From assembly GCA_016464795.1 (NCBI GenBank), contig JAEKNN010000009.1:1-64000 (forward strand): 64,000 bases of DNA, given 5' to 3'. Positions within the stretch are counted from its first letter, which is position 1. The number at the start of each line of letters is the position of its first letter. Shown in pieces: positions 1 through 64,000 of the stretch. The translations under genes and the position numbers were made by a program. This DNA comes from Candidatus Amunia macphersoniae (GTDB lineage Bacteria > Chloroflexota > Dormibacteria > Aeolococcales > Aeolococcaceae). The notes under the pieces are model-generated. The model worked only from the letters and a program-made list of their open reading frames with translations, had not been told where the DNA came from and made no database searches.

Positions 1-123
1 GCGCGCCTTGGCGACGCCGGCATCGGCCAGATGAGCGAGATCTTCGACGCCGAGCAGCCCCACGCGTTCCTCGACAGACGATGTGAGCGATTCCCGGCCT
101 CGAATGAGGGGGCCTTCAGTTGA
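1..123 (+). CDS. 3' end of a glycogen-debranching-like enzyme (partial)
   Basis: The open frame enters from the left edge and stops with TGA at 121-123. Its first residues read LGDAGIGQMSEIFDAEQPH, which resembles the G-x-x-x-Q-x-S-E-I-F-D signature near the C-terminus of amylo-alpha-1,6-glucosidases (glycogen debranching, cytoplasmic). In that family the text usually continues with a Pro-Arg-Gly-Cys then Ala-Gln-Ala-Trp segment. Here it diverges right after Pro-His and ends about 20 residues later, so the C-terminus may be truncated or frameshifted. It overlaps the convergent VOC gene by a few bases. With only 40 codons visible the call is tentative. Confidence 0.35.
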   Translation, partial: ARLGDAGIGQMSEIFDAEQPHAFLDRRCERFPASNEGAFS

Positions 124-568
124 GCTGCTCGGCCAGTGCGACGATGATGCCCTCGGGGCCGCGGACGTAACAGAGTCGATATTTGTCCTCGTACTGTTCC
201 AGCTCGCCAACGAGTTCGGCGCCGTGGGTGTGCAGGCGGGCGACGACGTCCTCAATGTCTTCAACGGCGAACATGATGCGACGTATGCCCAGCGTGTTCG
301 CCGGTGCGCTTTCCGGCTCAGTGCTGACCGCCGTCGGCGTGTGGAACTTCGTCAGCTCAAGCCGGCCGTGGCCATCCGGGGTCCGCATCATCGCGATGTC
401 GACTCGGACGTCCTCGAGCCCGACGACACGGTCCACCCAACGTCCCTCGACTGGCATCTCGCCCTCCAGCTCCATACCAAGTTCGACAAAGAACGCAGTA
501 GCAGCCTCAAGGTCGTCGACGACGATGCCGACGTGGTCCATTCGCCGAATGCTCATATCCCCGAGCAT
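116..568 (-). CDS. VOC family (glyoxalase/bleomycin-resistance-like) protein
   Basis: A 150-residue protein with two VOC half-domains. The first begins MDHVGIVVDDLEAATAFF and the second at about residue 92 with IRRIMFAVEDIEDVVARL, ending EGIIVALAEQL. This paired beta-alpha-beta-beta-beta layout is typical of metal-dependent lyases, isomerases and dioxygenases such as glyoxalase I and methylmalonyl-CoA epimerase. The His near the start of module 1 and the Glu in LELTKF are likely metal ligands. The substrate cannot be read from sequence. Starts at 568, 556 or 541 are all possible; no clear ribosome-binding site separates them. It stands alone, convergent with the frame entering from the left edge. 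Confidence 0.85.
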   Translation of the reverse strand: MLGDMSIRRMDHVGIVVDDLEAATAFFVELGMELEGEMPVEGRWVDRVVGLEDVRVDIAMMRTPDGHGRLELTKFHTPTAVSTEPESAPANTLGIRRIMFAVEDIEDVVARLHTHGAELVGELEQYEDKYRLCYVRGPEGIIVALAEQLN

Positions 569-788
569 AGGGGTCGGATGTTTGGCTATGTCAGTGAGGG
601 GTGGCGTCGTCTGCTTGTGGATTCGGCGTCAGCGGAGCGCTTGGAACATCATCGATGTTCGTGAAGCCAGACCGGCAATCAGACGGGTTGGGGCTGTGCA
701 CTGGCCGGCCGGACCACGACGGCAACTGGCCGGTTGCGCCAACGGCAATGCCGCCAGATGCAGCACTCTCGCTGGCCATACTGCGCCG

Positions 789-1685
789 ATGACGACGCGC
801 CCCTCCGACGTCGCCGCCGACACCGGCTCCGACAGCGAACGCGCCCGCCGCCAGGGCGGGCTCAGCTTCGACCGGGTGGCGCGCGAGTACGACCGCCGCC
901 GCCCCGGCTACCCGTCCGAGCTGGTGGCGCACGCCTGCGCCACAGCCGGACTCGAGGCCGGCGATCGGGTGCTCGAGATCGGATGCGGCACCGGCCAGCT
1001 CACGTGCGCGCTGGTGGAACGCGGCCTGCGGGTCACCGCCATCGAGCCCGGTGCCAACCTCATCGCACTCGCCGACGAGCGGTGCCGGGGCGCCGGCGAG
1101 GTCACCTTTGTGCACGCGCGCTTCGAGGACGCGCCGCTGCCGGCGATGCCGGTGGCCGCAGTCTTCGCCGCCGCCTCGTTCCACTGGGTCGACCCCGAGG
1201 TCAGCTGGAGCCGCACGGCGGCCGCCTTGGCGCCCGGTGGCACGCTGGCGCTGCTGGGCTACTGCGATGTGGTAGAAGAGCGCAGTCAGCAGGACCAAGC
1301 GGCGTTGCAGGCGGCGCTGGCGCGCTGCACGCCGGCGTCGGCCGCGGCGTGGCCGCCGCAGCGCGAGTTCGACGCCATCCGCGCCGGCGTGGCGCAGCGG
1401 CGCGGCAACGTCTCCGAGGCCTGGTCCTGGATCGGCGGCCACGACCTGGCGCGTGCCGACGCCGCCGCGCTGTTCACGGACGTCGAGCTGACAGCGGTGC
1501 CAACGCTGCAAGAGCACAGCGCCGCGGAGCTCAACGCGCTGGTCTCTACCCTCTCGTTCTATCAGCAGCTGGCGCCCGAGCGGCAGGAGGCGCTCTGTGC
1601 CGAGCACGTGGCGCTCGAGGGTGCGCTCGGGCGGCCGATCCGCTCCAGCATCGCGATGCTGCTCGTGACCGCGCGCCGCGGCTGA
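789..1685 (+). CDS. class I SAM-dependent methyltransferase
   Basis: A 298-residue cytoplasmic protein with a Rossmann-type methyltransferase domain. Motif I is VLEIGCGTGQLT at residues 61-72, followed by the acidic strand end VTAIEPG and the post-II segment AAASFHWVDPE typical of the UbiE/Methyltransf_11 group. An N-terminal FDRVAREYDRRRPGYP segment is shared with trans-aconitate-methyltransferase-like enzymes, so a small-molecule acceptor is likely but unknown. The ATG at 789 was chosen because conserved sequence begins just after it; the same frame stays open upstream without homology. It is monocistronic, with about 220 bases on each side containing no gene apart from a tRNA relic downstream. 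Confidence 0.85.
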   Translation: MTTRPSDVAADTGSDSERARRQGGLSFDRVAREYDRRRPGYPSELVAHACATAGLEAGDRVLEIGCGTGQLTCALVERGLRVTAIEPGANLIALADERCRGAGEVTFVHARFEDAPLPAMPVAAVFAAASFHWVDPEVSWSRTAAALAPGGTLALLGYCDVVEERSQQDQAALQAALARCTPASAAAWPPQREFDAIRAGVAQRRGNVSEAWSWIGGHDLARADAAALFTDVELTAVPTLQEHSAAELNALVSTLSFYQQLAPERQEALCAEHVALEGALGRPIRSSIAMLLVTARRG

Positions 1686-1815
1686 CGCCGTGCGTCCAGC
1701 GCGTCGGTAAGGTTCACCGCGGTCGCAGGCGGGTGCGGGCCGCCTCGCAAAATGCCGAATCTGATGCTCTTGGAATCCTGCTGGCGCAGCCCTGAGCTCG
1801 AATACCAGCCGGTCA

Positions 1816-1860
1816 CTTCCAAGCTGGATGTCGATGGTTCGACCCCCTTCTCCCGCCCCT
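1816..1860 (+). pseudogene. decayed 3' half of a tRNA-Gly
   Basis: The stretch carries the 3' part of a glycine tRNA: TTCCAAGCTGG (anticodon loop with TCC and 3' anticodon stem), ATGTCG (variable region), GGTTCGACCCCC (T arm) and TCTCCCGC (3' acceptor strand). CCAGC at 1805-1809 could be the 5' anticodon-stem strand, but the loop between is 13 rather than 7 bases. The T stem has a mismatch and G-T pairs, and no 5' acceptor strand complementary to CTCCCGC lies upstream. It therefore looks like a relic or an integration-site scar rather than a working gene. The call rests on recalled tRNA-Gly consensus. Confidence 0.45.
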
Positions 1861-1903
1861 CGACGGGCCGCGAGCGCAGTGAGCCCAGCACGTCGCCGGT
1901 AGG

Positions 1904-2644
1904 ATGGCTGCCGTGCCAGGAGCGATCGTTACCGGCGTCAGCCGCCAGCGCGGCATCGCAGCCGCCGTCGCGGCGCGTCTGAGCCGCGACGGCTGGACTG
2001 TTTTCACCACCGGATGGAGGACGTACGACCTCGAGCAGCACGCCGGCGATGCCGCTCCGGTGGAAGTCGACGTCGAGTTGGATCTCGCGGACCCCGCGGC
2101 GGCAAGCGAGCTTGTGGGCATGGCCGTGAACCGGATCGGGCCGATCACAGCGCTGGTCGTCGCGCACACCTACGACTCGGGCGGTGGGCTGCTGGACATC
2201 ACCGCGGAGTCGATCGACCGACACCTGGCGGTCAACGTGCGCGGGTCCCTGCTGCTCATGAAGCAGTTCGCCAGCGCGTTTGGCGGCGACCCCGGGTCCG
2301 GGCGCGTTGTCGTGTTCACAAGCGGACCACCGCAGCGGGGAGCGGTCGCCTACGCCGCCAGCAAGGGTGCGCTGGAGTGGACAACATTCTCCGCCGCCAC
2401 CGAGTTGGGCCCCCGCGGCATCACTGTCAACGCCATCAATCCCGGACCCAACCAGACTGGATGGATGACGGCGGACATCGAGCGTGAGGCGGGGGAGCGC
2501 ACCCCTCTCGGCCGGGCGGGGCGGCCGGAGGATGCCGCATCCGTGGTGGCGTTCCTCGTGTCAGCGGACGCCGGCTGGATCAACGGTCAGGTCATCACCT
2601 CTGACGGGGGTCACCGGGTCGCCGGCGGATCCTGGCCCCGCTGA
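1904..2644 (+). CDS. SDR family NAD(P)-dependent oxidoreductase
   Basis: A 246-residue classical short-chain dehydrogenase. The nucleotide-binding region is VTGVSRQRGIA (residues 9-19), a variant of TGxxxGIG. N111 sits in NVRGSLLL, and the catalytic residues are S140, Y150 and K154 (YAASK). The segment after it, RGITVNAINPGPNQTGWM, and the C-terminal W-I-N-G-Q-V-I-T-S-D-G-G are standard for 3-oxoacyl-ACP-reductase-like members. The substrate is unknown. The start may be the ATG at 1904 or the GTG at 1913. It has no operon partner; the next gene is convergent. Confidence 0.9.
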   Translation: MAAVPGAIVTGVSRQRGIAAAVAARLSRDGWTVFTTGWRTYDLEQHAGDAAPVEVDVELDLADPAAASELVGMAVNRIGPITALVVAHTYDSGGGLLDITAESIDRHLAVNVRGSLLLMKQFASAFGGDPGSGRVVVFTSGPPQRGAVAYAASKGALEWTTFSAATELGPRGITVNAINPGPNQTGWMTADIEREAGERTPLGRAGRPEDAASVVAFLVSADAGWINGQVITSDGGHRVAGGSWPR

Positions 2645-2710
2645 GCGCCTGACTTGGGCTGAACGGCCGCCGCCTCCTGCTCCACGCACTCCATCCGGTT
2701 GGCGCCGAGC

Positions 2711-3766
2711 TTAGTGTGCGAGCGTCGCCAGCCCAACGATCCCGGCCCCATAGATCAGCACAACGCCGATCGAATCGAGGCCCAAGCGCAGGTGGCAACG
2801 CGTCGGCCTGACGACGACTGACGCTACGTACACAGTCGTCAGCAGGATGCCGAGCGCACCGAGCCATGCGTTCTGCACGCCGATGGTGGGAAGCACCGGC
2901 TTGCGTGCCACGAGGTCGGCCAGCAAGAACAGGCACAGCTGGAAGGCGTTTCCCCCGAAGATGTCGCCCATCGCCAGTTGGTGGTCGCCGAGCCGGACCG
3001 CCGCGATGCCGGTGCTGATCTCCGGCAGCGCGGTCGCGAGCGATAGAAACGTCGCACCAAAAATGACGCCATTGATTCCTGCGCGGTCCGCCAGCGCGCC
3101 ACCGCTCGTCGCCAGCACCACGCCTGCGAACAGCGTGATCAGCGACGCCGCGCCGAACAGCGCGGCAACGAACACTGTGCTTCGCGACACGAAGGGGCGT
3201 GGCGACGAGGGGTGGGCGGTGCGCCGATGGGGACGCCCCGGCTTGCTGCCGACCATCTCCACCTTCCACTGGGGCGACTTGCGCACCCGGTTGATCACCC
3301 GCAGGCCTCCGAGCCACAGCGCGACCATCGCGATCGATACCGGGCTGACACCTCCAACCGCGTCTGACGTTGGCAGGAGCGCGCCGAGCAGCATCACCGC
3401 GGTGATCGCCACCACCAGAACACCCTCGAGGGCGGGGATGAGCGACCCGACGAGAAAGCTCAGCGGAGTCTTGCGGCTGGCAAACGCGTCGCAGACGACC
3501 AGCACAGCTGTCTGCACGGCGATTCCCCCGACAAGGTTGCCGCCCACCAGCCCGAGGTTGCCGGCCGCTGCCGCCGCTACGGTGATCGCAAGCTCGGGTA
3601 GGCTGCCGGCGATTGCGAGCAGGACCATTCCCCCCATCGCCTCGCCCAGATCGAGGCGGGTGTCCAGCGCGTTGGTCGCGTTGGACAGGACGATGCCCGC
3701 GCCCCAGGTGGCGGCGGCCGCGGCCGCAAACAAGATCACCAGCACGGGCGCGCCGAGGTGGTCCAT
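2711..3766 (-). CDS. CaCA-family cation/proton (calcium) antiporter
   Basis: A 351-residue polytopic membrane protein with the two inverted alpha repeats that define the Ca2+:cation antiporter superfamily. Repeat 1 contains GEAMGGMVLLAIAGSLPELAI (about residues 40-60) and repeat 2 contains NGVIFGATFLSLATALPEIS. The Glu in each SLPE/ALPE motif is the expected ion-coordinating residue. A hydrophilic loop rich in Arg, Pro and Ser (about residues 165-195) separates the halves. Around ten transmembrane helices are visible. It probably exchanges Ca2+ or another cation for H+ or Na+ across the plasma membrane. The ATG at 3766 begins immediately before the first helix. Confidence 0.85.
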   Translation of the reverse strand: MDHLGAPVLVILFAAAAAATWGAGIVLSNATNALDTRLDLGEAMGGMVLLAIAGSLPELAITVAAAAAGNLGLVGGNLVGGIAVQTAVLVVCDAFASRKTPLSFLVGSLIPALEGVLVVAITAVMLLGALLPTSDAVGGVSPVSIAMVALWLGGLRVINRVRKSPQWKVEMVGSKPGRPHRRTAHPSSPRPFVSRSTVFVAALFGAASLITLFAGVVLATSGGALADRAGINGVIFGATFLSLATALPEISTGIAAVRLGDHQLAMGDIFGGNAFQLCLFLLADLVARKPVLPTIGVQNAWLGALGILLTTVYVASVVVRPTRCHLRLGLDSIGVVLIYGAGIVGLATLAH

Positions 3767-3962
3767 GCCCGGTGATCCTAGCGTGCGAGCAGCTGCGGCG
3801 CGCCTCCGTCGAACCCCGCCGTGCCCTCGGCGGACGCCTCTGCAGCTCGAGAGCCGTCAGCCCACGGGGAGTTTGGCGGTGCGCGCGTTCAGCCGATCAA
3901 TCGCGCCGCGCGCTCGCGCAGGGTCGGAGACCACACAGCCCCGCCCAGAGCTCGCCGTCGTT

Positions 3963-5231
3963 TCAGAGGACCACCAGCGCCGGCGGGTCGAACTGCTCGG
4001 GGGGAAGCTCGGCGCGCGCAGCCCGGACGCGGCTTCGCGGCACACCCGCAATCGCAGGCCAGGTGGCGCGGTCGATCCTGCCGGTGACCTTGAGATTCTT
4101 CGAGCGCTGGAACCGCGACACGGCGGCAGCCGTGGCGGGCCCGAAGATTCCGTCGATCTGGCCGCAACTGTCACCAGCAGCTGAGAGCAGCCGCTGAGCG
4201 TTGGCGACGTCTTCTCCATGATCGCCGCGGGCGAGCGGCACCGCGGCGGCGGGGTCGCCGGACGCGCGACGGCGAGACCGCGATGGCTGTGCGACGATCT
4301 CCAGCGCCCCTTGCAGGGCTCCGTTGAGCTGACGCGGATTGGTGAGCGCCACCAGGTGGCCCGCGTCGATCTCGATCACCGGCGCGCCGAGCGCGCGTGC
4401 CAGGGTGAGCTGCCGCGACACCGGCACCAGAACGTCCTCGGTGGTGGCGATGACCGCGGCCGGCACGCGCACCTCGCGGAGCCAGCCGCGGGCGTCGTAG
4501 CGGCCCATCTCACGCCCCGCCTCGGCGATGTCCCAGGGAGCGCCGCGCGCCAGCTCGCCGGCAAACCATTGCGGCGCCTTGCCGCCGTACATCAGGTTCA
4601 TCAGCTCGCTCCACGTCCGGCGCGGCGTCAGCCGCCACCCCAGCTGCATGGCGCCCATCAGGTACCACGCGGCACGCAGCTGTGGCGCCGCCCGCCACTC
4701 GGCAGCGGTGGCCACGAGCACCATGCCGCGAAGCATCTCGGGGTGCCGGTGGGCCAGGATCTGCGCGATCGCCCCGCCCATGGAGTACCCGACGACCACC
4801 ACGGGGCCGGGGGCGAGGATCTGGAGCAGAGCTGCGCAGTCCTCGGCACAGTCGCTGAGGCGGAAGGCACCGTGGGCGCGCAGCCCGCGGCCGTGACCGC
4901 GGGCATCGACCGCCAGGACGCGCCAGCCCGCCAGCCGCAGCGGCTCGTACAGCGACCACCAGTTGGTGTCGCTCGCGGCCAGCCAGCCGTGAAGCAGGAG
5001 AAGGGTGCCGCGCTCACCTCCGCCCTGAGGGTGCGTGTCGCGGACGAACATCTCGCCGTGGCCAGGGACGGGGATGATCAGGCCGGGCGGCAGGGGCTCA
5101 TCGTGCCCGGCGACGACGGCGGACGCGGTCGCGGCGCGAACCACGTGGCCGGCCGCCCTGGGCAGCGCCTGAACGGTCTCGGCGACTCCCTGGACAGCTT
5201 CTAGGACATCGCCGACGAACCGGGGCAGCAT
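3963..5231 (-). CDS. alpha/beta hydrolase with C-terminal peptidoglycan-binding domain
   Basis: A 422-residue protein in two parts. Residues about 60-315 form an alpha/beta hydrolase: oxyanion segment LLLLHGWLA, nucleophile elbow VGYSMGG with S150, acid near D266 and H292 in DAGHLVAL. Residues about 335-395 form a PG_binding_1 domain with the pattern RGDHGEDVANAQRLLSAAG, then GIFGPATAAAVSRFQ. No signal peptide is evident, although the N-terminus is amphipathic, so its location is unclear. The natural substrate is unknown; an ester at or near the cell wall is an inference from the second domain. A GGGAGAG sequence precedes the ATG at 5231. Confidence 0.85.
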   Translation of the reverse strand: MLPRFVGDVLEAVQGVAETVQALPRAAGHVVRAATASAVVAGHDEPLPPGLIIPVPGHGEMFVRDTHPQGGGERGTLLLLHGWLAASDTNWWSLYEPLRLAGWRVLAVDARGHGRGLRAHGAFRLSDCAEDCAALLQILAPGPVVVVGYSMGGAIAQILAHRHPEMLRGMVLVATAAEWRAAPQLRAAWYLMGAMQLGWRLTPRRTWSELMNLMYGGKAPQWFAGELARGAPWDIAEAGREMGRYDARGWLREVRVPAAVIATTEDVLVPVSRQLTLARALGAPVIEIDAGHLVALTNPRQLNGALQGALEIVAQPSRSRRRASGDPAAAVPLARGDHGEDVANAQRLLSAAGDSCGQIDGIFGPATAAAVSRFQRSKNLKVTGRIDRATWPAIAGVPRSRVRAARAELPPEQFDPPALVVL

Positions 5232-5331
5232 GTCTCTCCCACGATCTTCCGGTCAGCTGCGCGCAGGACAATCATGACGCAGCGGAGGACGGGTGCAGGC
5301 CTCTCGCGTCAATCGCCCACGACGACCCACC

Positions 5332-7065
5332 TCAGCGCGCGGTGAGCTCGTCGAAATCCACCTCACGATAGTCGTCGGGCGCCTCGTCTCCATTCGCGCG
5401 ATGGTGTTCGCGCTCGCGCAGCTCCACCCTGCGGATCTTGCCCGACATGGTCTTCGGCAGATCGCTGAACTCCAGTCGCCGGATTCGCTTGTAGGGAGCG
5501 AGGTTGTCGCGGCTGAACCGGAGGATCGAGAGGGCCGTCTCGCGCGATCGGCTGTGCCCCGGTGCGAGAACGACAAACGCTTTGGGAACGGCGAGCCGCA
5601 CCGGGTCAGGGGAGGGCACCACAGCGGCCTCGGCGACAGCGTGGTGCTGGAGAAGCACGCTCTCCAACTCGAACGGCGAGATGCGGTAGTCCGACGACTT
5701 GAAGACATCGTCGGCGCGCCCCACGTAGGTCACGTAGCCATCGCCGTCTCTCGATGCGACGTCGCCGGTGTGGTAGAGACCACCTCGCATCGCATCGTCG
5801 CCGCCGTCGCCAGCGCCGCGGTATCCCACCATCAGGCCCAACGGTCGCGGGCTGAGGTCAAGGCAGATCTCGCCCTCGTCGCCTGGGTCGCCGGTGACGG
5901 GGTCGACCAGCGCGATCGTGTAACCCGGCACCGCCCGGCCCATCGAGCCGGGCTTCACCAGCTGACCCGGCGTGTTGGCGATCGCGACCGTTGTCTCGGT
6001 CTGGCCGAAGCCGTCGCGGATGGTGACCCCCCACGCCTGCTCCACCCGCGCGATGACCTCCGGGTTGAGCGGCTCGCCGGCGCCCACCACCTTGCGGGGC
6101 GGATGCACGAGCGCTGTGAGGTCACTCTGGATGAGCATCCGCCACACCGTCGGCGGGGCGCAGAAGCTGGTGACTCTGCAGCGATCCATCACCGCCAGCA
6201 GGGCCGCCGCATCAAACCGAGCGTAGTTGTGGATGAGCACGGTTGCACCGGCGTTCCACGGTGCGAAGACGTTGCTCCACGCATGTTTGGCCCATCCCGG
6301 CGAGGAGATGTTCAGGTGGACGTCTCCGGGCTCGAGCCCGATCCAGTACATGGTGGAGAGGTGTCCCACCGGATAGGAGGCGTGGGTGTGTTCGACCAGC
6401 TTGGGCTGCGCCGTCGTGCCCGAGGTGAAGTACAGGAGCAGAGGATCCGATGCCTTCGTGACCCCAGTGGGGGTGAACACGCCCGACGCGGTAGCAGAGT
6501 CTGAATAGCTCAGCCAGCCGTCCGCCGCGGCGCCGACGCAGATCCTCGTGTAGTCGCCGGGGACGGTCGCAAACCTCCCAACGTTCTGCGCAGCCGTCAC
6601 CACGCAGCGCGCCCTGCCGCGCTCAACCCGGTCGCGGAGGTCGACGGGAGTGAGCAGAGTGCTCGCCGGGATGAGGACCGCACCGAGCTTGATGCCAGCG
6701 AGCAGTGTCTCCCACAGCTCGACCTGGTTGTCGAGCATGAGGATGAGCCGGTCACCGCGAAGCACCCCGGCGGCCGACAGCCAGTTGGCGACCTGGTTCG
6801 ACCGCACCGAGAGGTCACCGAACGACAGCCGGACATTCGATCCATCCGGCTGTACGATCCACAGAGCGGGCTGCGACGCCGTGGCGGGATCCTCGGACAG
6901 CGTGTCAAACCAGTCCAGCGCCCAGTTGAACTGCGTCAGGACCGGCCAGCGGAAGTTGCGGTAGGCGGTGTCGTAGTCATCTCGCCAGGCGAGGAGCGAT
7001 GCACGCGCGGCACGGAACGCCGCTGCGCTCGACACGCCACCGTCGTCGCCGTCGTCTGGCTTCAT
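5332..7065 (-). CDS. AMP-dependent synthetase/ligase (acyl-CoA synthetase)
   Basis: About 577 residues of the ANL superfamily, which adenylates a carboxylic acid with ATP and transfers it to CoA. Visible core motifs are the P-loop-like YFTSGTTAQPKL, the A5 motif GFGQTETT, the A7 region YHTGDVASRDGDGY, the hinge GRADDVFKSSDYRISP and the C-terminal catalytic Lys in LPKTMSGKIRR. The N-terminal FRWPVLTQFNWALDWFD resembles medium-chain acyl-CoA synthetases, so a fatty or aromatic acid substrate is likely. The ATG at 7065 is chosen because the extension to 7098 is only eleven Arg-rich residues, but 7098 remains possible. Confidence 0.9.
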   Translation of the reverse strand: MKPDDGDDGGVSSAAAFRAARASLLAWRDDYDTAYRNFRWPVLTQFNWALDWFDTLSEDPATASQPALWIVQPDGSNVRLSFGDLSVRSNQVANWLSAAGVLRGDRLILMLDNQVELWETLLAGIKLGAVLIPASTLLTPVDLRDRVERGRARCVVTAAQNVGRFATVPGDYTRICVGAAADGWLSYSDSATASGVFTPTGVTKASDPLLLYFTSGTTAQPKLVEHTHASYPVGHLSTMYWIGLEPGDVHLNISSPGWAKHAWSNVFAPWNAGATVLIHNYARFDAAALLAVMDRCRVTSFCAPPTVWRMLIQSDLTALVHPPRKVVGAGEPLNPEVIARVEQAWGVTIRDGFGQTETTVAIANTPGQLVKPGSMGRAVPGYTIALVDPVTGDPGDEGEICLDLSPRPLGLMVGYRGAGDGGDDAMRGGLYHTGDVASRDGDGYVTYVGRADDVFKSSDYRISPFELESVLLQHHAVAEAAVVPSPDPVRLAVPKAFVVLAPGHSRSRETALSILRFSRDNLAPYKRIRRLEFSDLPKTMSGKIRRVELREREHHRANGDEAPDDYREVDFDELTAR

Positions 7066-7260
7066 CGCCTCACAATCTGTGGTCCGGCTGCGTCGCATGC
7101 AACGTGCCCATATGATGGCTGACCCCCGCGCCCCGCGGCCGTCCGGGGCTGGCCTACCGGCGACCGGACAAGCGAACGCGGCCGTTCCCCGCGGCCGAAC
7201 GAAGGGACAGAGCCCTACCGTGTGCGGCGGCCACGAATGGCGAAGTGAAACGATGGAGTG

Positions 7261-9138
7261 ATGAAGCAGCCAACTGTCCCACCCGGGTCTCCGGCACGCA
7301 CCGGGCGCGGCCGTGTCGCGTGGTTGCCGGCAGCAGCCGCGCTCGTGGCCATCCTGACGCTCATCACACCACCTACATCAGTCGGCGCCCAGGGGCCGCC
7401 GGCCGTGGTATCGACGCCCAGCTCGTCATTCGCCGCGAACCCATCGACGGCGACGCCGGCGGCAAGCCCGTCGTCGAGCGCGTGCCCCAGCGCATCGCCG
7501 ACCCCCAGCGCATCGCCGACTCCCAGCCCATCGCCGACACCCAGCCCGAGCCCCACCCCGACCGCCAGCCCGAGCCCAAGCCCCGGACAGCCCTGTCCGT
7601 CCGCAGCCGCAACTCCGAAGCCCTCGCCCTCGGGACCTCTGCCGCCACCTCCTGCGAGTGCCTCGGCCCCGGCGACTGCCCCCCTCACGCCGAACGCACT
7701 GCCGATCGGGACTGGGGCAGTGATCACCGACCCATCGCTGGTCACCGAGCTCAACAGGGCCACGCACCACCCGCAGCAGCTCCAGGCACCTGAGCTCCAG
7801 CACTTGACCACCGGTGGTCAGGCGCCGCCTCGCCCGGCGGACGCCAAGGCTGCCCCGGTCGGCACCTCACGAGGCTCACCGGTCCGTCCCCTGCCGGCGG
7901 GTGTGCCGGGGGCCCTGCTCGCCTTGGCGGCCCTCTTGGTGGTTTCCACAGGGGTCCTCCTGCTCGCGTTCCGGTCGCCAGGGAGGCGGGCATCCGCCGT
8001 CCAGCGGATCGCTGCGATCCGTGCGGCCGGGTGTTCGGCGTTGGCTCGGCGCCGGTCATCCCACACCATCGCCGCCTGGTGTCGCGTGGGCTTGGCGACC
8101 CTCGTCAGTGTGGCGGTGGCCGCAGGCGCGGTCGCCGTGTCTCGCTCTGCTGGGACCCCGCACCGACCTTCATCGCCGCCGGCCACCTCCGCGGCGACGA
8201 TCGCGCGACCCGTCACGCCCACGACTGAGACGTATCTCACCAGGACACCGGACATCATGGTGTGGTCGGTGTTCGTTCACATCGAGCGCGACATCGTCGT
8301 CCTGGAGCGTGCCGCGGCGCAGGAGCGAGAGCACATCAACGAGCTGGCGGGACCGAACGACGGTCGCGACCCATCCTTCGGCGCCACCCGTGCGCGCGAC
8401 GCCGTGGCCGGAGGCGCACCTTTGGTCTCGCTCGTCGAGGCGCACCGACAGACGGTGAGCAGGTACCAGGCGATGGTGCAGCAGGAGTATCAGTTCTTTG
8501 TGGTGGCGGCCAAGAACCCCATGATGCAGGTTGGGTTGTACGAGGCGACGGCGACAACGCCGGCGGCGACAGCGGTCCTCCGGTATGACCTCGATGCGGT
8601 GACCACGCAGCTGCAGCAGGAGCAGGCCATCGCCACTGCCGAGGACGCTGCCGCCCTGCAGGTCTCACATCAACCGCCTGCATCCGCGGCCACGCCCAGG
8701 ATCACCGCTCCGGTGGGCGGCGTGGTCTCCCAGGGATTCGGATCCACCTCACTGGCGCTGGAGCCCACAGTCACCTACCACGGCGTCTTCTACGAGCACT
8801 TCCACACAGGGATCGACATCGCTAACGCTCTCGACACTCCAGTCGGGGCGGCGGCGCCTGGTCGTGTCATCCTCGCGGGCAGCAGCCGCGATGCGACCGG
8901 CAAGCTGGTCGGCTACGGCAACTACGTGGTCATCGACCACGGCAACGGGTACGTCACCCTGTACGGTCATCTCGATCAGCTGGTGGTGACAACCGACCAG
9001 CTGGTACTGAGGGGCCAGGAGATCGGCCTGCTCGGCAGCACCGGCTGGTCGACGGGCCCCCATCTGCACTTCGAGATCCGCCACGACGGCGAGTTCCTCA
9101 ACCCGGAAACGCTTCTGGGAGCAGCTGTTCGATCCTGA
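7261..9138 (+). CDS. membrane-associated M23 metallopeptidase with Ser/Pro-rich linker
   Basis: A protein of about 625 residues. An N-terminal signal segment (WLPAAAALVAILTLITPP) is followed by a long low-complexity Ser/Pro/Thr region (about residues 50-135). Two hydrophobic segments lie near 215-235 and 275-295, then a helical region. The M23 LysM-type endopeptidase domain spans about 480-615. Zinc ligands are the His and Asp of HTGID (about 513-517) and the second His of HLHFE (about 600). M23 enzymes cleave peptidoglycan cross-bridges outside the membrane. GTG at 7258 and ATG at 7261 both follow a GGAG. The HemK-like gene begins 61 bases after it. Confidence 0.88.
   Translation: MKQPTVPPGSPARTGRGRVAWLPAAAALVAILTLITPPTSVGAQGPPAVVSTPSSSFAANPSTATPAASPSSSACPSASPTPSASPTPSPSPTPSPSPTPTASPSPSPGQPCPSAAATPKPSPSGPLPPPPASASAPATAPLTPNALPIGTGAVITDPSLVTELNRATHHPQQLQAPELQHLTTGGQAPPRPADAKAAPVGTSRGSPVRPLPAGVPGALLALAALLVVSTGVLLLAFRSPGRRASAVQRIAAIRAAGCSALARRRSSHTIAAWCRVGLATLVSVAVAAGAVAVSRSAGTPHRPSSPPATSAATIARPVTPTTETYLTRTPDIMVWSVFVHIERDIVVLERAAAQEREHINELAGPNDGRDPSFGATRARDAVAGGAPLVSLVEAHRQTVSRYQAMVQQEYQFFVVAAKNPMMQVGLYEATATTPAATAVLRYDLDAVTTQLQQEQAIATAEDAAALQVSHQPPASAATPRITAPVGGVVSQGFGSTSLALEPTVTYHGVFYEHFHTGIDIANALDTPVGAAAPGRVILAGSSRDATGKLVGYGNYVVIDHGNGYVTLYGHLDQLVVTTDQLVLRGQEIGLLGSTGWSTGPHLHFEIRHDGEFLNPETLLGAAVRS
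7485..7556 (+). repeat. 18-bp tandem repeat encoding Ser/Ala/Pro/Thr linker
   Basis: Two identical 18-bp units CCCCAGCGCATCGCCGAC (7485-7502 and 7503-7520) are followed by a one-substitution-class variant (7521-7538) and a more diverged copy (7539-7556). They encode the Ser-Ala-Ser-Pro-Thr-Pro linker of the M23 peptidase. Such repeats can change length by slippage. Confidence 0.8.
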
Positions 9139-9199
9139 GCAGCAGCGGGCCGCGATCGCCGCTGACCAGCCGGCCCCACTGTGGCCAGACTCTGGGCCA

Positions 9200-10030
9200 G
9201 TGATCACCCCACCTCCCGGCGAATCGAGCAGCGCTCCTGGACCGTCGGCACTCACTCCGTCGCTCATCGTCAGCAGGCTTCGCGCCGCCGGTTGTGTCTT
9301 CGCCGAGGACGAGGCCCGGTTGCTCATCTCGGCGGCGACGTCGCGGGTCGAGCTCGCCGCCATGGTGGGCCGGCGAGTCGCCGGTTTCCCGCTCGAACAC
9401 GTGATCGGTTGGGCCGAGTTCTGCGGGCTGCGAATCGCCGTCGACCCCGGTGTCTTCGTCCCCCGCCACCGCACCGAGCTTCTCGTCAAGGAGGCCAACG
9501 CTCTCGTCCGGCCGGGCGCAGTTGTGGTAGATCTGTGCTGCGGCACGGGTGCTCTGGGCGTCGCTCTGGCCGCTGCCGCAGAACGGATCGACCTCCACGC
9601 CGCCGACATCGACCCCGCCGCGGTGCGGTGCGCCCGTCGCAACCTCGCTGCTGCCGGTGGTCACGTCTACGAAGGTGACCTCGACGCGCCACTGCCCGCC
9701 ACGCTGCGGAGCCGAGTCGACGTGCTGGTCGCCAACGTACCGTACGTCCCCACCGAGGAGATCGAGCTGCTGCCCCGCGAGGCGCGCCTCCACGAGGCCC
9801 ACCGGGCGCTCGATGGGGGCCTCGACGGACTTGACATCGTGCGGCGAGTGGCTGCCACAGCGCCACGCTGGCTGAGACCGGGCGGCCACCTCTTGGTCGA
9901 GACCAGCGAGCGGCAGGCGGCGCAGACTGTCGAGATCTTTGCCACCAACGGGCTGATCCCGCGCGTGGCCACTTGTGACGACCTGGACGCCACCGTCGTC
10001 ATTGGAATGCGGCCCGAACCGAATGGCTGA
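9200..10030 (+). CDS. HemK/PrmC-like protein N5-glutamine methyltransferase
   Basis: A 276-residue SAM-dependent methyltransferase of the HemK group. Motif I is VVDLCCGTGALGVAL (about residues 112-126), the acidic motif is LHAADIDPAAV, and the substrate motif is NVPY (about 179-182) where PrmC has NPPY. The PRHRTELLV segment corresponds to the PRxxTE region. PrmC methylates the GGQ glutamine of release factors; the N-V-P-Y variant is typical of a paralogous clade annotated as putative glutamine methyltransferase, so the target is uncertain. Its stop overlaps the start of the downstream MFS gene by 8 bases, which suggests translational coupling. Confidence 0.85.
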   Translation: MITPPPGESSSAPGPSALTPSLIVSRLRAAGCVFAEDEARLLISAATSRVELAAMVGRRVAGFPLEHVIGWAEFCGLRIAVDPGVFVPRHRTELLVKEANALVRPGAVVVDLCCGTGALGVALAAAAERIDLHAADIDPAAVRCARRNLAAAGGHVYEGDLDAPLPATLRSRVDVLVANVPYVPTEEIELLPREARLHEAHRALDGGLDGLDIVRRVAATAPRWLRPGGHLLVETSERQAAQTVEIFATNGLIPRVATCDDLDATVVIGMRPEPNG

Positions 10031-11390
10031 GGTGCAGGAACGCGCGCTCACCAACGACCGGCTGTGGGCGCCGCAGTACCGACTGCTGACCGCAGGACTT
10101 GTCGGCACCATCACCCTGGCCGCATTCGAGGCGCTGGCCGTGATCACCGTCCTTCCGCTGATCAGGAATGACCTCGGTGGCCTCGGCCTGTACGGGTGGG
10201 TGGTGAGCGCCTTCTCGCTGGGCACGCTCTTCGGCATCGTCGCCGCCGGTGAACAGGCGGATCGCATCGGGCCGGCGCGTCCCTTTGTCATCGGGCTCGT
10301 GCTGTTTGCCGGCGGCCTGGTGGTCGGCGGCTTTGCTCCGACGATGCCGGTGCTGGTGGTCGGCCGCGCCCTCCAGGGGATCGGTGCCGGGGCGATTCCC
10401 GCGGTGGCGTACGTCTGCATCGGTCGCACCTACCCCGAGTCGCTGCGGCCGCGCGTGTTCGCCATCCTCTCGACGGCCTGGGTGGTGCCGGGACTCATCG
10501 GACCAGCACTCTCAGTGGTCGTCGCCCAGCGCTTCGGCTGGCGGGCTGTGCTGCTCGGGTTGCTGCCGCTGGTGGCAGCAACGGGTGCTCTCGCGGTGCC
10601 GGCGATGCTGCACCTCCGGCCCCAAGCCCCGGCACGGGCCGCCCCCCGTCGGCTCCTCGACGCGCTGCGGATGACCGTGGGCGCCGCACTCCTGCTGGCC
10701 GCTTTCTCTGGCCACGAGCCGGCCTCTGTCGCCCTGCTGGCGGCGGCGGTGGTTGTCGGTCTGCGTCCGCTCCTGCGCCTCATCCCAGGCGGCACGTTCC
10801 GGGCAGCAAGCCCGCTCGCCGCCGCTGTCCTGGCTCGCGGCCTGCTCACCTTCACCTTCTTCAGCGTCGACACCTTTGTTCCCCTGGAGATCACCGCCAT
10901 CCGCGGCCACGGTCCGGCGCTGGCGGGCGTCGCGATCACCGCCGCGACCATTGCCTGGACCACGGGGGCGTGGGTCCAGGTGAGGCTGGCGACACGCTGG
11001 AGCGCGCATCGCCAGGTTGCCACCGGTTTCCTCATCGTCGTGTGCGGGATCGCCACCGTCAGCGCGGGGCTGCTGACGGTTGCACCGGTGGCGCTGATCG
11101 TGTGCGGCTGGGGCGTTGGCGGCCTTGGCATGGGGCTCGGCTATTCACCGCTCTCCATCGTGGTGTTGCGGCACGCTCGCCCCGACGCGCAGGGAGCGTC
11201 GTCAGCTGCTCTGCAGCTCTTCGACAACCTCGGCGTGGCACTCGGTGCGGGAATCGCCGGGGCCCTGGTGGCAGTCTTCGCCACGTCCGGCTCACCCACC
11301 TCCGCAGGCCTTGGAGCGGCGTTTGCCGTTGCCATTGCAGCGGGATGCGCCGGCGTTGCGGTGGCGTGGCGACTGCCGGGAGGCAGGTGA
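10023..11390 (+). CDS. MFS transporter (drug/proton antiporter-like)
   Basis: A 455-residue major facilitator with about 14 hydrophobic segments. Loop 2-3 carries GEQADRIGPARP (the MFS motif A), and motif B/C-like text VGRALQGIGAGAIPAV and GLIGPALS follows. This is characteristic of the DHA2 multidrug group. The substrate is unknown. The ATG at 10023 overlaps the upstream methyltransferase by 8 bases. It ends 36 bases before the convergent ABC permease gene. Confidence 0.88.
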   Translation: MAEVQERALTNDRLWAPQYRLLTAGLVGTITLAAFEALAVITVLPLIRNDLGGLGLYGWVVSAFSLGTLFGIVAAGEQADRIGPARPFVIGLVLFAGGLVVGGFAPTMPVLVVGRALQGIGAGAIPAVAYVCIGRTYPESLRPRVFAILSTAWVVPGLIGPALSVVVAQRFGWRAVLLGLLPLVAATGALAVPAMLHLRPQAPARAAPRRLLDALRMTVGAALLLAAFSGHEPASVALLAAAVVVGLRPLLRLIPGGTFRAASPLAAAVLARGLLTFTFFSVDTFVPLEITAIRGHGPALAGVAITAATIAWTTGAWVQVRLATRWSAHRQVATGFLIVVCGIATVSAGLLTVAPVALIVCGWGVGGLGMGLGYSPLSIVVLRHARPDAQGASSAALQLFDNLGVALGAGIAGALVAVFATSGSPTSAGLGAAFAVAIAAGCAGVAVAWRLPGGR

Positions 11391-11426
11391 CGTCCAGCTG
11401 ATCGCAACCGCGGGCTGCCGCCGCGT

Positions 11427-14141
11427 CTACGTGTTCCGCAGCACCTCGGTCGGCCGCAGCCGCACGGCGCGCCGCGACCCCAGCCAGGCGCCCAGCATGG
11501 CTATCAACGCGCCGATCACCAGCACAGCGATGGCGATCCCGGCACTGAAACCGACCTGGGTTGTGAAGACCCACCGCGACAAGGCAGCGAGGCCGACCGC
11601 GACGACGATGACGCTGACGGCGCCCGCGAGCAGGCCGGCCAACGCATTCTCCAGCAACACCATCTGGGTGACGCTACGGGGCGGGAACCCGATCGCCTTG
11701 AGCATCGCGATCTCCTGCCGGCGCTCGATCATCGCCAGGGTGACGCCGTTGCCGACCACTGTGAGGCCGGCCAGCAGGGTGAGGCCGGCGATCAGGGCGA
11801 GGACGATCAGCAGGTTGTTGAGGATCCCGCGGACCACGGCGGTGAGATCGTTGACGTTGATCACCAGGGCGCCCGGGCTGGCGCGCTGCAGGAGCACGGA
11901 GTCGTGCACCAGGCTGGCGTCGTCCACCGCCATGGTGACGACGGTGCTCGCGTCACCACCTCCCAGCGCGGTGGCGAGCGAGGTGTCGCCGTAGATGTCC
12001 GAGCCGTACAGGCGGACCAGATTGCGCGAGCCGTACCCGGGGGCACGCTGGTACAACCCGACCACGTTCATGGTCACCGGGTGACCACCCGCTCCTCCCT
12101 GGAACGTCACGGTCGAGCCCGGGTGCAGGGACGCCGGGGGGTCGGCAAATCGCGTGGGCAGGATGATGTTGTGGCTGCGCGCGTCGGACGCGCTCAGCAA
12201 CCGGCCATCCCTGGCCACGATGCCCGCCGGTGCGCCGCCACCGGCAAGGTCGTACCCGCTGACACCGTTGAGGCCGCGATAGGGTGTCTCACCGGGATCG
12301 GCTGTGGGATCCGAGGGTGCCGCCTTGAGCGGTTTGCCATCGATGGCGGTCGGCGCTGCGGTCGCCACGGTTGTGATCAGCGATGACTGCAAGCCGGGCA
12401 GCGCCTGCGCGTTGCGAATCAGGACGTCGCGTCCGCTGATGCCGGTCACGGCCAGCAGGTTGGCCGAGCCGGCACGGGCCAGCGCCGTCGTCAATTGGTC
12501 ACGAAGGCCAATCGACACGGTGACCGTCAACGACATCGAGAAGATGCCGATGAGCAGCGCAACCAGCGTCACCGCGGTGCGCGCACGTCGCCGGTCGAGT
12601 GAGCGCGTTGCCATGCCGATGCGCATCCGTCCGTTGCGGGGGGCCACCGTGGCGACAGTCCAGACAATGGCCACCAGACCGACGGCGACGGCCACCGCGG
12701 GCAACCAGAATGCCGTTGCCGCCGTCAGCAGCACCAGACCTGCAAGAACTGCCCGATTGGCGGTGACATTGTGGAGCGGGCGGAGCCGAGCACCGGCGGC
12801 GGTCACGGCCGCGAAGATGCCACCGAACACCCCCGCCAGGGACGCCGCCGCCACCACCAGCACGAAGCCGGCGACCAGATCCCCCACGATGGCCCCCGCC
12901 AGCAGTGCGAACAGCAGAGCGCTCACCACCAGCAGCAGCACAGTCGCTCCGGCGCCACTGGTGAAGGCCGCGTCAGAGTTCGGTCGCAGCATCGACAGCG
13001 GGCGCAGGCGCGCGGCGCGCACGATGGGCAGCAGCGCAAAGACGACTGTCGACCCCAGGCCCAGCGCGACGCCGAGTGCGACGGTTCCGGCATCGATCAC
13101 CAACGGCGCCTGGATCGCGACTGCCCGGGCCACTGCCGCGGTGATCCCCCCAGACACCGCCAAGCCAACCAGGGTTCCGACGACTCCCCCGGCCAGGCCG
13201 ATGACCGCTGCCTCCAACGCCAGGACGGTGAACATCGAGCGGGGCCGATAGCCGATCGCCTTGAGCATGGCAATCTCGAGGTAGCGCGAGGCCAGCACTG
13301 AATGCATGACGTTGAAGATGCCAACTCCCGCCACCAGCAGCGTCACCAGGCCGGTGAGCAGCGTGTACTCACGAAAGTCGTGCACCTGCTGCTGGGCAGA
13401 CTGCAGAGCCTCGTCGACGGTGGTGACAGATGCCTGGGGGAACCGGCTGCGAAGCTCCGCGGCAACTGGTGCGCTGGCACCCGGCACGCCGAGGTAGACA
13501 CTGACGTACTCCGGCGGAGCATCGGTCAAGGCCCCCCCGTCAGTGGTCGACACCAGCATCACCGAGGAATGCTCCAGGGTGGCCTGCGCCAGCACGCCAC
13601 GTACGGTCGCGCTGAGGCCGGCACCGCCGATGCCGTTGACGAAGACGTGGCCACCAATCCCCACGCCCAACTGGTCGGCAAGCACTGACGACACCAGCAC
13701 ATCGCCGCGATGGGCCATCAGCGCGTGTACCGAGCCACCCTGCGGGTTGACCAGCGGCGGATCCCCAGCAACTGGGTAGGTGGCCAGCTCGACCGTGTTC
13801 ACCTCGAACGGCACGATGGTGCCGCCACTGACCGAGGCGGTGGCGTGCAGCCGGGCAACCGCGCTGACAGCGCTGACCCGCCCGTCAGCATGCAGCGTGG
13901 TGAACACCGTGAGGTCCGCTGCCGTCAGCGGTGAGGACTGGCTGCTCACGGCGACGTCTCCACCATTGGAGGCGCGCACGTTGCTGGTGAGCGCGCTGCT
14001 GACAGTTGCCGCGGCCACCTGCAGCGCCACCACCGCCGCCACTCCGACGGTGATGCAGAGCACCGCCACCGCCGTCCGTCGCCCACCCCGCCACACTGAC
14101 CGCCCGGTGTGGCGCAACAGGAATAGGAGATTGCCGATCAT
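11427..14141 (-). CDS. FtsX/MacB-type ABC transporter permease (large, two FtsX domains)
   Basis: A 904-residue permease with an N-terminal transmembrane helix, a large extracytoplasmic domain (about residues 45-255), an FtsX core of three helices (about 260-370) around LKAIGYRPRSM, a middle membrane block (about 395-500), a second extracytoplasmic domain and a final FtsX core around LKAIGFPPRSV. This duplicated layout matches macrolide or lipoprotein exporters of the MacB/LolCE type rather than importers. It is translated directly after its ATPase: ATG and the ATPase stop share ATGA (14138-14141). The exported substrate is unknown. Confidence 0.9.
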   Translation of the reverse strand: MIGNLLFLLRHTGRSVWRGGRRTAVAVLCITVGVAAVVALQVAAATVSSALTSNVRASNGGDVAVSSQSSPLTAADLTVFTTLHADGRVSAVSAVARLHATASVSGGTIVPFEVNTVELATYPVAGDPPLVNPQGGSVHALMAHRGDVLVSSVLADQLGVGIGGHVFVNGIGGAGLSATVRGVLAQATLEHSSVMLVSTTDGGALTDAPPEYVSVYLGVPGASAPVAAELRSRFPQASVTTVDEALQSAQQQVHDFREYTLLTGLVTLLVAGVGIFNVMHSVLASRYLEIAMLKAIGYRPRSMFTVLALEAAVIGLAGGVVGTLVGLAVSGGITAAVARAVAIQAPLVIDAGTVALGVALGLGSTVVFALLPIVRAARLRPLSMLRPNSDAAFTSGAGATVLLLVVSALLFALLAGAIVGDLVAGFVLVVAAASLAGVFGGIFAAVTAAGARLRPLHNVTANRAVLAGLVLLTAATAFWLPAVAVAVGLVAIVWTVATVAPRNGRMRIGMATRSLDRRRARTAVTLVALLIGIFSMSLTVTVSIGLRDQLTTALARAGSANLLAVTGISGRDVLIRNAQALPGLQSSLITTVATAAPTAIDGKPLKAAPSDPTADPGETPYRGLNGVSGYDLAGGGAPAGIVARDGRLLSASDARSHNIILPTRFADPPASLHPGSTVTFQGGAGGHPVTMNVVGLYQRAPGYGSRNLVRLYGSDIYGDTSLATALGGGDASTVVTMAVDDASLVHDSVLLQRASPGALVINVNDLTAVVRGILNNLLIVLALIAGLTLLAGLTVVGNGVTLAMIERRQEIAMLKAIGFPPRSVTQMVLLENALAGLLAGAVSVIVVAVGLAALSRWVFTTQVGFSAGIAIAVLVIGALIAMLGAWLGSRRAVRLRPTEVLRNT

Positions 14142-14833
14142 CCGGTGAGCCGCCCGTCACGCACGCGCAGGATGCGATCAGCACGCACGGCCAGATCGTT
14201 GTCGTGGGTGGCCACCAAGATGGTCGTGCCGCGTCGCTGGCGCAACTCGAGCAGCAGGGCGATCAACTCGTCGCCTGTGGAGGTGTCGAGATTGCCCGTC
14301 GGCTCGTCGGCGACGATGATCGCCGGCTGGGTGATCAGTGCCCTGGCAATGGCGACGCGCTGCTGCTCGCCCCCCGACAGCTGGGTCGGCCGGTGGTGCA
14401 GGCGGTGCCCGAGGCCCACCTCGGTGAGCAGCTCCTGGGCACTCGACGACGGCCGATGGACCCCCCCGGGCACGTGCAGCGGCAGCTCGACATTCTCCAA
14501 CGCGGTCAGCGTGGGGAGCAGGTTGTAGGCCTGAAACACCATGCCCACGCGCCGCGCCCGCAGTGTGGCCAACTCGCGCTCGGGTAGCTGGCTGATGTCG
14601 GTGCCGTCGAGGAAGACTGAGCCAGAGCTGGCCGTATCCAGTCCCGCGGCGATGCCCAGGATGGTGCTCTTGCCGCTGCCCGATGGGCCGACCAGCGCGA
14701 CCAGCTCCGCCGGCCGCACCTCGAACGACACACCGTGGAGGATCTCCACAGTGTTGCGGCCGACACGCAGGCTCTTGTCGACGTCGACAAGCCGCACACT
14801 GGGAGCCGTCGCCGCGGTTGTCTCTGTCACCAC
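14138..14833 (-). CDS. MacB/LolD-type ABC transporter ATP-binding protein
   Basis: A 231-residue ATPase with Walker A GPSGSGKST, Q-loop VFQAYNLLP, signature LSGGEQQRVAIARAL, Walker B IIVADEPTGNLD and switch His in ATHDNDLA. The Y-N-L-L-P after the Q-loop and E-P-T-G-N-L-D are typical of the LolD/MacB family. The start is one of two adjacent GTG codons (14833 or 14830). It lies 2 bases after the SGNH lipoprotein stop and overlaps the permease by 4 bases, so the three genes form one operon. Confidence 0.92.
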   Translation of the reverse strand: MVTETTAATAPSVRLVDVDKSLRVGRNTVEILHGVSFEVRPAELVALVGPSGSGKSTILGIAAGLDTASSGSVFLDGTDISQLPERELATLRARRVGMVFQAYNLLPTLTALENVELPLHVPGGVHRPSSSAQELLTEVGLGHRLHHRPTQLSGGEQQRVAIARALITQPAIIVADEPTGNLDTSTGDELIALLLELRQRRGTTILVATHDNDLAVRADRILRVRDGRLTG

Positions 14834-14835
14834 AC

Positions 14836-15549
14836 TCAGTGCAGCACGCCGGCTGTCCGCATCGCGCCCACGATCACCGCAGCCAGCCGCGTGTGACCGA
14901 TCGTGCTGGGATGCAGGCCGTCCGCGGAGATGTACTCCGGGTGTGCGGCGATCTCGCCGGAGAACGTGGCAAGCGAGAGGAAGTCGGCCCCGCCCTGCGC
15001 CGCCACCGTGGCCATGCCGGCGTTCCAGTCGGCGGTGGTCGCGGCCAGACCAGACAGGTGGGCGCGGACCACGGCGGGCAGCTGCGAGAGGTCGGGCAAC
15101 CCGATGACGAACGTTCGGCAACTGGCGCGACCCAGTGTGGTCACCAGATCGCGCAGGCTGGCCATGAAGGAGTCGCGGTTGACCCCACCGCGGATGTCGT
15201 TGACACCGAACAGGACAGTGCAGATGGTGGGATGGAGCGCCAGCGCCCCGGCGATCTCGGTTTGGTAGGCGTCGCCCAGCCTGGCGCCGGGGATGCCCAG
15301 GTCGGCAAACGCGCTGCTGCCGATGGCATCGCGCACCTGGTAGGCGTAGCCGCGGGTGATCGGCTCGGCTCCCACGCCGTAGGTTTCGGACGCCCCGAGG
15401 GCGGCGTAGACCGGCGTGCCGGCAGCGATTGCGGAGGGAGTGGGGATAGGGATCGTTGCGGTCGGGGACGGGGCCTGGCTGCTGCCACAGGATGCGAGCA
15501 TCGATGCCAGGACAAACGCTGCGAGGGATGCCGCGGGGCGAGTGGTCAT
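14836..15549 (-). CDS. SGNH/GDSL hydrolase lipoprotein
   Basis: A 237-residue protein with a lipoprotein signal (lipobox LASC near residue 21) and a short Pro/Thr/Ser linker. Block I is GASETYG, so the nucleophile Ser is in GAS rather than GDS. Block III is GVND, and the catalytic Asp/His pair is in SADGLHPS near the C-terminus. Family members are esterases or acyl hydrolases at the cell surface. It heads an operon with an ABC ATPase and a MacB-type permease, so the hydrolase may act on, or be coupled to, the exported compound; that link is inferred from gene order. Confidence 0.87.
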   Translation of the reverse strand: MTTRPAASLAAFVLASMLASCGSSQAPSPTATIPIPTPSAIAAGTPVYAALGASETYGVGAEPITRGYAYQVRDAIGSSAFADLGIPGARLGDAYQTEIAGALALHPTICTVLFGVNDIRGGVNRDSFMASLRDLVTTLGRASCRTFVIGLPDLSQLPAVVRAHLSGLAATTADWNAGMATVAAQGGADFLSLATFSGEIAAHPEYISADGLHPSTIGHTRLAAVIVGAMRTAGVLH

Positions 15550-15934
15550 TCTGGGAGCTCGTGTCGCGTGTTCATCTGTGGGTTCACTTCAGAATGGACG
15601 GTGTGGCAGGTGGTGGAGCGCCAACGACCACGGTACCCAGAAGTGCCCAAACTACGATTTGCCCACTTCGGGCCGTGGCCATCGTGATCTCGCGGTATCC
15701 GCGCGATGTGCGGATGAGCAACATCGGCGTGGATCAACCTGCGCGAGTCGGTCCCACCCCAGACGCGCGACGAGTCAGTCGGCGGTGAGCGCGGCGGTGC
15801 GCTCGAGTGCCGCCAGATGTCGGGCCGGTTGGGAGCGCCCGGGTCTCCTCCCGGCGCTGACTCAGCAAACAGCCGGTGATCACGGACGTCGCCGCGGCAC
15901 CTGGCTCGATGCCGGCGAATGCTGATCTGACCGA
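15550..15934. other. 385-base intergenic region without a convincing gene
   Basis: No frame here shows protein-like sequence. It contains an imperfect inverted repeat (15640-15669) upstream of the SGNH lipoprotein operon, and a short CTGATC/GATCAG hairpin (15922-15938) that spans the nucleotidyltransferase stop codon. Promoters for the leftward operon should lie here, but I cannot fix a clear -35/-10 pair. Confidence 0.5.
15640..15669. promoter_or_regulatory. imperfect inverted repeat, possible operator
   Basis: GAAGTG-CC-CAAA pairs with TTTG-CC-CACTTC around a 6-base centre. The arms form 6 bp plus 4 bp with a symmetric CC/CC mismatch. It lies about 90 bases upstream of the SGNH/ABC operon start and is not followed by a T-run, so an operator is likelier than a terminator. 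Confidence 0.35.
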
Positions 15935-16459
15935 TCAGACAGGATCGCCCTCATGCCCGAAGAGCTCCTCGACAAGAAACCGAGCGCGAGGTGGCAGATC
16001 CTCTGCGCTGTAGCGCTCAGTTGCGACTCGCAGCACCTCGTCGCGAGTGCGCAGGCCCAGCAGGTTGGCGAGGAACCGGATGTCACCAACGTCCTGCTCG
16101 GCTCGCGCCGCACGCAGTTTCATCGCCAGGAGAAAGCGCGCGGACGCGGCGGAGACGGCAAGTCCGGGCCGCACGAAGATGGGCAGGGCTTCAGGGTCGG
16201 TGCCAGGCACGAACCCCTTCACCGCGTCGTTCAGCCAGTCGTCCGGTAGTCCCAAGCGCTCACCCACCTCATGCGCGGCGTTGTAGACCTGCGATTTCGG
16301 TTCGAACACGGCATCGATGTCGCGGGTCATCCGCCGGGCGTCGAACGCAATTGCCATAGCCGCGCCGCCAACGACGAAGAGGCGGCCCTCGATGCCGCGG
16401 GCTGCCAGCACTGACGCCAGCTCTTCAAGGGCCTGGAGAGCCGCGTCCCGGTTGAACAC
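15935..16459 (-). CDS. nucleotidyltransferase-fold protein (DUF6036-like), partner of XRE gene
   Basis: A 174-residue protein. Residues about 27-52 read LFVVGGAAMAIAF then RRMTRDIDAVFEP, the GG...DxD nucleotidyltransferase core with D47 and D49 as likely metal ligands. The C-terminal half is helical, with FLLAMKLRAARAEQDVGDIRFLA typical of DUF6036/AbiEii-like proteins. The GTG at 16459 begins 2 bases after the stop of the XRE regulator, so they are one operon. Families with this pairing include toxin-antitoxin and abortive-infection modules, but substrate and toxicity cannot be read from sequence. Confidence 0.8.
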   Translation of the reverse strand: MFNRDAALQALEELASVLAARGIEGRLFVVGGAAMAIAFDARRMTRDIDAVFEPKSQVYNAAHEVGERLGLPDDWLNDAVKGFVPGTDPEALPIFVRPGLAVSAASARFLLAMKLRAARAEQDVGDIRFLANLLGLRTRDEVLRVATERYSAEDLPPRARFLVEELFGHEGDPV

Positions 16460-16461
16460 GC

Positions 16462-17019
16462 CTACGTTCGCTCCAGGGCACCGCCGGTGACAAAGATGCC
16501 GCGGCGCGCGAAGCTGGGCGGGGACTCGCGCAGCGCCAGGGCGTTGAAACCGTCGCCTGCGACGAACCACCACGGCAGGACCTCGACGATCACTTGCGTC
16601 CAGGACGGGGGAACGAGCTGGCGAAGCACGCAGAGATGCTCCGCAAGAGCGGCGGCGAGCGCCAGAGCGCGGGGTGCGCCGGTGGGGCCGGGAGCATCGG
16701 CCACGGAGAGTGCGAGCTCGTGATCATCAGCGCCGCGGTCGTCGTCGATGAACTCACCGATCAGTCGCCAGGCACCTCCCGTTTCGGGCTGGAGCTCACC
16801 GTCCAGCGCTTGAGCCAGCTCGGCGACGCTGGCCCAGCGGCGGCGACGCGGAAGGCAGGCATGAAGCAAGCGGTTGACGGTGCCCGTGGTGGGATCCACC
16901 AGGCCGGCCTCATATCGATGGAGCGTCGCCGATGAGGTTCCGGCGCGGCGCGCCAACTCACGCTGACTGATCCCCGCCGCCACGCGATGGGTGTGGATCA
17001 GGTGAGGCGCATTGAGCAT
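16462..17019 (-). CDS. XRE-family HTH transcriptional regulator
   Basis: A 185-residue protein. Residues 6-60 form a Cro/CI-type HTH: LIHTHRVAAGISQRELARRAG, then SSATLHRYEAGLVDPT. The remainder is an uncharacterised C-terminal domain with AEHLCVLRQLVPPSW and VLPWWFVAGDGFN. It is first in a two-gene operon with a nucleotidyltransferase. A perfect palindrome overlapping its promoter suggests autorepression, as in type II antitoxins. The -10 box ends 6 bases before the ATG, so the mRNA is probably leaderless. Confidence 0.85.
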   Translation of the reverse strand: MLNAPHLIHTHRVAAGISQRELARRAGTSSATLHRYEAGLVDPTTGTVNRLLHACLPRRRRWASVAELAQALDGELQPETGGAWRLIGEFIDDDRGADDHELALSVADAPGPTGAPRALALAAALAEHLCVLRQLVPPSWTQVIVEVLPWWFVAGDGFNALALRESPPSFARRGIFVTGGALERT

Positions 17020-17022
17020 TGC

Positions 17023-17040
17023 GCTATCATATCTGATAGC
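17023..17040. promoter_or_regulatory. perfect palindromic operator of the XRE operon
   Basis: GCTATCA-TATC-TGATAGC is a perfect 7-bp inverted repeat with a 4-base spacer, 3 bases upstream of the XRE start codon. It covers the -10 box, so a bound repressor dimer would block transcription. Autorepression by the XRE protein is inferred. Confidence 0.7.
17026..17031 (-). promoter_or_regulatory. -10 box of leaderless XRE promoter
   Basis: On the minus strand TATGAT is followed by six bases and then the ATG. Transcription starting 7 bases after the box would begin at the A of the start codon. The 12-mer TATGATAGCGCA recurs exactly before the gene ending at 51987. Confidence 0.6.
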
Positions 17041-17107
17041 ACCGGTGCGGAGCTTCCCAACGGTCGAGAGCCGCCTCGTCGGAGTTGGACGTCCTCGTCT
17101 CCCTCGA

Positions 17108-17270
17108 TCAGCGTGATGATCTCGTCTGTCCAGTGGCGCACGTGCCGACAGCGTCGATCAGCGCATCGCTGCCGCGGCCCTCGGTGAGCTCACGGACAGC
17201 CTCCGCCATGTCGTCATGCGCGGAGAGGTCGAGGACCTCCACCCCGAACCGCGCAGTTTCGCCGTGGGCC
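17108..17270 (-). pseudogene. fragment of a zinc-dependent alcohol dehydrogenase
   Basis: About 50 residues on the minus strand include FGVEVLDLSAHDDMAEAV and then RELTEGRGSDALIDAVG. This closely matches the Rossmann-domain segment of medium-chain alcohol or formaldehyde dehydrogenases, where the G-R-G-x-D-x-x-I-D-A-V-G motif is conserved. Neither the zinc-binding N-terminus nor the rest of the coenzyme domain is present, and the frame closes soon after. It is a relic of a once larger gene, squeezed between the XRE operon promoter and the lectin-like gene. Confidence 0.5.
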
Positions 17271-17282
17271 GGCAGGCTGACG

Positions 17283-18773
17283 CTAGCGCACGTTGGCCCC
17301 GAGTCGGCGCCGGTCACGACGAGTTCGCAACACGGGCGCTCCAATCAACAACCCGCCGAGCACGCCGAAAATGGGCAACAGCGTCGTGGCAGGACTCTCC
17401 GGCACCGCGGCCGCAGGCGCGATTGCGACAGTGTCACTGGCCGAAACCGGGGCGTTCGAAGCGTCTGTCGAGGTGACAGTGGCGACGTTCGTCTCGGTCG
17501 CAGGGGCGTTTTGAGCCACCGAGACCGGGACGCTCAACAACGGAAGCGTTGTGCCAGCAGCAATCGGCGCGGTCTGGCTTGCTGCTGTGGTGCAGCTCGC
17601 TGACGTCGAGCCGACCACAGTCGCGCTGCAGTCCCAACCGGAGCCGCTCGGAGGCGACGCCACCGTGAGCCCGGACGGCAGCGGGTCGTTGACGGTGACC
17701 GGGGTGCGCTCGGTTCCGCCTGATCCACTGATCGAAGCCGAGATCAAGAACGTCCCACTGCCGCCGGCGGTGAAGCTGCCACTGTGTGTCTTCTGCAGGG
17801 CGAGCTGGGGCAGCTGTTGCTGGGTGCTCGAGACCAGGTTGCGAATCTCGTGGACGTCGGTGAAGCTCCCGGTGGAGCCGGCGAACCCGAACTTGTACGT
17901 GGCCGGCGGATTCGGTGGCAGCGCTGTCTGCAAGAGCTGCTGGAGTCCGCTCCCGAAGTCGATCGACAGTGTCACGTGCGGAGAGGCGAGATTCGATGGA
18001 TCGACCACTATGTGCGCGCGCCGCAGGGCCCCACTTCGTATTGAGCCACCGTGAAGCGCGCCTGGCAGCGAGGAGTTGGTGGCGAGGAGGCAGTAGCCAG
18101 CGGTGCCGTTTCCGGGCCCGCGGATGCCGACGCTGTTGGGACCCGAGACGTTCGCCGTGGGTGTGCACCCGGTGCCCGAGAAGAAATCCCTCTCGAAATT
18201 CCCGAACTCGTCCAGGCCCACGCCCAGGAATCCGTTGTTGACACCCGGCATGCCGCCGAATGTCGAATAGCCCAGCGAACCACCGGGCTGCCCGGGTTTT
18301 GTCAGGTCGGTGGCACCGTCGACGAGGAAAAAGCTGATCCCATCTGCAGGCGGGGTGGAGCCGCCGTACATGAAGAAATCGAAGTCGACGGTCAGCCCGG
18401 CAGTGAACGGCTGGGCACGGTTGAACAGGATGAACCCGGCCTCCTGCAGGTTCGCGTCGGTGATACGAAATGTCCCGGCGCCGTCGGAGTCCGGGGTGCC
18501 GAGTGCGCAGCCCGGCACCGGCGTTTGGCTCGTGTTCGTGCCTGCGGTGAGACACGGCGTGAAGTTGGAGCCCCCGATGTGGAAGTTGGGGTCTGAGACA
18601 GTGGAGTGCGTGAAGGACTCGCTCACCAGCGGATCCGCGAGGGCGGAGGTGGTCACCAGCAAGGCGGCGGCCCCACCAGCGAGGCCGGCCACCATCCACC
18701 GGGTCATCCGCAACCCAGGGACACGTGCGATCCGGCTTGCCCGAGCGTCGACGCTCGCCCCCCCTGTGTTCAT
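17283..18773 (-). CDS. secreted lectin-like/DUF11 protein with C-terminal sorting signal
   Basis: A 496-residue exported protein. A signal peptide (WMVAGLAGGAAALLVTTSALA) precedes an L-type-lectin-like beta-sandwich, recognised by AGFILFNRAQPF, VDFDFFMYGG, ADGISFFLVDG and FLGVGLDEFGNF. A DUF11-like repeat follows (LALQKTHSGSFTAGGSG through VNDPLPSGLTV to VATVTS). The C-terminus has VPESP, a hydrophobic helix (TTLLPIFGVLGGLLIGAPVL) and RTRRDRRR, an exosortase-type tail. It is probably attached at the cell surface and binds glycans. GGAGGGGG precedes the ATG at 18773; an open extension upstream lacks homology. Confidence 0.8.
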   Translation of the reverse strand: MNTGGASVDARASRIARVPGLRMTRWMVAGLAGGAAALLVTTSALADPLVSESFTHSTVSDPNFHIGGSNFTPCLTAGTNTSQTPVPGCALGTPDSDGAGTFRITDANLQEAGFILFNRAQPFTAGLTVDFDFFMYGGSTPPADGISFFLVDGATDLTKPGQPGGSLGYSTFGGMPGVNNGFLGVGLDEFGNFERDFFSGTGCTPTANVSGPNSVGIRGPGNGTAGYCLLATNSSLPGALHGGSIRSGALRRAHIVVDPSNLASPHVTLSIDFGSGLQQLLQTALPPNPPATYKFGFAGSTGSFTDVHEIRNLVSSTQQQLPQLALQKTHSGSFTAGGSGTFLISASISGSGGTERTPVTVNDPLPSGLTVASPPSGSGWDCSATVVGSTSASCTTAASQTAPIAAGTTLPLLSVPVSVAQNAPATETNVATVTSTDASNAPVSASDTVAIAPAAAVPESPATTLLPIFGVLGGLLIGAPVLRTRRDRRRLGANVR

Positions 18774-18883
18774 GTGACCCCCTCCGCCCTTCTTCCGTGA
18801 CCATCGGATCTCAGAATGTCCGCGTACCACCGGCGTACCACGACCCACACCGGCACGGACCGGCCTGTGGGCAGTGCCAACCG

Positions 18884-21800
18884 TCAGGCCCCGTCCAGCT
18901 CGCCCTCCAGCGCCAGCAGCTCCGCGGAGGGACGGACGCGCAGCTCGGTCGCGAGACGTCGAGCCCGCGACGCCAGCTCGCGTGCGCGTGCCGACCGCCC
19001 GGCGCGCAGCTGGAGCCGGGCGGCACGGACCAGTCGCCCGTCGTCGGTGCGGTCTGACGCGGCGGCGCGCTCGGCGAGCTCGGCCGCCTCGCTCATGTCA
19101 CCAGCGCGTTCGGCCTGCGCCGTGAGGACGTCCAGGATGGAGAGCACGCGGCGGAGCGCCGCCTCCCGCGGGACGGCCGCCCACTCCTCTCTCAGGTCAT
19201 GGGGCAGCACCGGTCCGCGGTACCGCGACAGGACCGCCCGTGCCGCCGCCGTGGCGGCGGCATCAGCGCGTTGGGCAAGTGTCACCGCACGGGTCGCCTC
19301 GGCATGAAACCGTTCAAGGTCGGTGGTCACCCCAGGACCGAAAACCAGCGCTTCGCCGTCCCTGACGACGAGGTCAGGACAGGCGTGATGAAGCCGGCTC
19401 AGGACGTTGCGCACCCTGACGCGTCCTGCTCCCTTGACGTCATCGGGCCACAGCGCCTCGGTCACCAGCTCGACTGAGCAGCGGCCACCGCTGACTGCGA
19501 GCAACTTGACCAGCTGCGCGGCCCGCCCCGCCGGCGGCGTGAGGTCTCGGCCGCCTCGGTGAACTGCGAAGCCGCCGAGGATGCTGATCCGCGTGGGTAG
19601 CGCCACCACGTCGAGTTGAGCGGCAACTGCCGACCCGTGGTCGATCGCCATGCCGAGGAGCTCCTCGGCAATGGCGCGCTCCCGGATCAGAGGAAGAGCG
19701 CGAACGTCCGTCAACGCGGCCGCATCGAAGGCGGCGGCGGCGAGCGTGCCTGCGTCCGCGGCGCCCGCGCGGTGGCTGGCGTATGCACGAAGGAGAAGCA
19801 ACCGCCATCGCTCGACCGGCGGCACCACGTCAGCGAGCAGCCGGTCGAGCAGATGGCTGCCCACGTGAGGGTCGCCGCTGCGGGCCTCCAGCGCTGCCTC
19901 CGCGATCGCGACTGAGCGCGGGTCTTCATCACGTCGTGCCTGGGCGCGCTGCAGATAGGCTCGCGCCCCGACAGTGTCGCCCGCACGATCCAGAAAGGCG
20001 GCGGCGTCGGCACAGAAGTCGACGCCGGTGCTGTGGTCGCTGTACCACTCGGCACGGTGCCGCTCGACCACACCGAGACGGTCCACCAAACGGGCGGCGT
20101 TGCCCGCTTGCGACGCCTGTCGCGCCTCGACCCAGGCGGCGTAGGCGACGGTCCGGCGGTCATGCAGCGCTCGTCCAAGCTCGTGCGCCTCTGTCAGATT
20201 GACCGCCGCCTCATCGTATTCGCCAGAATCGACCAGAACCTCGGCCCGGAAGGTCAGGACGAAGCCACGCTGGCGCCCGCGGGTGGGCAGCGAGTCGAGT
20301 GCCTCCGTCAGGCAGCGCGCCGCGTCGTGGTGCCGGCCCTGGGGCCAGTACACCCGCGCCGCCAGCGGCACCGCGCTGCGCACCGCCCAGGCGGGGTGAC
20401 CGGCATCAAGGCTCATCTGCATGGCCTGGCGGAAGTCTGCTTCGGCAACGGCCAGCGCCTCCGGCCGGAGCGAAGCGGCAGCCACGCGAGCGAGCACCTC
20501 GAGCAGCCGGATGCGGGTGGCGTGCTCACCGGCACCGCATTCACCCAGCACCCGGCGTGCCAGCGCCGCTGCCTCGTCGGGCAGGCTCTCGCGCATCGAC
20601 GTTGCCGCCCTCTCGGCGTCCAGCTCACGCTCCACGGGGGTCCCGGTACCGCGCACCGCTGTCTCGACGAGCGTGAGGACCTGGTCTCTGCGCAGCTTGT
20701 GACCAGCCTGCTCACATGTGCGCGCGTAGGCCAGAAGGAGGCGCGGCGCGGTGGCGGCAATCTCGGTGGGCAGGTCGTCGATGACCCGGGAGAGGTCCGC
20801 GTAGTCGAAGCGCTCGAGCGCGCGGTCGGGAAGCGCCTCGAGAAGGTCGACCCCGCGTGTGACCGCGCCGCTGCCGCTCAGCAGCCAGTAGGCCACCAGA
20901 GGCTCTCCCTCGTCGGCCAGCACGTCGGCCGCGGCGGCGGCAACGTCCGCACGCAGGCGGCCGGCTTGGCGGATGACCTCACCAACGGGGTCGATCAGGC
21001 GGAACGAGCGCTCGCCGGAGGCGACCGCCGGCAGGCCCGCGTCGAGCAGCCGCTCGATGACGCCGTCGGGTGCCCCAATGGCCCCGACCAGCCGCGGGGT
21101 GATGGCCGGCAGGTGAGCCAGCTGGATGGCGGCGTCGCGATCGGCCGTACTCAGCCCGGCCATGGCAGCATTCACCAGGGCGATCACCGTCAGCGGTTCC
21201 GCGGTGAGACGGCGGAGCTCCTCCGCCGGGACCGCGGCGGCCGCGATTCGACGCGCGCTGAGAACCACAGCTGCCGCCCAGCCGCTCGTGGCCCGGCGCA
21301 GGACCGCTGCGTCGGCCGGTGAGCCGCGCGCCGCATGGAGTGACAGGACGGCATCGACCTCCGCATCCGTGAACGCCAGATCGGTTGCCTCAACGCACCC
21401 AGCCGCCGATGCGAGCGAGCTGCCCAGGTCGAAGGGGCGTCGAGTGAGCACCAGGGAGCGGTGCGGCGGCGGCATCCCCGACACCACGCGGAGGATCAAC
21501 TCGCGTGCCTCCAGACCGGCGTGGTGGAGGTCGTCGAAGACGACGAGCAGGGGATCGCTGCGGTCGGCCAGCAGCTCCAGAAGAGCGTCCACGGCGCTCT
21601 CTGGCGGAAGCGCCCGCAGGTCGCGCAGGTCCGATGAGCCGGCCGCGCCTGCGGACCTGAGGCCGAAGAGCAGCGCGTCGATGGCCTGGCGCGCGGTGCG
21701 CACCTGCGGGTCGACCGCTACCGCGACCATGGGGCTCGCCAATGTGACCGCGAGCTCGCACGCGAGGGAAGTCTTGCCTGCGCCTCCTCCCGCCTCGACG

Positions 21801-21913
21801 ATGTTCAGTCGTTCGGCGGCCAGTCGATCGGTGAGGCGAGGACGTGCAACATGGAAAGGGGGAAGCGCGTGACCCACATCGGCATCAGAGCGTGTGGCCC
21901 AGGTTGAGGTCAA
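18884..21913 (-). CDS. MalT/SARP-like ATPase regulator with C-terminal BTAD domain
   Basis: A protein of up to 1009 residues. The N-terminal STAND/MalT-like NTPase has Walker A EAGGGAGKTS (about 39-48) and Walker B PLLVVFDDLHHA. A long helical repeat region follows. Near residue 765 the text ISILGGFAVHRGG starts an OmpR-like winged helix (VTEALWPDDVKGAGRVRVRNVLSRLH) and then a bacterial transcriptional activation domain. In SARP/LAL regulators these act on DNA to switch on nearby clusters. The start is uncertain: TTG at 21913 or GTG at 21877. It sits among the sortase-signal genes and may control them. Confidence 0.85.
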   Translation of the reverse strand: MTSTWATRSDADVGHALPPFHVARPRLTDRLAAERLNIVEAGGGAGKTSLACELAVTLASPMVAVAVDPQVRTARQAIDALLFGLRSAGAAGSSDLRDLRALPPESAVDALLELLADRSDPLLVVFDDLHHAGLEARELILRVVSGMPPPHRSLVLTRRPFDLGSSLASAAGCVEATDLAFTDAEVDAVLSLHAARGSPADAAVLRRATSGWAAAVVLSARRIAAAAVPAEELRRLTAEPLTVIALVNAAMAGLSTADRDAAIQLAHLPAITPRLVGAIGAPDGVIERLLDAGLPAVASGERSFRLIDPVGEVIRQAGRLRADVAAAAADVLADEGEPLVAYWLLSGSGAVTRGVDLLEALPDRALERFDYADLSRVIDDLPTEIAATAPRLLLAYARTCEQAGHKLRRDQVLTLVETAVRGTGTPVERELDAERAATSMRESLPDEAAALARRVLGECGAGEHATRIRLLEVLARVAAASLRPEALAVAEADFRQAMQMSLDAGHPAWAVRSAVPLAARVYWPQGRHHDAARCLTEALDSLPTRGRQRGFVLTFRAEVLVDSGEYDEAAVNLTEAHELGRALHDRRTVAYAAWVEARQASQAGNAARLVDRLGVVERHRAEWYSDHSTGVDFCADAAAFLDRAGDTVGARAYLQRAQARRDEDPRSVAIAEAALEARSGDPHVGSHLLDRLLADVVPPVERWRLLLLRAYASHRAGAADAGTLAAAAFDAAALTDVRALPLIRERAIAEELLGMAIDHGSAVAAQLDVVALPTRISILGGFAVHRGGRDLTPPAGRAAQLVKLLAVSGGRCSVELVTEALWPDDVKGAGRVRVRNVLSRLHHACPDLVVRDGEALVFGPGVTTDLERFHAEATRAVTLAQRADAAATAAARAVLSRYRGPVLPHDLREEWAAVPREAALRRVLSILDVLTAQAERAGDMSEAAELAERAAASDRTDDGRLVRAARLQLRAGRSARARELASRARRLATELRVRPSAELLALEGELDGA

Positions 21914-21930
21914 CCGTGGCCCACGCCCTG

Positions 21931-23862
21931 CTACAGCGCCCGTCCCGCTGAGTGACGCCTCCGGCGCTGCCCCATGAAGGCCACCAGAGCACCCGCCGGC
22001 AGCAGCAACAGCAGCGCACCCGGCGCTTCGGGCGCGTTCACCGGCGGTACCGCGCTGCCATCGACTGGGAGCGTGAGGACGTCGGGGGACGCTGGGGTGA
22101 TGGGGAATGTGATCAGGCCTGGAGAGCGCGACCCGATGTACGCGTTGTCGGTCGATGCGACTGTCACCCGGATCCGGTGTCCCGGGGCGAACTGGTGAAC
22201 GATGCCGGGCAGCGTCAGCGTCACCGTGCTCACACCTGCAGAAAGCCGCGTCGGCGAGACCAGACGCTCGGGCAGCGTCACACTGCCGTCGGGGGCCACG
22301 TCGTAGATCTTGGTGAACAGCACCGGCTGGAGGCTGGGATCGGTGCTGGTGGCGAGCGGCGCGTTGACCGTCAGCTTCAGCGTCGGGATGCCCGCCTCCG
22401 CGGTCGCCGCAGTCAGCGGCGCTGTGGTGAACGACACCGACTCGCCCGCAGGATCCGTGGGCGGCACCAAGGAGAACGGCGACTGGTCCTGCACAGCTGA
22501 GGTCTCGGAATAGCTGGCCGGTTGTCCGCCCGCGGGATTGACGAGGCTGGGCGTGCCCGCCGCAATCGTCGAGGCGCTGGTCTGGAGCGTGCCGTCCGCC
22601 GATGGATACAGGGTCAGCGGGCTGCCGATCGGGTACGAGTCAGCCTTGCCGTAGGCGGCGGCGATGCTCGCCGGTGTGCCGCTGTTGTTGTCGGCGTAAT
22701 CACGGTAGTACTCCACGTTCGCCCCGGTGTTCACCGAGGTGTCGCCCTTGAGGTAGCGGTCGAACCAGTTCTGGATGAGGCCGGTCTCGTACAGGCCGCT
22801 GGGGTCTCCCCTGGCGGCGAACTCTCCGGGGCGCGGCGCGGAGTGGCTGTGCCCCCAGCTCTGAAACACCAGCTTCACCGGCGCACCGGTGGCCTTGATG
22901 AGGTTGTAGTTGGCCACCGCCTCGTCGAGGTTGAAGAGAGTGTCGGCCTCGCCTTGCAGGAACATGGTGGGGATGTGCACTTGGCCGGCGCTGCCGTATC
23001 CCACCATGGACGCGTGGCGCAGCAGAGCCAGCGTTTTTGGTGGGGGATAGCCGGCGGCGAAGCTCTCCGCCTCGGCCTGGCAGACCGCCAGGAGGAAGTT
23101 CTCGCACGGCGGCGGGTTGGGCGGCGGGATCGTGGGCGGCTGCTGAGTGGGCGTGGCGATCCCGTCAGCGAAGAAGAGCTCCGTCCACTGGTACTTGAGC
23201 ACTCCGGGCGGGCTGTCGGTGAACAGCAGCGAGGGGCTGGTGTTGTTGGGCCCGAGCGAGTAGCCCAGGTCGTTCCAGGTGATGATGGGGATGATGGTGC
23301 GCACGCGCGCATCCCTCGACGCTGTGGCGTACTGGATGGCTCCGCCATAGGAGCCGCCGATCATGCCGACCAGCGGCCCGGCGGAATCCTTCTTCACCTC
23401 GGGTAGGGTGGCGAGGAAATCGATGATCTGCGAGGCTGCCTTGCCGTCGTAGTCGGGGTCGTCGAGACTGATCTTGCAGCCGGTGCTCTGTCCGAAGCCC
23501 AATCCCGAGTACGAGAGCACGACATATCCCTGAGGCGCGAAGTAGAAGGCCAGCCCCGCCTGATCCGCCTTGGAGCCGCCGAAACCGTTGGTGGTCAGGA
23601 TCACCGGTGACGAGTTCGCGGGCGCCGGCACCGGCTCGTAGAGGTCATAGCTGACATTGCAGTGCTCTTGCGATGACGACGGCCCCACGGTGACCTGCAG
23701 GAACTTGTCAGACGTCAGCTTGCAGCCGGTGCCGCCGCTGGACTTGGCCTTGTTGTCACACGAGGTCGGCGCTGCGTGGGCGACGCTCGGCGACAGGCCG
23801 CTCAAGCCGGTCGACATCAGCGCCACGACCAACCCGACGCCCACGATGCGACCACCGGCCAT
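21931..23862 (-). CDS. secreted CocE/X-Pro dipeptidyl-peptidase-like hydrolase with sorting signal
   Basis: A 643-residue exported serine hydrolase. A signal peptide (GVGLVVALMSTGLSGLSPSVAHA) precedes an alpha/beta hydrolase with nucleophile in GGSYGG (S171), acid in GEADTLF and His in WGHSHSAP. A jelly-roll PepX_C-like domain follows (SFTTAPLTAATAEAGIPTL through RIRVTVASTDNAYIG). The C-terminus is APEAP, a hydrophobic helix (GALLLLLPAGALVAFM) and QRRRRH, a probable exosortase recognition tail. Relatives hydrolyse acyl esters or X-Pro peptides; the substrate here is unknown. GGGAGGGGAG stands just upstream of the ATG at 23862. Confidence 0.85.
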   Translation of the reverse strand: MAGGRIVGVGLVVALMSTGLSGLSPSVAHAAPTSCDNKAKSSGGTGCKLTSDKFLQVTVGPSSSQEHCNVSYDLYEPVPAPANSSPVILTTNGFGGSKADQAGLAFYFAPQGYVVLSYSGLGFGQSTGCKISLDDPDYDGKAASQIIDFLATLPEVKKDSAGPLVGMIGGSYGGAIQYATASRDARVRTIIPIITWNDLGYSLGPNNTSPSLLFTDSPPGVLKYQWTELFFADGIATPTQQPPTIPPPNPPPCENFLLAVCQAEAESFAAGYPPPKTLALLRHASMVGYGSAGQVHIPTMFLQGEADTLFNLDEAVANYNLIKATGAPVKLVFQSWGHSHSAPRPGEFAARGDPSGLYETGLIQNWFDRYLKGDTSVNTGANVEYYRDYADNNSGTPASIAAAYGKADSYPIGSPLTLYPSADGTLQTSASTIAAGTPSLVNPAGGQPASYSETSAVQDQSPFSLVPPTDPAGESVSFTTAPLTAATAEAGIPTLKLTVNAPLATSTDPSLQPVLFTKIYDVAPDGSVTLPERLVSPTRLSAGVSTVTLTLPGIVHQFAPGHRIRVTVASTDNAYIGSRSPGLITFPITPASPDVLTLPVDGSAVPPVNAPEAPGALLLLLPAGALVAFMGQRRRRHSAGRAL

Positions 23863-23963
23863 GCTCTCCCCTCCCGGCCCGGACGGACCGCACCTCGAAG
23901 GATACGCCGCCGTGCCTCGGTCCGTCTCTCCGCCCGCGCGTCGACCGCCCGGCATCCAGCGCG

Positions 23964-25391
23964 TCAGTCCTCCAGTGCGTGCCAGCGGCGCGGTGCCACC
24001 AGTCCCTCGGCCTCGGCCGGACCGGCGCTGCCCACCTCGTACGGAACGACTGGTGGCGGCGCCTCGAGCACCGGCCGCACGATCTCCCAGCCACGCTCGG
24101 TCTCGCTCTCGCTGATGAAGAGCGTGTGGTCGCCGAGGAGCGCCTCGAGGAGGAGCCGGTCGTAGGCTTCCTTGGGGGTCTTGTTGAACGACGACGCGTA
24201 GCTGAAGTCCATGTCGACCTTCTGCGTGGCCACCACCGGTCCGGGCTCCTTGAGCACGAAGGTGATCGAGATTCCCTCATTGGGTTGGATGCGGATGTTC
24301 AGCTTCTGCGAGACCAGGCGCTGAATCTCGGTGGTGGCAAAGAAGTTGAAGGGCGCATCGCGGAACACCACCACCACACGGGTCTCGCGACGGGCCAGCC
24401 GCTTGCCGGTGCGCAGCAGAAACCGCGTCCCCCCCCAACGCCAGTTGTCGATGCGCAGCCGCATCGCCGCGTACGTCTCTGTCTGCGAGTCCTCGGCGAC
24501 GCCCGATTCCTCACGATACCCCGGCACCTTCTTGCCGTCGATGGTTCCAGCTGTGTACTGCCCGCGCACCACGAACGCGGGGTCGATGGGGGCCACACTG
24601 TTGAGCAGCTTGGCCTTCTCCTCCCTGATGGACGCGGCACCCATGTCATGGGGAGCTTCCATCGCCACCAGCGCCAGCAGTTGCAGAACATGGTTCTGGA
24701 CGATGTCGCGGATCGCCCCGGTCTCCTCGTAGAAGGCGCCACGCCGGCCCACGCCGACGGACTCCGCCACGGTGATCTCGACACGTTGCACGCCCTCGTT
24801 GTTGAGGGTGCGCTCGAACAGGGGGTTGGCGAAGCGCAGCACGAGCAGGTTCTGGACTGTCTCCTTGCCGAGGTAGTGGTCGATGCGGAAGACACGTTCT
24901 TCAGGGATCACCTGGTGGATAGTCTGGTTGAGGTGACGTGCCGACTCGATGTCATGCCCGAACGGCTTCTCGATGATCAGCTTGGTTCCCTCGGACAATC
25001 CCGCATTGCCCAGCGACGCCACAGAGCCCTCGAACGCCGATGGCGGGATCGAGAAGTACACCAGCCGCGTCGCTTGGTCCAGGCGGGGCACGACTCGGGT
25101 CATGGTGTCTCCGTCGCCGAGCGAGGAGACGAAGCGAAGCCGCGAGGCGAACCGATCCCAGACTGCGTCGTCGATGCCCGACGGGTTGTTGACAGCCACC
25201 GACTTCAGAGCGTGCATGCGGAAGTCCTGGTCGTCCCAGTCGTTGGTGGCGACACCCACGACACTCCCCCGACTCGGCAGCAGGCCGTCACTCTCCAGGT
25301 TGTACAGGGCGGGGATGAGGCGCTTGGTGGCCAGGTCGCCCGAGGCGCCGACGAGGACGATGTCCTGGTCCTTGGGGGTTGTGAGCGGCAT
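23964..25391 (-). CDS. zwf: glucose-6-phosphate dehydrogenase
   Basis: A 475-residue enzyme of the oxidative pentose phosphate pathway, oxidising glucose 6-phosphate to 6-phosphogluconolactone with NADP+. The coenzyme site is GASGDLATKRL (residues 15-25), the EKPFG motif is at about 141-145, and the active-site signature RIDHYLGKE is at 169-177. Length matches bacterial Zwf. GGAGG lies 8 bases before the ATG at 25391. None of the usual partners (gnd, tal, opcA, pgl) adjoins it. It lies between two genes for exported proteins that carry sorting tails. Confidence 0.96.
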   Translation of the reverse strand: MPLTTPKDQDIVLVGASGDLATKRLIPALYNLESDGLLPSRGSVVGVATNDWDDQDFRMHALKSVAVNNPSGIDDAVWDRFASRLRFVSSLGDGDTMTRVVPRLDQATRLVYFSIPPSAFEGSVASLGNAGLSEGTKLIIEKPFGHDIESARHLNQTIHQVIPEERVFRIDHYLGKETVQNLLVLRFANPLFERTLNNEGVQRVEITVAESVGVGRRGAFYEETGAIRDIVQNHVLQLLALVAMEAPHDMGAASIREEKAKLLNSVAPIDPAFVVRGQYTAGTIDGKKVPGYREESGVAEDSQTETYAAMRLRIDNWRWGGTRFLLRTGKRLARRETRVVVVFRDAPFNFFATTEIQRLVSQKLNIRIQPNEGISITFVLKEPGPVVATQKVDMDFSYASSFNKTPKEAYDRLLLEALLGDHTLFISESETERGWEIVRPVLEAPPPVVPYEVGSAGPAEAEGLVAPRRWHALED

Positions 25392-25543
25392 GACGACGTC
25401 CTCCACCACGATCGGCCAGCGTCTCCAGCGTGGCAACAGCTCCTGAACGACCAGGTGAGTGTGCCGAACCCGGCCCCCGGGCCGTTTGCCTGAAGAGCTG
25501 CGCCTGCCTCACGCCGAAAGGCGTGGCTCGAGGTGCGAGTGTC

Positions 25544-27217
25544 CTACCTCTGCAGAGGGCTGTGGCGACGGCGGCGCACCACAGTGGAGGCGATGAGCAC
25601 AGCACCTCCCCCCAAGGTCAGCCCGGGCACCCAGGGCGCTTCGGCGATCTGGCCACCCGCGGGTGGACACGCGTACTGGCTGTCGTACTCGGCGTAGAGG
25701 CTGGGGCCGCACTGCACGCGGGCGATCGATGCGTAGCGCGCGGTGCTCGCGGCGGTCCCGGTGTTGCAGACCTGGGGAGAACCGACGACATCGCTGGTGC
25801 ACTGGGATCCGTCACCCGTGGCGCAGGCACCGGTGCAGCCGTCCGCGTACCCGACGATGGCATGACCGTCCTCGTCGACTGTGATGTCCATGAAGTCGAG
25901 GAGGTTGCGCTTGCTTTTCGGGCAAGTGCCGATGCTGCCGGAGAGGTAGGTGCAGCCGCGCTCCACCGGGTCGGTGGGGGTGGTGTCGGTGACCGTCCAG
26001 TGCTGGCCGCCGTCGGTGGTGATCGCGAGATACAGGTCCCAGTGGCCCTTGAAGTTGACGTCCTCGGGATTGCCCGGAGTGGTGCTGCCGAGGAACGAGT
26101 ACGCGGCTCGACCGGGACCGCCGGCGATGACCTCGGGGAACTGCACGTTCTGGACGCCCACGGGGTAGCCGATGTCCACCGACGGAGCCCAGTTCAGCAC
26201 CCCACCGGCGCCCACCGTCGCGGTGGCGATCTTCGCCTTGCCGCCGATCTGGGTTCCACCCGGCGACTGGGTCACCGAGTCCTCGTAGCCGAAATACACC
26301 TTGCCACCCTGGTCGGCGTCGACGGAGGGATCACTGCGGAGGGTGGCATGGCTGTCCGGGATGGTCTGCACCTTCCAGGTGGTGCCGTTGTCGTTGGACG
26401 TCACCACCGCCTGGTAGGGGAAGGTGGCGGTGCCTGCGGGGGCCGTCGGGTCGGCCTGCTTGTCGCAGTTCTGGTTGGGGAGCATGTCCAGGCCGCCGCC
26501 GCTGGCTGGTGGGCCGCCGGGCACCGCCACCACAGGCTGGCTGACCCGGATGTGCCCGTGCAGTCCGCCGCACTGCAAGAAGCTGTACACGGGCACCCCG
26601 GTGGCGAAGCTGGCGCCGCCGGTGTCGCTGCGCGCGCAGAAGGCGGTGACCACGCTCTGGGAGCAGTAGAAGACGGCGTCCCCGAACGCCGTCGATTGCG
26701 GCGGAATGCCGGCGGGGTTGTACGGCCCGGCGCCGACGCTCTGATGGTCGGCTCCCGAGGGGACACCGCAGCCTTGGCCCGGAGTCCAGCTGCCACCGTC
26801 ATTGTCGGTGAAGGCGAAGAAGCTGCAGGCGCCGGCGAGCTGGCTCACGAAGGTGCGGTTGAAAGTCCTGTCGGTGAACAGGATGGGGTCGAGAGAGGTG
26901 GTCGCGGTTGGTCGGTAGCTGACGTCCTTCCACGTGTCCTTGGCCGGCTTGACCGTGTCGTCGAACTTCACGGAGAAGGTGTGCAGGCCGGACAGGTACA
27001 TGTTGGTGTCGGTGGCGTGATCGGAGCCGATCGAGGGCTCCTCGGCGGTGTTCTCGCCTGGTGTGCCGACCGGGGGGTGGTACTGCTGGACACTGAGGTT
27101 GCCCAGGGCGACGGTGACCACCGGCGCCGGGACATCCGCACGGGCAGTCCACGATGCTACGGTCACGATCGCCAGCGCGATCGTCAGGGCGGGTCCGAGA
27201 CGGCGTCCGAGATGCAC
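25544..27217 (-). CDS. secreted sialidase-like beta-propeller protein with sorting signal
   Basis: A 557-residue exported protein with a signal peptide (ALTIALAIVTVASWTARA). Asp-box-like blades are visible as TDNDGGSW, SNDNGTTWKV and TTDGGQHWTV, typical of BNR/sialidase propellers. Several Cys pairs suggest disulphides. I do not see the arginine triad of true sialidases clearly, so catalysis is unproven. The tail is AEAPWVP, a hydrophobic helix and VVRRRRH, parallel to the other two sorting tails. The GTG at 27217 follows GGAGG. It is divergent from the exosortase gene across a shared 246-base region. Confidence 0.78.
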   Translation of the reverse strand: MHLGRRLGPALTIALAIVTVASWTARADVPAPVVTVALGNLSVQQYHPPVGTPGENTAEEPSIGSDHATDTNMYLSGLHTFSVKFDDTVKPAKDTWKDVSYRPTATTSLDPILFTDRTFNRTFVSQLAGACSFFAFTDNDGGSWTPGQGCGVPSGADHQSVGAGPYNPAGIPPQSTAFGDAVFYCSQSVVTAFCARSDTGGASFATGVPVYSFLQCGGLHGHIRVSQPVVAVPGGPPASGGGLDMLPNQNCDKQADPTAPAGTATFPYQAVVTSNDNGTTWKVQTIPDSHATLRSDPSVDADQGGKVYFGYEDSVTQSPGGTQIGGKAKIATATVGAGGVLNWAPSVDIGYPVGVQNVQFPEVIAGGPGRAAYSFLGSTTPGNPEDVNFKGHWDLYLAITTDGGQHWTVTDTTPTDPVERGCTYLSGSIGTCPKSKRNLLDFMDITVDEDGHAIVGYADGCTGACATGDGSQCTSDVVGSPQVCNTGTAASTARYASIARVQCGPSLYAEYDSQYACPPAGGQIAEAPWVPGLTLGGGAVLIASTVVRRRRHSPLQR

Positions 27218-27372
27218 GCAGATCCTCCAGGAGAGTGGGTCGAGACGGCTCCGAGGCCGAGACGAGACCTATGATGGACAACGTCGACGAGATGGGAATC
27301 TTGCATCGGTCTGAGCTCCCGACCACATCCGCCCCGGTCGCGCTATGCAAGTTTCCCTTCTGAGCCGTCGTT

Positions 27373-27394
27373 GACTAGAGTGGGACTAGAGTGA
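27373..27394. promoter_or_regulatory. tandem 11-bp direct repeat in the divergent exosortase region
   Basis: GACTAGAGTGG is followed at once by GACTAGAGTGA, giving two 11-bp units that differ only in the last base. They lie 70 bases before the exosortase ATG and about 155 bases before the divergent propeller gene. SARP/BTAD regulators are known to bind direct repeats with 11-bp spacing, and such a regulator lies in this island; the link is inferred. Confidence 0.5.
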
Positions 27395-27463
27395 GCTCTG
27401 ACGGAGCCCTTCACAGTGCCCTGCCCCGCGGGCCGGCCTGACCTCCGTCCAGCAGGGGAATCC

Positions 27464-29224
27464 ATGAAGCGCGGTTCGTTCGACCTCACGGGCCTCCGCG
27501 AGCGGGGCAGCCAGTCGGCTGCGTCGTTTGCGATATGGGCGCGCGCCCACCGCGTTCTCTGGCCGGCGGCGGGCATCGTCCTGGTGGCGCTGATCGGCTA
27601 CAACCTCACGCTCGGCAGCATGGCCGACTACCTGCGCCTGGAGACGCCACTGGCGTACCTGCCGCTGTTGCCCTTCTTCAGCATCGGCATCGCGCTGTTC
27701 ACCGCCCACCGCTATCGCAACGCCCCGGCGCCGATCCGCGACCGCCAGATCGACTTCCTGATCGGGATCCCTCTGATCATCTTTGCCCTGGTGCTGATCA
27801 CCATCGTGCCCGCGCTGGCCTCCACCTACTACTGGAGCAACCGGCCGGATGTGCTGTCGCTGGCGCTGTTCGTCACGGGCTTGATCACCATCTTCTACGG
27901 CACCACCTGGATGTGGCGTGTCAAGGCGTCGCTGGTCTTCCTGGTGCTGATGTGGCCGGCCCTGTACCTGAACATCATGCCGGGCATCATGCAGTCGTTC
28001 ACCGACACCACCAACAGCGCGCTCGGTGCAGTGGTGGCTCACCTCTCGCTGGGGGTGACCCCCACCGGCTCCCCGGGCATCCTCGCCGTGCACCAGGCCT
28101 CCGGAATCCCGCTCACGGTGAGCGTCGGCAGTGCCTGCTCGGGGGCCGACTCCGTGCTGGGCTTCCTGCTCATCGGTGGTGCCATCCTCACCGCAGTCGG
28201 GGGCGGCGGCCTTCGCAAGGTGTCCTGGATGGTGGTGGGGCTCGTGCTCACCTTCTTGGTCAACGTGCTTCGTCTCACCTCGATCCTGGGGCTGGCCTCG
28301 GCAGGTCACCCGGACCTGGCTCTCGGCGGTTACCACGCTGTGATCGGCTTGATCCTGTTCACCGTCGTGGTGGCGCTGATGATGCGGCTGCTTCCGCTGT
28401 TCGGCCTTCAACCCCGCGCCGACGTGGTCGCCAGCCCAACCTCACGTCGCACCGCAGGCGCCGCCGCCCGGCCGCTTCCGAGTGTGCGGCGGCGTCAGGT
28501 CGTGGTCGGCGCCATGGCCACGCTGGCAGTGCTGGTGGGCCTCACCGACCACGCATTGGGTCCCTACGCCGCTTTCCAGGACGGAACCGGCTCGCCCAGG
28601 GTTCAACCTTTTTCGATGGCATCCGCCCCCGCGGGCTGGCGGATCAGCTACGAGGCGGACTATCCGTGGGCGACGCAGTACTTCGGCGCCAACTCGTCAT
28701 TCACCCGCTTCCTGGTGCAGGGCGCCCCCAAGCCGGCGGCCACGCCCCAGTCGGGCCAGCCCGCCACCACAGCCGTCAGCCAGAGCATCGTCTACGCGGA
28801 CGTGGTGCGGACCGATGACCGAGGGTCGCTGGACGCCTACAACCTGCAGAACTGCTTCCTGTTCCACAACTACAACATCGTTGCCTCGCAGAGGGTCGAC
28901 GTCGGCAACGGGGTGACGGCGCTGCTTCTCAACTACACCGACCCCGCCACACAGGCGAGCTGGGCCACGGTGTCGTGGGCCTGGCCGGTGGAGAACAAGG
29001 GCACGACATACTACGAGCGCGTGGCGCTCACATCCAGCCTTTTCACCGCGGGAGACGCCGACGTCTCGCCGAACGCTGGGCTGCACGGCATGGTGGTCGG
29101 CTTCCTGAACCTTCTCAACGGCAGCCACGACGACCCCAAGACGAACGCGCTCTACAAGAACGCGGACACGAGCCTGCAGGGAGAGGCGGCGGACCTGGTG
29201 CGCTTTGCGGTCAACCGTCACTGA
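27464..29224 (+). CDS. exosortase with fused C-terminal EpsI-like domain
   Basis: A 586-residue protein. About eight transmembrane helices (roughly residues 30-320) form the exosortase core: catalytic C225 in GSACSGADSVLG, R270 in VNVLRLTS and H291 in GGYHAVIG. Exosortases cleave C-terminal PEP-CTERM-like tails and pass proteins to surface attachment. After one more helix (about 355-375) an extracytoplasmic domain resembles EpsI: WRISYEADYPWATQYFG, then NCFLFHNYNIVASQ. GGGGA is five bases before the ATG at 27464. The next gene (a GH5-like protein) begins 51 bases downstream, probably in the same operon. Confidence 0.85.
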   Translation: MKRGSFDLTGLRERGSQSAASFAIWARAHRVLWPAAGIVLVALIGYNLTLGSMADYLRLETPLAYLPLLPFFSIGIALFTAHRYRNAPAPIRDRQIDFLIGIPLIIFALVLITIVPALASTYYWSNRPDVLSLALFVTGLITIFYGTTWMWRVKASLVFLVLMWPALYLNIMPGIMQSFTDTTNSALGAVVAHLSLGVTPTGSPGILAVHQASGIPLTVSVGSACSGADSVLGFLLIGGAILTAVGGGGLRKVSWMVVGLVLTFLVNVLRLTSILGLASAGHPDLALGGYHAVIGLILFTVVVALMMRLLPLFGLQPRADVVASPTSRRTAGAAARPLPSVRRRQVVVGAMATLAVLVGLTDHALGPYAAFQDGTGSPRVQPFSMASAPAGWRISYEADYPWATQYFGANSSFTRFLVQGAPKPAATPQSGQPATTAVSQSIVYADVVRTDDRGSLDAYNLQNCFLFHNYNIVASQRVDVGNGVTALLLNYTDPATQASWATVSWAWPVENKGTTYYERVALTSSLFTAGDADVSPNAGLHGMVVGFLNLLNGSHDDPKTNALYKNADTSLQGEAADLVRFAVNRH

Positions 29225-29275
29225 TCAGCGGGAGGTCGCGCGTGCGGAGCTTCCGCGCTCCCGGAGGGATGATCT

Positions 29276-30571
29276 GTGCAGGGCGCTCAAGCGCCTCCAA
29301 GTAGAGGACCCAAGAGGAGGCCGGTGAGGCGCCGGCTTTGGCTCGGCGTCTCTGCGGTTGCATTCGCCGTGGTGACTGCGGGCTCGCTGTCGGCCCTGGC
29401 GACTCCTTCAAGCGCGCCAGTGTCGAGGGCGTCGCTGGCCGCTTGGCACTCGCTGCTCTACCCCGCTGATCAGTTGTTCGGCGAGGCTCAGAGAGCATCA
29501 GAAGAGGCAGCACCTGGGATCGTGCGCTCTGTCGGAGTCCACCTGGTGCTCGATGGTCAGCCGTGGCGCTTTGTCGGCTTCGACGACTACCAGCTCACCT
29601 CGCAGCTGTACAGCGACGGCTTCACCTGCGGTGGCGAGCACTCCGATGCCGAGGTGGACCAGACGTTGGCGCAGATGAGCCGCATGGGAGTGACTGTGGT
29701 CCGCACCTGGTTCTTCCAGAGCTATGTCGCGGGTCGAGGCTGGGCGGCGTTCGACCGCGTCCTCGACCTTGCTGGCAAGTACGGAATCCGTGTGATCCCC
29801 GTGCTCGCCAACCAGTGGGGGGCATGTGAGGAGTACAAGCAGGCAGCGCAGGTGTACAGGTCAATCGCCTGGTACCGGTTCGGCTACAGGATCAACCGCG
29901 AGTACGGCGTGGCTCTGCCGTACCGAGACTATGCGCTCAGCGTTGCTCGTCATTATGCCGGTGACCCGCGCATTGCCTTCTGGCAACTCATGAACGAGGC
30001 GGAAGCGCTCGACTTCCTAGGTGGCACGTGCGATGAAGCCCAAGCATCCCGAGCCCTCAGATCCTTCGGCGACGACATGTCGCTCGCGCTCAAGTCAGTG
30101 GACGGTGCTCACCTGGTGAGCTTGGGCACCCTCGGCGGTTCGCAATGCGGGACTGTCGGCCCTGACTTCCAGTTCATCCACGCCGGGGCCGTCGACATCT
30201 GCGAGTACCACGATTACCAACCGACACCTCAACGTGGAGCCAACCGCTGCCTGGCGCTGGGCAAGCCCACCTTCGTCGGAGAGCGTGGATTCGCCAGTGA
30301 CGTGGGGACGCGACAGACCACGGCGCAAACCCTGACCACGCGCGCCGGCTACGTGAAGCGGGACATCGAGAGCGTCTTTGGAGACGACCGGTGCGTGGGT
30401 TACCTGCTGTGGTCCTGGGGAAGCGAGAGCACCGCCTACGATGTCGGTCCCCAAGACCCGATCGCCCAGGTGCTGCTTGCTGATTCCAGGACGATCACCA
30501 GGCCGCTGGCGGTCTATCTCACTGTGTGGCTGGCAGCTCGAGCTGGGGCATCCACCCACGCCGCTCGGTGA
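29276..30571 (+). CDS. secreted GH5-like glycoside hydrolase
   Basis: A 431-residue protein with an N-terminal signal or anchor (LWLGVSAVAFAVVTAGSLSALA) and a TIM-barrel of the GH5/mannanase type. The acid/base is E241 in QLMNEAEA and the nucleophile candidate is E336 in PTFVGERGF. Upstream GQPWRFVGFDDYQL and VVRTWFFQS are shared with endo-mannanases. The aromatic platform ends in LLWSWGSES. It may trim or process surface polysaccharide. GGAGG lies 9 bases before the GTG at 29276. It follows the exosortase closely and is convergent with a paralogue 43 bases away. Confidence 0.82.
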   Translation: MQGAQAPPSRGPKRRPVRRRLWLGVSAVAFAVVTAGSLSALATPSSAPVSRASLAAWHSLLYPADQLFGEAQRASEEAAPGIVRSVGVHLVLDGQPWRFVGFDDYQLTSQLYSDGFTCGGEHSDAEVDQTLAQMSRMGVTVVRTWFFQSYVAGRGWAAFDRVLDLAGKYGIRVIPVLANQWGACEEYKQAAQVYRSIAWYRFGYRINREYGVALPYRDYALSVARHYAGDPRIAFWQLMNEAEALDFLGGTCDEAQASRALRSFGDDMSLALKSVDGAHLVSLGTLGGSQCGTVGPDFQFIHAGAVDICEYHDYQPTPQRGANRCLALGKPTFVGERGFASDVGTRQTTAQTLTTRAGYVKRDIESVFGDDRCVGYLLWSWGSESTAYDVGPQDPIAQVLLADSRTITRPLAVYLTVWLAARAGASTHAAR

Positions 30572-30614
30572 CAACTGCAATGGACGTGTGCGACGACGGG
30601 TGGCACCGGGCGGG

Positions 30615-32768
30615 TCAGGAGCCCGCCGCATAGAACTGGGTCGGGTAACCGAAGGACCCGCCGGTGTTCGTTTCGACCCAGATGGCGCTCGAGCTGGCTA
30701 CCACGGCCGAAGCGCGCCCGCTACCATCCACGTCGGCCATGTACTCCGAGTCCGCATGGAAGGGCACCGATGCCCAGAGCTGCGGTGACGAGAAGCCGCC
30801 GCCGGAGCCGAGGTTGGCCTCCACCCAGATGCTCGAGTCGTTCATCGCCACCAGGGAGCAGCGCCCGCTGCCATCGAGGTCGGCGAGCACGGTGGCGCGG
30901 CTCCCGTAGAAGGGAGTGCTGGTCCACTGCGCCGGCCGTCCGAAGTACCCTCCGGCGTTGGGCAGGACCCAGACGCTGTCGCCGTTGACCGCCACCGCGG
31001 AGGCACGGCCGCTGCCGTCGACGATGGCCATGTAGGTGCCACGGTTGCCATAGAAGGCTCCGCTCGACCACAGCTGCGGGGAGCCGAAGTGGTTGCCCTG
31101 GTTGAGCTCAACCCAGATGCTGTCGTCGTTGATGGCGACCATCGAGGCTCGGCCGCTACCGTCGATGTCCGCCAGGTACGTTCCGCGGCTGCCGTAGAAG
31201 AGGCCGCTCGACCAGATCTGAGGGAAGGAGAGGGCGCCCGACCCGGTGTTGAGCTCCACCCACACGCTGTTGTCATTGACCGCCACCGCCGACGCGGGCT
31301 TGCCCTTGCCAGAGAGGTCGGCGAAGACGGTTTCGCGGGTTCCGTAGAAGAGGTTGGTCGACCACGTCATGGGGTTGGTGAAACCGTGGCCGCTGGGTTG
31401 AGCCGCGGCGATGCGGTGGCTGCTCATCGAGATTGCTGAAACGGCGCTGCCATTCCCCAGTTGGGCGAGATGCACGGAGGCACCCAGGTCGAGAGGACTC
31501 GCCGGAGCCACCTGCGGCGGGTTGACTGGAGCGACCTGCGGCGGGTTGACTGCAGCGACCTGCGGAGCGTCGGCTGGAGGGGCCTGTGGAGCGTTGCCAG
31601 CGGGCATCACGCGCCTTTGAGTCGCTGCCATCGCTGCCTCGGTCGGATCCCCCGGGCCAACATCAAAGCCCGCGCTTGGTCCAAGTGTCGTGCTCCAGAT
31701 CAAAAAGCCAACCGAACCGAGCTGGAACTGGGCTGTCATCTTTTGCTGGAAGAACGCCGCCCGCTGCTGGCGGGAGGCAACGCTGACCACTCCACTGCTC
31801 GTCCAGTCAGCCTGGACAGATGCGTCGACTCCGACCTCGCCGGCGAAGATTGGCTTGCCGAGAGCGTGGCAGAAGTTGATGCTCGAGACTGCACCGTTCC
31901 ACTGCTGTCCACCCAGCGCGCCCTGCCAGTAGTCATGGATCTCGCAGATGTCGATGTTGCTGCCGGCGTGGATGTACTGATAGGCGCTTCCCTGGGTGCC
32001 GCACTGGCCGCCGCCCATGGTGCCGAGGTTGATCAGGTGATTCCTGTCCACGGCTTTCATGCCGCCGGCGACATCGTCGGCGAATGACCGCAATGCCGAC
32101 GCGCCGCTGTTGTTGTCACAGGCGCCGTAGGGGCTGTCTTTGGCTTCCGCCTCGTTCATGAGCTGCCAGAACGCGATGGTGGGATTGCCAGCGTAGTGGG
32201 CAGCCATGGCAACCGCGTAGTCCCGGTATGACAGTGCGTAACCGTCACCGGCGGTCCTGTACCCGTCTTCGTACCAGCCCCGGCCCTTGTACGTTCCCGA
32301 TGGTTCGCAGTCGCCCCACTCGTTGCCCAGTGTGGGGATGACCTTGATGCCTCTGGCGGCGGCCGCGTTCAGCACGCGGTCGAACTGTTGCCAGTGTCCG
32401 GGTCCGCCGTAGCTCTGGAAGAACCAGGTGCGCACGGCGGCGCTCCCGGAGCTCCGTTGCATCTCATCAAGAATCGCGCCGACGGCCTGATCCGATACGG
32501 TGCCGCCGCACTGGTAGCCGTTCGCCACCGATGGAAGCTGATAGGAGTTGTAGCCGGTGAACGACCATGGCTGCCCGTTGAGGGACAGACTGGTGCCGGC
32601 TGCCGTCACAAATGGGCTCGCGGACGCGAGCCGGGTTGCCGACGGCAGGGCTAGGGATGCTCCCGCCCCGACCGATACAAGAACTGTCAAGACCGCCGTG
32701 ATCGCGCATATGCACGCACGGCGGCGCCAGTGTACGGACCGCGACGGACGAACGTGCAGGATGCGCAT
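30615..32768 (-). CDS. secreted GH5-like protein with FG-GAP/VCBS-type repeats
   Basis: A 717-residue exported protein: signal or anchor segment (residues 19-41), a GH5-like barrel (about 55-390) with acid/base E206 in QLMNEAEA and nucleophile candidate E311 in IFAGEVGV, a Pro-rich linker (about 395-430), and a C-terminal propeller. The propeller has about six repeats of the pattern FYG-x-R-x-T-x-x-A-D-x-D-G-S-G-R followed by WVE-x-N-x-G. The DGSGR loops look like calcium-binding FG-GAP turns. It is a paralogue of the convergent upstream protein with an added binding module. It could act on or bind the locally made glycan. Confidence 0.83.
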   Translation of the reverse strand: MRILHVRPSRSVHWRRRACICAITAVLTVLVSVGAGASLALPSATRLASASPFVTAAGTSLSLNGQPWSFTGYNSYQLPSVANGYQCGGTVSDQAVGAILDEMQRSSGSAAVRTWFFQSYGGPGHWQQFDRVLNAAAARGIKVIPTLGNEWGDCEPSGTYKGRGWYEDGYRTAGDGYALSYRDYAVAMAAHYAGNPTIAFWQLMNEAEAKDSPYGACDNNSGASALRSFADDVAGGMKAVDRNHLINLGTMGGGQCGTQGSAYQYIHAGSNIDICEIHDYWQGALGGQQWNGAVSSINFCHALGKPIFAGEVGVDASVQADWTSSGVVSVASRQQRAAFFQQKMTAQFQLGSVGFLIWSTTLGPSAGFDVGPGDPTEAAMAATQRRVMPAGNAPQAPPADAPQVAAVNPPQVAPVNPPQVAPASPLDLGASVHLAQLGNGSAVSAISMSSHRIAAAQPSGHGFTNPMTWSTNLFYGTRETVFADLSGKGKPASAVAVNDNSVWVELNTGSGALSFPQIWSSGLFYGSRGTYLADIDGSGRASMVAINDDSIWVELNQGNHFGSPQLWSSGAFYGNRGTYMAIVDGSGRASAVAVNGDSVWVLPNAGGYFGRPAQWTSTPFYGSRATVLADLDGSGRCSLVAMNDSSIWVEANLGSGGGFSSPQLWASVPFHADSEYMADVDGSGRASAVVASSSAIWVETNTGGSFGYPTQFYAAGS
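31504..31599 (-). repeat. 24-bp tandem repeats encoding a Pro-rich linker
   Basis: Four consecutive 24-bp units are present. The first two (31504-31527 and 31528-31551) differ at one base; the others are more diverged. They encode the repeated N-P-P-Q-V-A-P linker between the catalytic barrel and the propeller. Confidence 0.75.
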
Positions 32769-32994
32769 GTGGTGGTACTCCAGCCCTGGTGGTGGCGGCT
32801 CGCTGCCGCCCAGGGAAAGGGGCCCTGTCCCGCCGGCAGATGAGCCTGTCGGTCAGGGGGACCCTATGCAGCCATCAGACGCGAGGCAGCGCGATCGGAG
32901 GTTCGTCACTGCACCGCGACCGGAGCCTCTGCGTCGCGACCAGGACCTGCGAGATGCCGGCGATCCGTTGCCTCCCCGCGTGGCGCCCCCGGCG

Positions 32995-34743
32995 CTAGCC
33001 GCGACCGGTCGGACCTGTGATGCGGTACAGCCGCCACTCTCCCATCGGATCGCCGGTCACCGAACCGACGAGCTGAGAGAACCCGGCGCCATCCTTCCAG
33101 AGGGTGGGGTACAGCACGTTCAGCCGGTCATATGCCGCCTGCCCGGTGGGCGGTGGCACCAGGAAGTATTCCACGCCATACACCTGAGGCTGACCCGCGG
33201 CACCCTCGAACACCTCATCGCTGGTGACGATGAATTGCTTTGGGTTTGGCGCATTGAGGATGACCGGGAAGCAGGTGGTCGAGTCGCACAGGATTCGGCC
33301 GGTGTCCTTGTCGAGGGCCAGGATCTTCGGTGTGACCTCGGCGCCGATGTCGATCTTGTTGCGCTGGCCGGTGGCCTGGGGCACATTCTTGCCGGCGACC
33401 AGGGCGGCGTAGAGCGGTGCCTCCTGGGGGGCCAGGGCCGGATTGGACAATGTCTGTGCTGTCAGCAGGGTGGAGACGGCAAGCGCCGGCACCATGCCCA
33501 GTGCAGTCAGCGTTGACAGGATGGCGCCCCTGCGACCGCCAAGTGACCGCAGCACATAGATCGCCATCAAGAACGTGAACGGGATGATGGCGATCTGATA
33601 TCGAATGTCCGGTGCCAACCCACCCCGAATGATGAAGATGTCCAGTGCTGGGATGGAGGCTCCGAGCACGAGCAGCACGATCCCTGAGACGCGCTTCGCC
33701 TTGATCAGCAGCCGCGCTCCGACCAGTCCGATGAACAGCACGACAGCGGGAAAGAGCGCGAGCGAGTGGCCGAGGATGAACGTCGCCGCCTCCCTGTACG
33801 TATCGAAGCGGATGAGCCCATACGCGGAGAGGCGGTTGGTGCCGGCGTTGGGATCCGGCGGTGCGATCGGGTGCGCGATCGCGGGGCCGGCCGCGGGCAC
33901 GCTTGCCGCCGCTTGGGACGGTGAACCGATGCCGTTGGCGTGCAACCAGTAGATGGGGTCGTGCATGATGATCGCCATCGACCCGATCCACAGCATGGTC
34001 ACAAACACAGCCGGCAGGGCGTAGAGCAGCAGCTCCGTCTCCACCTCGCGCCATCTGCCTCCATTGCGGACGGTTTGCACGGTCACCCCGACGCCGAGCA
34101 GAAAAGCGACGGCGAATGCCTCGTTGCGGCACAGACAGCCGCCTCCGGCGAGCACACCCAGCAGCGGCAGGAGAGAGGTGCGACGGTTCTCACTCCACCG
34201 CAGGAACACCAGGATGGATGCGGTGAAGAAGAAGACGAACATCGCCTCGCTCATGCCTTGAGCGGCGTAGATGATGGTCATCGGGTTGACCACCCAGATG
34301 AGGCAGAAGACCCAACGCATGGCCCGCACCACACCAGCCCAACGCAGCCCGCTGTTGATCACCACAGCTGTTCCTGCGCTGAATGCGGCCGCCTCGATGG
34401 ATCCGGCGAACCCGTGCCCGACCAGGGCTGGCCACACCCCGTTGAACGCCAGGAACGGAAGCTGCAGGAATGAGGGCAGTGGCGGCCAGAAGAAGCCGAT
34501 ACCCCCGAGGTGGGGGTCGCTGGTGTACAAGACGTCGAACGCGTTGTCGGTTCTCGCGTATGCATCGTCGATCATGTAGTGCATGCGAAAGACGAGGAAG
34601 TTGGCGATCACTATGTAGAAGGCCAGCGCCAGCCCGAAGAGGATGAAGTTCTCGAAGGGGAATTTCCGAAGGCTGGGCTTGCGCCGTGCACGTGCCCTGG
34701 TCGCTGGGACATGCCGTGGGAAGACGGCGCTCGCCGTGGCCAC
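32995..34743 (-). CDS. polytopic membrane protein, GT-C (ArnT/PMT-like) glycosyltransferase candidate
   Basis: A 582-residue protein with about eleven transmembrane helices. The first extracytoplasmic loop holds acidic residues (MIDDAYARTDNAF) and then PHLGGIGFFWPPLPSFLQLP, resembling loop 1 of GT39/GT83 mannosyl- or arabinosyltransferases that use polyprenyl-linked sugars. The C-terminal 150 residues are extracytoplasmic. The start is a GTG placed directly after the TGA of the upstream MshEN-GT2 gene, with no gap, so both are co-translated. A role in transferring sugars on the outer face is inferred. Confidence 0.65.
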   Translation of the reverse strand: MATASAVFPRHVPATRARARRKPSLRKFPFENFILFGLALAFYIVIANFLVFRMHYMIDDAYARTDNAFDVLYTSDPHLGGIGFFWPPLPSFLQLPFLAFNGVWPALVGHGFAGSIEAAAFSAGTAVVINSGLRWAGVVRAMRWVFCLIWVVNPMTIIYAAQGMSEAMFVFFFTASILVFLRWSENRRTSLLPLLGVLAGGGCLCRNEAFAVAFLLGVGVTVQTVRNGGRWREVETELLLYALPAVFVTMLWIGSMAIIMHDPIYWLHANGIGSPSQAAASVPAAGPAIAHPIAPPDPNAGTNRLSAYGLIRFDTYREAATFILGHSLALFPAVVLFIGLVGARLLIKAKRVSGIVLLVLGASIPALDIFIIRGGLAPDIRYQIAIIPFTFLMAIYVLRSLGGRRGAILSTLTALGMVPALAVSTLLTAQTLSNPALAPQEAPLYAALVAGKNVPQATGQRNKIDIGAEVTPKILALDKDTGRILCDSTTCFPVILNAPNPKQFIVTSDEVFEGAAGQPQVYGVEYFLVPPPTGQAAYDRLNVLYPTLWKDGAGFSQLVGSVTGDPMGEWRLYRITGPTGRG

Positions 34744-36654
34744 TCAGTCGCCTCCCGGCGCATCGGTGGATGCCGCGCCCACCAGCTCAACCGCCGCAGG
34801 CCCCACGGGCTCATGCTCGTAGAGCCCGTGAACCGTCTTCTCCCAGAAAGTGGGCTTGGTCACCAACTGCAGGCTGGCCTTGAGCATGGCGAGGCTTGCC
34901 ATGAGCCAGTAGACGGGTGAGAGCGCGCCGGCGTGGGTGAGGTCATAGCTGCGTCGATGCGAGGCGCACCACACGCCCATGTACAGGAAGAAGAAATTCC
35001 CGAAGACCAGCTCGATCATGCCGACGTAGTAGATGCCGTTGGGGAAGAGGAAGGCGATCACGTTGAACTGGGCCATGATCCACATCAGTGTGAGCAACCA
35101 CACCAACAGGTTGAGCAGCGCCACGACGAAGGTGCCACCGAGAGTCAGCTGAATGGCAGCCAAGGCGCGCCCGCCCACAGTCCTCCGGAGCAGGCGCGGG
35201 TGACGCATCAATACCAGCCAGCTGATGAAGTAGCCCTTGCCCCAGCGTGAGCGCTGACGCATCCAGTTGACGAAGTCGCTGTTGGCCTCTTCGAGAGTCA
35301 TCGATTCCATCAGGGCCGTCCTGTATCCGGCTCTGTGAAGGCGCATGCCGAGGTCGGCGTCCTCGGTCACGTTGTTGGGATCCCAGGCCCCCAGGTCGCG
35401 CAACAACTGTGTGCGAAAGTGGTTGGAGCTTCCCCCGAGCGGCACCGGGAGGCCGAGGTCGACGAGGCCTGGCAGGAAGAAGTCGAACCAAGCTGTGTAC
35501 TCGAGTGAGAACCACTTGGTGACCACGTTCTGTCGAGGGTTGTAGTAGTTGAGCTTTGCCTGGACGCATCCGATGTCGGCAGGGCTGCGGCGGAACACTG
35601 CCAGTGCCTTCTTGAGCTGGTCGGGCTCTGGGATGTCCTCGGCGTCGTAGATGACGCAGTACTCGCCGCGGGCGAACTGGAGGCCGTAGTTGCAGGCTTT
35701 CGGTTTGGTCCGAGGACCCTCGGCCGGCACCACGATCACGTCGAAGTTGGGCGGCAGCGCAGAGGCGAACACAACGTCGAGCGTCTCGAGGTCGTCCTCC
35801 TCGAGCAGCAACTTCACGTCGAGCTTGCTCTTGGGGTACTCGAGATCCGCACACGCCTTGATCAACTGGGGCAGCACACCGGCCTCGCGGTACAGCGGGC
35901 ACAGGATGGTGTAGACGGGAAGATCGGTGAGCGCTTCGATGTCCTCACGCGGCACCTCGATCAGGTCGACCGACTTCGCGCCACGGACCGTCACGTAGAT
36001 GCGGAACATCACGATGGCCGCGTACAACGTGACCACGGCTCCCGCCAGCGAGAGGAAGAATGTTCCCGGTGCCAGCACGATCGCGACCAGACAGAGGAAC
36101 CCGACGACCAGCAGCAACCGCTTCTGCGCGAGCGACAGCGTGATGTGCGCCGAGGACTCGGGGTCGCGCGCCTGGAGCAATCCGATGCTGTGCTGAGTCA
36201 GCTGTTGGCGGTAGACCTGCTCCTGACGCCGTCGAAGCCCCGCCGGGGTGGACAGGCAGGGCTTGACGCGCATCCCCAGAGCCTCTTCCACATAGGCGCG
36301 TGCCCAGGGGTCGCGCGGGTTGGCCATGGCAACCACGGCGACACCCTCACGCGCTCGAATGGGGAGGACACGCCGGGCAATGGCGTCTGCAGCATCCAGC
36401 TCATTGGCGATGGCGGGATCGACCCAATGGTTGTCGAGGTCGACGACTCCACATCCCCACTGCGTCGCCAGGGCGTTCCATACGTCGTCCTGCCGTGCCG
36501 CTCCGCCAAGGATCAGCGCCTCACCGAGAGGGATCCTGTCTCGACGGTGCCGCGCCAATCCTTGACTCAGTGCCGCCTCATCCACAGCCCCTCGCCGAAC
36601 CAACAGCTCCCCGAGCCGCGCGACCGCGTGATCCTCCTTCTTGACGACGGCCAT
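34744..36654 (-). CDS. cellulose-synthase-like GT2 with N-terminal MshEN domain
   Basis: A 636-residue membrane enzyme. Residues about 12-150 form an MshEN (GspE N-terminal) domain with RLGELLVRRGAVDEAAL and LGEALILGG, a fold that binds c-di-GMP in some ATPases and synthases. Two helices (about 179-222) precede a processive GT2 domain with acidic D287/D288, DAED at 337-340, TED at 430-432 and QRSRW at 467-471. Three or four C-terminal helices follow. This matches bacterial beta-glycan synthases of the NfrB/BcsA type. It is the first gene of a pair with the GT-C-like protein. Confidence 0.9.
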   Translation of the reverse strand: MAVVKKEDHAVARLGELLVRRGAVDEAALSQGLARHRRDRIPLGEALILGGAARQDDVWNALATQWGCGVVDLDNHWVDPAIANELDAADAIARRVLPIRAREGVAVVAMANPRDPWARAYVEEALGMRVKPCLSTPAGLRRRQEQVYRQQLTQHSIGLLQARDPESSAHITLSLAQKRLLLVVGFLCLVAIVLAPGTFFLSLAGAVVTLYAAIVMFRIYVTVRGAKSVDLIEVPREDIEALTDLPVYTILCPLYREAGVLPQLIKACADLEYPKSKLDVKLLLEEDDLETLDVVFASALPPNFDVIVVPAEGPRTKPKACNYGLQFARGEYCVIYDAEDIPEPDQLKKALAVFRRSPADIGCVQAKLNYYNPRQNVVTKWFSLEYTAWFDFFLPGLVDLGLPVPLGGSSNHFRTQLLRDLGAWDPNNVTEDADLGMRLHRAGYRTALMESMTLEEANSDFVNWMRQRSRWGKGYFISWLVLMRHPRLLRRTVGGRALAAIQLTLGGTFVVALLNLLVWLLTLMWIMAQFNVIAFLFPNGIYYVGMIELVFGNFFFLYMGVWCASHRRSYDLTHAGALSPVYWLMASLAMLKASLQLVTKPTFWEKTVHGLYEHEPVGPAAVELVGAASTDAPGGD

Positions 36655-36980
36655 CTCTACGGCCCGGTTGCCATGACGCAGTTGACCCAGAGCGGTGTCA
36701 CCCCCGAACGACGCGGCGTTGCCTTGGCGAGCGGCCGCCGAGGAAACTGCGGCGGTTGATAGATCAGCGTCAACTGAGGTCCCCTCACGGCCGGATTGAG
36801 ATGCGTCGGGCGGCCCCGATCCGGGCCACTGGCTGGGGACACGGAGCCACTGCCAGGATACCTGAGGAAGTCGATCGCGTCAAACGTCTCCGCAGGCGTT
36901 CTCAGACCCCATGCCGGAGTAAACGATATAGCAGGCCCGAGTCCTACGTGCTCGGCGCAGCGCGAATGCCGTCCGGGAGC
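36655..36980. other. 326-base intergenic region, leader of the GT2 synthase operon
   Basis: No protein-like frame is visible. On the minus strand a TATATC hexamer near 36919-36924 and a TTGACG near 36770 are possible promoter parts, which would give a long 5' leader. I looked for a c-di-GMP riboswitch because of the MshEN domain but could not identify one. Confidence 0.4.
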
Positions 36981-38159
36981 TCACGATCGCTCTTGCTTGG
37001 TCTTGCGGCCTCTCGCGGCCGGGATGGACAGCACCTTGCTCTCGTCGTTCTGGGGGTTGTCGTCAAGAGGGTCGCCGAGACCGGCGGCTCTGCAGGCGTC
37101 GCGCAGAGGACCCAAGCCGAAGGCCTCAACAGGGCCGCGAGCACCGTCACCCCGTACTCCGTGGCTGGCAACGCGCATCGCCGCCCACGCCAAGACCTCA
37201 CCCGTGAAGGTGTATGGATTGCTCCCCGTCAACTCCACAGTTGACAGCGGGTTGTCATCCGAGTCACAGGCGACTGCGATGACCAATGACCCGGTACGAG
37301 CACGAGCTTCCACGTCAGGGCCTGGGTCGGTGCGGGGCCGGCTTCCCACCCACCGAACGACCTCCGGGAACCCCCGAAGTCTGGCGGCGCGGCTGATCAC
37401 GGGGCCGATCCTGGTCGCCACTCGCGTTGGCCATGGACCACCCACATACACGCCAACCTCTCGAATGGACGGGTACAGGCTGGGAATCGAGAGGTGCTCA
37501 GAGCCGCCGATGGCCAGCGCCGGACGACTGGTGTCCCCAACGCTGAAGGTTCGAACCCGATCTCCCAGCGTCGTGGTCACCAGCTCGCCGTCCCGCCACG
37601 CAAAGTGTGGGGCCAGGGCCGCGCCTGCCGCCGACGATCGAGTACCGACGCTGATCCCACCACGCGCTGATCCAGTGCGAAAGTACCCAACGTGAACCCC
37701 CCGGGCGAGCTCGCCGGCCTTCTCGAGCGCCAGCGCCGCGGCGAGGTTTCCGGCCACGTACTCGTAGGCGAATCCAGGAACCAGGCAGACGGCGGCCTCC
37801 TTGGCACGCCCCCCAAGCTCCTCGAAAACCTCCCGGATGAAGGCGGGCTCTCCGCTGGAGTCGAGGTAGGTCGCGCCGCGCTCGAGGGCTGCCAGCACCA
37901 CGGGTCGACCGAATCGAGCGAAGGGGCCGACCGTGCTCACGAGGATGTCACCCGGACGGAACAGCTCCAGGAGTGAGGCCGGCTGAGTGACATCGGCGAC
38001 GGCGGTGTCGAGGCCGTGGCCAAGGGTGACGCCCAGCGCTGCCAGGTTCTGCGCGCTCCGTCCGGCGAGCACCGGGCGCACCCGGGCCCGGACCAATGCG
38101 GCCGCCACCAGCTGCCCGGTGTAGCCAGAGGCGCCGAACAGAACTATTCGCCTGGCCAC
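36981..38159 (-). CDS. saccharopine dehydrogenase-like / trans-acting enoyl reductase family protein
   Basis: A 392-residue NAD(P)-dependent protein. The Rossmann motif is VLFGASGYTGQLVAAAL close to the N-terminus, then PVLAGRSAQNLAALG, followed by VSTVGPFARFGRPVVLAAL and YLDSSGEPAFIREVFE, all typical of the saccharopine-dehydrogenase-like family that includes mycobacterial enoyl reductases. The late segment TGEVLAWAA is also typical. The reaction here is unknown. The start is taken as GTG at 38159, directly before the Rossmann strand; the frame is open for 36 more codons without conservation. Confidence 0.82.
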   Translation of the reverse strand: MARRIVLFGASGYTGQLVAAALVRARVRPVLAGRSAQNLAALGVTLGHGLDTAVADVTQPASLLELFRPGDILVSTVGPFARFGRPVVLAALERGATYLDSSGEPAFIREVFEELGGRAKEAAVCLVPGFAYEYVAGNLAAALALEKAGELARGVHVGYFRTGSARGGISVGTRSSAAGAALAPHFAWRDGELVTTTLGDRVRTFSVGDTSRPALAIGGSEHLSIPSLYPSIREVGVYVGGPWPTRVATRIGPVISRAARLRGFPEVVRWVGSRPRTDPGPDVEARARTGSLVIAVACDSDDNPLSTVELTGSNPYTFTGEVLAWAAMRVASHGVRGDGARGPVEAFGLGPLRDACRAAGLGDPLDDNPQNDESKVLSIPAARGRKTKQERS

Positions 38160-38428
38160 AGTGGCGCAGTCTACGAGCGACGTCAGGCGACGGGACTGAC
38201 CGAGCTCTGCTTCCCGGCAGCACGGGTGTTGAGCCGGCCCGATCTCGGAGTGCTGAGCCCGGGTCATCCCGCACAGCGCTGAGGTCTCCGGGCTCGTGCA
38301 AGCGGCCCATTCCTCCTCCGCGCAAGATCCGCTAGCGTCTGAGCGTCAGTCTGTATAGAATCGACCTCCCGCCAGTGGCGCTTGACGCGTTCGTTGGCTC
38401 GAGGGGATAGGGGAGGGGAGGGATCCGC

Positions 38429-39481
38429 GTGGACGGTGAGGTAGAGGTGGGAGCCGATCGCGGCGCAACGGTGCTATGGCCTTCTCGCGCTGAGAGCATT
38501 CCCCGCGTCTCCGTGGTCATCCCCACGTACAACCGCGCGCTGCGTCTCGAACGCCTGCTTCGGGCTCTCCACCAGTGCACAATGCCGCCTGGGGGGATGG
38601 AGGTGATCGTCGTCGACGACGGTTCCTCAGACAGCACAGCCGCGGTGGCAGCTGACGCCGACGTCACCTATCTCGCCCAGACAAATGCGGGCCCCGCGGC
38701 CGCTCGGGAGGTGGGCTGGCGCTCTGCACGTGGGGAGATCGTGGTCTTCCTCGATGATGACGTCGTCCCGGAGCTGGACGCCGTCGAAAGACTGGTCAGC
38801 GCGCTCGACGAGGCCGATGGGGTCGGAGCCGCGATCCTGTGTCTCGACGAGACATCCCTCATCGCCAACTACATGCACGTGGATGGATTGGTGAACCACA
38901 AGGTCACCGAAGGCACCGTGCTGTGGTTGATCACGGCGGCTGCGGCCTTCCGCCGGGACGCCCTGGAGCGGGTCGGCGGCTTCGACCTGGATTTCCCGCG
39001 AGCCGCCGGCGAGGACGTGGATCTCAGCCTCCGCCTCCTCGAGGCCGGCTGTGTGCTTCGCCTGGAGCCCACTGCATTGGTGCGACACGACCACCATTCC
39101 TCCTTCGCGCAGCTGATGGGCACCTGCCACCGCTACGGAACCGCCTACACGTTGCTCGCCGCCCGGCATGTCGCGCATCGCAGGGACCGCAAGCGGTCAG
39201 CGTTGCTTCGTTTGAGCCCCACCGAGTGGGTGCGCGTCTTCATGGGCTACCGCCGGGTTGCGTCCGTGCCCCGCAGCCTCGCATTCGTTGGCCTCCACGC
39301 TTTTGTCGGGCTGCCCTACGCGCTGGGCATCCTCGCCGGCGCTCGAGCGGCTGCCACGACCTCTCCGCGGTTCACCGACCTTCAAATTGTCGGACGTGCC
39401 CAGGCCGCCGCGGCCGTGGACGCCGAGCCCGCTGCCGCGGACCAGCAGGTCGGCAGAGAGCACGCCGCTCCGGCGGCGTGA
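38429..39481 (+). CDS. GT2 family glycosyltransferase (paralogue A)
   Basis: A 350-residue GT-A fold transferase. RVSVVIPTYNRALRLERLL opens the domain, EVIVVDDGSSD binds the nucleotide, EIVVFLDDD is the metal-binding motif and AGEDVDLSLRLLEAG is the C-terminal acidic motif. A hydrophobic tail suggests membrane association. It is closely similar to the genes ending at 44005 and 44880. The GTG at 38429 follows GGGAGGGGAGG. It is first on the plus strand after a divergent region with a TATAGA -10-like box near 38354. Confidence 0.88.
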   Translation: MDGEVEVGADRGATVLWPSRAESIPRVSVVIPTYNRALRLERLLRALHQCTMPPGGMEVIVVDDGSSDSTAAVAADADVTYLAQTNAGPAAAREVGWRSARGEIVVFLDDDVVPELDAVERLVSALDEADGVGAAILCLDETSLIANYMHVDGLVNHKVTEGTVLWLITAAAAFRRDALERVGGFDLDFPRAAGEDVDLSLRLLEAGCVLRLEPTALVRHDHHSSFAQLMGTCHRYGTAYTLLAARHVAHRRDRKRSALLRLSPTEWVRVFMGYRRVASVPRSLAFVGLHAFVGLPYALGILAGARAAATTSPRFTDLQIVGRAQAAAAVDAEPAAADQQVGREHAAPAA

Positions 39482-39608
39482 TCTCACCCGGCGGCGCCTC
39501 GGACAGCCACTCCGGCTCGCCGGCCTGGAGCAGAGTTCACGGGTGACGCGCCGGGGGCATCGGGTATCGGTCCCGTCCCTTAGGGCGTTCGAACTGTCGA
39601 ATACCGTC

Positions 39609-40853
39609 ATGCGCGTGGTGGGACGCGGCGCCGTTCTCCTTACCGCCATCGCTGGCGCCGCGATCGTCGTGCTGCGTCGTCCGGACGCTGTGCTCCACGC
39701 GCAGTTCTGGGCCGAGGATGGGCCGTTATGGTTTGGCCAGGCGTGGAACGGTGGCTCCTTACACGCGCTGACAACGTCCTACTCCGGTTATCTGCAGACA
39801 CTTCCCCGGCTCCTGGCGCTGCCTGCGGTAGCCCTCGGACTGCGCCACGCTCCCCTGCTTTTCAATGCCAGCGCCATCGCTATCCAGGTCGCGCCGGCAG
39901 TATTCTTTGTCAGCAACCGTTGCGAGTCGCTGGTACCACGGCGGTCAGTTCGTGTACTGGTCGCGTTTCTGTACCTGCTTCTTCCCAATGGCGAAATCAA
40001 CGCCAACATCACCAATGCACAGTGGCACCTTGCGCTGCTTGCCTTTCTGGTGATCGTGGCGCGTCGGCCACGTAGCCGATGGGCACGTGCTCTCGACTGC
40101 ATAGTTGTCGCGGTCTCCTGCCTCAGCGGGCCGTTTTGCCTGGTACTCGTGCCTGTCGCAGCTGCTTGGTGGTGGCGGCGTCGTGGCAACGGAATGCTCT
40201 GGCTCGGGAGCGCGGCGACCGCGGCAACCGCGATCCAGGTGGCAGCACTCCTCCTGTCGACGAGGCCAAGTCCTCCTCATCTGGGCGCTTCGATTGGTGG
40301 AGCGATGGTCATCTTCGCCAATCGCGTGGTGCTCGCCGGCTCGTTTGCACAAGACCAAGCGCCATTTCTGCTGGCCGACTCAGGACGGAGCAACGCCCTG
40401 TGGGCCATTCCTGTCACCATCGTTGGCATCGGTGTGCTTGGCACCACACTTCTCCGAGGTCCGCTCAGCCTTCGTCTGTTCGTCCTTGCTGCCGGAGTGG
40501 TGATGCTCGGAGGAATGCTCGACGCTCGGCAGGATCCCGGGCAACCCCCCCTGTGGCGTGGAATGGCGACTCCACCTTTCGGCGGGCGCTACATCTTCAT
40601 GATGGAGGTTGCCTGGATGGTGTCTGTGATCTGGGTCGCCAGTCGTCTGCCCCGACCGCGGATCCGCATTCTCGGGGTCACTGCGGCTTGCACATGCTTC
40701 GTGTCAGGCGTAGCGATACATTGGTCATACGCTCCCTACGCCGACCTTCATCCGGAGCGGTACGCGTCCCAACTCGAGCGCGCAGGGCGTGGGACAATCG
40801 TCACTGTCCCCCTCAACCCACCGGGTTGGACCGTCACGCTCGTAGCGCACTAG
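39609..40853 (+). CDS. polytopic membrane protein, possible GT-C glycosyltransferase
   Basis: A 414-residue hydrophobic protein with about ten transmembrane segments. The first extracytoplasmic loop contains HAQFWAEDGPLWFGQAW, then SYSGYLQTLPRLLALP, which recalls the acidic loop of GT-C enzymes acting on lipid-linked sugars. I recognise no specific family. The ATG at 39609 lies just before the first helix; GTG at 39543 is also possible. Gene order places it in the glycan locus, 127 bases after a GT2. Confidence 0.6.
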   Translation: MRVVGRGAVLLTAIAGAAIVVLRRPDAVLHAQFWAEDGPLWFGQAWNGGSLHALTTSYSGYLQTLPRLLALPAVALGLRHAPLLFNASAIAIQVAPAVFFVSNRCESLVPRRSVRVLVAFLYLLLPNGEINANITNAQWHLALLAFLVIVARRPRSRWARALDCIVVAVSCLSGPFCLVLVPVAAAWWWRRRGNGMLWLGSAATAATAIQVAALLLSTRPSPPHLGASIGGAMVIFANRVVLAGSFAQDQAPFLLADSGRSNALWAIPVTIVGIGVLGTTLLRGPLSLRLFVLAAGVVMLGGMLDARQDPGQPPLWRGMATPPFGGRYIFMMEVAWMVSVIWVASRLPRPRIRILGVTAACTCFVSGVAIHWSYAPYADLHPERYASQLERAGRGTIVTVPLNPPGWTVTLVAH

Positions 40854-40946
40854 AGCCCAGATCTCTCACCAAGGTCTCGGTGCCGAGCCGGGCGACACGG
40901 CACACGTCGCGTTCAAGCCGGCGAGACCCGGCCCATCTGCCAGCTC

Positions 40947-40952
40947 TATACT
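40947..40952 (+). promoter_or_regulatory. -10 box upstream of the nucleotide-sugar dehydrogenase operon
   Basis: TATACT stands 50 bases before the ATG at 41003, with no good -35 hexamer at 17 bases. It would start a short leader for the three-gene operon 41003-43955. Confidence 0.45.
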
Positions 40953-41002
40953 TGGGCTCGGAACGGAGGGAGATCGCGTAGGAGCGGAAGCAGTTTCACG
41001 CT

Positions 41003-42196
41003 ATGACCTGGAAGCATGATGTCGTCATAGTCGGGGGCTGCGGGCATGTCGGCCTGCCCCTGGGCATTGCGTTTGCCGAGCGCGGGCTGCGAGTGGCCCT
41101 CTACGACACCAACGAGGTGGCAGTCGCGCGTGTGAACCGCGCCGAACTCCCCTTCATGGAATCCGGCGCTGCTGAGGTGTTGAGAAGCACGGTCGCGAGT
41201 GGGCGATTGGAGGCCACCTCCGACGCCGCCGCGATCAGCTCAGCTGAGACCGTGACGGTGGTCATCGGCACTCCCATCGACAAACACCTGAACCCGGATC
41301 CGCAAGGTGTTCCCGCGGCCATCGAAGCTATCAGTGATCGCCTCAGGGACGGGCAGCTGCTCCTGCTGCGCAGCACCGTCTATCCCGGCGTCACCGCGCT
41401 GGTCGAGCGGCTCGTGCAGCGACTTGGCCTGGAGATCGACGTGGCCTTCTGTCCTGAGCGCATCGCCGAGGGCAACGCCATGAAGGAGCTGTACAGCCTT
41501 CCGCAGATCGTCTCCGCTCGCACCGATCAGGCGAGCGAGCGGGCGGCGCGATTCTTCAGCATCCTGACCAGCCAGGTGATCAGAGTGCTGCCGGAAGAGG
41601 CTGAGCTGGCCAAGCTGTTCACCAACGTGTGGCGCTACATCAAGTTTGCCACCGCCAACCAGCTGTTCATGATCGCCAACGACTTTGGGCTCGACTATGA
41701 ACGCATTCGTGCGGCGGTGACCACCGACTATCCGCGGGCCGCGGATCTCCCGGGGGCGGGCTTCACAGCGGGGCCATGTCTGTTCAAAGACACCATGCAG
41801 CTGGCCGCATTCAACAACAACAATTTCACCCTCGGCCACGCCAGCATGATGATCAACGAGGGTCTGCCTCTGTACATTTGCGCGCGCCTGGAGAAGCAGT
41901 ACGACCTCCAGTCCATGACTGTCGGGATCCTGGGCATGGCCTTCAAAGCGGAGTCCGACGACGTACGCTCGAGCTTGGCATACAAGCTGAAGCGAATTCT
42001 CAAGTTCAAGGCCGCACGGGTGCTCTGCAGCGATCCATACGTCAGCAGTGACGAGGACCTGGTGCCCCTGGAGGAGGTGTTGGAGCATTCCGACCTGCTT
42101 CTCTTCGGCGCCCCGCATCGAGCGTATGCCGGCCTGCAGCCACAGGTCCCCACCGTCGACATCTACAACCTGTTGGGTCAGGGGGTGTTGGTGTGA
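41003..42196 (+). CDS. UDP-sugar (UDP-ManNAc/UDP-glucose type) 6-dehydrogenase
   Basis: A 397-residue enzyme that oxidises a nucleotide sugar to its uronic acid with NAD+. The Rossmann motif is VIVGGCGHVGLPLG (residues 8-21). Other conserved parts are STVYPGVT (124-131), the K204/N208 helix in ELAKLFTNVWRY and the catalytic C259 with K262 in GPCLFKD. The C-terminal domain includes GILGMAFKAESDDVRSS. The sequence style is closer to WecC-like enzymes than to UGDs, but the substrate is not certain. The stop overlaps the next start by four bases. Confidence 0.92.
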   Translation: MTWKHDVVIVGGCGHVGLPLGIAFAERGLRVALYDTNEVAVARVNRAELPFMESGAAEVLRSTVASGRLEATSDAAAISSAETVTVVIGTPIDKHLNPDPQGVPAAIEAISDRLRDGQLLLLRSTVYPGVTALVERLVQRLGLEIDVAFCPERIAEGNAMKELYSLPQIVSARTDQASERAARFFSILTSQVIRVLPEEAELAKLFTNVWRYIKFATANQLFMIANDFGLDYERIRAAVTTDYPRAADLPGAGFTAGPCLFKDTMQLAAFNNNNFTLGHASMMINEGLPLYICARLEKQYDLQSMTVGILGMAFKAESDDVRSSLAYKLKRILKFKAARVLCSDPYVSSDEDLVPLEEVLEHSDLLLFGAPHRAYAGLQPQVPTVDIYNLLGQGVLV

Positions 42197-42936
42197 GCCC
42201 CCGCGTCTCAATTGTGATTCCGGCCTACAACGAGGGGCCGAGCATCAACACGTGCCTCGATCGCATATTCGAGGCGGTGTCCATGCCGTGCGAGGTCCTC
42301 GTCGTCTACGACGCTCCTGACGACACCTCAGTGCCCTACCTCCAGGAGTATGCAGAGAAGGAGCCTCGGGTCAGGCCGACCCTCAACGAGTACGGCCGCG
42401 GCCCCGCCGCTGCGATTCGATTCGGCATCGACCGAGCCGCCGCAGAGGTCGTGGTGGTGACCATGGCCGACGGAAGCGACGACCCCGAGCAGATCGAGCA
42501 GTTGACGCGTCTCGTGGAGCGGGGGGTCGTTGTGGCCGCTGCGTCTCGGTACGTGCACGGTGGCCAGCAGGTGGGTGGCCCCTGGTTGAAAGGGAAGATC
42601 TCGCACCTGGCCGGATACTCGCTTCATCTGATCGCGAGAGTCGGCACTCGGGATGCGACCAACTCGTTCAAGGCGTACCGCACCACGTTCGTTCGCCAGG
42701 TGGGCATCGACTCCGATGCTGGTTTCGAGATGGGGATAGAGATGGTGGCGAAGGCCAGACGACTGGGCCTGCCGGTCGCCGAGGTGCCGACCATCTGGTT
42801 GGACCGCGGCGGTGGCCAGTCGAACTTCAAGACCCGCGCCTGGATCCCTCGCTACCTCCGCTGGTATCTCCATGCCCTTCGACCAGGGCGTCGGACCAGC
42901 GCACCGCCTCCTCTGATCGAGCGCGTCTCACGATGA
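42193..42936 (+). CDS. GT2 family glycosyltransferase, dolichol-phosphate-mannose-synthase-like
   Basis: A 247-residue transferase with VSIVIPAYNEGPSINTCL, EVLVVYDAPDDTS, the acidic VVTMADGSDDPEQ and RGGGQSNFKTRAWIPRYLRW near the C-terminus, which is the R-x-x-G-x-S-x-F arrangement of DPM1/GtrB-like polyprenyl-phosphate glycosyltransferases. No C-terminal helices follow, so it is a soluble or peripheral form. It could load a polyprenyl phosphate for the GT-C proteins nearby. GTG at 42193 overlaps the dehydrogenase, and its end overlaps the epimerase, each by four bases. Confidence 0.88.
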   Translation: MSPRVSIVIPAYNEGPSINTCLDRIFEAVSMPCEVLVVYDAPDDTSVPYLQEYAEKEPRVRPTLNEYGRGPAAAIRFGIDRAAAEVVVVTMADGSDDPEQIEQLTRLVERGVVVAAASRYVHGGQQVGGPWLKGKISHLAGYSLHLIARVGTRDATNSFKAYRTTFVRQVGIDSDAGFEMGIEMVAKARRLGLPVAEVPTIWLDRGGGQSNFKTRAWIPRYLRWYLHALRPGRRTSAPPPLIERVSR

Positions 42937-43955
42937 GCAGAGTCCTGGTCTCCGGCTCCTCGGGTTTCATTGGCGGCTACGTCGTCGAGGAGCTGCTCGG
43001 ACGCGGACACGAGGTGGTCGGCGTCGACAATCACTCCAAGTACGGGCTGGTGTCGAAGTCCTATGACCATCACCCAGGCTACCGGCTCGTCGAGGCTGAC
43101 GTGCGCGACACGGAGAGGATGACCGACCTGCTCGCCGGCTGCGACCATTTCATTGCCGGTGCGGCGATGATTGGCGGCATCTCGTATTTCCACACCTATG
43201 CGTATGACCTGCTGGCGACCAACGAGCGGATCATGGCGTCCTCCTGTGATGCAGCGATCGCCGCGCACAGGTCGGGACGACTCCAGAAGGTGACCTACAT
43301 GAGCTCGTCCATGGTCTTTGAATCGGCCACGTCCTGGCCGTCGCTGGAGGGACAGGAGCGCACCATCCCGCCGCCTCTGTCCTCCTATGGGTTTCAGAAG
43401 CTGGCCGTGGAGTACTTCGCGAAGGCGGCTTTCGAGCAACACCAGCTCCCCTACACGATCCTTCGGCCGTTCAATTGCGTGGGCGTCGGCGAGGGGCGCG
43501 CGCTTGGCGACATGGAGATCCTCAGCGGCAACGTCAAGCTGGCGATGAGTCACGTGGTCCCCGACCTGGTGCAGAAAGTCCTCAAAGGGCAGGATCCGTT
43601 GCACATCCTTGGCGACGGCAAGCAGGTGCGTCACTACACCTACGGTGGCGACCTCGCACGGGGCATCGTCACGGCGATGGAGCACGCCAATGCGCTGAAC
43701 GAAGACTTCAATCTCTCCACCCAGTCGTCCACCACCGTGCTCGGGCTGGCCGAGCTCATCTGGAAGCGCATCAAGGGGAATCAGCCCTTTCGCTACGTCA
43801 GCGACACACCCTTCGAGCATGACGTCCAGCGACGCATCCCCTCCACTGAGAAAGCCAAAAGGGTGCTCGGGTTCGAAGCCACCACCGGGCTGGAGGAGAT
43901 GTTGGACGAGGTGATACCCTGGATCCAGAGGGCGGTCACAGACGGGACCATATGA
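42933..43955 (+). CDS. NAD-dependent sugar epimerase/dehydratase (extended SDR)
   Basis: A 340-residue extended SDR acting on nucleotide sugars. The coenzyme motif is GSSGFIGG (residues 8-15), catalytic S125 is in TYMSSSMVFE, and Y152/K156 form YGFQK. The substrate domain has ILRPFNCVG and GDGKQVRHYTYGGDLARGI. It could be a 4-epimerase or a GDP-mannose-3',5'-epimerase-like enzyme; the sequence does not decide. Last gene of the dehydrogenase/GT2/epimerase operon, with ATGA overlap at its start. Confidence 0.9.
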   Translation: MSRVLVSGSSGFIGGYVVEELLGRGHEVVGVDNHSKYGLVSKSYDHHPGYRLVEADVRDTERMTDLLAGCDHFIAGAAMIGGISYFHTYAYDLLATNERIMASSCDAAIAAHRSGRLQKVTYMSSSMVFESATSWPSLEGQERTIPPPLSSYGFQKLAVEYFAKAAFEQHQLPYTILRPFNCVGVGEGRALGDMEILSGNVKLAMSHVVPDLVQKVLKGQDPLHILGDGKQVRHYTYGGDLARGIVTAMEHANALNEDFNLSTQSSTTVLGLAELIWKRIKGNQPFRYVSDTPFEHDVQRRIPSTEKAKRVLGFEATTGLEEMLDEVIPWIQRAVTDGTI

Positions 43956-44004
43956 AGCTTGGCCGGCGTGCGCCGAGGTCGGACGTCATCGGGAGTGCCT
44001 GGAG

Positions 44005-44883
44005 TCACCTGGCCGCCTGACGGCGCTCGATCGAGCGTTCGCCGACAATGGTTCCCGCCACGTAGGGGACGATGAGGACAGCCTTCAGCACCACGAAGAG
44101 GACGCTGCGTGGGGCGGACACTTCTCGCGCGTAGCGTCGGTAGGTTGCGACCCAGGACCTGGGGTCCAGCAGATCGCGTGCGGCTCGCCGCTTGGCCGCT
44201 CGGTGGTTCGGATAGGCGCCCATCAATCGCCGTTCGCAGGTGCCGCGTCGGTAGTACGAGGTGAACAGCTGACCAAGCCGGGTTCGGTGGTCGTGGTAGA
44301 TCCGGGCCGACGGCTCGACGCGGAGCTCCCGGTTGGTGGCCAGGAGCCGGAGCGTGAGGTCGGTGTCCTCACCGTACCGATACTTCTGAAAACCGCCAAC
44401 TCCTTCCAGGGCGTCTCGCCGAAAGGCCACACCCGCCGTCACCAGCCACTGGATCTGTCCCTTCACCAGGCGGTGATCGACGACTCCATCGGCGTGCGCG
44501 AAGTCGGCGATGAGGCTGTCCCTGCCGAGCGGCTCGATGCCGGCTCCCACGCCGTCAGCGTGGTCGAGGGCAGCGGCCAAGATCGTGATCGCAGTGGGGC
44601 TCACCACGCAATCGTCGTCGACGAAAACGATGCGCGACCCAGCCGCCGCTCTCCATCCCGCCTCTCGCGCATCCGCTGGCCCCGAGCCCGACTGGACGAT
44701 GTACTTGGCATTGGTGAAGCTTCCGACAACCTCACGTGCAGCGTCAGCTTCGTACCCCACGACGATCACCTCCAGGCCACCCGGAGGTACCACTGATGCT
44801 TCGATGGACGTCAGCAACCGCCGCAGGGAGGCGGCCCGCTTGAAGGTGGGGACGACCACGGAAACGTCGCTTGGAGGGGTCAC
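44005..44883 (-). CDS. GT2 family glycosyltransferase (paralogue B)
   Basis: A 292-residue GT-A enzyme: VSVVVPTFKRAASLRRLL, EVIVVGYEAD in place of the usual V-V-D-D-G-S, SRIVFVDDDCV for metal and YGEDTDLTLRLLATN. The change of DDGS to GYEA removes the first conserved acidic pair, so donor binding may differ. It is closely related to 38429-39481 and to the N-terminal half of the upstream gene. GTG at 44883 overlaps that gene by four bases (GTGA). A long open extension upstream is antisense-type sequence and is not used. Confidence 0.85.
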   Translation of the reverse strand: MTPPSDVSVVVPTFKRAASLRRLLTSIEASVVPPGGLEVIVVGYEADAAREVVGSFTNAKYIVQSGSGPADAREAGWRAAAGSRIVFVDDDCVVSPTAITILAAALDHADGVGAGIEPLGRDSLIADFAHADGVVDHRLVKGQIQWLVTAGVAFRRDALEGVGGFQKYRYGEDTDLTLRLLATNRELRVEPSARIYHDHRTRLGQLFTSYYRRGTCERRLMGAYPNHRAAKRRAARDLLDPRSWVATYRRYAREVSAPRSVLFVVLKAVLIVPYVAGTIVGERSIERRQAAR

Positions 44884-46643
44884 TGGCTGCCTTCCAGGAG
44901 TGGGTCTCGGCGCTCCAGAATCACCAATCCGCTCGCAGTTCCGTCCGGCCGCTCCTTCAGCACCCGAAACCCCAAGTCGGCCAATGACCGGCGCAGCTCG
45001 GACCAACTCTCGCCGGGAACCGCGTGGTGCTCGATCACCAGCCTGCGCACGCGGCGCCACGAGCTCGGGCTGCCACCACGCACGATCTCGTACTCCGCTC
45101 CCTCGCAGTCGACCTTGAGGAGGTCGATGTCATCCTGGCTGGGACCTATCACGTCGTCGAAGGAGACAGATTCAACAGTGCGTTGCACCGCACCCGCCGG
45201 CGCGAGCCACGCCGTCGTCGAGCTCACGCACGAGGCATCGCTCGCTTCGTACAGGACGACGGGCTCGGATCCGCCGCCGACCGCTTTGGCGATCGTGCGA
45301 ACACGCTCAGAGAGACCGTTGGCTTCGACGTTGCGTCGGAGGTACTCAACGGATGTGGGCGACGGTTCATAGCTGGTCACTGAGGCGCCAGGCAGCAGCT
45401 CGCACACCGCCAGGGCGAAGGAGCCAACATGTGCCCCTATGTCGATGACCGTCAGCTGTTCGCCCTGATGCACAGCAGCGTAGTCGACGAGGCCGTAGTC
45501 GTCGTCGGCGAACACCTGGTAGATCGGCGCACGACTCAGGCCCTGGTTCCGGCAGTGGATCCGTGTTCCCCTCCGGGTGATGGCAAGCATGTCGCGCTGG
45601 GACCATCCCAGCCTCTGGAGCACGATGTCTCGCAGCACGGCAGGCCAATTGCGGAAGATCACCACGCTGTCGAGCAGTCGCCCCAGCTCGCTTGTGAGGG
45701 ACGATATGGATCGTCGCCTCGCGGGTCTGGGGGAGCTGTTCGCGCAAGCAGTGCCGGGTCGTTGACGAGGCTGGCCCATTGCGATCCCGGTGGCGTAGGG
45801 CAGAGTGAGAGCTGCTCGCAGAGCCAGGAACCCCAGGCTGCGCCCTCGAGAAGCGCCCAGGCGGTAACCCCGGTACTGCCGTGCCCACTCGCGGGGAACC
45901 AGGTAACCGCCGACGGAGCGCATCGTGTCGGTGCGATAGATGGCGTGCTTGAGGGACAGGCGCGGCGCTGCACGGCCCCGGCGGAAGTAGATCTTGGAGA
46001 GGTTGCCCAGCCCCTTGCAGTGGTCGTGGTACACAACCGCCGCCGGCTCCAGCCGAAGGTGGTGGCCCGCTTCGAGCAGGCGCAAGGTCAGGTCGACATC
46101 CTCGCCCGCCGCCCGGAAACCCAGGTCGAACCCGCCGACGTGCTCCAGCGCCGATCGCCGAAAGGCAACGGCGGCGGTCACCAACCAACGGATGCGACCG
46201 TCACCGGCCAGGCCGTGACCGACAAGTCCTTCCAGGTGAACGAACTCGGAAACGATGTCATCGCCTGACAGCGGCAGTACCCGAGCGCCGACTCCGTCGA
46301 CAGTCTCGAGGGCATCGGCGAGCCTGCGAATCGCGTCGGGCGCGGGTACGCAGTCGTCATCGAGGAAGACGATGCTTTCTCCGGCAGCAGCGCGCCACCC
46401 GCGCTCCCGCGCGGCGGCTGGGCCTGCGTTCTGCTGCCGAATGTGGCGAGCCCCGAAGGAGCCGGCAATCTCTGCGGTGTCGTGTGCCGACCCGTCATCG
46501 ACCACGATGACCTCGAGACCACCAACGGGCGGCTCCGACCGCCCCACCGCGCTCAGCAATCGTCTCAGCGTCTCCGGCCGGTTGTAGGTGGGGATGACCA
46601 GCGAGACCGCGGGGCGTGTGGCTGCTCCGGCCGCGGAGGCCAT
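44880..46643 (-). CDS. GT2 glycosyltransferase fused to FkbM-type methyltransferase
   Basis: About 587 residues in two catalytic parts. The first 300 residues are a GT2 domain (SLVIPTYNRPETLRRLL, EVIVVDDGSAHD, SIVFLDDDCVP, AGEDVDLTLRLLEAG), a close paralogue of two other genes here. After a Pro/Arg/Ser-rich linker, residues about 355-570 are an FkbM methyltransferase: VIDIGAHVGSFALAV (SAM motif I), SYEPSPTSVEYLRRN and IDLLKVDCEGAEYEIV. FkbM enzymes O-methylate sugars or polyketides, so one chain could add and methylate a residue. ATG at 46643 preferred; TTG at 46685 is possible. Confidence 0.87.
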   Translation of the reverse strand: MASAAGAATRPAVSLVIPTYNRPETLRRLLSAVGRSEPPVGGLEVIVVDDGSAHDTAEIAGSFGARHIRQQNAGPAAARERGWRAAAGESIVFLDDDCVPAPDAIRRLADALETVDGVGARVLPLSGDDIVSEFVHLEGLVGHGLAGDGRIRWLVTAAVAFRRSALEHVGGFDLGFRAAGEDVDLTLRLLEAGHHLRLEPAAVVYHDHCKGLGNLSKIYFRRGRAAPRLSLKHAIYRTDTMRSVGGYLVPREWARQYRGYRLGASRGRSLGFLALRAALTLPYATGIAMGQPRQRPGTACANSSPRPARRRSISSLTSELGRLLDSVVIFRNWPAVLRDIVLQRLGWSQRDMLAITRRGTRIHCRNQGLSRAPIYQVFADDDYGLVDYAAVHQGEQLTVIDIGAHVGSFALAVCELLPGASVTSYEPSPTSVEYLRRNVEANGLSERVRTIAKAVGGGSEPVVLYEASDASCVSSTTAWLAPAGAVQRTVESVSFDDVIGPSQDDIDLLKVDCEGAEYEIVRGGSPSSWRRVRRLVIEHHAVPGESWSELRRSLADLGFRVLKERPDGTASGLVILERRDPLLEGSQ

Positions 46644-46820
46644 TCTGCGGCTGCCAGTCAGTGTGCGAGGGGTGGCGGCGTCCAACTGCGGGGCCTCATC
46701 TCAGCCTGGTGCCGGCGCAGGCGCGACGTCGGCGCAGCACGTTGCAGACTATCGGAACACAGAGCCTGGGCGCTGTCCAGCCATGGCCCAACGGCGGTGG
46801 TTTCTGCCAGGGTTCCCCGC

Positions 46821-47690
46821 GTGAGCACAACGCCGACCCTGTCCTCAACTCCGCGGCCGGTGCAGCGCCCAGATCTCACGTGCGTCATCGTTGCCTACCA
46901 TCGACCCGAGCCTCTGGCGCGTCTTCTCCAGACGCTGGCACATCCTCGAATCAAGATTGTGGTGGTGAATGTGGAGGCCGACTCCGCCGTGACCGAGCTC
47001 AGCGGTGCGGAGATCATTCCGGTGCCCGTCAACCGTGGTTACGCGGCGGGAGTCAATGTCGGTGTGGCGCGCGCGTCGACCAGCGTCATCGCCTTCATGA
47101 ACGACGATCTCGAGGTGACCGCCTCCGACATCCTCACCCTGGCCGCGCGAGTGCAGTCGCTGCACGCCGACGTTGTCGTGCCGCTTGTCGAAGGCCAGGA
47201 CGGGAAGCCGGAATTTGCCGAGAAGGTGCCGTACCGCCTCGCCGAGAGGATGCAGCTCAAGGGGAGACCAGTTCCAGATCACCCCATCCGAGTCGACGCT
47301 GCCTGGGCGTCGTTGGTGGTGGCACGTGCAGACCTGCTGAACGCAGTGCCCCTCCCCGAGGAGTACTTCATGTACTGGGAGGAGCTGGATTGGTTCTTCC
47401 ACCTGCGCCAGCGTCTCGTCAGAGTGGAGTTCATCCCCACCGTTCGGGTGCGCCATCTCGGGGGCATCACGGTGGTGCGTCCTGACAAGAGCCGGTTGAT
47501 GGCTCGAAACGCAGTGCGATGTGTCCGCCGCACGCGGGGACGGACGGCTGCCCTTCGGGCGTGGCCACACGTGGTCGCGTGGCAGGCCCGCCTGTGGTTG
47601 ACCAGCCTCCTCTCCCGGCGCTGGCGGGACGAAGCGCCCTCGCATCTCGCTGGCGTCGTTGCAGCAGCGAGCGCATGGCGGGAGATCTGA
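46821..47690 (+). CDS. GT2 family glycosyltransferase (rhamnosyltransferase-like)
   Basis: A 289-residue GT-A enzyme of the WbbL/RfbF type: LTCVIVAYHRPEPLARLL, a short strand KIVVVNVEAD, NRGYAAGVNVGVARAS, the metal motif AFMNDDLEV and YFMYWEELDWFFHLRQR, the E-E-x-D-x-x-x-R-x-R motif of rhamnosyltransferases. FIPTVRVRHLGG closes the domain. It probably adds one deoxy-sugar or similar to the growing glycan. The start is GTG at 46821. It is divergent from the GT2-FkbM gene and convergent with the flippase. Confidence 0.87.
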   Translation: MSTTPTLSSTPRPVQRPDLTCVIVAYHRPEPLARLLQTLAHPRIKIVVVNVEADSAVTELSGAEIIPVPVNRGYAAGVNVGVARASTSVIAFMNDDLEVTASDILTLAARVQSLHADVVVPLVEGQDGKPEFAEKVPYRLAERMQLKGRPVPDHPIRVDAAWASLVVARADLLNAVPLPEEYFMYWEELDWFFHLRQRLVRVEFIPTVRVRHLGGITVVRPDKSRLMARNAVRCVRRTRGRTAALRAWPHVVAWQARLWLTSLLSRRWRDEAPSHLAGVVAAASAWREI

Positions 47691-47707
47691 GCCTCTCTCC
47701 TCGGTGG

Positions 47708-49147
47708 TCACGCGGTGCGCGGACGCGAGGTCGCCTCGCTGGTTGGCGCGTCGGTTGGCGTGGTGTGTCGGCGCGTCACCCCACCCAGCAGACACGCCAT
47801 GACCAGCGCGGACCCGACCGAGCCGCCCAACAATCCCAGCTCAACCCTCACAAACAGTTGAGTCCCTGCGGCGGTCACCCCCACGAAGACCACCGCGCCG
47901 ATCAACCATCCCGTCGCCATGCGCGCATAGCACCTGAATGCGATGAGCACCGACGTGAGCACCTGGGCGACCATGAAGGTGACACAACTTGCCGAGAGAA
48001 TGCCGAAGTCGAAGGAGGTCACCGAGTAGCCGCTGCCGAACAGCAGGCGTGATGCCCACGGACCGGCAAGGGCGGTGGCTGTGACAGCGCATGCTCCAAG
48101 AAGCACCACCCCGGCGAGGAGGCGAAGCACCATCCGCCGGAAGTCGTCGCGGCGGCCGGCCGCCAGCAGTCCCGAGAGCTTGGGAAGCAGAGGAGCTTGA
48201 ACTGCTTGGAAGAGGAAGATCGGCATGAAAGCGATCACACGGGCGGTGAGGAATTGGCCGGCAGCTGCACGCTGGGTTGCGGTTGCCAGCAGCTGCACGG
48301 CCACCGGCCCGACGCTGAGCAGGAGCTGAACGCAGACCGACGCTGCCAACAGGTATCCCAGCGCGCTCGAGAGCTCGCTCCATCTCGCGGGCGGTCCAGG
48401 GATGAGAAGACCTCGCCTGCCCCGGAGCACGAGAGCGATGGCCAGCAGCGAGCCGAGCACCAGCGACAACCCGAACATGCCAGGAGCCTTCACCCCGGCC
48501 ACTGCGAGGGCGACACAGAACACCAGTCGGAGCACGCCCTCGATGCCGATGAGGAAGCCGTAGAGGCGAAAGCGTCCGTTGCCTGAGAGCGTCCCGCGAC
48601 TCAAGAAGTGCAACGCGTACACAGCAAGCCCGGCCATGAGCGCGACCACCAGCAACGAGTCACCTGCGAAGAGCCTCCTGGCCAGCGGGCCGGCGGCGGG
48701 CACTGTGGCGATGATCAGGCACACGGCCAGGGCACCGCCCACCGCGGCGGCGCGGAGGACAAGCGGCCGCCCACCGTCGCCCCGGGCACGGCGTGCCGCC
48801 AGCGCTCGTCCGACCTCTTGCTCCAGCGGCACGAAGAACCCCGGGCCGGCGACAAAGAGCAGCGACCAGAATGTCGCCAGAGGCGCGTACCGCTCGGGTC
48901 CGAGGGCACGTGCGGTCACCGCCAGAAAGCCGTACTGCATGACGCCTGCCAGGACGACGCCGAGGCCGATGCTCGTCGTGCCCTCCGGGAGCGAGCTGGC
49001 AGCGAGTCGCCGAACTCGTGCAGCCGACCCGCCGGACTCGCCAGCACGTGTTTGGTCGCCGTCCGCTGTCACTGTCGCTGTCGCCGTCGCCGTGCTCGGG
49101 GGGTCGCGCTCGGTTTCAGCAGTCGAATCTGACACATTCACCTGCAC
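47708..49147 (-). CDS. Wzx-like polysaccharide flippase
   Basis: A 479-residue membrane protein with about twelve helices after a hydrophilic N-terminus of some 50 residues. ALGPERYAPLATFWSLLFV and the alternating helix pattern place it in the MOP superfamily (Wzx/PST group), which flips undecaprenyl-linked oligosaccharides. Its presence beside a separate Wzm/Wzt exporter implies more than one glycan or a split pathway. Three in-frame GTG codons (49147, 49141, 49135) could start it. The N-terminal Thr/Ala/Val run is encoded by a short ACTGTCGC-type repeat. Confidence 0.82.
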   Translation of the reverse strand: MQVNVSDSTAETERDPPSTATATATVTADGDQTRAGESGGSAARVRRLAASSLPEGTTSIGLGVVLAGVMQYGFLAVTARALGPERYAPLATFWSLLFVAGPGFFVPLEQEVGRALAARRARGDGGRPLVLRAAAVGGALAVCLIIATVPAAGPLARRLFAGDSLLVVALMAGLAVYALHFLSRGTLSGNGRFRLYGFLIGIEGVLRLVFCVALAVAGVKAPGMFGLSLVLGSLLAIALVLRGRRGLLIPGPPARWSELSSALGYLLAASVCVQLLLSVGPVAVQLLATATQRAAAGQFLTARVIAFMPIFLFQAVQAPLLPKLSGLLAAGRRDDFRRMVLRLLAGVVLLGACAVTATALAGPWASRLLFGSGYSVTSFDFGILSASCVTFMVAQVLTSVLIAFRCYARMATGWLIGAVVFVGVTAAGTQLFVRVELGLLGGSVGSALVMACLLGGVTRRHTTPTDAPTSEATSRPRTA

Positions 49148-49219
49148 TCACCGGGCCCCCGCGTGGGCTAGGACCTCGTCCAATGCGGCACACGGCGGGG
49201 GGCCACCTGCTCCCTGACC

Positions 49220-51973
49220 ATGCCTGAGCCAAGTATACTGCGTCATACGGCTCGAACGGATCCGTCCGGTGCAGCCCAACATTTGTGGGAGCATCTGCCG
49301 TGGCCCCAGCCGTTCGACGCGACCATGTGCGACACGCACGTCACGGTTGCAGGAGACCGTGAGCAGGGCGCTCGCGGCCGTGGAGGGGAAGTGCCGCACT
49401 GCCTCATAGTTTCAAATGGACCCCCGCCATCTCCGGCGCACGAGTGGGTGGAGGGAGGTGGTCTCCGTTCTTGGGGTCTGGCCACAGGGCTGCGGGCGAA
49501 CGATCCGGAGCTCGAGATCCTCCTGGCGTACAACGATGCGTACCGTCCGCAGAGCGGGTTCGGCGACAGCTGGGACAGCATCGACATCACCACGTGGACG
49601 CTCGAGACCCTCCCCGAGTTGGTGCGCGCGGCTGACACCGTGGTGGTGAGCTTCTGCATGGACGGCATCTCCACCACTGTTGTGAACAGCATCCGGACTG
49701 ACGCGCAGCTGGTGCTGGACTGCTACGTGCCGATCTACGTGGAGGTCTCCGCCCGGGACAGCCACGACCTCGACCGCGAGATGACCGCATACGCCGCGGA
49801 CATCCAACGGTGGAACGCGTCATTGCACCGCGGTGATCTCTTCCTCTGCGCCAGCCAACAGCAGGTGGACTACTACCGGGGGGTTCTCTCAGCGGTGGGG
49901 CGACTGAACCCCGCCACCTACGGGCAGGAGCTGATGATGGTGGTGCCGTTCGGCATTCACCGTGAGCAGCCGCAGGCACGTAACCAGCCGGTGTCGGCGA
50001 TGGTTGGTGATGACAGCGCCAAGAAGGTGCTGTGGTTCGGCGGCATCTATCCCTGGTTCGAGTTTGAGGGGCTGGTGGACGCCGCGCACAGCGTGGATCA
50101 GGCCATGGGTTGCAAGCTCATCGTGGTGGGTGCGCGCAACCCATTCAACGAGCATCCGGACTTCGTGCGGAAGTTCGAGGACAGCCACGCGTACGCGAGC
50201 AGGCCCGAGCATGCCGGCTTGGTCTTCTTCCACGATTGGGTGCGCTACGATGAGCGTGCCGACTGGTATCTGGACAGCGACGTCGTGGTGATGGTCAGCA
50301 GACCGGGCGAGGAGAACCGGCTGGCCTGGCGCACCCGGCTGATGGATTACATGTGGGCGGGGTTGCCCATCCTCACCAACGGGGGTGACCCACTGAGCGA
50401 ACTGCTCCTCGAACACGGCGCCGCCTTTCGACTCGAGGGGCTCGAGGCGCCGGCGATCGCCGAGGGGATCACCAGAGTTGTTGAGGACGACCAGGCCCGA
50501 GAGCGGGTCGTGGGCAACGCCCGCCAGCTCAAGAACAGGTTCTACTGGGACGCGGTCACCGGTGAGCTGAGCGCGGCGATCAAGCGCCACCAGCGGGCGC
50601 GCGATCTCATGCTGTACCCGGCGGATCGCGGTGGATCGGTGCGAGTCGAGGGTGGCGGGACGATGCCACTGCTGCAGATCCGGACGAACGCTCGAGCCTT
50701 CTACGCCCATGCGCGGCAGTACGGCCTTCGCAGCGCGGTGCATGCCTCCGCGGCAGCGATGCGTCACTGGCTGCCCGGCCGGCAACGACTGTCGGCGAGT
50801 CGGCGATGGCAGACGACATCCGGCCGCCTCGTGGTCATCTCACATCGGCTCGACATGTCTGGCGCCCCCAAGGTGGTGATGGACGTAACCAACGACGTGC
50901 ACCAGTCGATGCCGATGCTGCCCATCGTCTTCTACACCTACTTGCCCACCCACCCCGACAACCTGGAGCACCTCAAACAGGCAGGGCTCGATGTGCGCGT
51001 GTTGCCCGAGCCGAACATGGTCCCTCACTTGAGGGACGCGGATGTCGTCCTGCTGAACACCGTTGCGCACTCCGCCGCACTCAAGGATTCGCTCCTGGCT
51101 CGAGTCGAGCAAAAGCGACTGGACAAGCTGCTGTGGTACGCCCACGAGGACGAGCCGGAACGCTTCTTCACGCCCGACGAGACACGACGCATGCGCGACC
51201 TTCTCGACCGTGATTGCCTGCAGATGTTCCTTCCCAGCCTGCGGACCCTGGACGTGTACAGAGCTTTCTTCGATCGAGAACGCGCGATCGACCTGCTGCC
51301 CTACCGGGTGACTGTTCCTGAATCGATGCAGGGCGCGCGTTCTGCCGCGGACTTCGATCGAAGCCTCCGCTTTGTCCTGCCCGGTCCCTTCTACGACGGC
51401 CGCAAGGGCCAGCTCCCCGTCTTCTACGCGTTGTGCGCCTTCTTCGAGGAGTTCTTCCAGAGAGATCAGGGCAGGTATCGGGAATTCGAGCTCACCTTCA
51501 TCGGCCTGGAGCGCGACTTCCTCTCACGGCAGGTGCTCAGGCACGCGGGAGCGCTGGAGGGCCGGCTCCGCCACTTTCCGCAGCTCCCACACGCCGACGT
51601 TCTGAACATCATCCGGGAAGCCAACATGACGATCTGCTACTCGCTCAATGAGGCCCTGCCCATCTTCCCGTTCGAGAGCATGCTCAGCGGCCACCCCCTG
51701 CTCCGCAACGACTGCGCCGGCCTGAAGGAGCAATTGGAGCCGGGGGGGAACGGGTGGTTGCTCGACAGCTGCGATCCCGGCCAGCTGGTGACCACGTTCG
51801 AGACAGTGCTGAACAGGTCGAAGACGAGCACGGACGAGCTGGTGCGGATGTCCGAGCGCTCGGTGGAGATCGCCTCCGCGCAGCAGACGTCGGATTACAT
51901 GTGGGCGTTTCGAGACACCCTGCTTCCCCTGTCTGGCCGCCGCTCTAGCAGCCGCGCTCGACCTGGACCCTGA
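49220..51973 (+). CDS. double GT-B glycosyltransferase
   Basis: Up to 917 residues with two GT-B domains. The first (about 60-465) has WFGGIYPWFEFEGLVDA, LIVVGARNPF, YLDSDVVVMVSRPGEENRLAWRTR and DYMWAGLPILTNGGDPL. The second (about 535-900) has SHRLDMSGAPKVVMD at its start and CYSLNEALPIFPFESMLSGHPLL near its end, the acidic GT4-type donor site. Two activities in one chain could build an alternating disaccharide. The start is doubtful: a TATACT box lies within the first codons of the longest form, so ATG at 49325 or GTG at 49391 (preceded by GGAGGGG) are good alternatives. Confidence 0.85.
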   Translation: MPEPSILRHTARTDPSGAAQHLWEHLPWPQPFDATMCDTHVTVAGDREQGARGRGGEVPHCLIVSNGPPPSPAHEWVEGGGLRSWGLATGLRANDPELEILLAYNDAYRPQSGFGDSWDSIDITTWTLETLPELVRAADTVVVSFCMDGISTTVVNSIRTDAQLVLDCYVPIYVEVSARDSHDLDREMTAYAADIQRWNASLHRGDLFLCASQQQVDYYRGVLSAVGRLNPATYGQELMMVVPFGIHREQPQARNQPVSAMVGDDSAKKVLWFGGIYPWFEFEGLVDAAHSVDQAMGCKLIVVGARNPFNEHPDFVRKFEDSHAYASRPEHAGLVFFHDWVRYDERADWYLDSDVVVMVSRPGEENRLAWRTRLMDYMWAGLPILTNGGDPLSELLLEHGAAFRLEGLEAPAIAEGITRVVEDDQARERVVGNARQLKNRFYWDAVTGELSAAIKRHQRARDLMLYPADRGGSVRVEGGGTMPLLQIRTNARAFYAHARQYGLRSAVHASAAAMRHWLPGRQRLSASRRWQTTSGRLVVISHRLDMSGAPKVVMDVTNDVHQSMPMLPIVFYTYLPTHPDNLEHLKQAGLDVRVLPEPNMVPHLRDADVVLLNTVAHSAALKDSLLARVEQKRLDKLLWYAHEDEPERFFTPDETRRMRDLLDRDCLQMFLPSLRTLDVYRAFFDRERAIDLLPYRVTVPESMQGARSAADFDRSLRFVLPGPFYDGRKGQLPVFYALCAFFEEFFQRDQGRYREFELTFIGLERDFLSRQVLRHAGALEGRLRHFPQLPHADVLNIIREANMTICYSLNEALPIFPFESMLSGHPLLRNDCAGLKEQLEPGGNGWLLDSCDPGQLVTTFETVLNRSKTSTDELVRMSERSVEIASAQQTSDYMWAFRDTLLPLSGRRSSSRARPGP
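49232..49239. promoter_or_regulatory. palindromic -10 box (AGTATACT) between divergent genes
   Basis: AGTATACT is its own reverse complement, so TATACT is readable on both strands. It lies between the leftward flippase and the rightward double glycosyltransferase and could serve both. No strong -35 is seen on either side. Confidence 0.35.
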
Positions 51974-51986
51974 CCCGGTGGGCCGG

Positions 51987-54017
51987 TCACATCTGCTCGG
52001 GAAGAGATGGCGCGCCAAGCATGAATGTCGGGGAGTGCTCCTCCAGCGCAGGGAGCACATCTCGATACGACAGGTTGCTCAGCGATACCATCGACCCGGA
52101 CGAGACGCGGTATCCGGCGACCACCTCGGGCACGAACGCCGCCCAGCCGCCCGCCTCCGCAACGCGGCAATTCAGGTCGAAGTCTTCCCAGCCGTACAAC
52201 CGTCGGTCGCTGGTGTATCCGCCAAGGGCGCGCATTGCAGACAGGCGAAACAGGGCGAGGGCGTCGATGTAGTTGCCCGTACGAAGGCGCTCGGGATCCC
52301 ACGGAAACTTGCTCAGCATCCACCCCGCGAGCGAGCGCTCAGGGAAGCATGACAGCATGCCGTAGGCGAAGGCGGCGCTGGGGCTCGCATCCAAGGTGGT
52401 CACCAGGCGCGCCAGGCCGTACCTGAAGAGCACGTTGTCGGCGTCGAGCATCAGCACACACTCGCCACGCGCTCGCTCGATCCCGGCATTCCGGGTGTGG
52501 GGTAGTCCGCGGTTGACCGGATGGCTCAGGAGCACGAGGGGTACGTCGTCGTGGTTGCGGCTCCACTCCTTCACGGTCTCCAATGACTCGTCGGTGGAGC
52601 CATCGTCCACCACGATGATCTCCCAATCCCGGAAGGAGCTCGCCCGCACCGAGTCGAGGCCCTCCAGGCAATATGCGCTGTGGTTGTACACGGGCATCAC
52701 CACTGAGACGCGCGGAGAGGCGGCGTTGTAAGCGGATGTCGACAGCACGTCCACGCACGCCGGCAGTGGCGCCTCGGGTGCGGTGAGGGCAACGCGCCGC
52801 AAATCGCGACGCACATCGAGCAGATCAAGGCGCAGCTCCTTCAGGCGATAGCGCGCGTCGCGCGTCTCAGCGCGAAGCCCTTTGGACGCCTCACTACCGA
52901 AGTGCATGACCGTCCAGCGCACCCACTCGGTCGTGGCGCGACGGGCCCGGGCGACTGTCGCGGGCGTGCCCCTGCTCAGGACACGGCGCGGGGCATCCGC
53001 GATCGCATGAGCTCCATGCCCGGCCCCCTTGTCTTCAAAAAAGTACCGGGTTGTGGTCTCGTTCTGTGCAGTCGGGTAGTTCCAGAACGGAGCATCGCCG
53101 ACGGCAGTCTGTTGGTCCAGAGCAGTCGCGACATCCGCAAGCATCTCCACCGACCGTCGAAATGGCAGCCTGCGCTGCAAGAGCTCATATGCGGCGGCGG
53201 TGAGGCGTCGACTCTTGTCTGAATCCTTCAGCAGGTTGAGCGCCAGGCTTGGGATGATCTCCGGTGAGCCCGTCACGAAGTGCTCATCCCCGACCAACGG
53301 CTCATGGTCGGTGGACAACTCGCTCACGAGCGCCGCGCCCGCATGTATGGCATCGATGGCCCGGACCCATTCGAAGTAGGGTTCGCGACCCTGGTGAAGG
53401 TTGATCAGCACCTTGCTTCGCGCGAGCAATCGTCGCTTTCGAGCACCGATCACAAAATTCTTAGCCTGACGCGAGTTCGGCCGGGAGTTGTCAGACAGCA
53501 CGATTTGAAAACGCTGATCCTGCAGAGCACGTCCGAACCTGGCCAGAAGGTTCTCCCGTCGCGCGCTCAGGCTGCCCATGAAGAGCACGTCTATGTCGCG
53601 CTCGACGGTTGCATCGGGCACGTCCCAATAGGAGCTGTACCCGAGCGGGAAATGGCGCGCCTTGATGCCCCATTCGCCGTACTGCCGGACCGCCCGCGCG
53701 CTGATGTCGAACACCGCTCCCGCGTGCGGTGCGAGCTTCACGTTCTCATGGAAGAAGATCGTCTGTGGCTGCTCCATGGAGATGTAGATCGTCCTTGCCA
53801 GCAGCGCATGACCAGGCGGCTTGCGATAGCCTTCCAGGCGGAAGTACTCGTGCGGAGGAACGAGCACGTACACGCGGCCACCGCGAGCCTCCGGGAAGCC
53901 ATCATCGTGAATGCTTGACGACACGCCCAGGCCGGTGAGCTCGTGACGGATGGCCTCGACAGCCTCTCGGAAGAAGTAGTTCTGCGACGGGGCAAGCACA
54001 AAGGCCAGGTCAATCAT
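51987..54017 (-). CDS. glycosyltransferase with N-terminal CgeB-like domain and C-terminal GT2 domain
   Basis: About 676 residues. The N-terminal 320 residues resemble CgeB/GT4-like spore-coat transferases: DIDVLFMGSLSARRENLL, then SKVLINLHQGREPYFEWVRAIDAIHAG and ELSTDHEPL. A linker with charged helices leads to a GT2 domain (about 440-650): RVSVVMPVYNHSAYCLEGL, IIVVDDGSTDESL, CVLMLDADN and YGWEDFDLNCRVAEAGG. Two donor sites in one protein are plausible. The start is ATG at 54017, preceded by a TATGAT box at 54025-54030 with a 7-base gap, so the transcript is probably leaderless. Confidence 0.85.
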   Translation of the reverse strand: MIDLAFVLAPSQNYFFREAVEAIRHELTGLGVSSSIHDDGFPEARGGRVYVLVPPHEYFRLEGYRKPPGHALLARTIYISMEQPQTIFFHENVKLAPHAGAVFDISARAVRQYGEWGIKARHFPLGYSSYWDVPDATVERDIDVLFMGSLSARRENLLARFGRALQDQRFQIVLSDNSRPNSRQAKNFVIGARKRRLLARSKVLINLHQGREPYFEWVRAIDAIHAGAALVSELSTDHEPLVGDEHFVTGSPEIIPSLALNLLKDSDKSRRLTAAAYELLQRRLPFRRSVEMLADVATALDQQTAVGDAPFWNYPTAQNETTTRYFFEDKGAGHGAHAIADAPRRVLSRGTPATVARARRATTEWVRWTVMHFGSEASKGLRAETRDARYRLKELRLDLLDVRRDLRRVALTAPEAPLPACVDVLSTSAYNAASPRVSVVMPVYNHSAYCLEGLDSVRASSFRDWEIIVVDDGSTDESLETVKEWSRNHDDVPLVLLSHPVNRGLPHTRNAGIERARGECVLMLDADNVLFRYGLARLVTTLDASPSAAFAYGMLSCFPERSLAGWMLSKFPWDPERLRTGNYIDALALFRLSAMRALGGYTSDRRLYGWEDFDLNCRVAEAGGWAAFVPEVVAGYRVSSGSMVSLSNLSYRDVLPALEEHSPTFMLGAPSLPEQM

Positions 54018-54024
54018 GTGCGCT

Positions 54025-54030
54025 ATCATA
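54025..54030 (-). promoter_or_regulatory. -10 box of a leaderless promoter
   Basis: Minus-strand TATGAT followed by AGCGCAC and the ATG at 54017. The 12-mer TATGATAGCGCA (54030 to 54019) is identical to that before the XRE gene. Confidence 0.55.
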
Positions 54031-54080
54031 CGTTTGGGCCTTGCCAAGAGGCCAGCGGCGAACAGGCATGGAGAGGAGAC

Positions 54081-54404
54081 GTGGGCTCATCCGATCAGGC
54101 CGGCTTGACAGCTGCAGATGCATCGAACAGTCAGTCCGTTGACGTCGACAGGTTGATCGCAGATCGAGATGCTCTGCAACAACGTTTGCACTTGGCCGAG
54201 GAAAAGCTCCAGGCAGTGCAAGCGATCTGTGACGGACGCGTGGCACACCTCGAGGACCAAGCCGTGCAGCTGACCACCGCGCTCAGCGCGTCAACCGGCT
54301 GGTGGCTCGTGGTCGCGTATCGATCCTCTCGGGCGATTCTTCGGCGAGCGTTGCTGGTGTCGTCGCAATGGCCGCCTCGCGGCACCCGCGGTGCCCGCGG
54401 ATGA
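54081..54404 (+). CDS. small coiled-coil protein of unknown function
   Basis: A 107-residue protein read from GTG at 54081 after GGAGAGGAG. Residues about 22-60 have heptad-like spacing (VDRLIADRDALQQRLHLAEE), predicting a coiled coil. The C-terminus has TGWWLVVAYRSSRAILRR, like the short amphipathic S-x-S-W-R tail often found after coiled coils in glycosyltransferases and methyltransferases. It may be a membrane-tethering partner of the methyltransferase that follows 36 bases later. It matches no family I know. Confidence 0.5.
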   Translation: MGSSDQAGLTAADASNSQSVDVDRLIADRDALQQRLHLAEEKLQAVQAICDGRVAHLEDQAVQLTTALSASTGWWLVVAYRSSRAILRRALLVSSQWPPRGTRGARG

Positions 54405-54440
54405 AGCCGAAGCGAACAACGCAGAGGTCGAGCCGCTCTC

Positions 54441-55298
54441 GTGAGGCGACGAACGCTTTGGCAGGTCGCCTTGAAGGAACCACGTAGGGTGCAGCAAACG
54501 GGCGGCGATGGGATTGCACGGCGCGACAGCGTGCCTGCCGGCCAACAGGATGCAATCGCACAGGCGATGGCACGCAGTTGGTTCTATTCCTTCACCATGC
54601 CAGATGGTCAGGCGACGCCGACCTACCTTCAGGATCAGTCCATCCACACGACACGCCGGGACATGTTGGACGCCGTGCTCGATGACCACCTGCCTGGCGA
54701 CAGGACCGCGCTGACCTGTGTCGACCTGGCGTGCCACGAGGGCTTCTTCGCACTGCATTTGGCGCACACGGGGTTCGGCAAGGTGCTCGGGATCGACATC
54801 CGGCCGGAGAACATCGCCGGAGCGAAGTTGATCCGCGCTGCGCAAGCAGCGGTCAACGCCGAGTTCGTGTGTCGCGACGTCCTCGGCAGCGACGCCTCGC
54901 ATCTTGGCCAGTTCGACGTTGTGCTGATGCTGGGTCTCCTCTACCATCTGGAGAACCCAGTTGGTGCTCTCCGCATCGCGCGCTCCCTGACCAGGCGCAT
55001 CTGCCTGATCGAGACAGTTATTGGGCCCAACCTGACCGGCACCGTCGATTGGGGTTCGCGCACCCACACGAAGCCCATCAGCGGCGCCTTCTGCGTGGTT
55101 GACGAGGCTGCCGACGTGCGCGAGGGAAACCGGGAGGCGAATGTGAGCGCCATCTCATTGGTCCCCAGCCTGGATGCCCTCCTCTTCGTCATGCAAGCAG
55201 TTGGATTCAGCCATGTTGCGGTGGCGTCACCGCCCCAGGATGGGCACGAGCAGCTCGCGTCAGGCCAGCGTGCTCTGGTCCTTGGCCTTGTTGACTGA
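54441..55298 (+). CDS. class I SAM methyltransferase, CmoB-like
   Basis: A 285-residue methyltransferase. SWFYSFTMPDGQATP resembles the W-x-x-S-I-x-L-P-D-G start of the CmoB/Methyltransf_9 group. Motif I is CVDLACHEGFFALHLA, followed by VLGIDIRPENIAGA and the post-I LGQFDVVLMLGLLYHLENP. In CmoB the donor is carboxy-SAM on tRNA, but relatives in glycan loci are sugar or lipid methyltransferases, which is likelier here. The last 39 bases overlap the convergent Wzt-like gene. The start is GTG at 54441. Confidence 0.8.
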   Translation: MRRRTLWQVALKEPRRVQQTGGDGIARRDSVPAGQQDAIAQAMARSWFYSFTMPDGQATPTYLQDQSIHTTRRDMLDAVLDDHLPGDRTALTCVDLACHEGFFALHLAHTGFGKVLGIDIRPENIAGAKLIRAAQAAVNAEFVCRDVLGSDASHLGQFDVVLMLGLLYHLENPVGALRIARSLTRRICLIETVIGPNLTGTVDWGSRTHTKPISGAFCVVDEAADVREGNREANVSAISLVPSLDALLFVMQAVGFSHVAVASPPQDGHEQLASGQRALVLGLVD

Positions 55299-56543
55299 TC
55301 TCTGCTCAAGTGGACGGGCTGTGAACGTGTGACCATAGGTGCCACCGAGGTCGACCATTCCTTGGCGACCCCGGTCGTCGTTCACCTGGAACTCGAGAAC
55401 GTCCTGGACCACGTCGAACGCATGGTTGAGGTGATCGTCGTAGAGGCCGACACTGAGGGTATAGCTCGCACGGAGCAGTGTCACACTGGGAATGCGAAAG
55501 AATATTGTCCCTTGGAATCCAACCTTCACGGGTGGCACCGACTCGGGAACGACCTTCGAGTTGGGTCCGGCGAGATAGGCCCCGTCAGCTCGCTTGAAGG
55601 CAATCGCGCAGGCGAACTCCCCGTCGAGATTGTTGGAAACGTAGTCAACCGCCACCGTCAGCGGAGCCCCGGTCATGAACGACTGGTGCGGCTGTCCCTG
55701 ACGGTCCAGCAAGCGCACGCTGGTGATCTCGACGTCACGACTACCCCAGCGCCGGCCGGTCAGCGCGGTGCTCAGCCGCCCGGGATCCGTGTCGGCCCCA
55801 TCTGACATGGCACCCACAATGCGTCGATACCGCGAAATCACGTCGCTCGGCTTTCCGTCCGCAACAACCCGGCCGCCCTGCATGAGAAGGACGCGGTCGC
55901 AGTACAGCTCCAGAGTCCCCAGGTCGTGTGTCACCAGCACGATTGTCCGGTTGGTGCGCTTGTAATGCCCGAAGACATCGAAGCACTTCTGCTGGAAGCG
56001 AGCATCGCCAACGGCCAACACCTCGTCCAGCAACAGGATGTCCGCATCGGCGAGCATCGCCACCGCGAACGCAAGACGGACGGTCATGCCCGACGAGTAG
56101 TTCTTCAGCTTGTGGTCGGCGAAGTCGACCAACTCCGCGAATTCGAGCACGGCGTGAACCCTGCTGGCGAGCTGCTTTCGGGTGAGCCCCAGGATGGAGC
56201 CTCCCAGGAAGATGTTCTCCCGTGCCGTGAGCTCGGGCTTGAAGCCCACTCCCAACTCCAGAAAGGGGGAGACCCGCCCACGGACTGAAATTCGGCCGCG
56301 ATCAGGAGCGTAGATGCGCGAAAGCATCTTGAGCAGCGTGCTCTTGCCGCACCCATTGGGACCGGCGATGCCGATGAACTCCCCGGGGCGCACACTGAAG
56401 GAGACGTCGTTCACCGCCAGAAGGTCGCGATACCGCGCCGAGCTCAGGGGATGACTGAAGCGATATTGGAGCGTCCCTGCCTGGTCGAGTGGGATGCGAA
56501 AGCGCTTGCTCACCCCCTCGATGCGAATGGCTGACGACGTCAA
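55260..56543 (-). CDS. wzt: Wzt-type ABC transporter ATPase with C-terminal carbohydrate-binding domain
   Basis: A 427-residue ATPase. Walker A is GPNGCGKST (61-69), the signature is NYSSGMTVRLAFA, Walker B is ILLLDEVLAVGD and the switch is VTHDLGTLELYCD. Residues about 265-410 form a Wzt_C-like beta-sandwich (EITSVRLLDRQGQP through FKRADGAYLAGPNSKV to IPSVTLLRASYTLSVGLYDD) which in O-antigen systems recognises the modified non-reducing end of the chain. ATG at 56543 overlaps the stop of the permease (ATGA). The presence of the domain predicts that the exported glycan carries a terminal cap. Confidence 0.92.
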   Translation of the reverse strand: MTSSAIRIEGVSKRFRIPLDQAGTLQYRFSHPLSSARYRDLLAVNDVSFSVRPGEFIGIAGPNGCGKSTLLKMLSRIYAPDRGRISVRGRVSPFLELGVGFKPELTARENIFLGGSILGLTRKQLASRVHAVLEFAELVDFADHKLKNYSSGMTVRLAFAVAMLADADILLLDEVLAVGDARFQQKCFDVFGHYKRTNRTIVLVTHDLGTLELYCDRVLLMQGGRVVADGKPSDVISRYRRIVGAMSDGADTDPGRLSTALTGRRWGSRDVEITSVRLLDRQGQPHQSFMTGAPLTVAVDYVSNNLDGEFACAIAFKRADGAYLAGPNSKVVPESVPPVKVGFQGTIFFRIPSVTLLRASYTLSVGLYDDHLNHAFDVVQDVLEFQVNDDRGRQGMVDLGGTYGHTFTARPLEQRSVNKAKDQSTLA

Positions 56544-57427
56544 AGCCTTTCACCAAACCGCTTGGACAGCACCTGGAAAGACCAGATTCCCACACCGAGG
56601 GCACCGATCACCAGCACGAGCGGGACCACCAAGCGTCGACCCAGGAGGTCTGTCGACCATGGGATCGCCGACGAGACCACTGCGCGACGCGCGTCCTCGA
56701 TGATCTGGGCCACGGGGTTCATCGCAGCGAGGCCTTGAAGTTGGGGCGAGAGGAGGGAGAACGGGAAGATGATCGCGCTGAGATAGAACAGCAGCTGGAG
56801 CAGGATCTCCCAGATGTGGCCAAGATCTCGGTAGTAGACGTAGAGCGCTGCGAGGAGCATCCCGATACCCAGCGACAGGACATAGAGCTCCAGTAGAAGG
56901 GGGATCAGCAGCAGCGACTGCCAACCCACCTGATACCAGTGGAACAACAGTCCGAGGACGAAGATGAGAACGGCGTTGACGATCAGCGTCATAGCGGCGC
57001 TCATGGTCGATGCCACCACAAGGATCCAGCGAGGAAAGTAAGCCTTGCGGATCATGTCGCCGTTGCCGGCGATGGAAGCCAGCGCCGTGGTCGTCGCGTC
57101 GGCGAAGAAGGTCCACAGGACGATTGCCACCAGCAGCTCAACCGGGAAGTTCTCCGCACTGCTGGTGCGCCCCTTTAGCAGAAACGCGGCAAAGATCAGG
57201 TACATCATCCCGAAGAGCATCAGGGGCTTGATGAGGGACCAGATGTATCCCAGCACCGACCCCGCGTACTTCAGCTTGAACGAAGTGACAGCCAGCTCTC
57301 GGATGAGACTGAGATAGGAACGTACCGTTGACGGACTCTCAGCCCAGGGGGCGAGAAGGGGGGACGCGGCTATTCCGGTCGGAACGGCCGTTTGACGTGA
57401 GTCGCCCTCGTTCAGCGCTGTGGTCAT
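56540..57427 (-). CDS. wzm: Wzm/TagG-type ABC-2 permease
   Basis: A 295-residue permease with six helices and the ABC-2 layout: LRELAVTSF then LKYAGSVLGYIWSLIKPLMLFGMMYLIF, and YVYYRDLGHIWEILLQLLFYLSAIIFP. The cytoplasmic N-terminus is amphipathic. With Wzt it transports a lipid-linked polysaccharide across the plasma membrane. It overlaps the ATPase gene by four bases and is divergent from the methyltransferase/acetyltransferase fusion. Confidence 0.92.
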   Translation of the reverse strand: MTTALNEGDSRQTAVPTGIAASPLLAPWAESPSTVRSYLSLIRELAVTSFKLKYAGSVLGYIWSLIKPLMLFGMMYLIFAAFLLKGRTSSAENFPVELLVAIVLWTFFADATTTALASIAGNGDMIRKAYFPRWILVVASTMSAAMTLIVNAVLIFVLGLLFHWYQVGWQSLLLIPLLLELYVLSLGIGMLLAALYVYYRDLGHIWEILLQLLFYLSAIIFPFSLLSPQLQGLAAMNPVAQIIEDARRAVVSSAIPWSTDLLGRRLVVPLVLVIGALGVGIWSFQVLSKRFGERL

Positions 57428-57523
57428 TGACGAACTGATTCCACTACATGTCCCAGAGCCTCACACGGCCACGTGAGCCTCGGGTATCCCGCTTCCTGTT
57501 GCGGCTGCTCGACTGATTGCTCG

Positions 57524-57529
57524 TATCAT
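57524..57529 (+). promoter_or_regulatory. -10 box of a near-leaderless promoter
   Basis: TATCAT is followed by ATGCGCAAG and the ATG at 57539. A start about 7 bases downstream would leave a leader of only a few bases. The surrounding CGTATSATA-GCGCA pattern resembles the box before the gene ending at 51987. Confidence 0.45.
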
Positions 57530-57538
57530 ATGCGCAAG

Positions 57539-59227
57539 ATGGCGCTGCCTGACCCCCCGGTGCTCGAAGACACCGGTGAACGCTGCATCCCCGGCCAGAC
57601 GGAGATGCCCACGTACTACGAGCACGTCCACAGGTACCTGTGGGCGGGGAGCTTGGTGGGCGACCGCGACGTTCTCGACATCGGCGCGGGGGCGGGTTAT
57701 GGCGCCGCCATACTTGGGACAACCGCCAAGAGCGTCATTGGCGTTGACCTCGACGCATCCGCTGTTGCCTACAGCACTGCCCACTATGCGAGCCACAACG
57801 TGCGGTTCGAGACCGGCTCCGCCGTTGACCTGGGACTGATTGACGATGCCTCGGTGGACGTGGCGGTGTGTTTCGAGGTCATCGAGCACGTGGCTGAGCA
57901 AGAAGAGACGATGCGAAACATCCGACGGGTGTTGCGTCCGGGCGGATTCCTGATCGTCAGCTCACCCGACCGGGAGCTGTATTCGGAAGCCAGTGATGTT
58001 CACAACCCGTTTCACGTGCATGAGCTCACACAAGGTGAATTCGAGTCGCTTCTGGGGGTTCACTTCGCCAACCACGCCATCCTCCGGCAGAGCTTCGTAG
58101 TGGGGAGCACGATCGCCGCGCTCTCCGGCTCGGAGAGTGGACAGTCCAGGCTCGATTTCAGCGGCCATCCGCAGGCGCAGACGTGGCAGGCGGACGACGT
58201 TGAATGGCGCCAATACGTCGTCGCAGTGGCAAGCGAGAGTCCGATTCCAAGCGTTCCCTCCAGCTCACATCTCTACGACACTGCGCTCACCTTCCGTCAG
58301 GATGCCTACCGCTGGCTCGGTGAAGCCCAGAGCGCGGCATGGTGGGAGCAGCGTCACAGAGAGGAGCAAAGTTTACTGAAAGACGCCAACTCCCGGGCCG
58401 ACATCGCCACAGCAAGCCTTGCGACCGCTGAAGCCAGCCTCCGGCAGGTGCAGGTGGAAGCCGAAGCCAGGCTCATGCAGATGCAGGCGGACTCCGAAGA
58501 GACCCGTCGCTGGCGCGAACGATATGAACCGGTGGTCGAGAGCCGCAGTTGGCGCGCGATGGAAAGCGCCCATTTGCTGGCCTGGCGCCTGAGCTGGCGG
58601 GCTCAGCGCATGCTCGGGCGCACACCGCAGGAGACGGACGGCGCGATGTCCCGGACCGCGGGGGGTGGCACTCCTGCCCACACCGCGGCGGCCGAGCCCG
58701 AAGTCCTGTTCATGGGAAGGCACTCATACGAGACTCCCAAGGTCACCGTCTATCCGGGTGACGACGCTCGCGTGTTCATCGGCAACTTCGCCTCCCTTGC
58801 GGTCGACGTTGAGATCATCCCGGGGGGGCTTCACCGCCACGACATGGTGGCCTCGTATGCCTTTCGCGCCCACTTTGAGCTGGAGGGAGCATACGCCGAC
58901 GGTCTGCCGACAAAGCGAGGCGACGTCAGGATTGGCCACGACGCGTACATCGGACGTGGCGCAATGGTCCTGTCGGGTGTGACGGTAGGGGACGGCGCTG
59001 TGGTCGGTGCTGGGGCTGTCGTTGCCTCCGACGTGCGGCCATATGCCATCGTCGTAGGCAACCCGGCCCGCGAGATCCGACGGCGTTTTTCGGACGGGAT
59101 CGTCGACGCCCTTCTGGCGATCGGCTGGTGGCACTGGCCTGACGGCGTCATCTTCGAGCGCATCGACGACTTGAACGGGTTGGCTGTCGAAGAGTTCGTC
59201 GAGAAGTACCGGCGCCCGTCTCAGTGA
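57539..59227 (+). CDS. methyltransferase / coiled-coil / hexapeptide acetyltransferase fusion
   Basis: About 562 residues. Part one (to about 230) is a class I methyltransferase: [24 protein letters not shown] motif [30 protein letters not shown]. Part two (about 270-350) is a heptad-rich coiled coil ([20 protein letters not shown] and on) ending in RSWRAME. Part three (about 390-550) is a left-handed beta-helix acetyltransferase of the xenobiotic/CatB type: [20 protein letters not shown], then VGAGAVV and [13 protein letters not shown]. It likely modifies terminal sugars with methyl and acetyl groups. It sits divergently next to Wzm/Wzt. ATG at 57530 is an alternative start. Confidence 0.87.
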
Positions 59228-59237
59228 GCGGGATCGG

Positions 59238-60065
59238 TTGGATCCGTCCGTGAGACGCTGGCTTCGAGGACGATCAGCGTCGCCCCGGACTGAGGCCAGG
59301 CACGTCCTCGTCCACTACCACATCTTCAAGAACGCGGGGACGTCGATCGACGTCTGCCTCCAACGCTCGTTCGGAAACCGCTGGGCTTCGTACGAGAAGG
59401 CCAAGGGCGACTACTGGACAGACTCCACCAACCTCACCACCTCAGACATGCTCCAGCGCTTCGCCGAACAGGCAGATCTTCGGGCGATCTCCTCGCACAT
59501 GGCACGATGGCCACCCCCGACGACCGATGAGATCCAGGCCCATCCCATCGTCTTCCTGCGCCACCCCATCGACCGCGTGGGCTCCGTCTACACGTATCGG
59601 CGGAAGATCCGAGGCCCCGAAGCGGTCGACAGAACCCTGGCGGAGTATGTTGACTGGCTGCTGGGTCCCGACGGGAACATCGCTGTCCGATCGTTTCAGA
59701 CGCTCTTTCTCAGCGACGACACGCACATAGTCAACGATGGTGGCCCAAAGAGCGAGGTGAACCCCAATCATTACAAGCAGGCCGTCCTGCGTCTGGAAGG
59801 CCTGCCCGTGTTCGGACTCGTGGAGCACTTTGGGGAATCGGTGCAGCGAATGCAGGCATGGCTGACGCCATTCGTCCCCGAATTGGACCTTCAGTCCATA
59901 CCTGCCAATGAATCTGAAGGCCGGGCAACACTCATGGCCCAACGCATCCGTGACCTCGCGGACGCGCTCGGCCAAGAGAGGTATGACCGCCTGGTCCGTG
60001 CCAACGAGGCTGACTTCGACCTCTTCGAACACGCCAGTAGGCTCTTCAACCACCAGTCAGTGTAG
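59238..60065 (+). CDS. sulfotransferase family protein (PAPS-dependent)
   Basis: A 275-residue enzyme. The 5'-phosphosulfate-binding loop is HIFKNAGTSI (residues 28-37) with K31. The 3'-phosphate motif is VFLRHPIDRVGSVYTYRRK, with R108 and S116. These fit the Sulfotransfer_2 family, which transfers sulfate from PAPS to sugars. The start TTG at 59238 could instead be GTG at 59250. It begins 10 bases after the fusion gene's stop, so the two are probably one operon. The PAPS-forming genes are close by, at 61103-62878. Confidence 0.88.
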   Translation: MDPSVRRWLRGRSASPRTEARHVLVHYHIFKNAGTSIDVCLQRSFGNRWASYEKAKGDYWTDSTNLTTSDMLQRFAEQADLRAISSHMARWPPPTTDEIQAHPIVFLRHPIDRVGSVYTYRRKIRGPEAVDRTLAEYVDWLLGPDGNIAVRSFQTLFLSDDTHIVNDGGPKSEVNPNHYKQAVLRLEGLPVFGLVEHFGESVQRMQAWLTPFVPELDLQSIPANESEGRATLMAQRIRDLADALGQERYDRLVRANEADFDLFEHASRLFNHQSV

Positions 60066-60188
60066 GGACCCAATGCGGCGAGGTGCCTGAACAAGGTTCA
60101 ACCATCGGGCGAGTACGGTGGGATGTTCGTGGGGCATGCGGCAGATGGTTGGGTATCTGGCGTGGGGTCAGCTTCGGACTAGCGAGGA

Positions 60189-61085
60189 GTGCCTGAGGTG
60201 CACATCGACCTCTACGTGGCGGCGGCGGGCCTCATAGTCGGGTTTGCGGTGGGCCTGACCGGGATGGGCGGTGGGTCGCTGATGACCCCGATCCTGATCC
60301 TGCTGTTCGGCGTGCAACCAATCGCAGCAGTGTCGAGCGACCTGGTTGCGTCGCTCATGATGAAGCCCTTCGGGGCGGCGGTTCACCTGCGCAAGCACAC
60401 AGTGAACTGGCCGCTTGTACTCTGGTTGAGCGCCGGGTCGGTTCCCGGGGCGCTCGCCGGGGTGTTCTTCCTGCACACCCGTGGCAGAGGGGCGGCGGTG
60501 CAGAGCTCGGTTCAGGTCGCGCTCGGCATCGTGCTCCTCGCGTCCGTCACCGCAGTGGGCATCCGCTGGGCATTGGAGCGCGGCCGCGGAGATGGCGCAA
60601 CCCGCGGCAACAACGCACCCCAGGTGCACGCGCCGCGAACGCTTGTCATCGGTGCCGTCGTCGGCTTCATCGTCGGCGTCACGTCGACCGGTTCCGGCAC
60701 GCTGGTCGTCGTCATGCTGCTGCTGCTGTACCCGCAGCTTCGCGGTTCGCAGGTGGTCGGCACCGACATAACCCAGGCGGTGCCGATGGTGGGTGCCGCA
60801 GCCCTGGGGCACATTCTGTTCGGGGATTTCAGGCTGGGGGTCACTCTGTCGATCGTCATTGGCAGCATTCCCGGTGTGCTGATCGGCTCGTCGATCTCGG
60901 CAGGCAGTGGCACAGTCCTCCTCCGTGTGGCCCTGTGCACGACATTGCTGGTCTCGGGGCTCAAGCTGCTGAGCGTCCCGCCGGTGGGGCTGGGGGCGGC
61001 GGTGCTCGTGCTCCTGGTCGGGCTTCTCGTGCGCTGGAGGGTGAACACGCGCGTTGACGCCGCGCGTCGGTGTGCCGAGCGGTAG
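60189..61085 (+). CDS. TauE/SafE family permease
   Basis: A 298-residue membrane protein with about eight helices and the duplicated signature of the family: AVGLTGMGGGSLMTPILILLF in the first half and VGVTSTGSGTLVVVMLLLLYP in the second. TauE/SafE members export or import sulfite, sulfonates or related anions. Beside a sulfotransferase and the sulfate-activation genes, a role in sulfur anion transport is likely. The start is GTG at 60189, 123 bases after the sulfotransferase. It ends 17 bases from the convergent cysC. Confidence 0.85.
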   Translation: MPEVHIDLYVAAAGLIVGFAVGLTGMGGGSLMTPILILLFGVQPIAAVSSDLVASLMMKPFGAAVHLRKHTVNWPLVLWLSAGSVPGALAGVFFLHTRGRGAAVQSSVQVALGIVLLASVTAVGIRWALERGRGDGATRGNNAPQVHAPRTLVIGAVVGFIVGVTSTGSGTLVVVMLLLLYPQLRGSQVVGTDITQAVPMVGAAALGHILFGDFRLGVTLSIVIGSIPGVLIGSSISAGSGTVLLRVALCTTLLVSGLKLLSVPPVGLGAAVLVLLVGLLVRWRVNTRVDAARRCAER

Positions 61086-61102
61086 GGTCGAGGCGTCCTC
61101 GC

Positions 61103-61675
61103 TCAGCGGGAGGCTTGCGGTGCCTCGCCGTCGTCGTCGGGTGCGGGCGGCAGAAGTCCGCTCTCTGCCACCGTCGCGAGCACTCGTGTCACCGACTGGG
61201 CGGCGGTCTCCGAGCTGGTGTCGACAACCACGTCCGCGTGCGCCGGCTCCTCATAAGGGTCCGACACTCCCGTGAAGTTGTCGAGCTCGCCGGCAAGAGC
61301 CTTGCGATACAGGCCCTTCGAGTCGCGCTCGGTCAGCACAGCGATGGGACAGTCCACGAACACCTCGATGAACCGGCCCACCCGCTCCCGCACCTCGTCA
61401 CGCACGTCCCGATAGGGGCTGATCGCCGCGACAATCACCACCACCCCGTTGCGGGTGAGCAGCTCGGCGACGAACCCGATGCGCCTGATGTTGGTGTCGC
61501 GGTCCTCTTTGCTGAAGCCAAGGCCTCTCGAGAGGTTGGTGCGCACCACATCACCGTCCAGAACCTCGACTGGGTGACCGCGTTCACGCAATTCCGACGA
61601 TAGCCCGTTGGCGATGGTCGACTTGCCGGCACCGGAGAGCCCGGTGAGCCAGATGGTCAGGCCCGGTTGCGGCAT
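61103..61675 (-). CDS. cysC: adenylyl-sulfate kinase
   Basis: A 190-residue APS kinase making PAPS from APS and ATP. The P-loop is GLSGAGKST (12-20). Other signatures are VLDGDVVRTNLSRGLGFSKEDRD with the substrate-binding Arg and Asn, VVIVAAISPYRDVRDEVRER, and the lid LYRKALAGELDNFTGVSDPYEEP. It follows sat by 39 bases in the same direction, and the pair forms a sulfate-activation operon. Confidence 0.95.
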   Translation of the reverse strand: MPQPGLTIWLTGLSGAGKSTIANGLSSELRERGHPVEVLDGDVVRTNLSRGLGFSKEDRDTNIRRIGFVAELLTRNGVVVIVAAISPYRDVRDEVRERVGRFIEVFVDCPIAVLTERDSKGLYRKALAGELDNFTGVSDPYEEPAHADVVVDTSSETAAQSVTRVLATVAESGLLPPAPDDDGEAPQASR

Positions 61676-61714
61676 GGGCGCCTCACTGCCCGAATCACAA
61701 GGAGGGCAGCGTCA

Positions 61715-62878
61715 TCACGACGCCAGCTTCGCGCCTCGGCGGTAGCTCTCGCGGAGGACCTCAGCCACCGCCGGGCGGGTGAACTGCGGCGGCAACGCGT
61801 CGCCGCGGACCAACAACTCCCGCACCTTGGTGCCGCTGAGCACCAGTCGTTCATCGATGCCATGCGGGCAGGTGCGCTCGCTGGCCATGCTGTCACAGGC
61901 CGTGCAGTAAAACGAGTGCTCGAACTTCACAGCTGTGAATCCCAGGCGGTCGACGCCACCAAGCTCGTCATACAGGAGCTGGGCGTCATAGGTCCCGTAG
62001 TAGGTGCCCACGCCTGCCGCGTCGCGCCCGATGATGAAGTGCGAACAGCCGTAATTGCGCCGCACCAGTCCGTGGTAGATCGCCTCGCGCGGACCTGCGT
62101 ACCGCATCGTCGCTGGGAAAAGGCTCAACAGCGTGCGCGCCGGTGGGTAGTATCCGGCGATCAGCACCTGGTAGCAGCGCACCCGCGTCTCGAGTGGCAC
62201 GTCGTCGTCCTTGGTCCCGCCCGACAGCGGATGGAGCAGCAGACCATCGACCTGCTCCAGCGCGACCTTGGTGAGGTACTCGTGCGCGCGGTGAATCGGG
62301 TTGCGCGTCTGGAACGCCACCACAGTCGACCAGCCGCGCCTCTCGAACTCCGCCCGAGTCTGGGCGGGGGTCAACACATCGTCGCGCATTGGTCCCGCCA
62401 CCACCTCCACGTCGCCACCGACCAGGATCTCGCCCGCGCCGTACAGAGCGCCAACGCCGGGGTGCTCGGCGTCCTCTGTGCGGTAGACCTTGCGTGCCTC
62501 AGCCCGCAGATTACGCGCGAAGACATCGCGCACCGTCAGCGTTCCACGGAATCGGCCACCCTGGTCGCGCAAGGCAACGACATCGGCTGCGGACAGTCCT
62601 CGAGCCTCGGCGACGGAGACCGGCAGGGTGATCGGCATCGTCCAGCACGTCCCATCGGCAAGCTCCGCGCGGTGCACGACAGGCTCGTAGTCGGCCTGCG
62701 TCATGAAGCCCGTCAGTGGGGAATATGCCCCATTCCCCAGCATCTCCAGATCGGCGATCACGGCGTCAGATACGTGGAGTGACGGTGCATCCGCTCTGGT
62801 GAGCGCGCTGTCGAAGCTGTCCAGTGGGCGCTGCCTGTTCGCCAGCGTGCCGCCGATTGGGGAGATCACCTCGGACAT
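61715..62878 (-). CDS. sat: sulfate adenylyltransferase (ATP sulfurylase)
   Basis: A 387-residue enzyme making APS from sulfate and ATP. An N-terminal PUA-like domain (with [12 protein letters not shown]) precedes the catalytic domain with [11 protein letters not shown] (190-200) and GRDAAGVG (284-291). A Cys cluster (C325, C328, C337) near [13 protein letters not shown] resembles the zinc site of archaeal-type Sat. It is the single-subunit form, not CysDN. A TAAGAT box ends six bases before the ATG at 62878, so the mRNA is probably leaderless. Confidence 0.95.
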
Positions 62879-62884
62879 CAGCGG

Positions 62885-62890
62885 ATCTTA
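62885..62890 (-). promoter_or_regulatory. -10 box of leaderless sat promoter
   Basis: Minus-strand TAAGAT is followed by six bases and then the ATG at 62878. Initiation 7 bases after the box falls on the A of the start codon. Confidence 0.55.
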
Positions 62891-62947
62891 GCCGGTGGTT
62901 AAGAAAGGGGGTCCGGGTCCGGGCCGTTCAGGCAATCTGTCTCATGC

Positions 62948-63112
62948 TCACTTGGGTCGTCCCCGCCGTCGGAGCCTGCGGTGGACTGACATGTACGTGG
63001 CCCCGCGGTAGCGACTGTCCGGCCGGGGCCGGGTGGGCGGCTGCCCGACTGCCCACCACATGAGCCCTGCCATGGCCGTTGCCAGAGCGAGAAGGATGAT
63101 CAACCCGACCAC
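62948..63112 (-). CDS. possible small single-helix membrane protein
   Basis: A 54-codon frame from GTG at 63112. The first 22 residues (VVGLIILLALATAMAGLMWW) form a good transmembrane helix, followed by a basic tail rich in Arg (GRPK at the end). It lies 69 bases upstream of sat on the same strand. No homologue is recognised and no strong ribosome-binding site is seen, so it may be chance. Confidence 0.3.
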   Translation of the reverse strand: MVGLIILLALATAMAGLMWWAVGQPPTRPRPDSRYRGATYMSVHRRLRRRGRPK

Positions 63113-63306
63113 TGCCGGAGTGTAGACCGCGGACGCGCCCCCTCGAGCCGTGCGCGGAGGGACCGCGCTGCAGCCTGGGGTGCAATGTCAGAGCGTCCTG
63201 CCACCGACCGGTTATGCCGGATAATCCCTGGTCGGCACCCTTGCCTGAACCTCTGACGGTCACGTGGGCTTGGGAGCACGTGCCAGCCCTGCCATTGGGG
63301 AACCTC

Positions 63307-63378
63307 ATGACCAAGAACAACGATCTCGAGCTCTGGCCGCCCATGCTCGAGCACGTTCTCCGGGCAGCAGCAGCATGA
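63307..63378 (+). CDS. possible short ORF (23 residues) coupled to the next gene
   Basis: MTKNNDLELWPPMLEHVLRA and two or three further Ala residues, ending in TGA. A GGGGAA stands five bases before the ATG, and the stop overlaps the following gene's ATG (ATGA at 63375-63378). The good initiation context and coupling argue that it is translated, perhaps as a leader peptide. No function is known. Confidence 0.4.
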   Translation: MTKNNDLELWPPMLEHVLRAAAA

Positions 63379-63842
63379 GCCTGCGACGCGGGGTGCTCGT
63401 CGGTGCTGCAGCCGGAGCGGCGGGCACCACCGCCCTCAATGCTGTCACCTACCTGGACATGGCGGTTCGGGCCAGACCGACCAGCGACACACCGCAGACC
63501 ACAGTGGAGAAGCTCGCTGCCGCTGCGCATCTGTCGATCCCAGGCGAGGGGAAAGCACGCGACAATCGCCTTGCCGGCCTCGGGCCGTTGACCGGGCTGG
63601 CCGCCGGCGTTGGGGTTGGCGCTCTCATCGGCCTGGTTCGTTCGGGCGGGTGGCGACCGGGCGTGGCCGTGACCTGTCTCGCGGCCACCGTCGGCGCGCT
63701 GATCGGCAGCAACGGGCCCATGACCGTTCTGGGAGTCACCGACCCGCGGACCTGGACAGCCTCGGACTGGGCCAGCGACGTGATCCCACACCTGGCGTAC
63801 GGTGCGGTCACCGCCGGGGTCCTGACGCAGCTCGATCGCTGA
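63375..63842 (+). CDS. small membrane protein of unknown function
   Basis: A 155-residue protein with three or four glycine/alanine-rich hydrophobic segments: RGVLVGAAAGAAGTTALNAV, LTGLAAGVGVGALIGLV and VAVTCLAATVGALIG, and a last helix near LAYGAVTAGVLTQL. A polar loop (TSDTPQTTVEKLAAAAHL) follows the first helix. The pattern resembles conserved actinobacterial membrane proteins of unknown role. ATG at 63375 overlaps the stop of a 23-residue ORF. The next gene, a cupin, begins 12 bases after its stop. Confidence 0.7.
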   Translation: MSLRRGVLVGAAAGAAGTTALNAVTYLDMAVRARPTSDTPQTTVEKLAAAAHLSIPGEGKARDNRLAGLGPLTGLAAGVGVGALIGLVRSGGWRPGVAVTCLAATVGALIGSNGPMTVLGVTDPRTWTASDWASDVIPHLAYGAVTAGVLTQLDR

Positions 63843-63854
63843 AGGAGCGAGCAC

Positions 63855-64000
63855 ATGGACATCATCCGACGTCGTCCCGAGAGCCGCCCGGGGTCGCCCG
63901 AGAACTTCACAGGGACTGTATGGATCGACTCCATCGTCGCCAGCGATGCCTCCTCGCGACTTCGTGCCAACAGTGTCCATTTCATGCCGGGCGCTCGCAC
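63855..64000 (+). CDS. cupin-domain protein (5' part, runs off the window)
   Basis: The frame opens at ATG 63855 after GGAG (63844-63847) and reads to the window's end. NFTGTVWIDSIVA and then RLRANSVHFMPGAR match the start of small cupins of the mandelonitrile-lyase/carboxymuconolactone-decarboxylase-associated type, where a Trp-His-x-His metal motif should follow just beyond the edge. The function is not determined from the part seen. Confidence 0.7.
   Translation, partial: MDIIRRRPESRPGSPENFTGTVWIDSIVASDASSRLRANSVHFMPGAR

Follow-up and report, generated by a model that had tools for sequence, protein, structure and literature searches.

About 27 proteins of the Dormibacteria draft genome analysed here end in a short C-terminal tail, PExP. 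This tail is very probably a sorting signal of the PEP-CTERM/exosortase kind in which the motif is shifted to P-E-x-P, and it is putatively processed by an exosortase of 602 aa. Judged by their sequences, the PExP tails and the long exosortase look like a distinct sub-type of the known PEP-CTERM/exosortase sorting system. The P-E-P feature and the class cut-offs of that system failed here, while homology was kept. Therefore, we count the PExP system as a variant of the PEP-CTERM/exosortase kind. A literature search of partial coverage found no paper combining Dormibacteria with exosortase or PEP-CTERM.

Three C-terminal tails in the window

The window is a stretch of 64,000 nucleotides and forms part of a 114 kb contig (C10) of a 2.9 Mb Dormibacteria draft genome. 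The closest named relative, judged by the exosortase, is Ca. Aeolococcus gillhamiae (71% identity). In an earlier reading of the window (hereafter the sequence-only reading), the tails VPESP, APEAP and AEAPW had been noticed before a helix. These tails (AVPESPA, NAPEAPG and IAEAPWV) were confirmed at the true C-termini of three minus-strand ORFs, each followed by a hydrophobic helix, an Arg cluster and the stop codon (Table 1). The NAPEAPG motif lies 35 aa ahead of the stop, and the tail of the BNR-like protein reads, in its longer form, QIAEAPWV before the helix and the Arg cluster. The range given for the signal in the sequence-only reading, 21931-22030, covers the helix and the Arg cluster but only a part of the motif (22018-22038). 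The carriers come from different protein families (CocE/NonD-S15 hydrolase, lectin-like + DUF11, and BNR-like), and therefore the three tails are more than a chance resemblance. All three proteins have an N-terminal hydrophobic segment. A screen of the window for C-termini with a helix and basic residues, blind to the motif, returned seven ORFs, and [PA]-E-x-P occurred in exactly these three. Another minus-strand ORF (18884-21913, 1009 aa), located between two of the tail-bearing genes, showed weak AAA/NACHT-like and TPR matches and possibly encodes a large transcriptional regulator.

Table 1 Features of the window
Feature	Position	Strand	Remarks
Exported protein, PExP tail	17283..18848	-	weak lectin-like and DUF11 matches, both under Pfam cut-off
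AVPESPA + helix + RTRRDRRR	tail 17286..17408, motif 17388-17408	-	C-terminus of lectin-like/DUF11 exported protein
CocE/NonD family hydrolase, N-terminal signal-like segment and PExP tail	21931..23955	-	TIGR00976, 90.1 bits (cut-off 66.3)
NAPEAPG + hydrophobic helix + QRRRRHSAGRAL	tail 21934..22038, motif 22018-22038	-	C-terminus of CocE/NonD (S15) hydrolase
BNR/Asp-box-like exported protein, AEAPW tail	25544..27217	-	weak match; divergent neighbour of exosortase
IAEAPWV + helix + RRRRH	tail 25547..25648, motif 25628-25648	-	C-terminus of BNR-like exported protein
Long exosortase, 602 aa	27416..29224	+	multi-helix EpsH domain (residues 65-326) and extra C-terminal domain
Predicted catalytic Cys241 in ACSG (C-x-G)	28136..28138	+	invariant in 26 Chloroflexota exosortases
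Predicted catalytic Arg286 in NVLR (N-x-x-R)	28271..28273	+	invariant in 26 sequences
Predicted catalytic His307 in HAVIG (H-x-x-x-G)	28334..28336	+	nearly invariant in set including short enzymes
Conserved extra C-terminal domain, about residues 390-545	28583..29050	+	no Pfam/NCBIfam match
Exported glycoside-hydrolase-like protein	29276..30571	+	weak GH42 match
GH5/cellulase + FG-GAP protein	30615..32768	-
PMT-like membrane glycosyltransferase	32995..34743	-	weak match; syntenic partner of exosortase in relatives
MshEN + membrane glycosyltransferase family 2	34744..36654	-	syntenic partner of exosortase in relatives
Polysaccharide genes	38429..43955	+	two GT2s (38429-39481, 42193-42936)
UDP-glucose/GDP-mannose dehydrogenase	41003-42196	+	within polysaccharide genes 38429..43955
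NAD-dependent sugar epimerase	42933-43955	+	within polysaccharide genes 38429..43955

The tail family and its motif

A hidden Markov model (HMM) built from the three window tails retrieved some 25 more tails from this genome, mostly at ORF ends, and a model built from 25 tails gave 27 matches in this genome at E up to 0.001. From relatives, 25 tails were read and one more was picked by its position, making 26. No relative was found in viral contigs. The consensus of 51 tails is [P/A]-E-[A/T/S/V]-P-[W/L/A], and its positions are conserved across relatives. Position 1 is Pro in 43 of the 51 tails and Ala in the other eight, and is mostly preceded by Val, Ile, Leu or Thr. The Glu (50/51) and the Pro at position 4 (50/51) are nearly invariant; position 3 is Ala (26), Thr (10), Ser (9) or Val (6), and position 5 is most often Trp (22), Leu (12) or Ala (9), all these counts being partly circular because E-x-P tails had served as seeds for the tail HMM, a circularity that the tails picked by position answer in part. 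Invariance of only the Glu and the last Pro, as proposed at first, holds for the three window tails and not for the larger set, in which position 1 is constrained as well. Therefore, [V]-P-E-[A/T/S/V]-P-[W] describes the class best.

Many of the substrates encoded on contig C42 of this genome look like BNR-type paralogues, and the tails there are not all independent. In one region of this contig (L114, G000:C42:17001-37000), exported BNR/beta-propeller-like proteins of large size (about 530-810 aa) are encoded in a cluster; almost all of them carry PExP tails, and one carries PEAK.

The exosortase of the window

The exosortase encoded beside the BNR-like protein was the only one found in this genome. 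It passed the cut-offs of TIGR04178 (40.8 bits, cut-off 23) and PF09721 (56.1 bits, cut-off 25.7), and hydropathy revealed about 8-9 hydrophobic segments between residues 46 and 333, as in a multi-pass membrane protein. On the other hand, it scored under the cut-off for every listed model of the named classes XrtA to XrtY (E up to 10). The nearest NCBIfam models for the enzyme domain, all below cut-off, were XrtW (31 bits, cut-off 425), XrtA (31.5 bits, cut-off 208), XrtD (VPLPA; 20.4 bits, cut-off 400), XrtV and XrtX, the last two reaching best E-values of only 5e-11 and 4e-7 among ten long enzymes.

The extra C-terminal domain carries conserved motifs such as C-x-x-F-H-x-Y and Y-x-R (residues 390-545). 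It matched no Pfam family in 10 long exosortases (E up to 10) and no NCBIfam family in that of the window. Some known exosortases carry an EpsI fusion at this place (PMC1569441). The EpsI model (TIGR02914/PF11984), however, gave no Pfam match in the 10 long exosortases at E up to 10 and none for the window enzyme in NCBIfam. An AlphaFold model of the exosortase, based on a two-sequence alignment, had a pLDDT of 38.5, too low to be of use. The sole match in a PDB profile search, a rhodopsin, was rejected as chance.

Tails and exosortases occur together

Among 50 genomes of the order, an exosortase was found in ten and tails in ten, with both in nine (Fisher's exact test: P = 3.9e-8). In the tenth exosortase genome (G274), the gene directly upstream of the exosortase ends in a VPEVP tail, which was missed by the HMM. 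The only tail-bearing genome in which no exosortase was found (G264) is a draft that is 79% complete and in 400 contigs. In a sample of 251 genomes of the phylum, tails were found in seven of the eight genomes with a long exosortase. Four other genomes gave tail matches, namely G184, G067, G237 and G069 (E = 4.7e-4), and the first three were read. Those of G067 and G237 proved to be other sequences and thus false positives, and that of G184 proved to be a true PEP-CTERM tail, PEPATL.

Tail-bearing genes also adjoin the exosortase itself. Tails picked by this position read PESP in G259, PEAP in G268, G276, G127, G115, G167 and G247, PEVP in G274 and G119, PEAP in both of two genes in G053, and AEAP in the window. 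All of them conform to [PA]-E-[ASV]-P, and no P-E-P was seen among them. Because the HMM was seeded with E-x-P tails, these tails, chosen only by the adjoining exosortase gene, weigh most. No adjacent PExP gene was seen at the long exosortase of G177, nor at the second one of G119. The latter (L032, G119:C28) adjoins an open frame (6409-9135) with a glycosyltransferase-like part followed by a sortase domain (PF04203, E = 4e-25), and its other neighbour has no PExP motif. In G053 (L030, G053:C175), two tiny ORFs (3038-3310 and 3344-3589; 90 and 81 aa) lie directly upstream of the long exosortase. Each begins with a signal-like N-terminus, continues with about 25-30 residues that include W-C-K and a further Cys, and ends in a PEAP tail; their processing would release or anchor a mini-peptide.

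Two exosortase clades and two motifs

The PExP system resembles PEP-CTERM (TIGR02595/PF07589) and EpsH in many respects: the tail is tripartite, occurs in many copies per genome on unrelated exported proteins and has a phylogenetic profile matched to that of an EpsH-family enzyme, the enzyme has the C-x-G, N-x-x-R and H-x-x-x-G residues, and polysaccharide genes lie nearby. We therefore considered whether the tails could simply be PEP-CTERM signals whose motifs are loosely kept, the enzyme being an ordinary, if divergent, exosortase and no separate recognition class existing. The tripartite layout and the enzyme superfamily (TIGR04178 and PF09721, both over cut-off) are in common, and single tails score near the PEP-CTERM model. 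When ten tails were compared singly with the named CTERM models at their cut-offs, only one passed any of them (PEP_CTERM, TIGR02595, 17.1-17.8 bits, cut-off 16), so that the tails as a group are not claimed by a named class. A search of the genome with PF07589 (E up to 0.001) returned no match, and the controls gave none either. However, P-E-P is near-invariant in PEP-CTERM, whereas Pro was found at position 3 in none of the 51 tails and position 4 is almost always Pro.

The enzymes argue in the same direction. In an unrooted tree, a 100/100 branch divides the long exosortases (~600 aa), one of which is unsurely placed, from the short ones found in the phylum. The short-exosortase genomes G184, G081 and G011 have strict, canonical VPEP tails, which align one residue off the PExP tails. 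VPEP thus goes with the short enzymes and PExP with the long ones, suggesting, in this small sample, that the two motif types belong to two enzyme clades. Taken together, these observations make ordinary PEP-CTERM an unlikely description of the tails. They favour the proposal of the sequence-only reading that a new recognition class is matched to a divergent exosortase, as the tails track a separate exosortase clade claimed by no named Xrt model. The loci of the three short-exosortase genomes (L139-L141 and L143) also place canonical VPEP in Chloroflexota, though PEP-CTERM was first described as confined to bacteria with an outer membrane.

Comparison with other named systems

The claim that the motif differs from classical P-E-P thus stands, but the P-E-x-P spacing has a precedent in PExPT-CTERM, the target of exosortase J (XrtJ). 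It could be supposed that the PExP family is part of this named system, with which it shares, by the NCBIfam name (TIGR04200), the spacing, and six of 27 tails showed weak TIGR04200 matches (best E 0.0018). However, two tails scored 15.4 and 17.3 bits against a cut-off of 40, and the motif is followed by Trp, Leu or Ala instead of Thr. Furthermore, the window exosortase had no XrtJ model match at E up to 10, and XrtJ was not in the 25 most-matched families of the ten long exosortases. Membership of the PExP family in the XrtJ system is therefore very improbable.

Still harder to credit is that the tails are cell-wall sorting signals for the PF04203 sortases of these genomes, with the exosortase acting on something else: the tripartite layout is that of LPXTG signals and would likewise serve cell-surface anchoring, some tails weakly match the LPXTG anchor model, and sortases were found in all eight exosortase genomes tested, but the sortase is an unrelated enzyme, the motif lacks an LPXTG-like Thr or Gly, tail genes adjoin exosortases, and the exosortase tracks the tails almost one to one, whereas sortases also occur in 12 of 13 related genomes lacking both tails and exosortase, independently of the tails, and so do not explain them.

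Cell envelope and proposed mechanism

Haft et al. (2006, PMC1569441) found PEP-CTERM to be restricted to outer-membrane bacteria. In contrast, Omp85, used as a single outer-membrane marker, was absent in all eight draft genomes tested here, with controls matched in seven genomes. This absence agrees with the placement of the Chloroflexota lineage as monoderm (PMC10608941). PExP tails probably anchor surface proteins in bacteria that seem to have no outer membrane. Archaeosortase A of Haloferax, which acts on PGF-CTERM in cells without an outer membrane, provides a model: it removes the C-terminal tail in a Cys-dependent manner and surface proteins are attached to lipid (PMC7157517). It differs from the present system in being archaeal, in its PGF motif and in its enzyme class. 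In several relatives, membrane glycosyltransferase family 2 and PMT-like genes, identified by eye from their similarity to the window pair, adjoin the exosortase.

On this basis, a mechanism can be proposed for the PExP system. The tail proteins, given their N-terminal hydrophobic segments, would first be exported by a signal peptide. The C-terminal helix and the Arg cluster would then retain the protein in the membrane and leave the PExP motif immediately outside it, as the tripartite layout suggests. The 602-aa exosortase, with Cys241, Arg286 and His307, may recognise PE-[ATSV]-P and cut near the motif by analogy with archaeosortase A and sortase, forming an acyl-enzyme on Cys241 from which the protein would be transferred to an amine-bearing acceptor. 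From the gene neighbourhood, the acceptor would most likely be a membrane lipid or a polysaccharide synthesised by the glycosyltransferases encoded nearby; such transfer is modelled on archaeosortase A (PMC7157517) and cyanoexosortase B (PMC12188702). One enzyme may serve about 27 surface proteins in this genome, while several relatives appear to have an exosortase beside one or two dedicated substrates. We tentatively propose, at somewhat less than an even chance, that single-membrane Chloroflexota/Dormibacteria possess a new exosortase class, marked by its additional C-terminal domain, which works alongside sortases and in an archaeosortase-like manner: it would cleave P-E-x-P tails and pass about 27 surface proteins on to a lipid or a polysaccharide.

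Until now, exosortase recognition has been linked with P-E-P and with exopolysaccharide-bearing bacteria that have an outer membrane. A system with many substrates in genomes that lack Omp85 is relevant to the destination of exosortase products. The motifs of the two clades, VPEPATL and VPE[AST]PW, differ by a shift of one residue, so that swaps between them can test what motif recognition is based on. Through the PExP tail, two dozen surface proteins of uncultured soil bacteria, which are missed by current annotation, also become recognisable from sequence.
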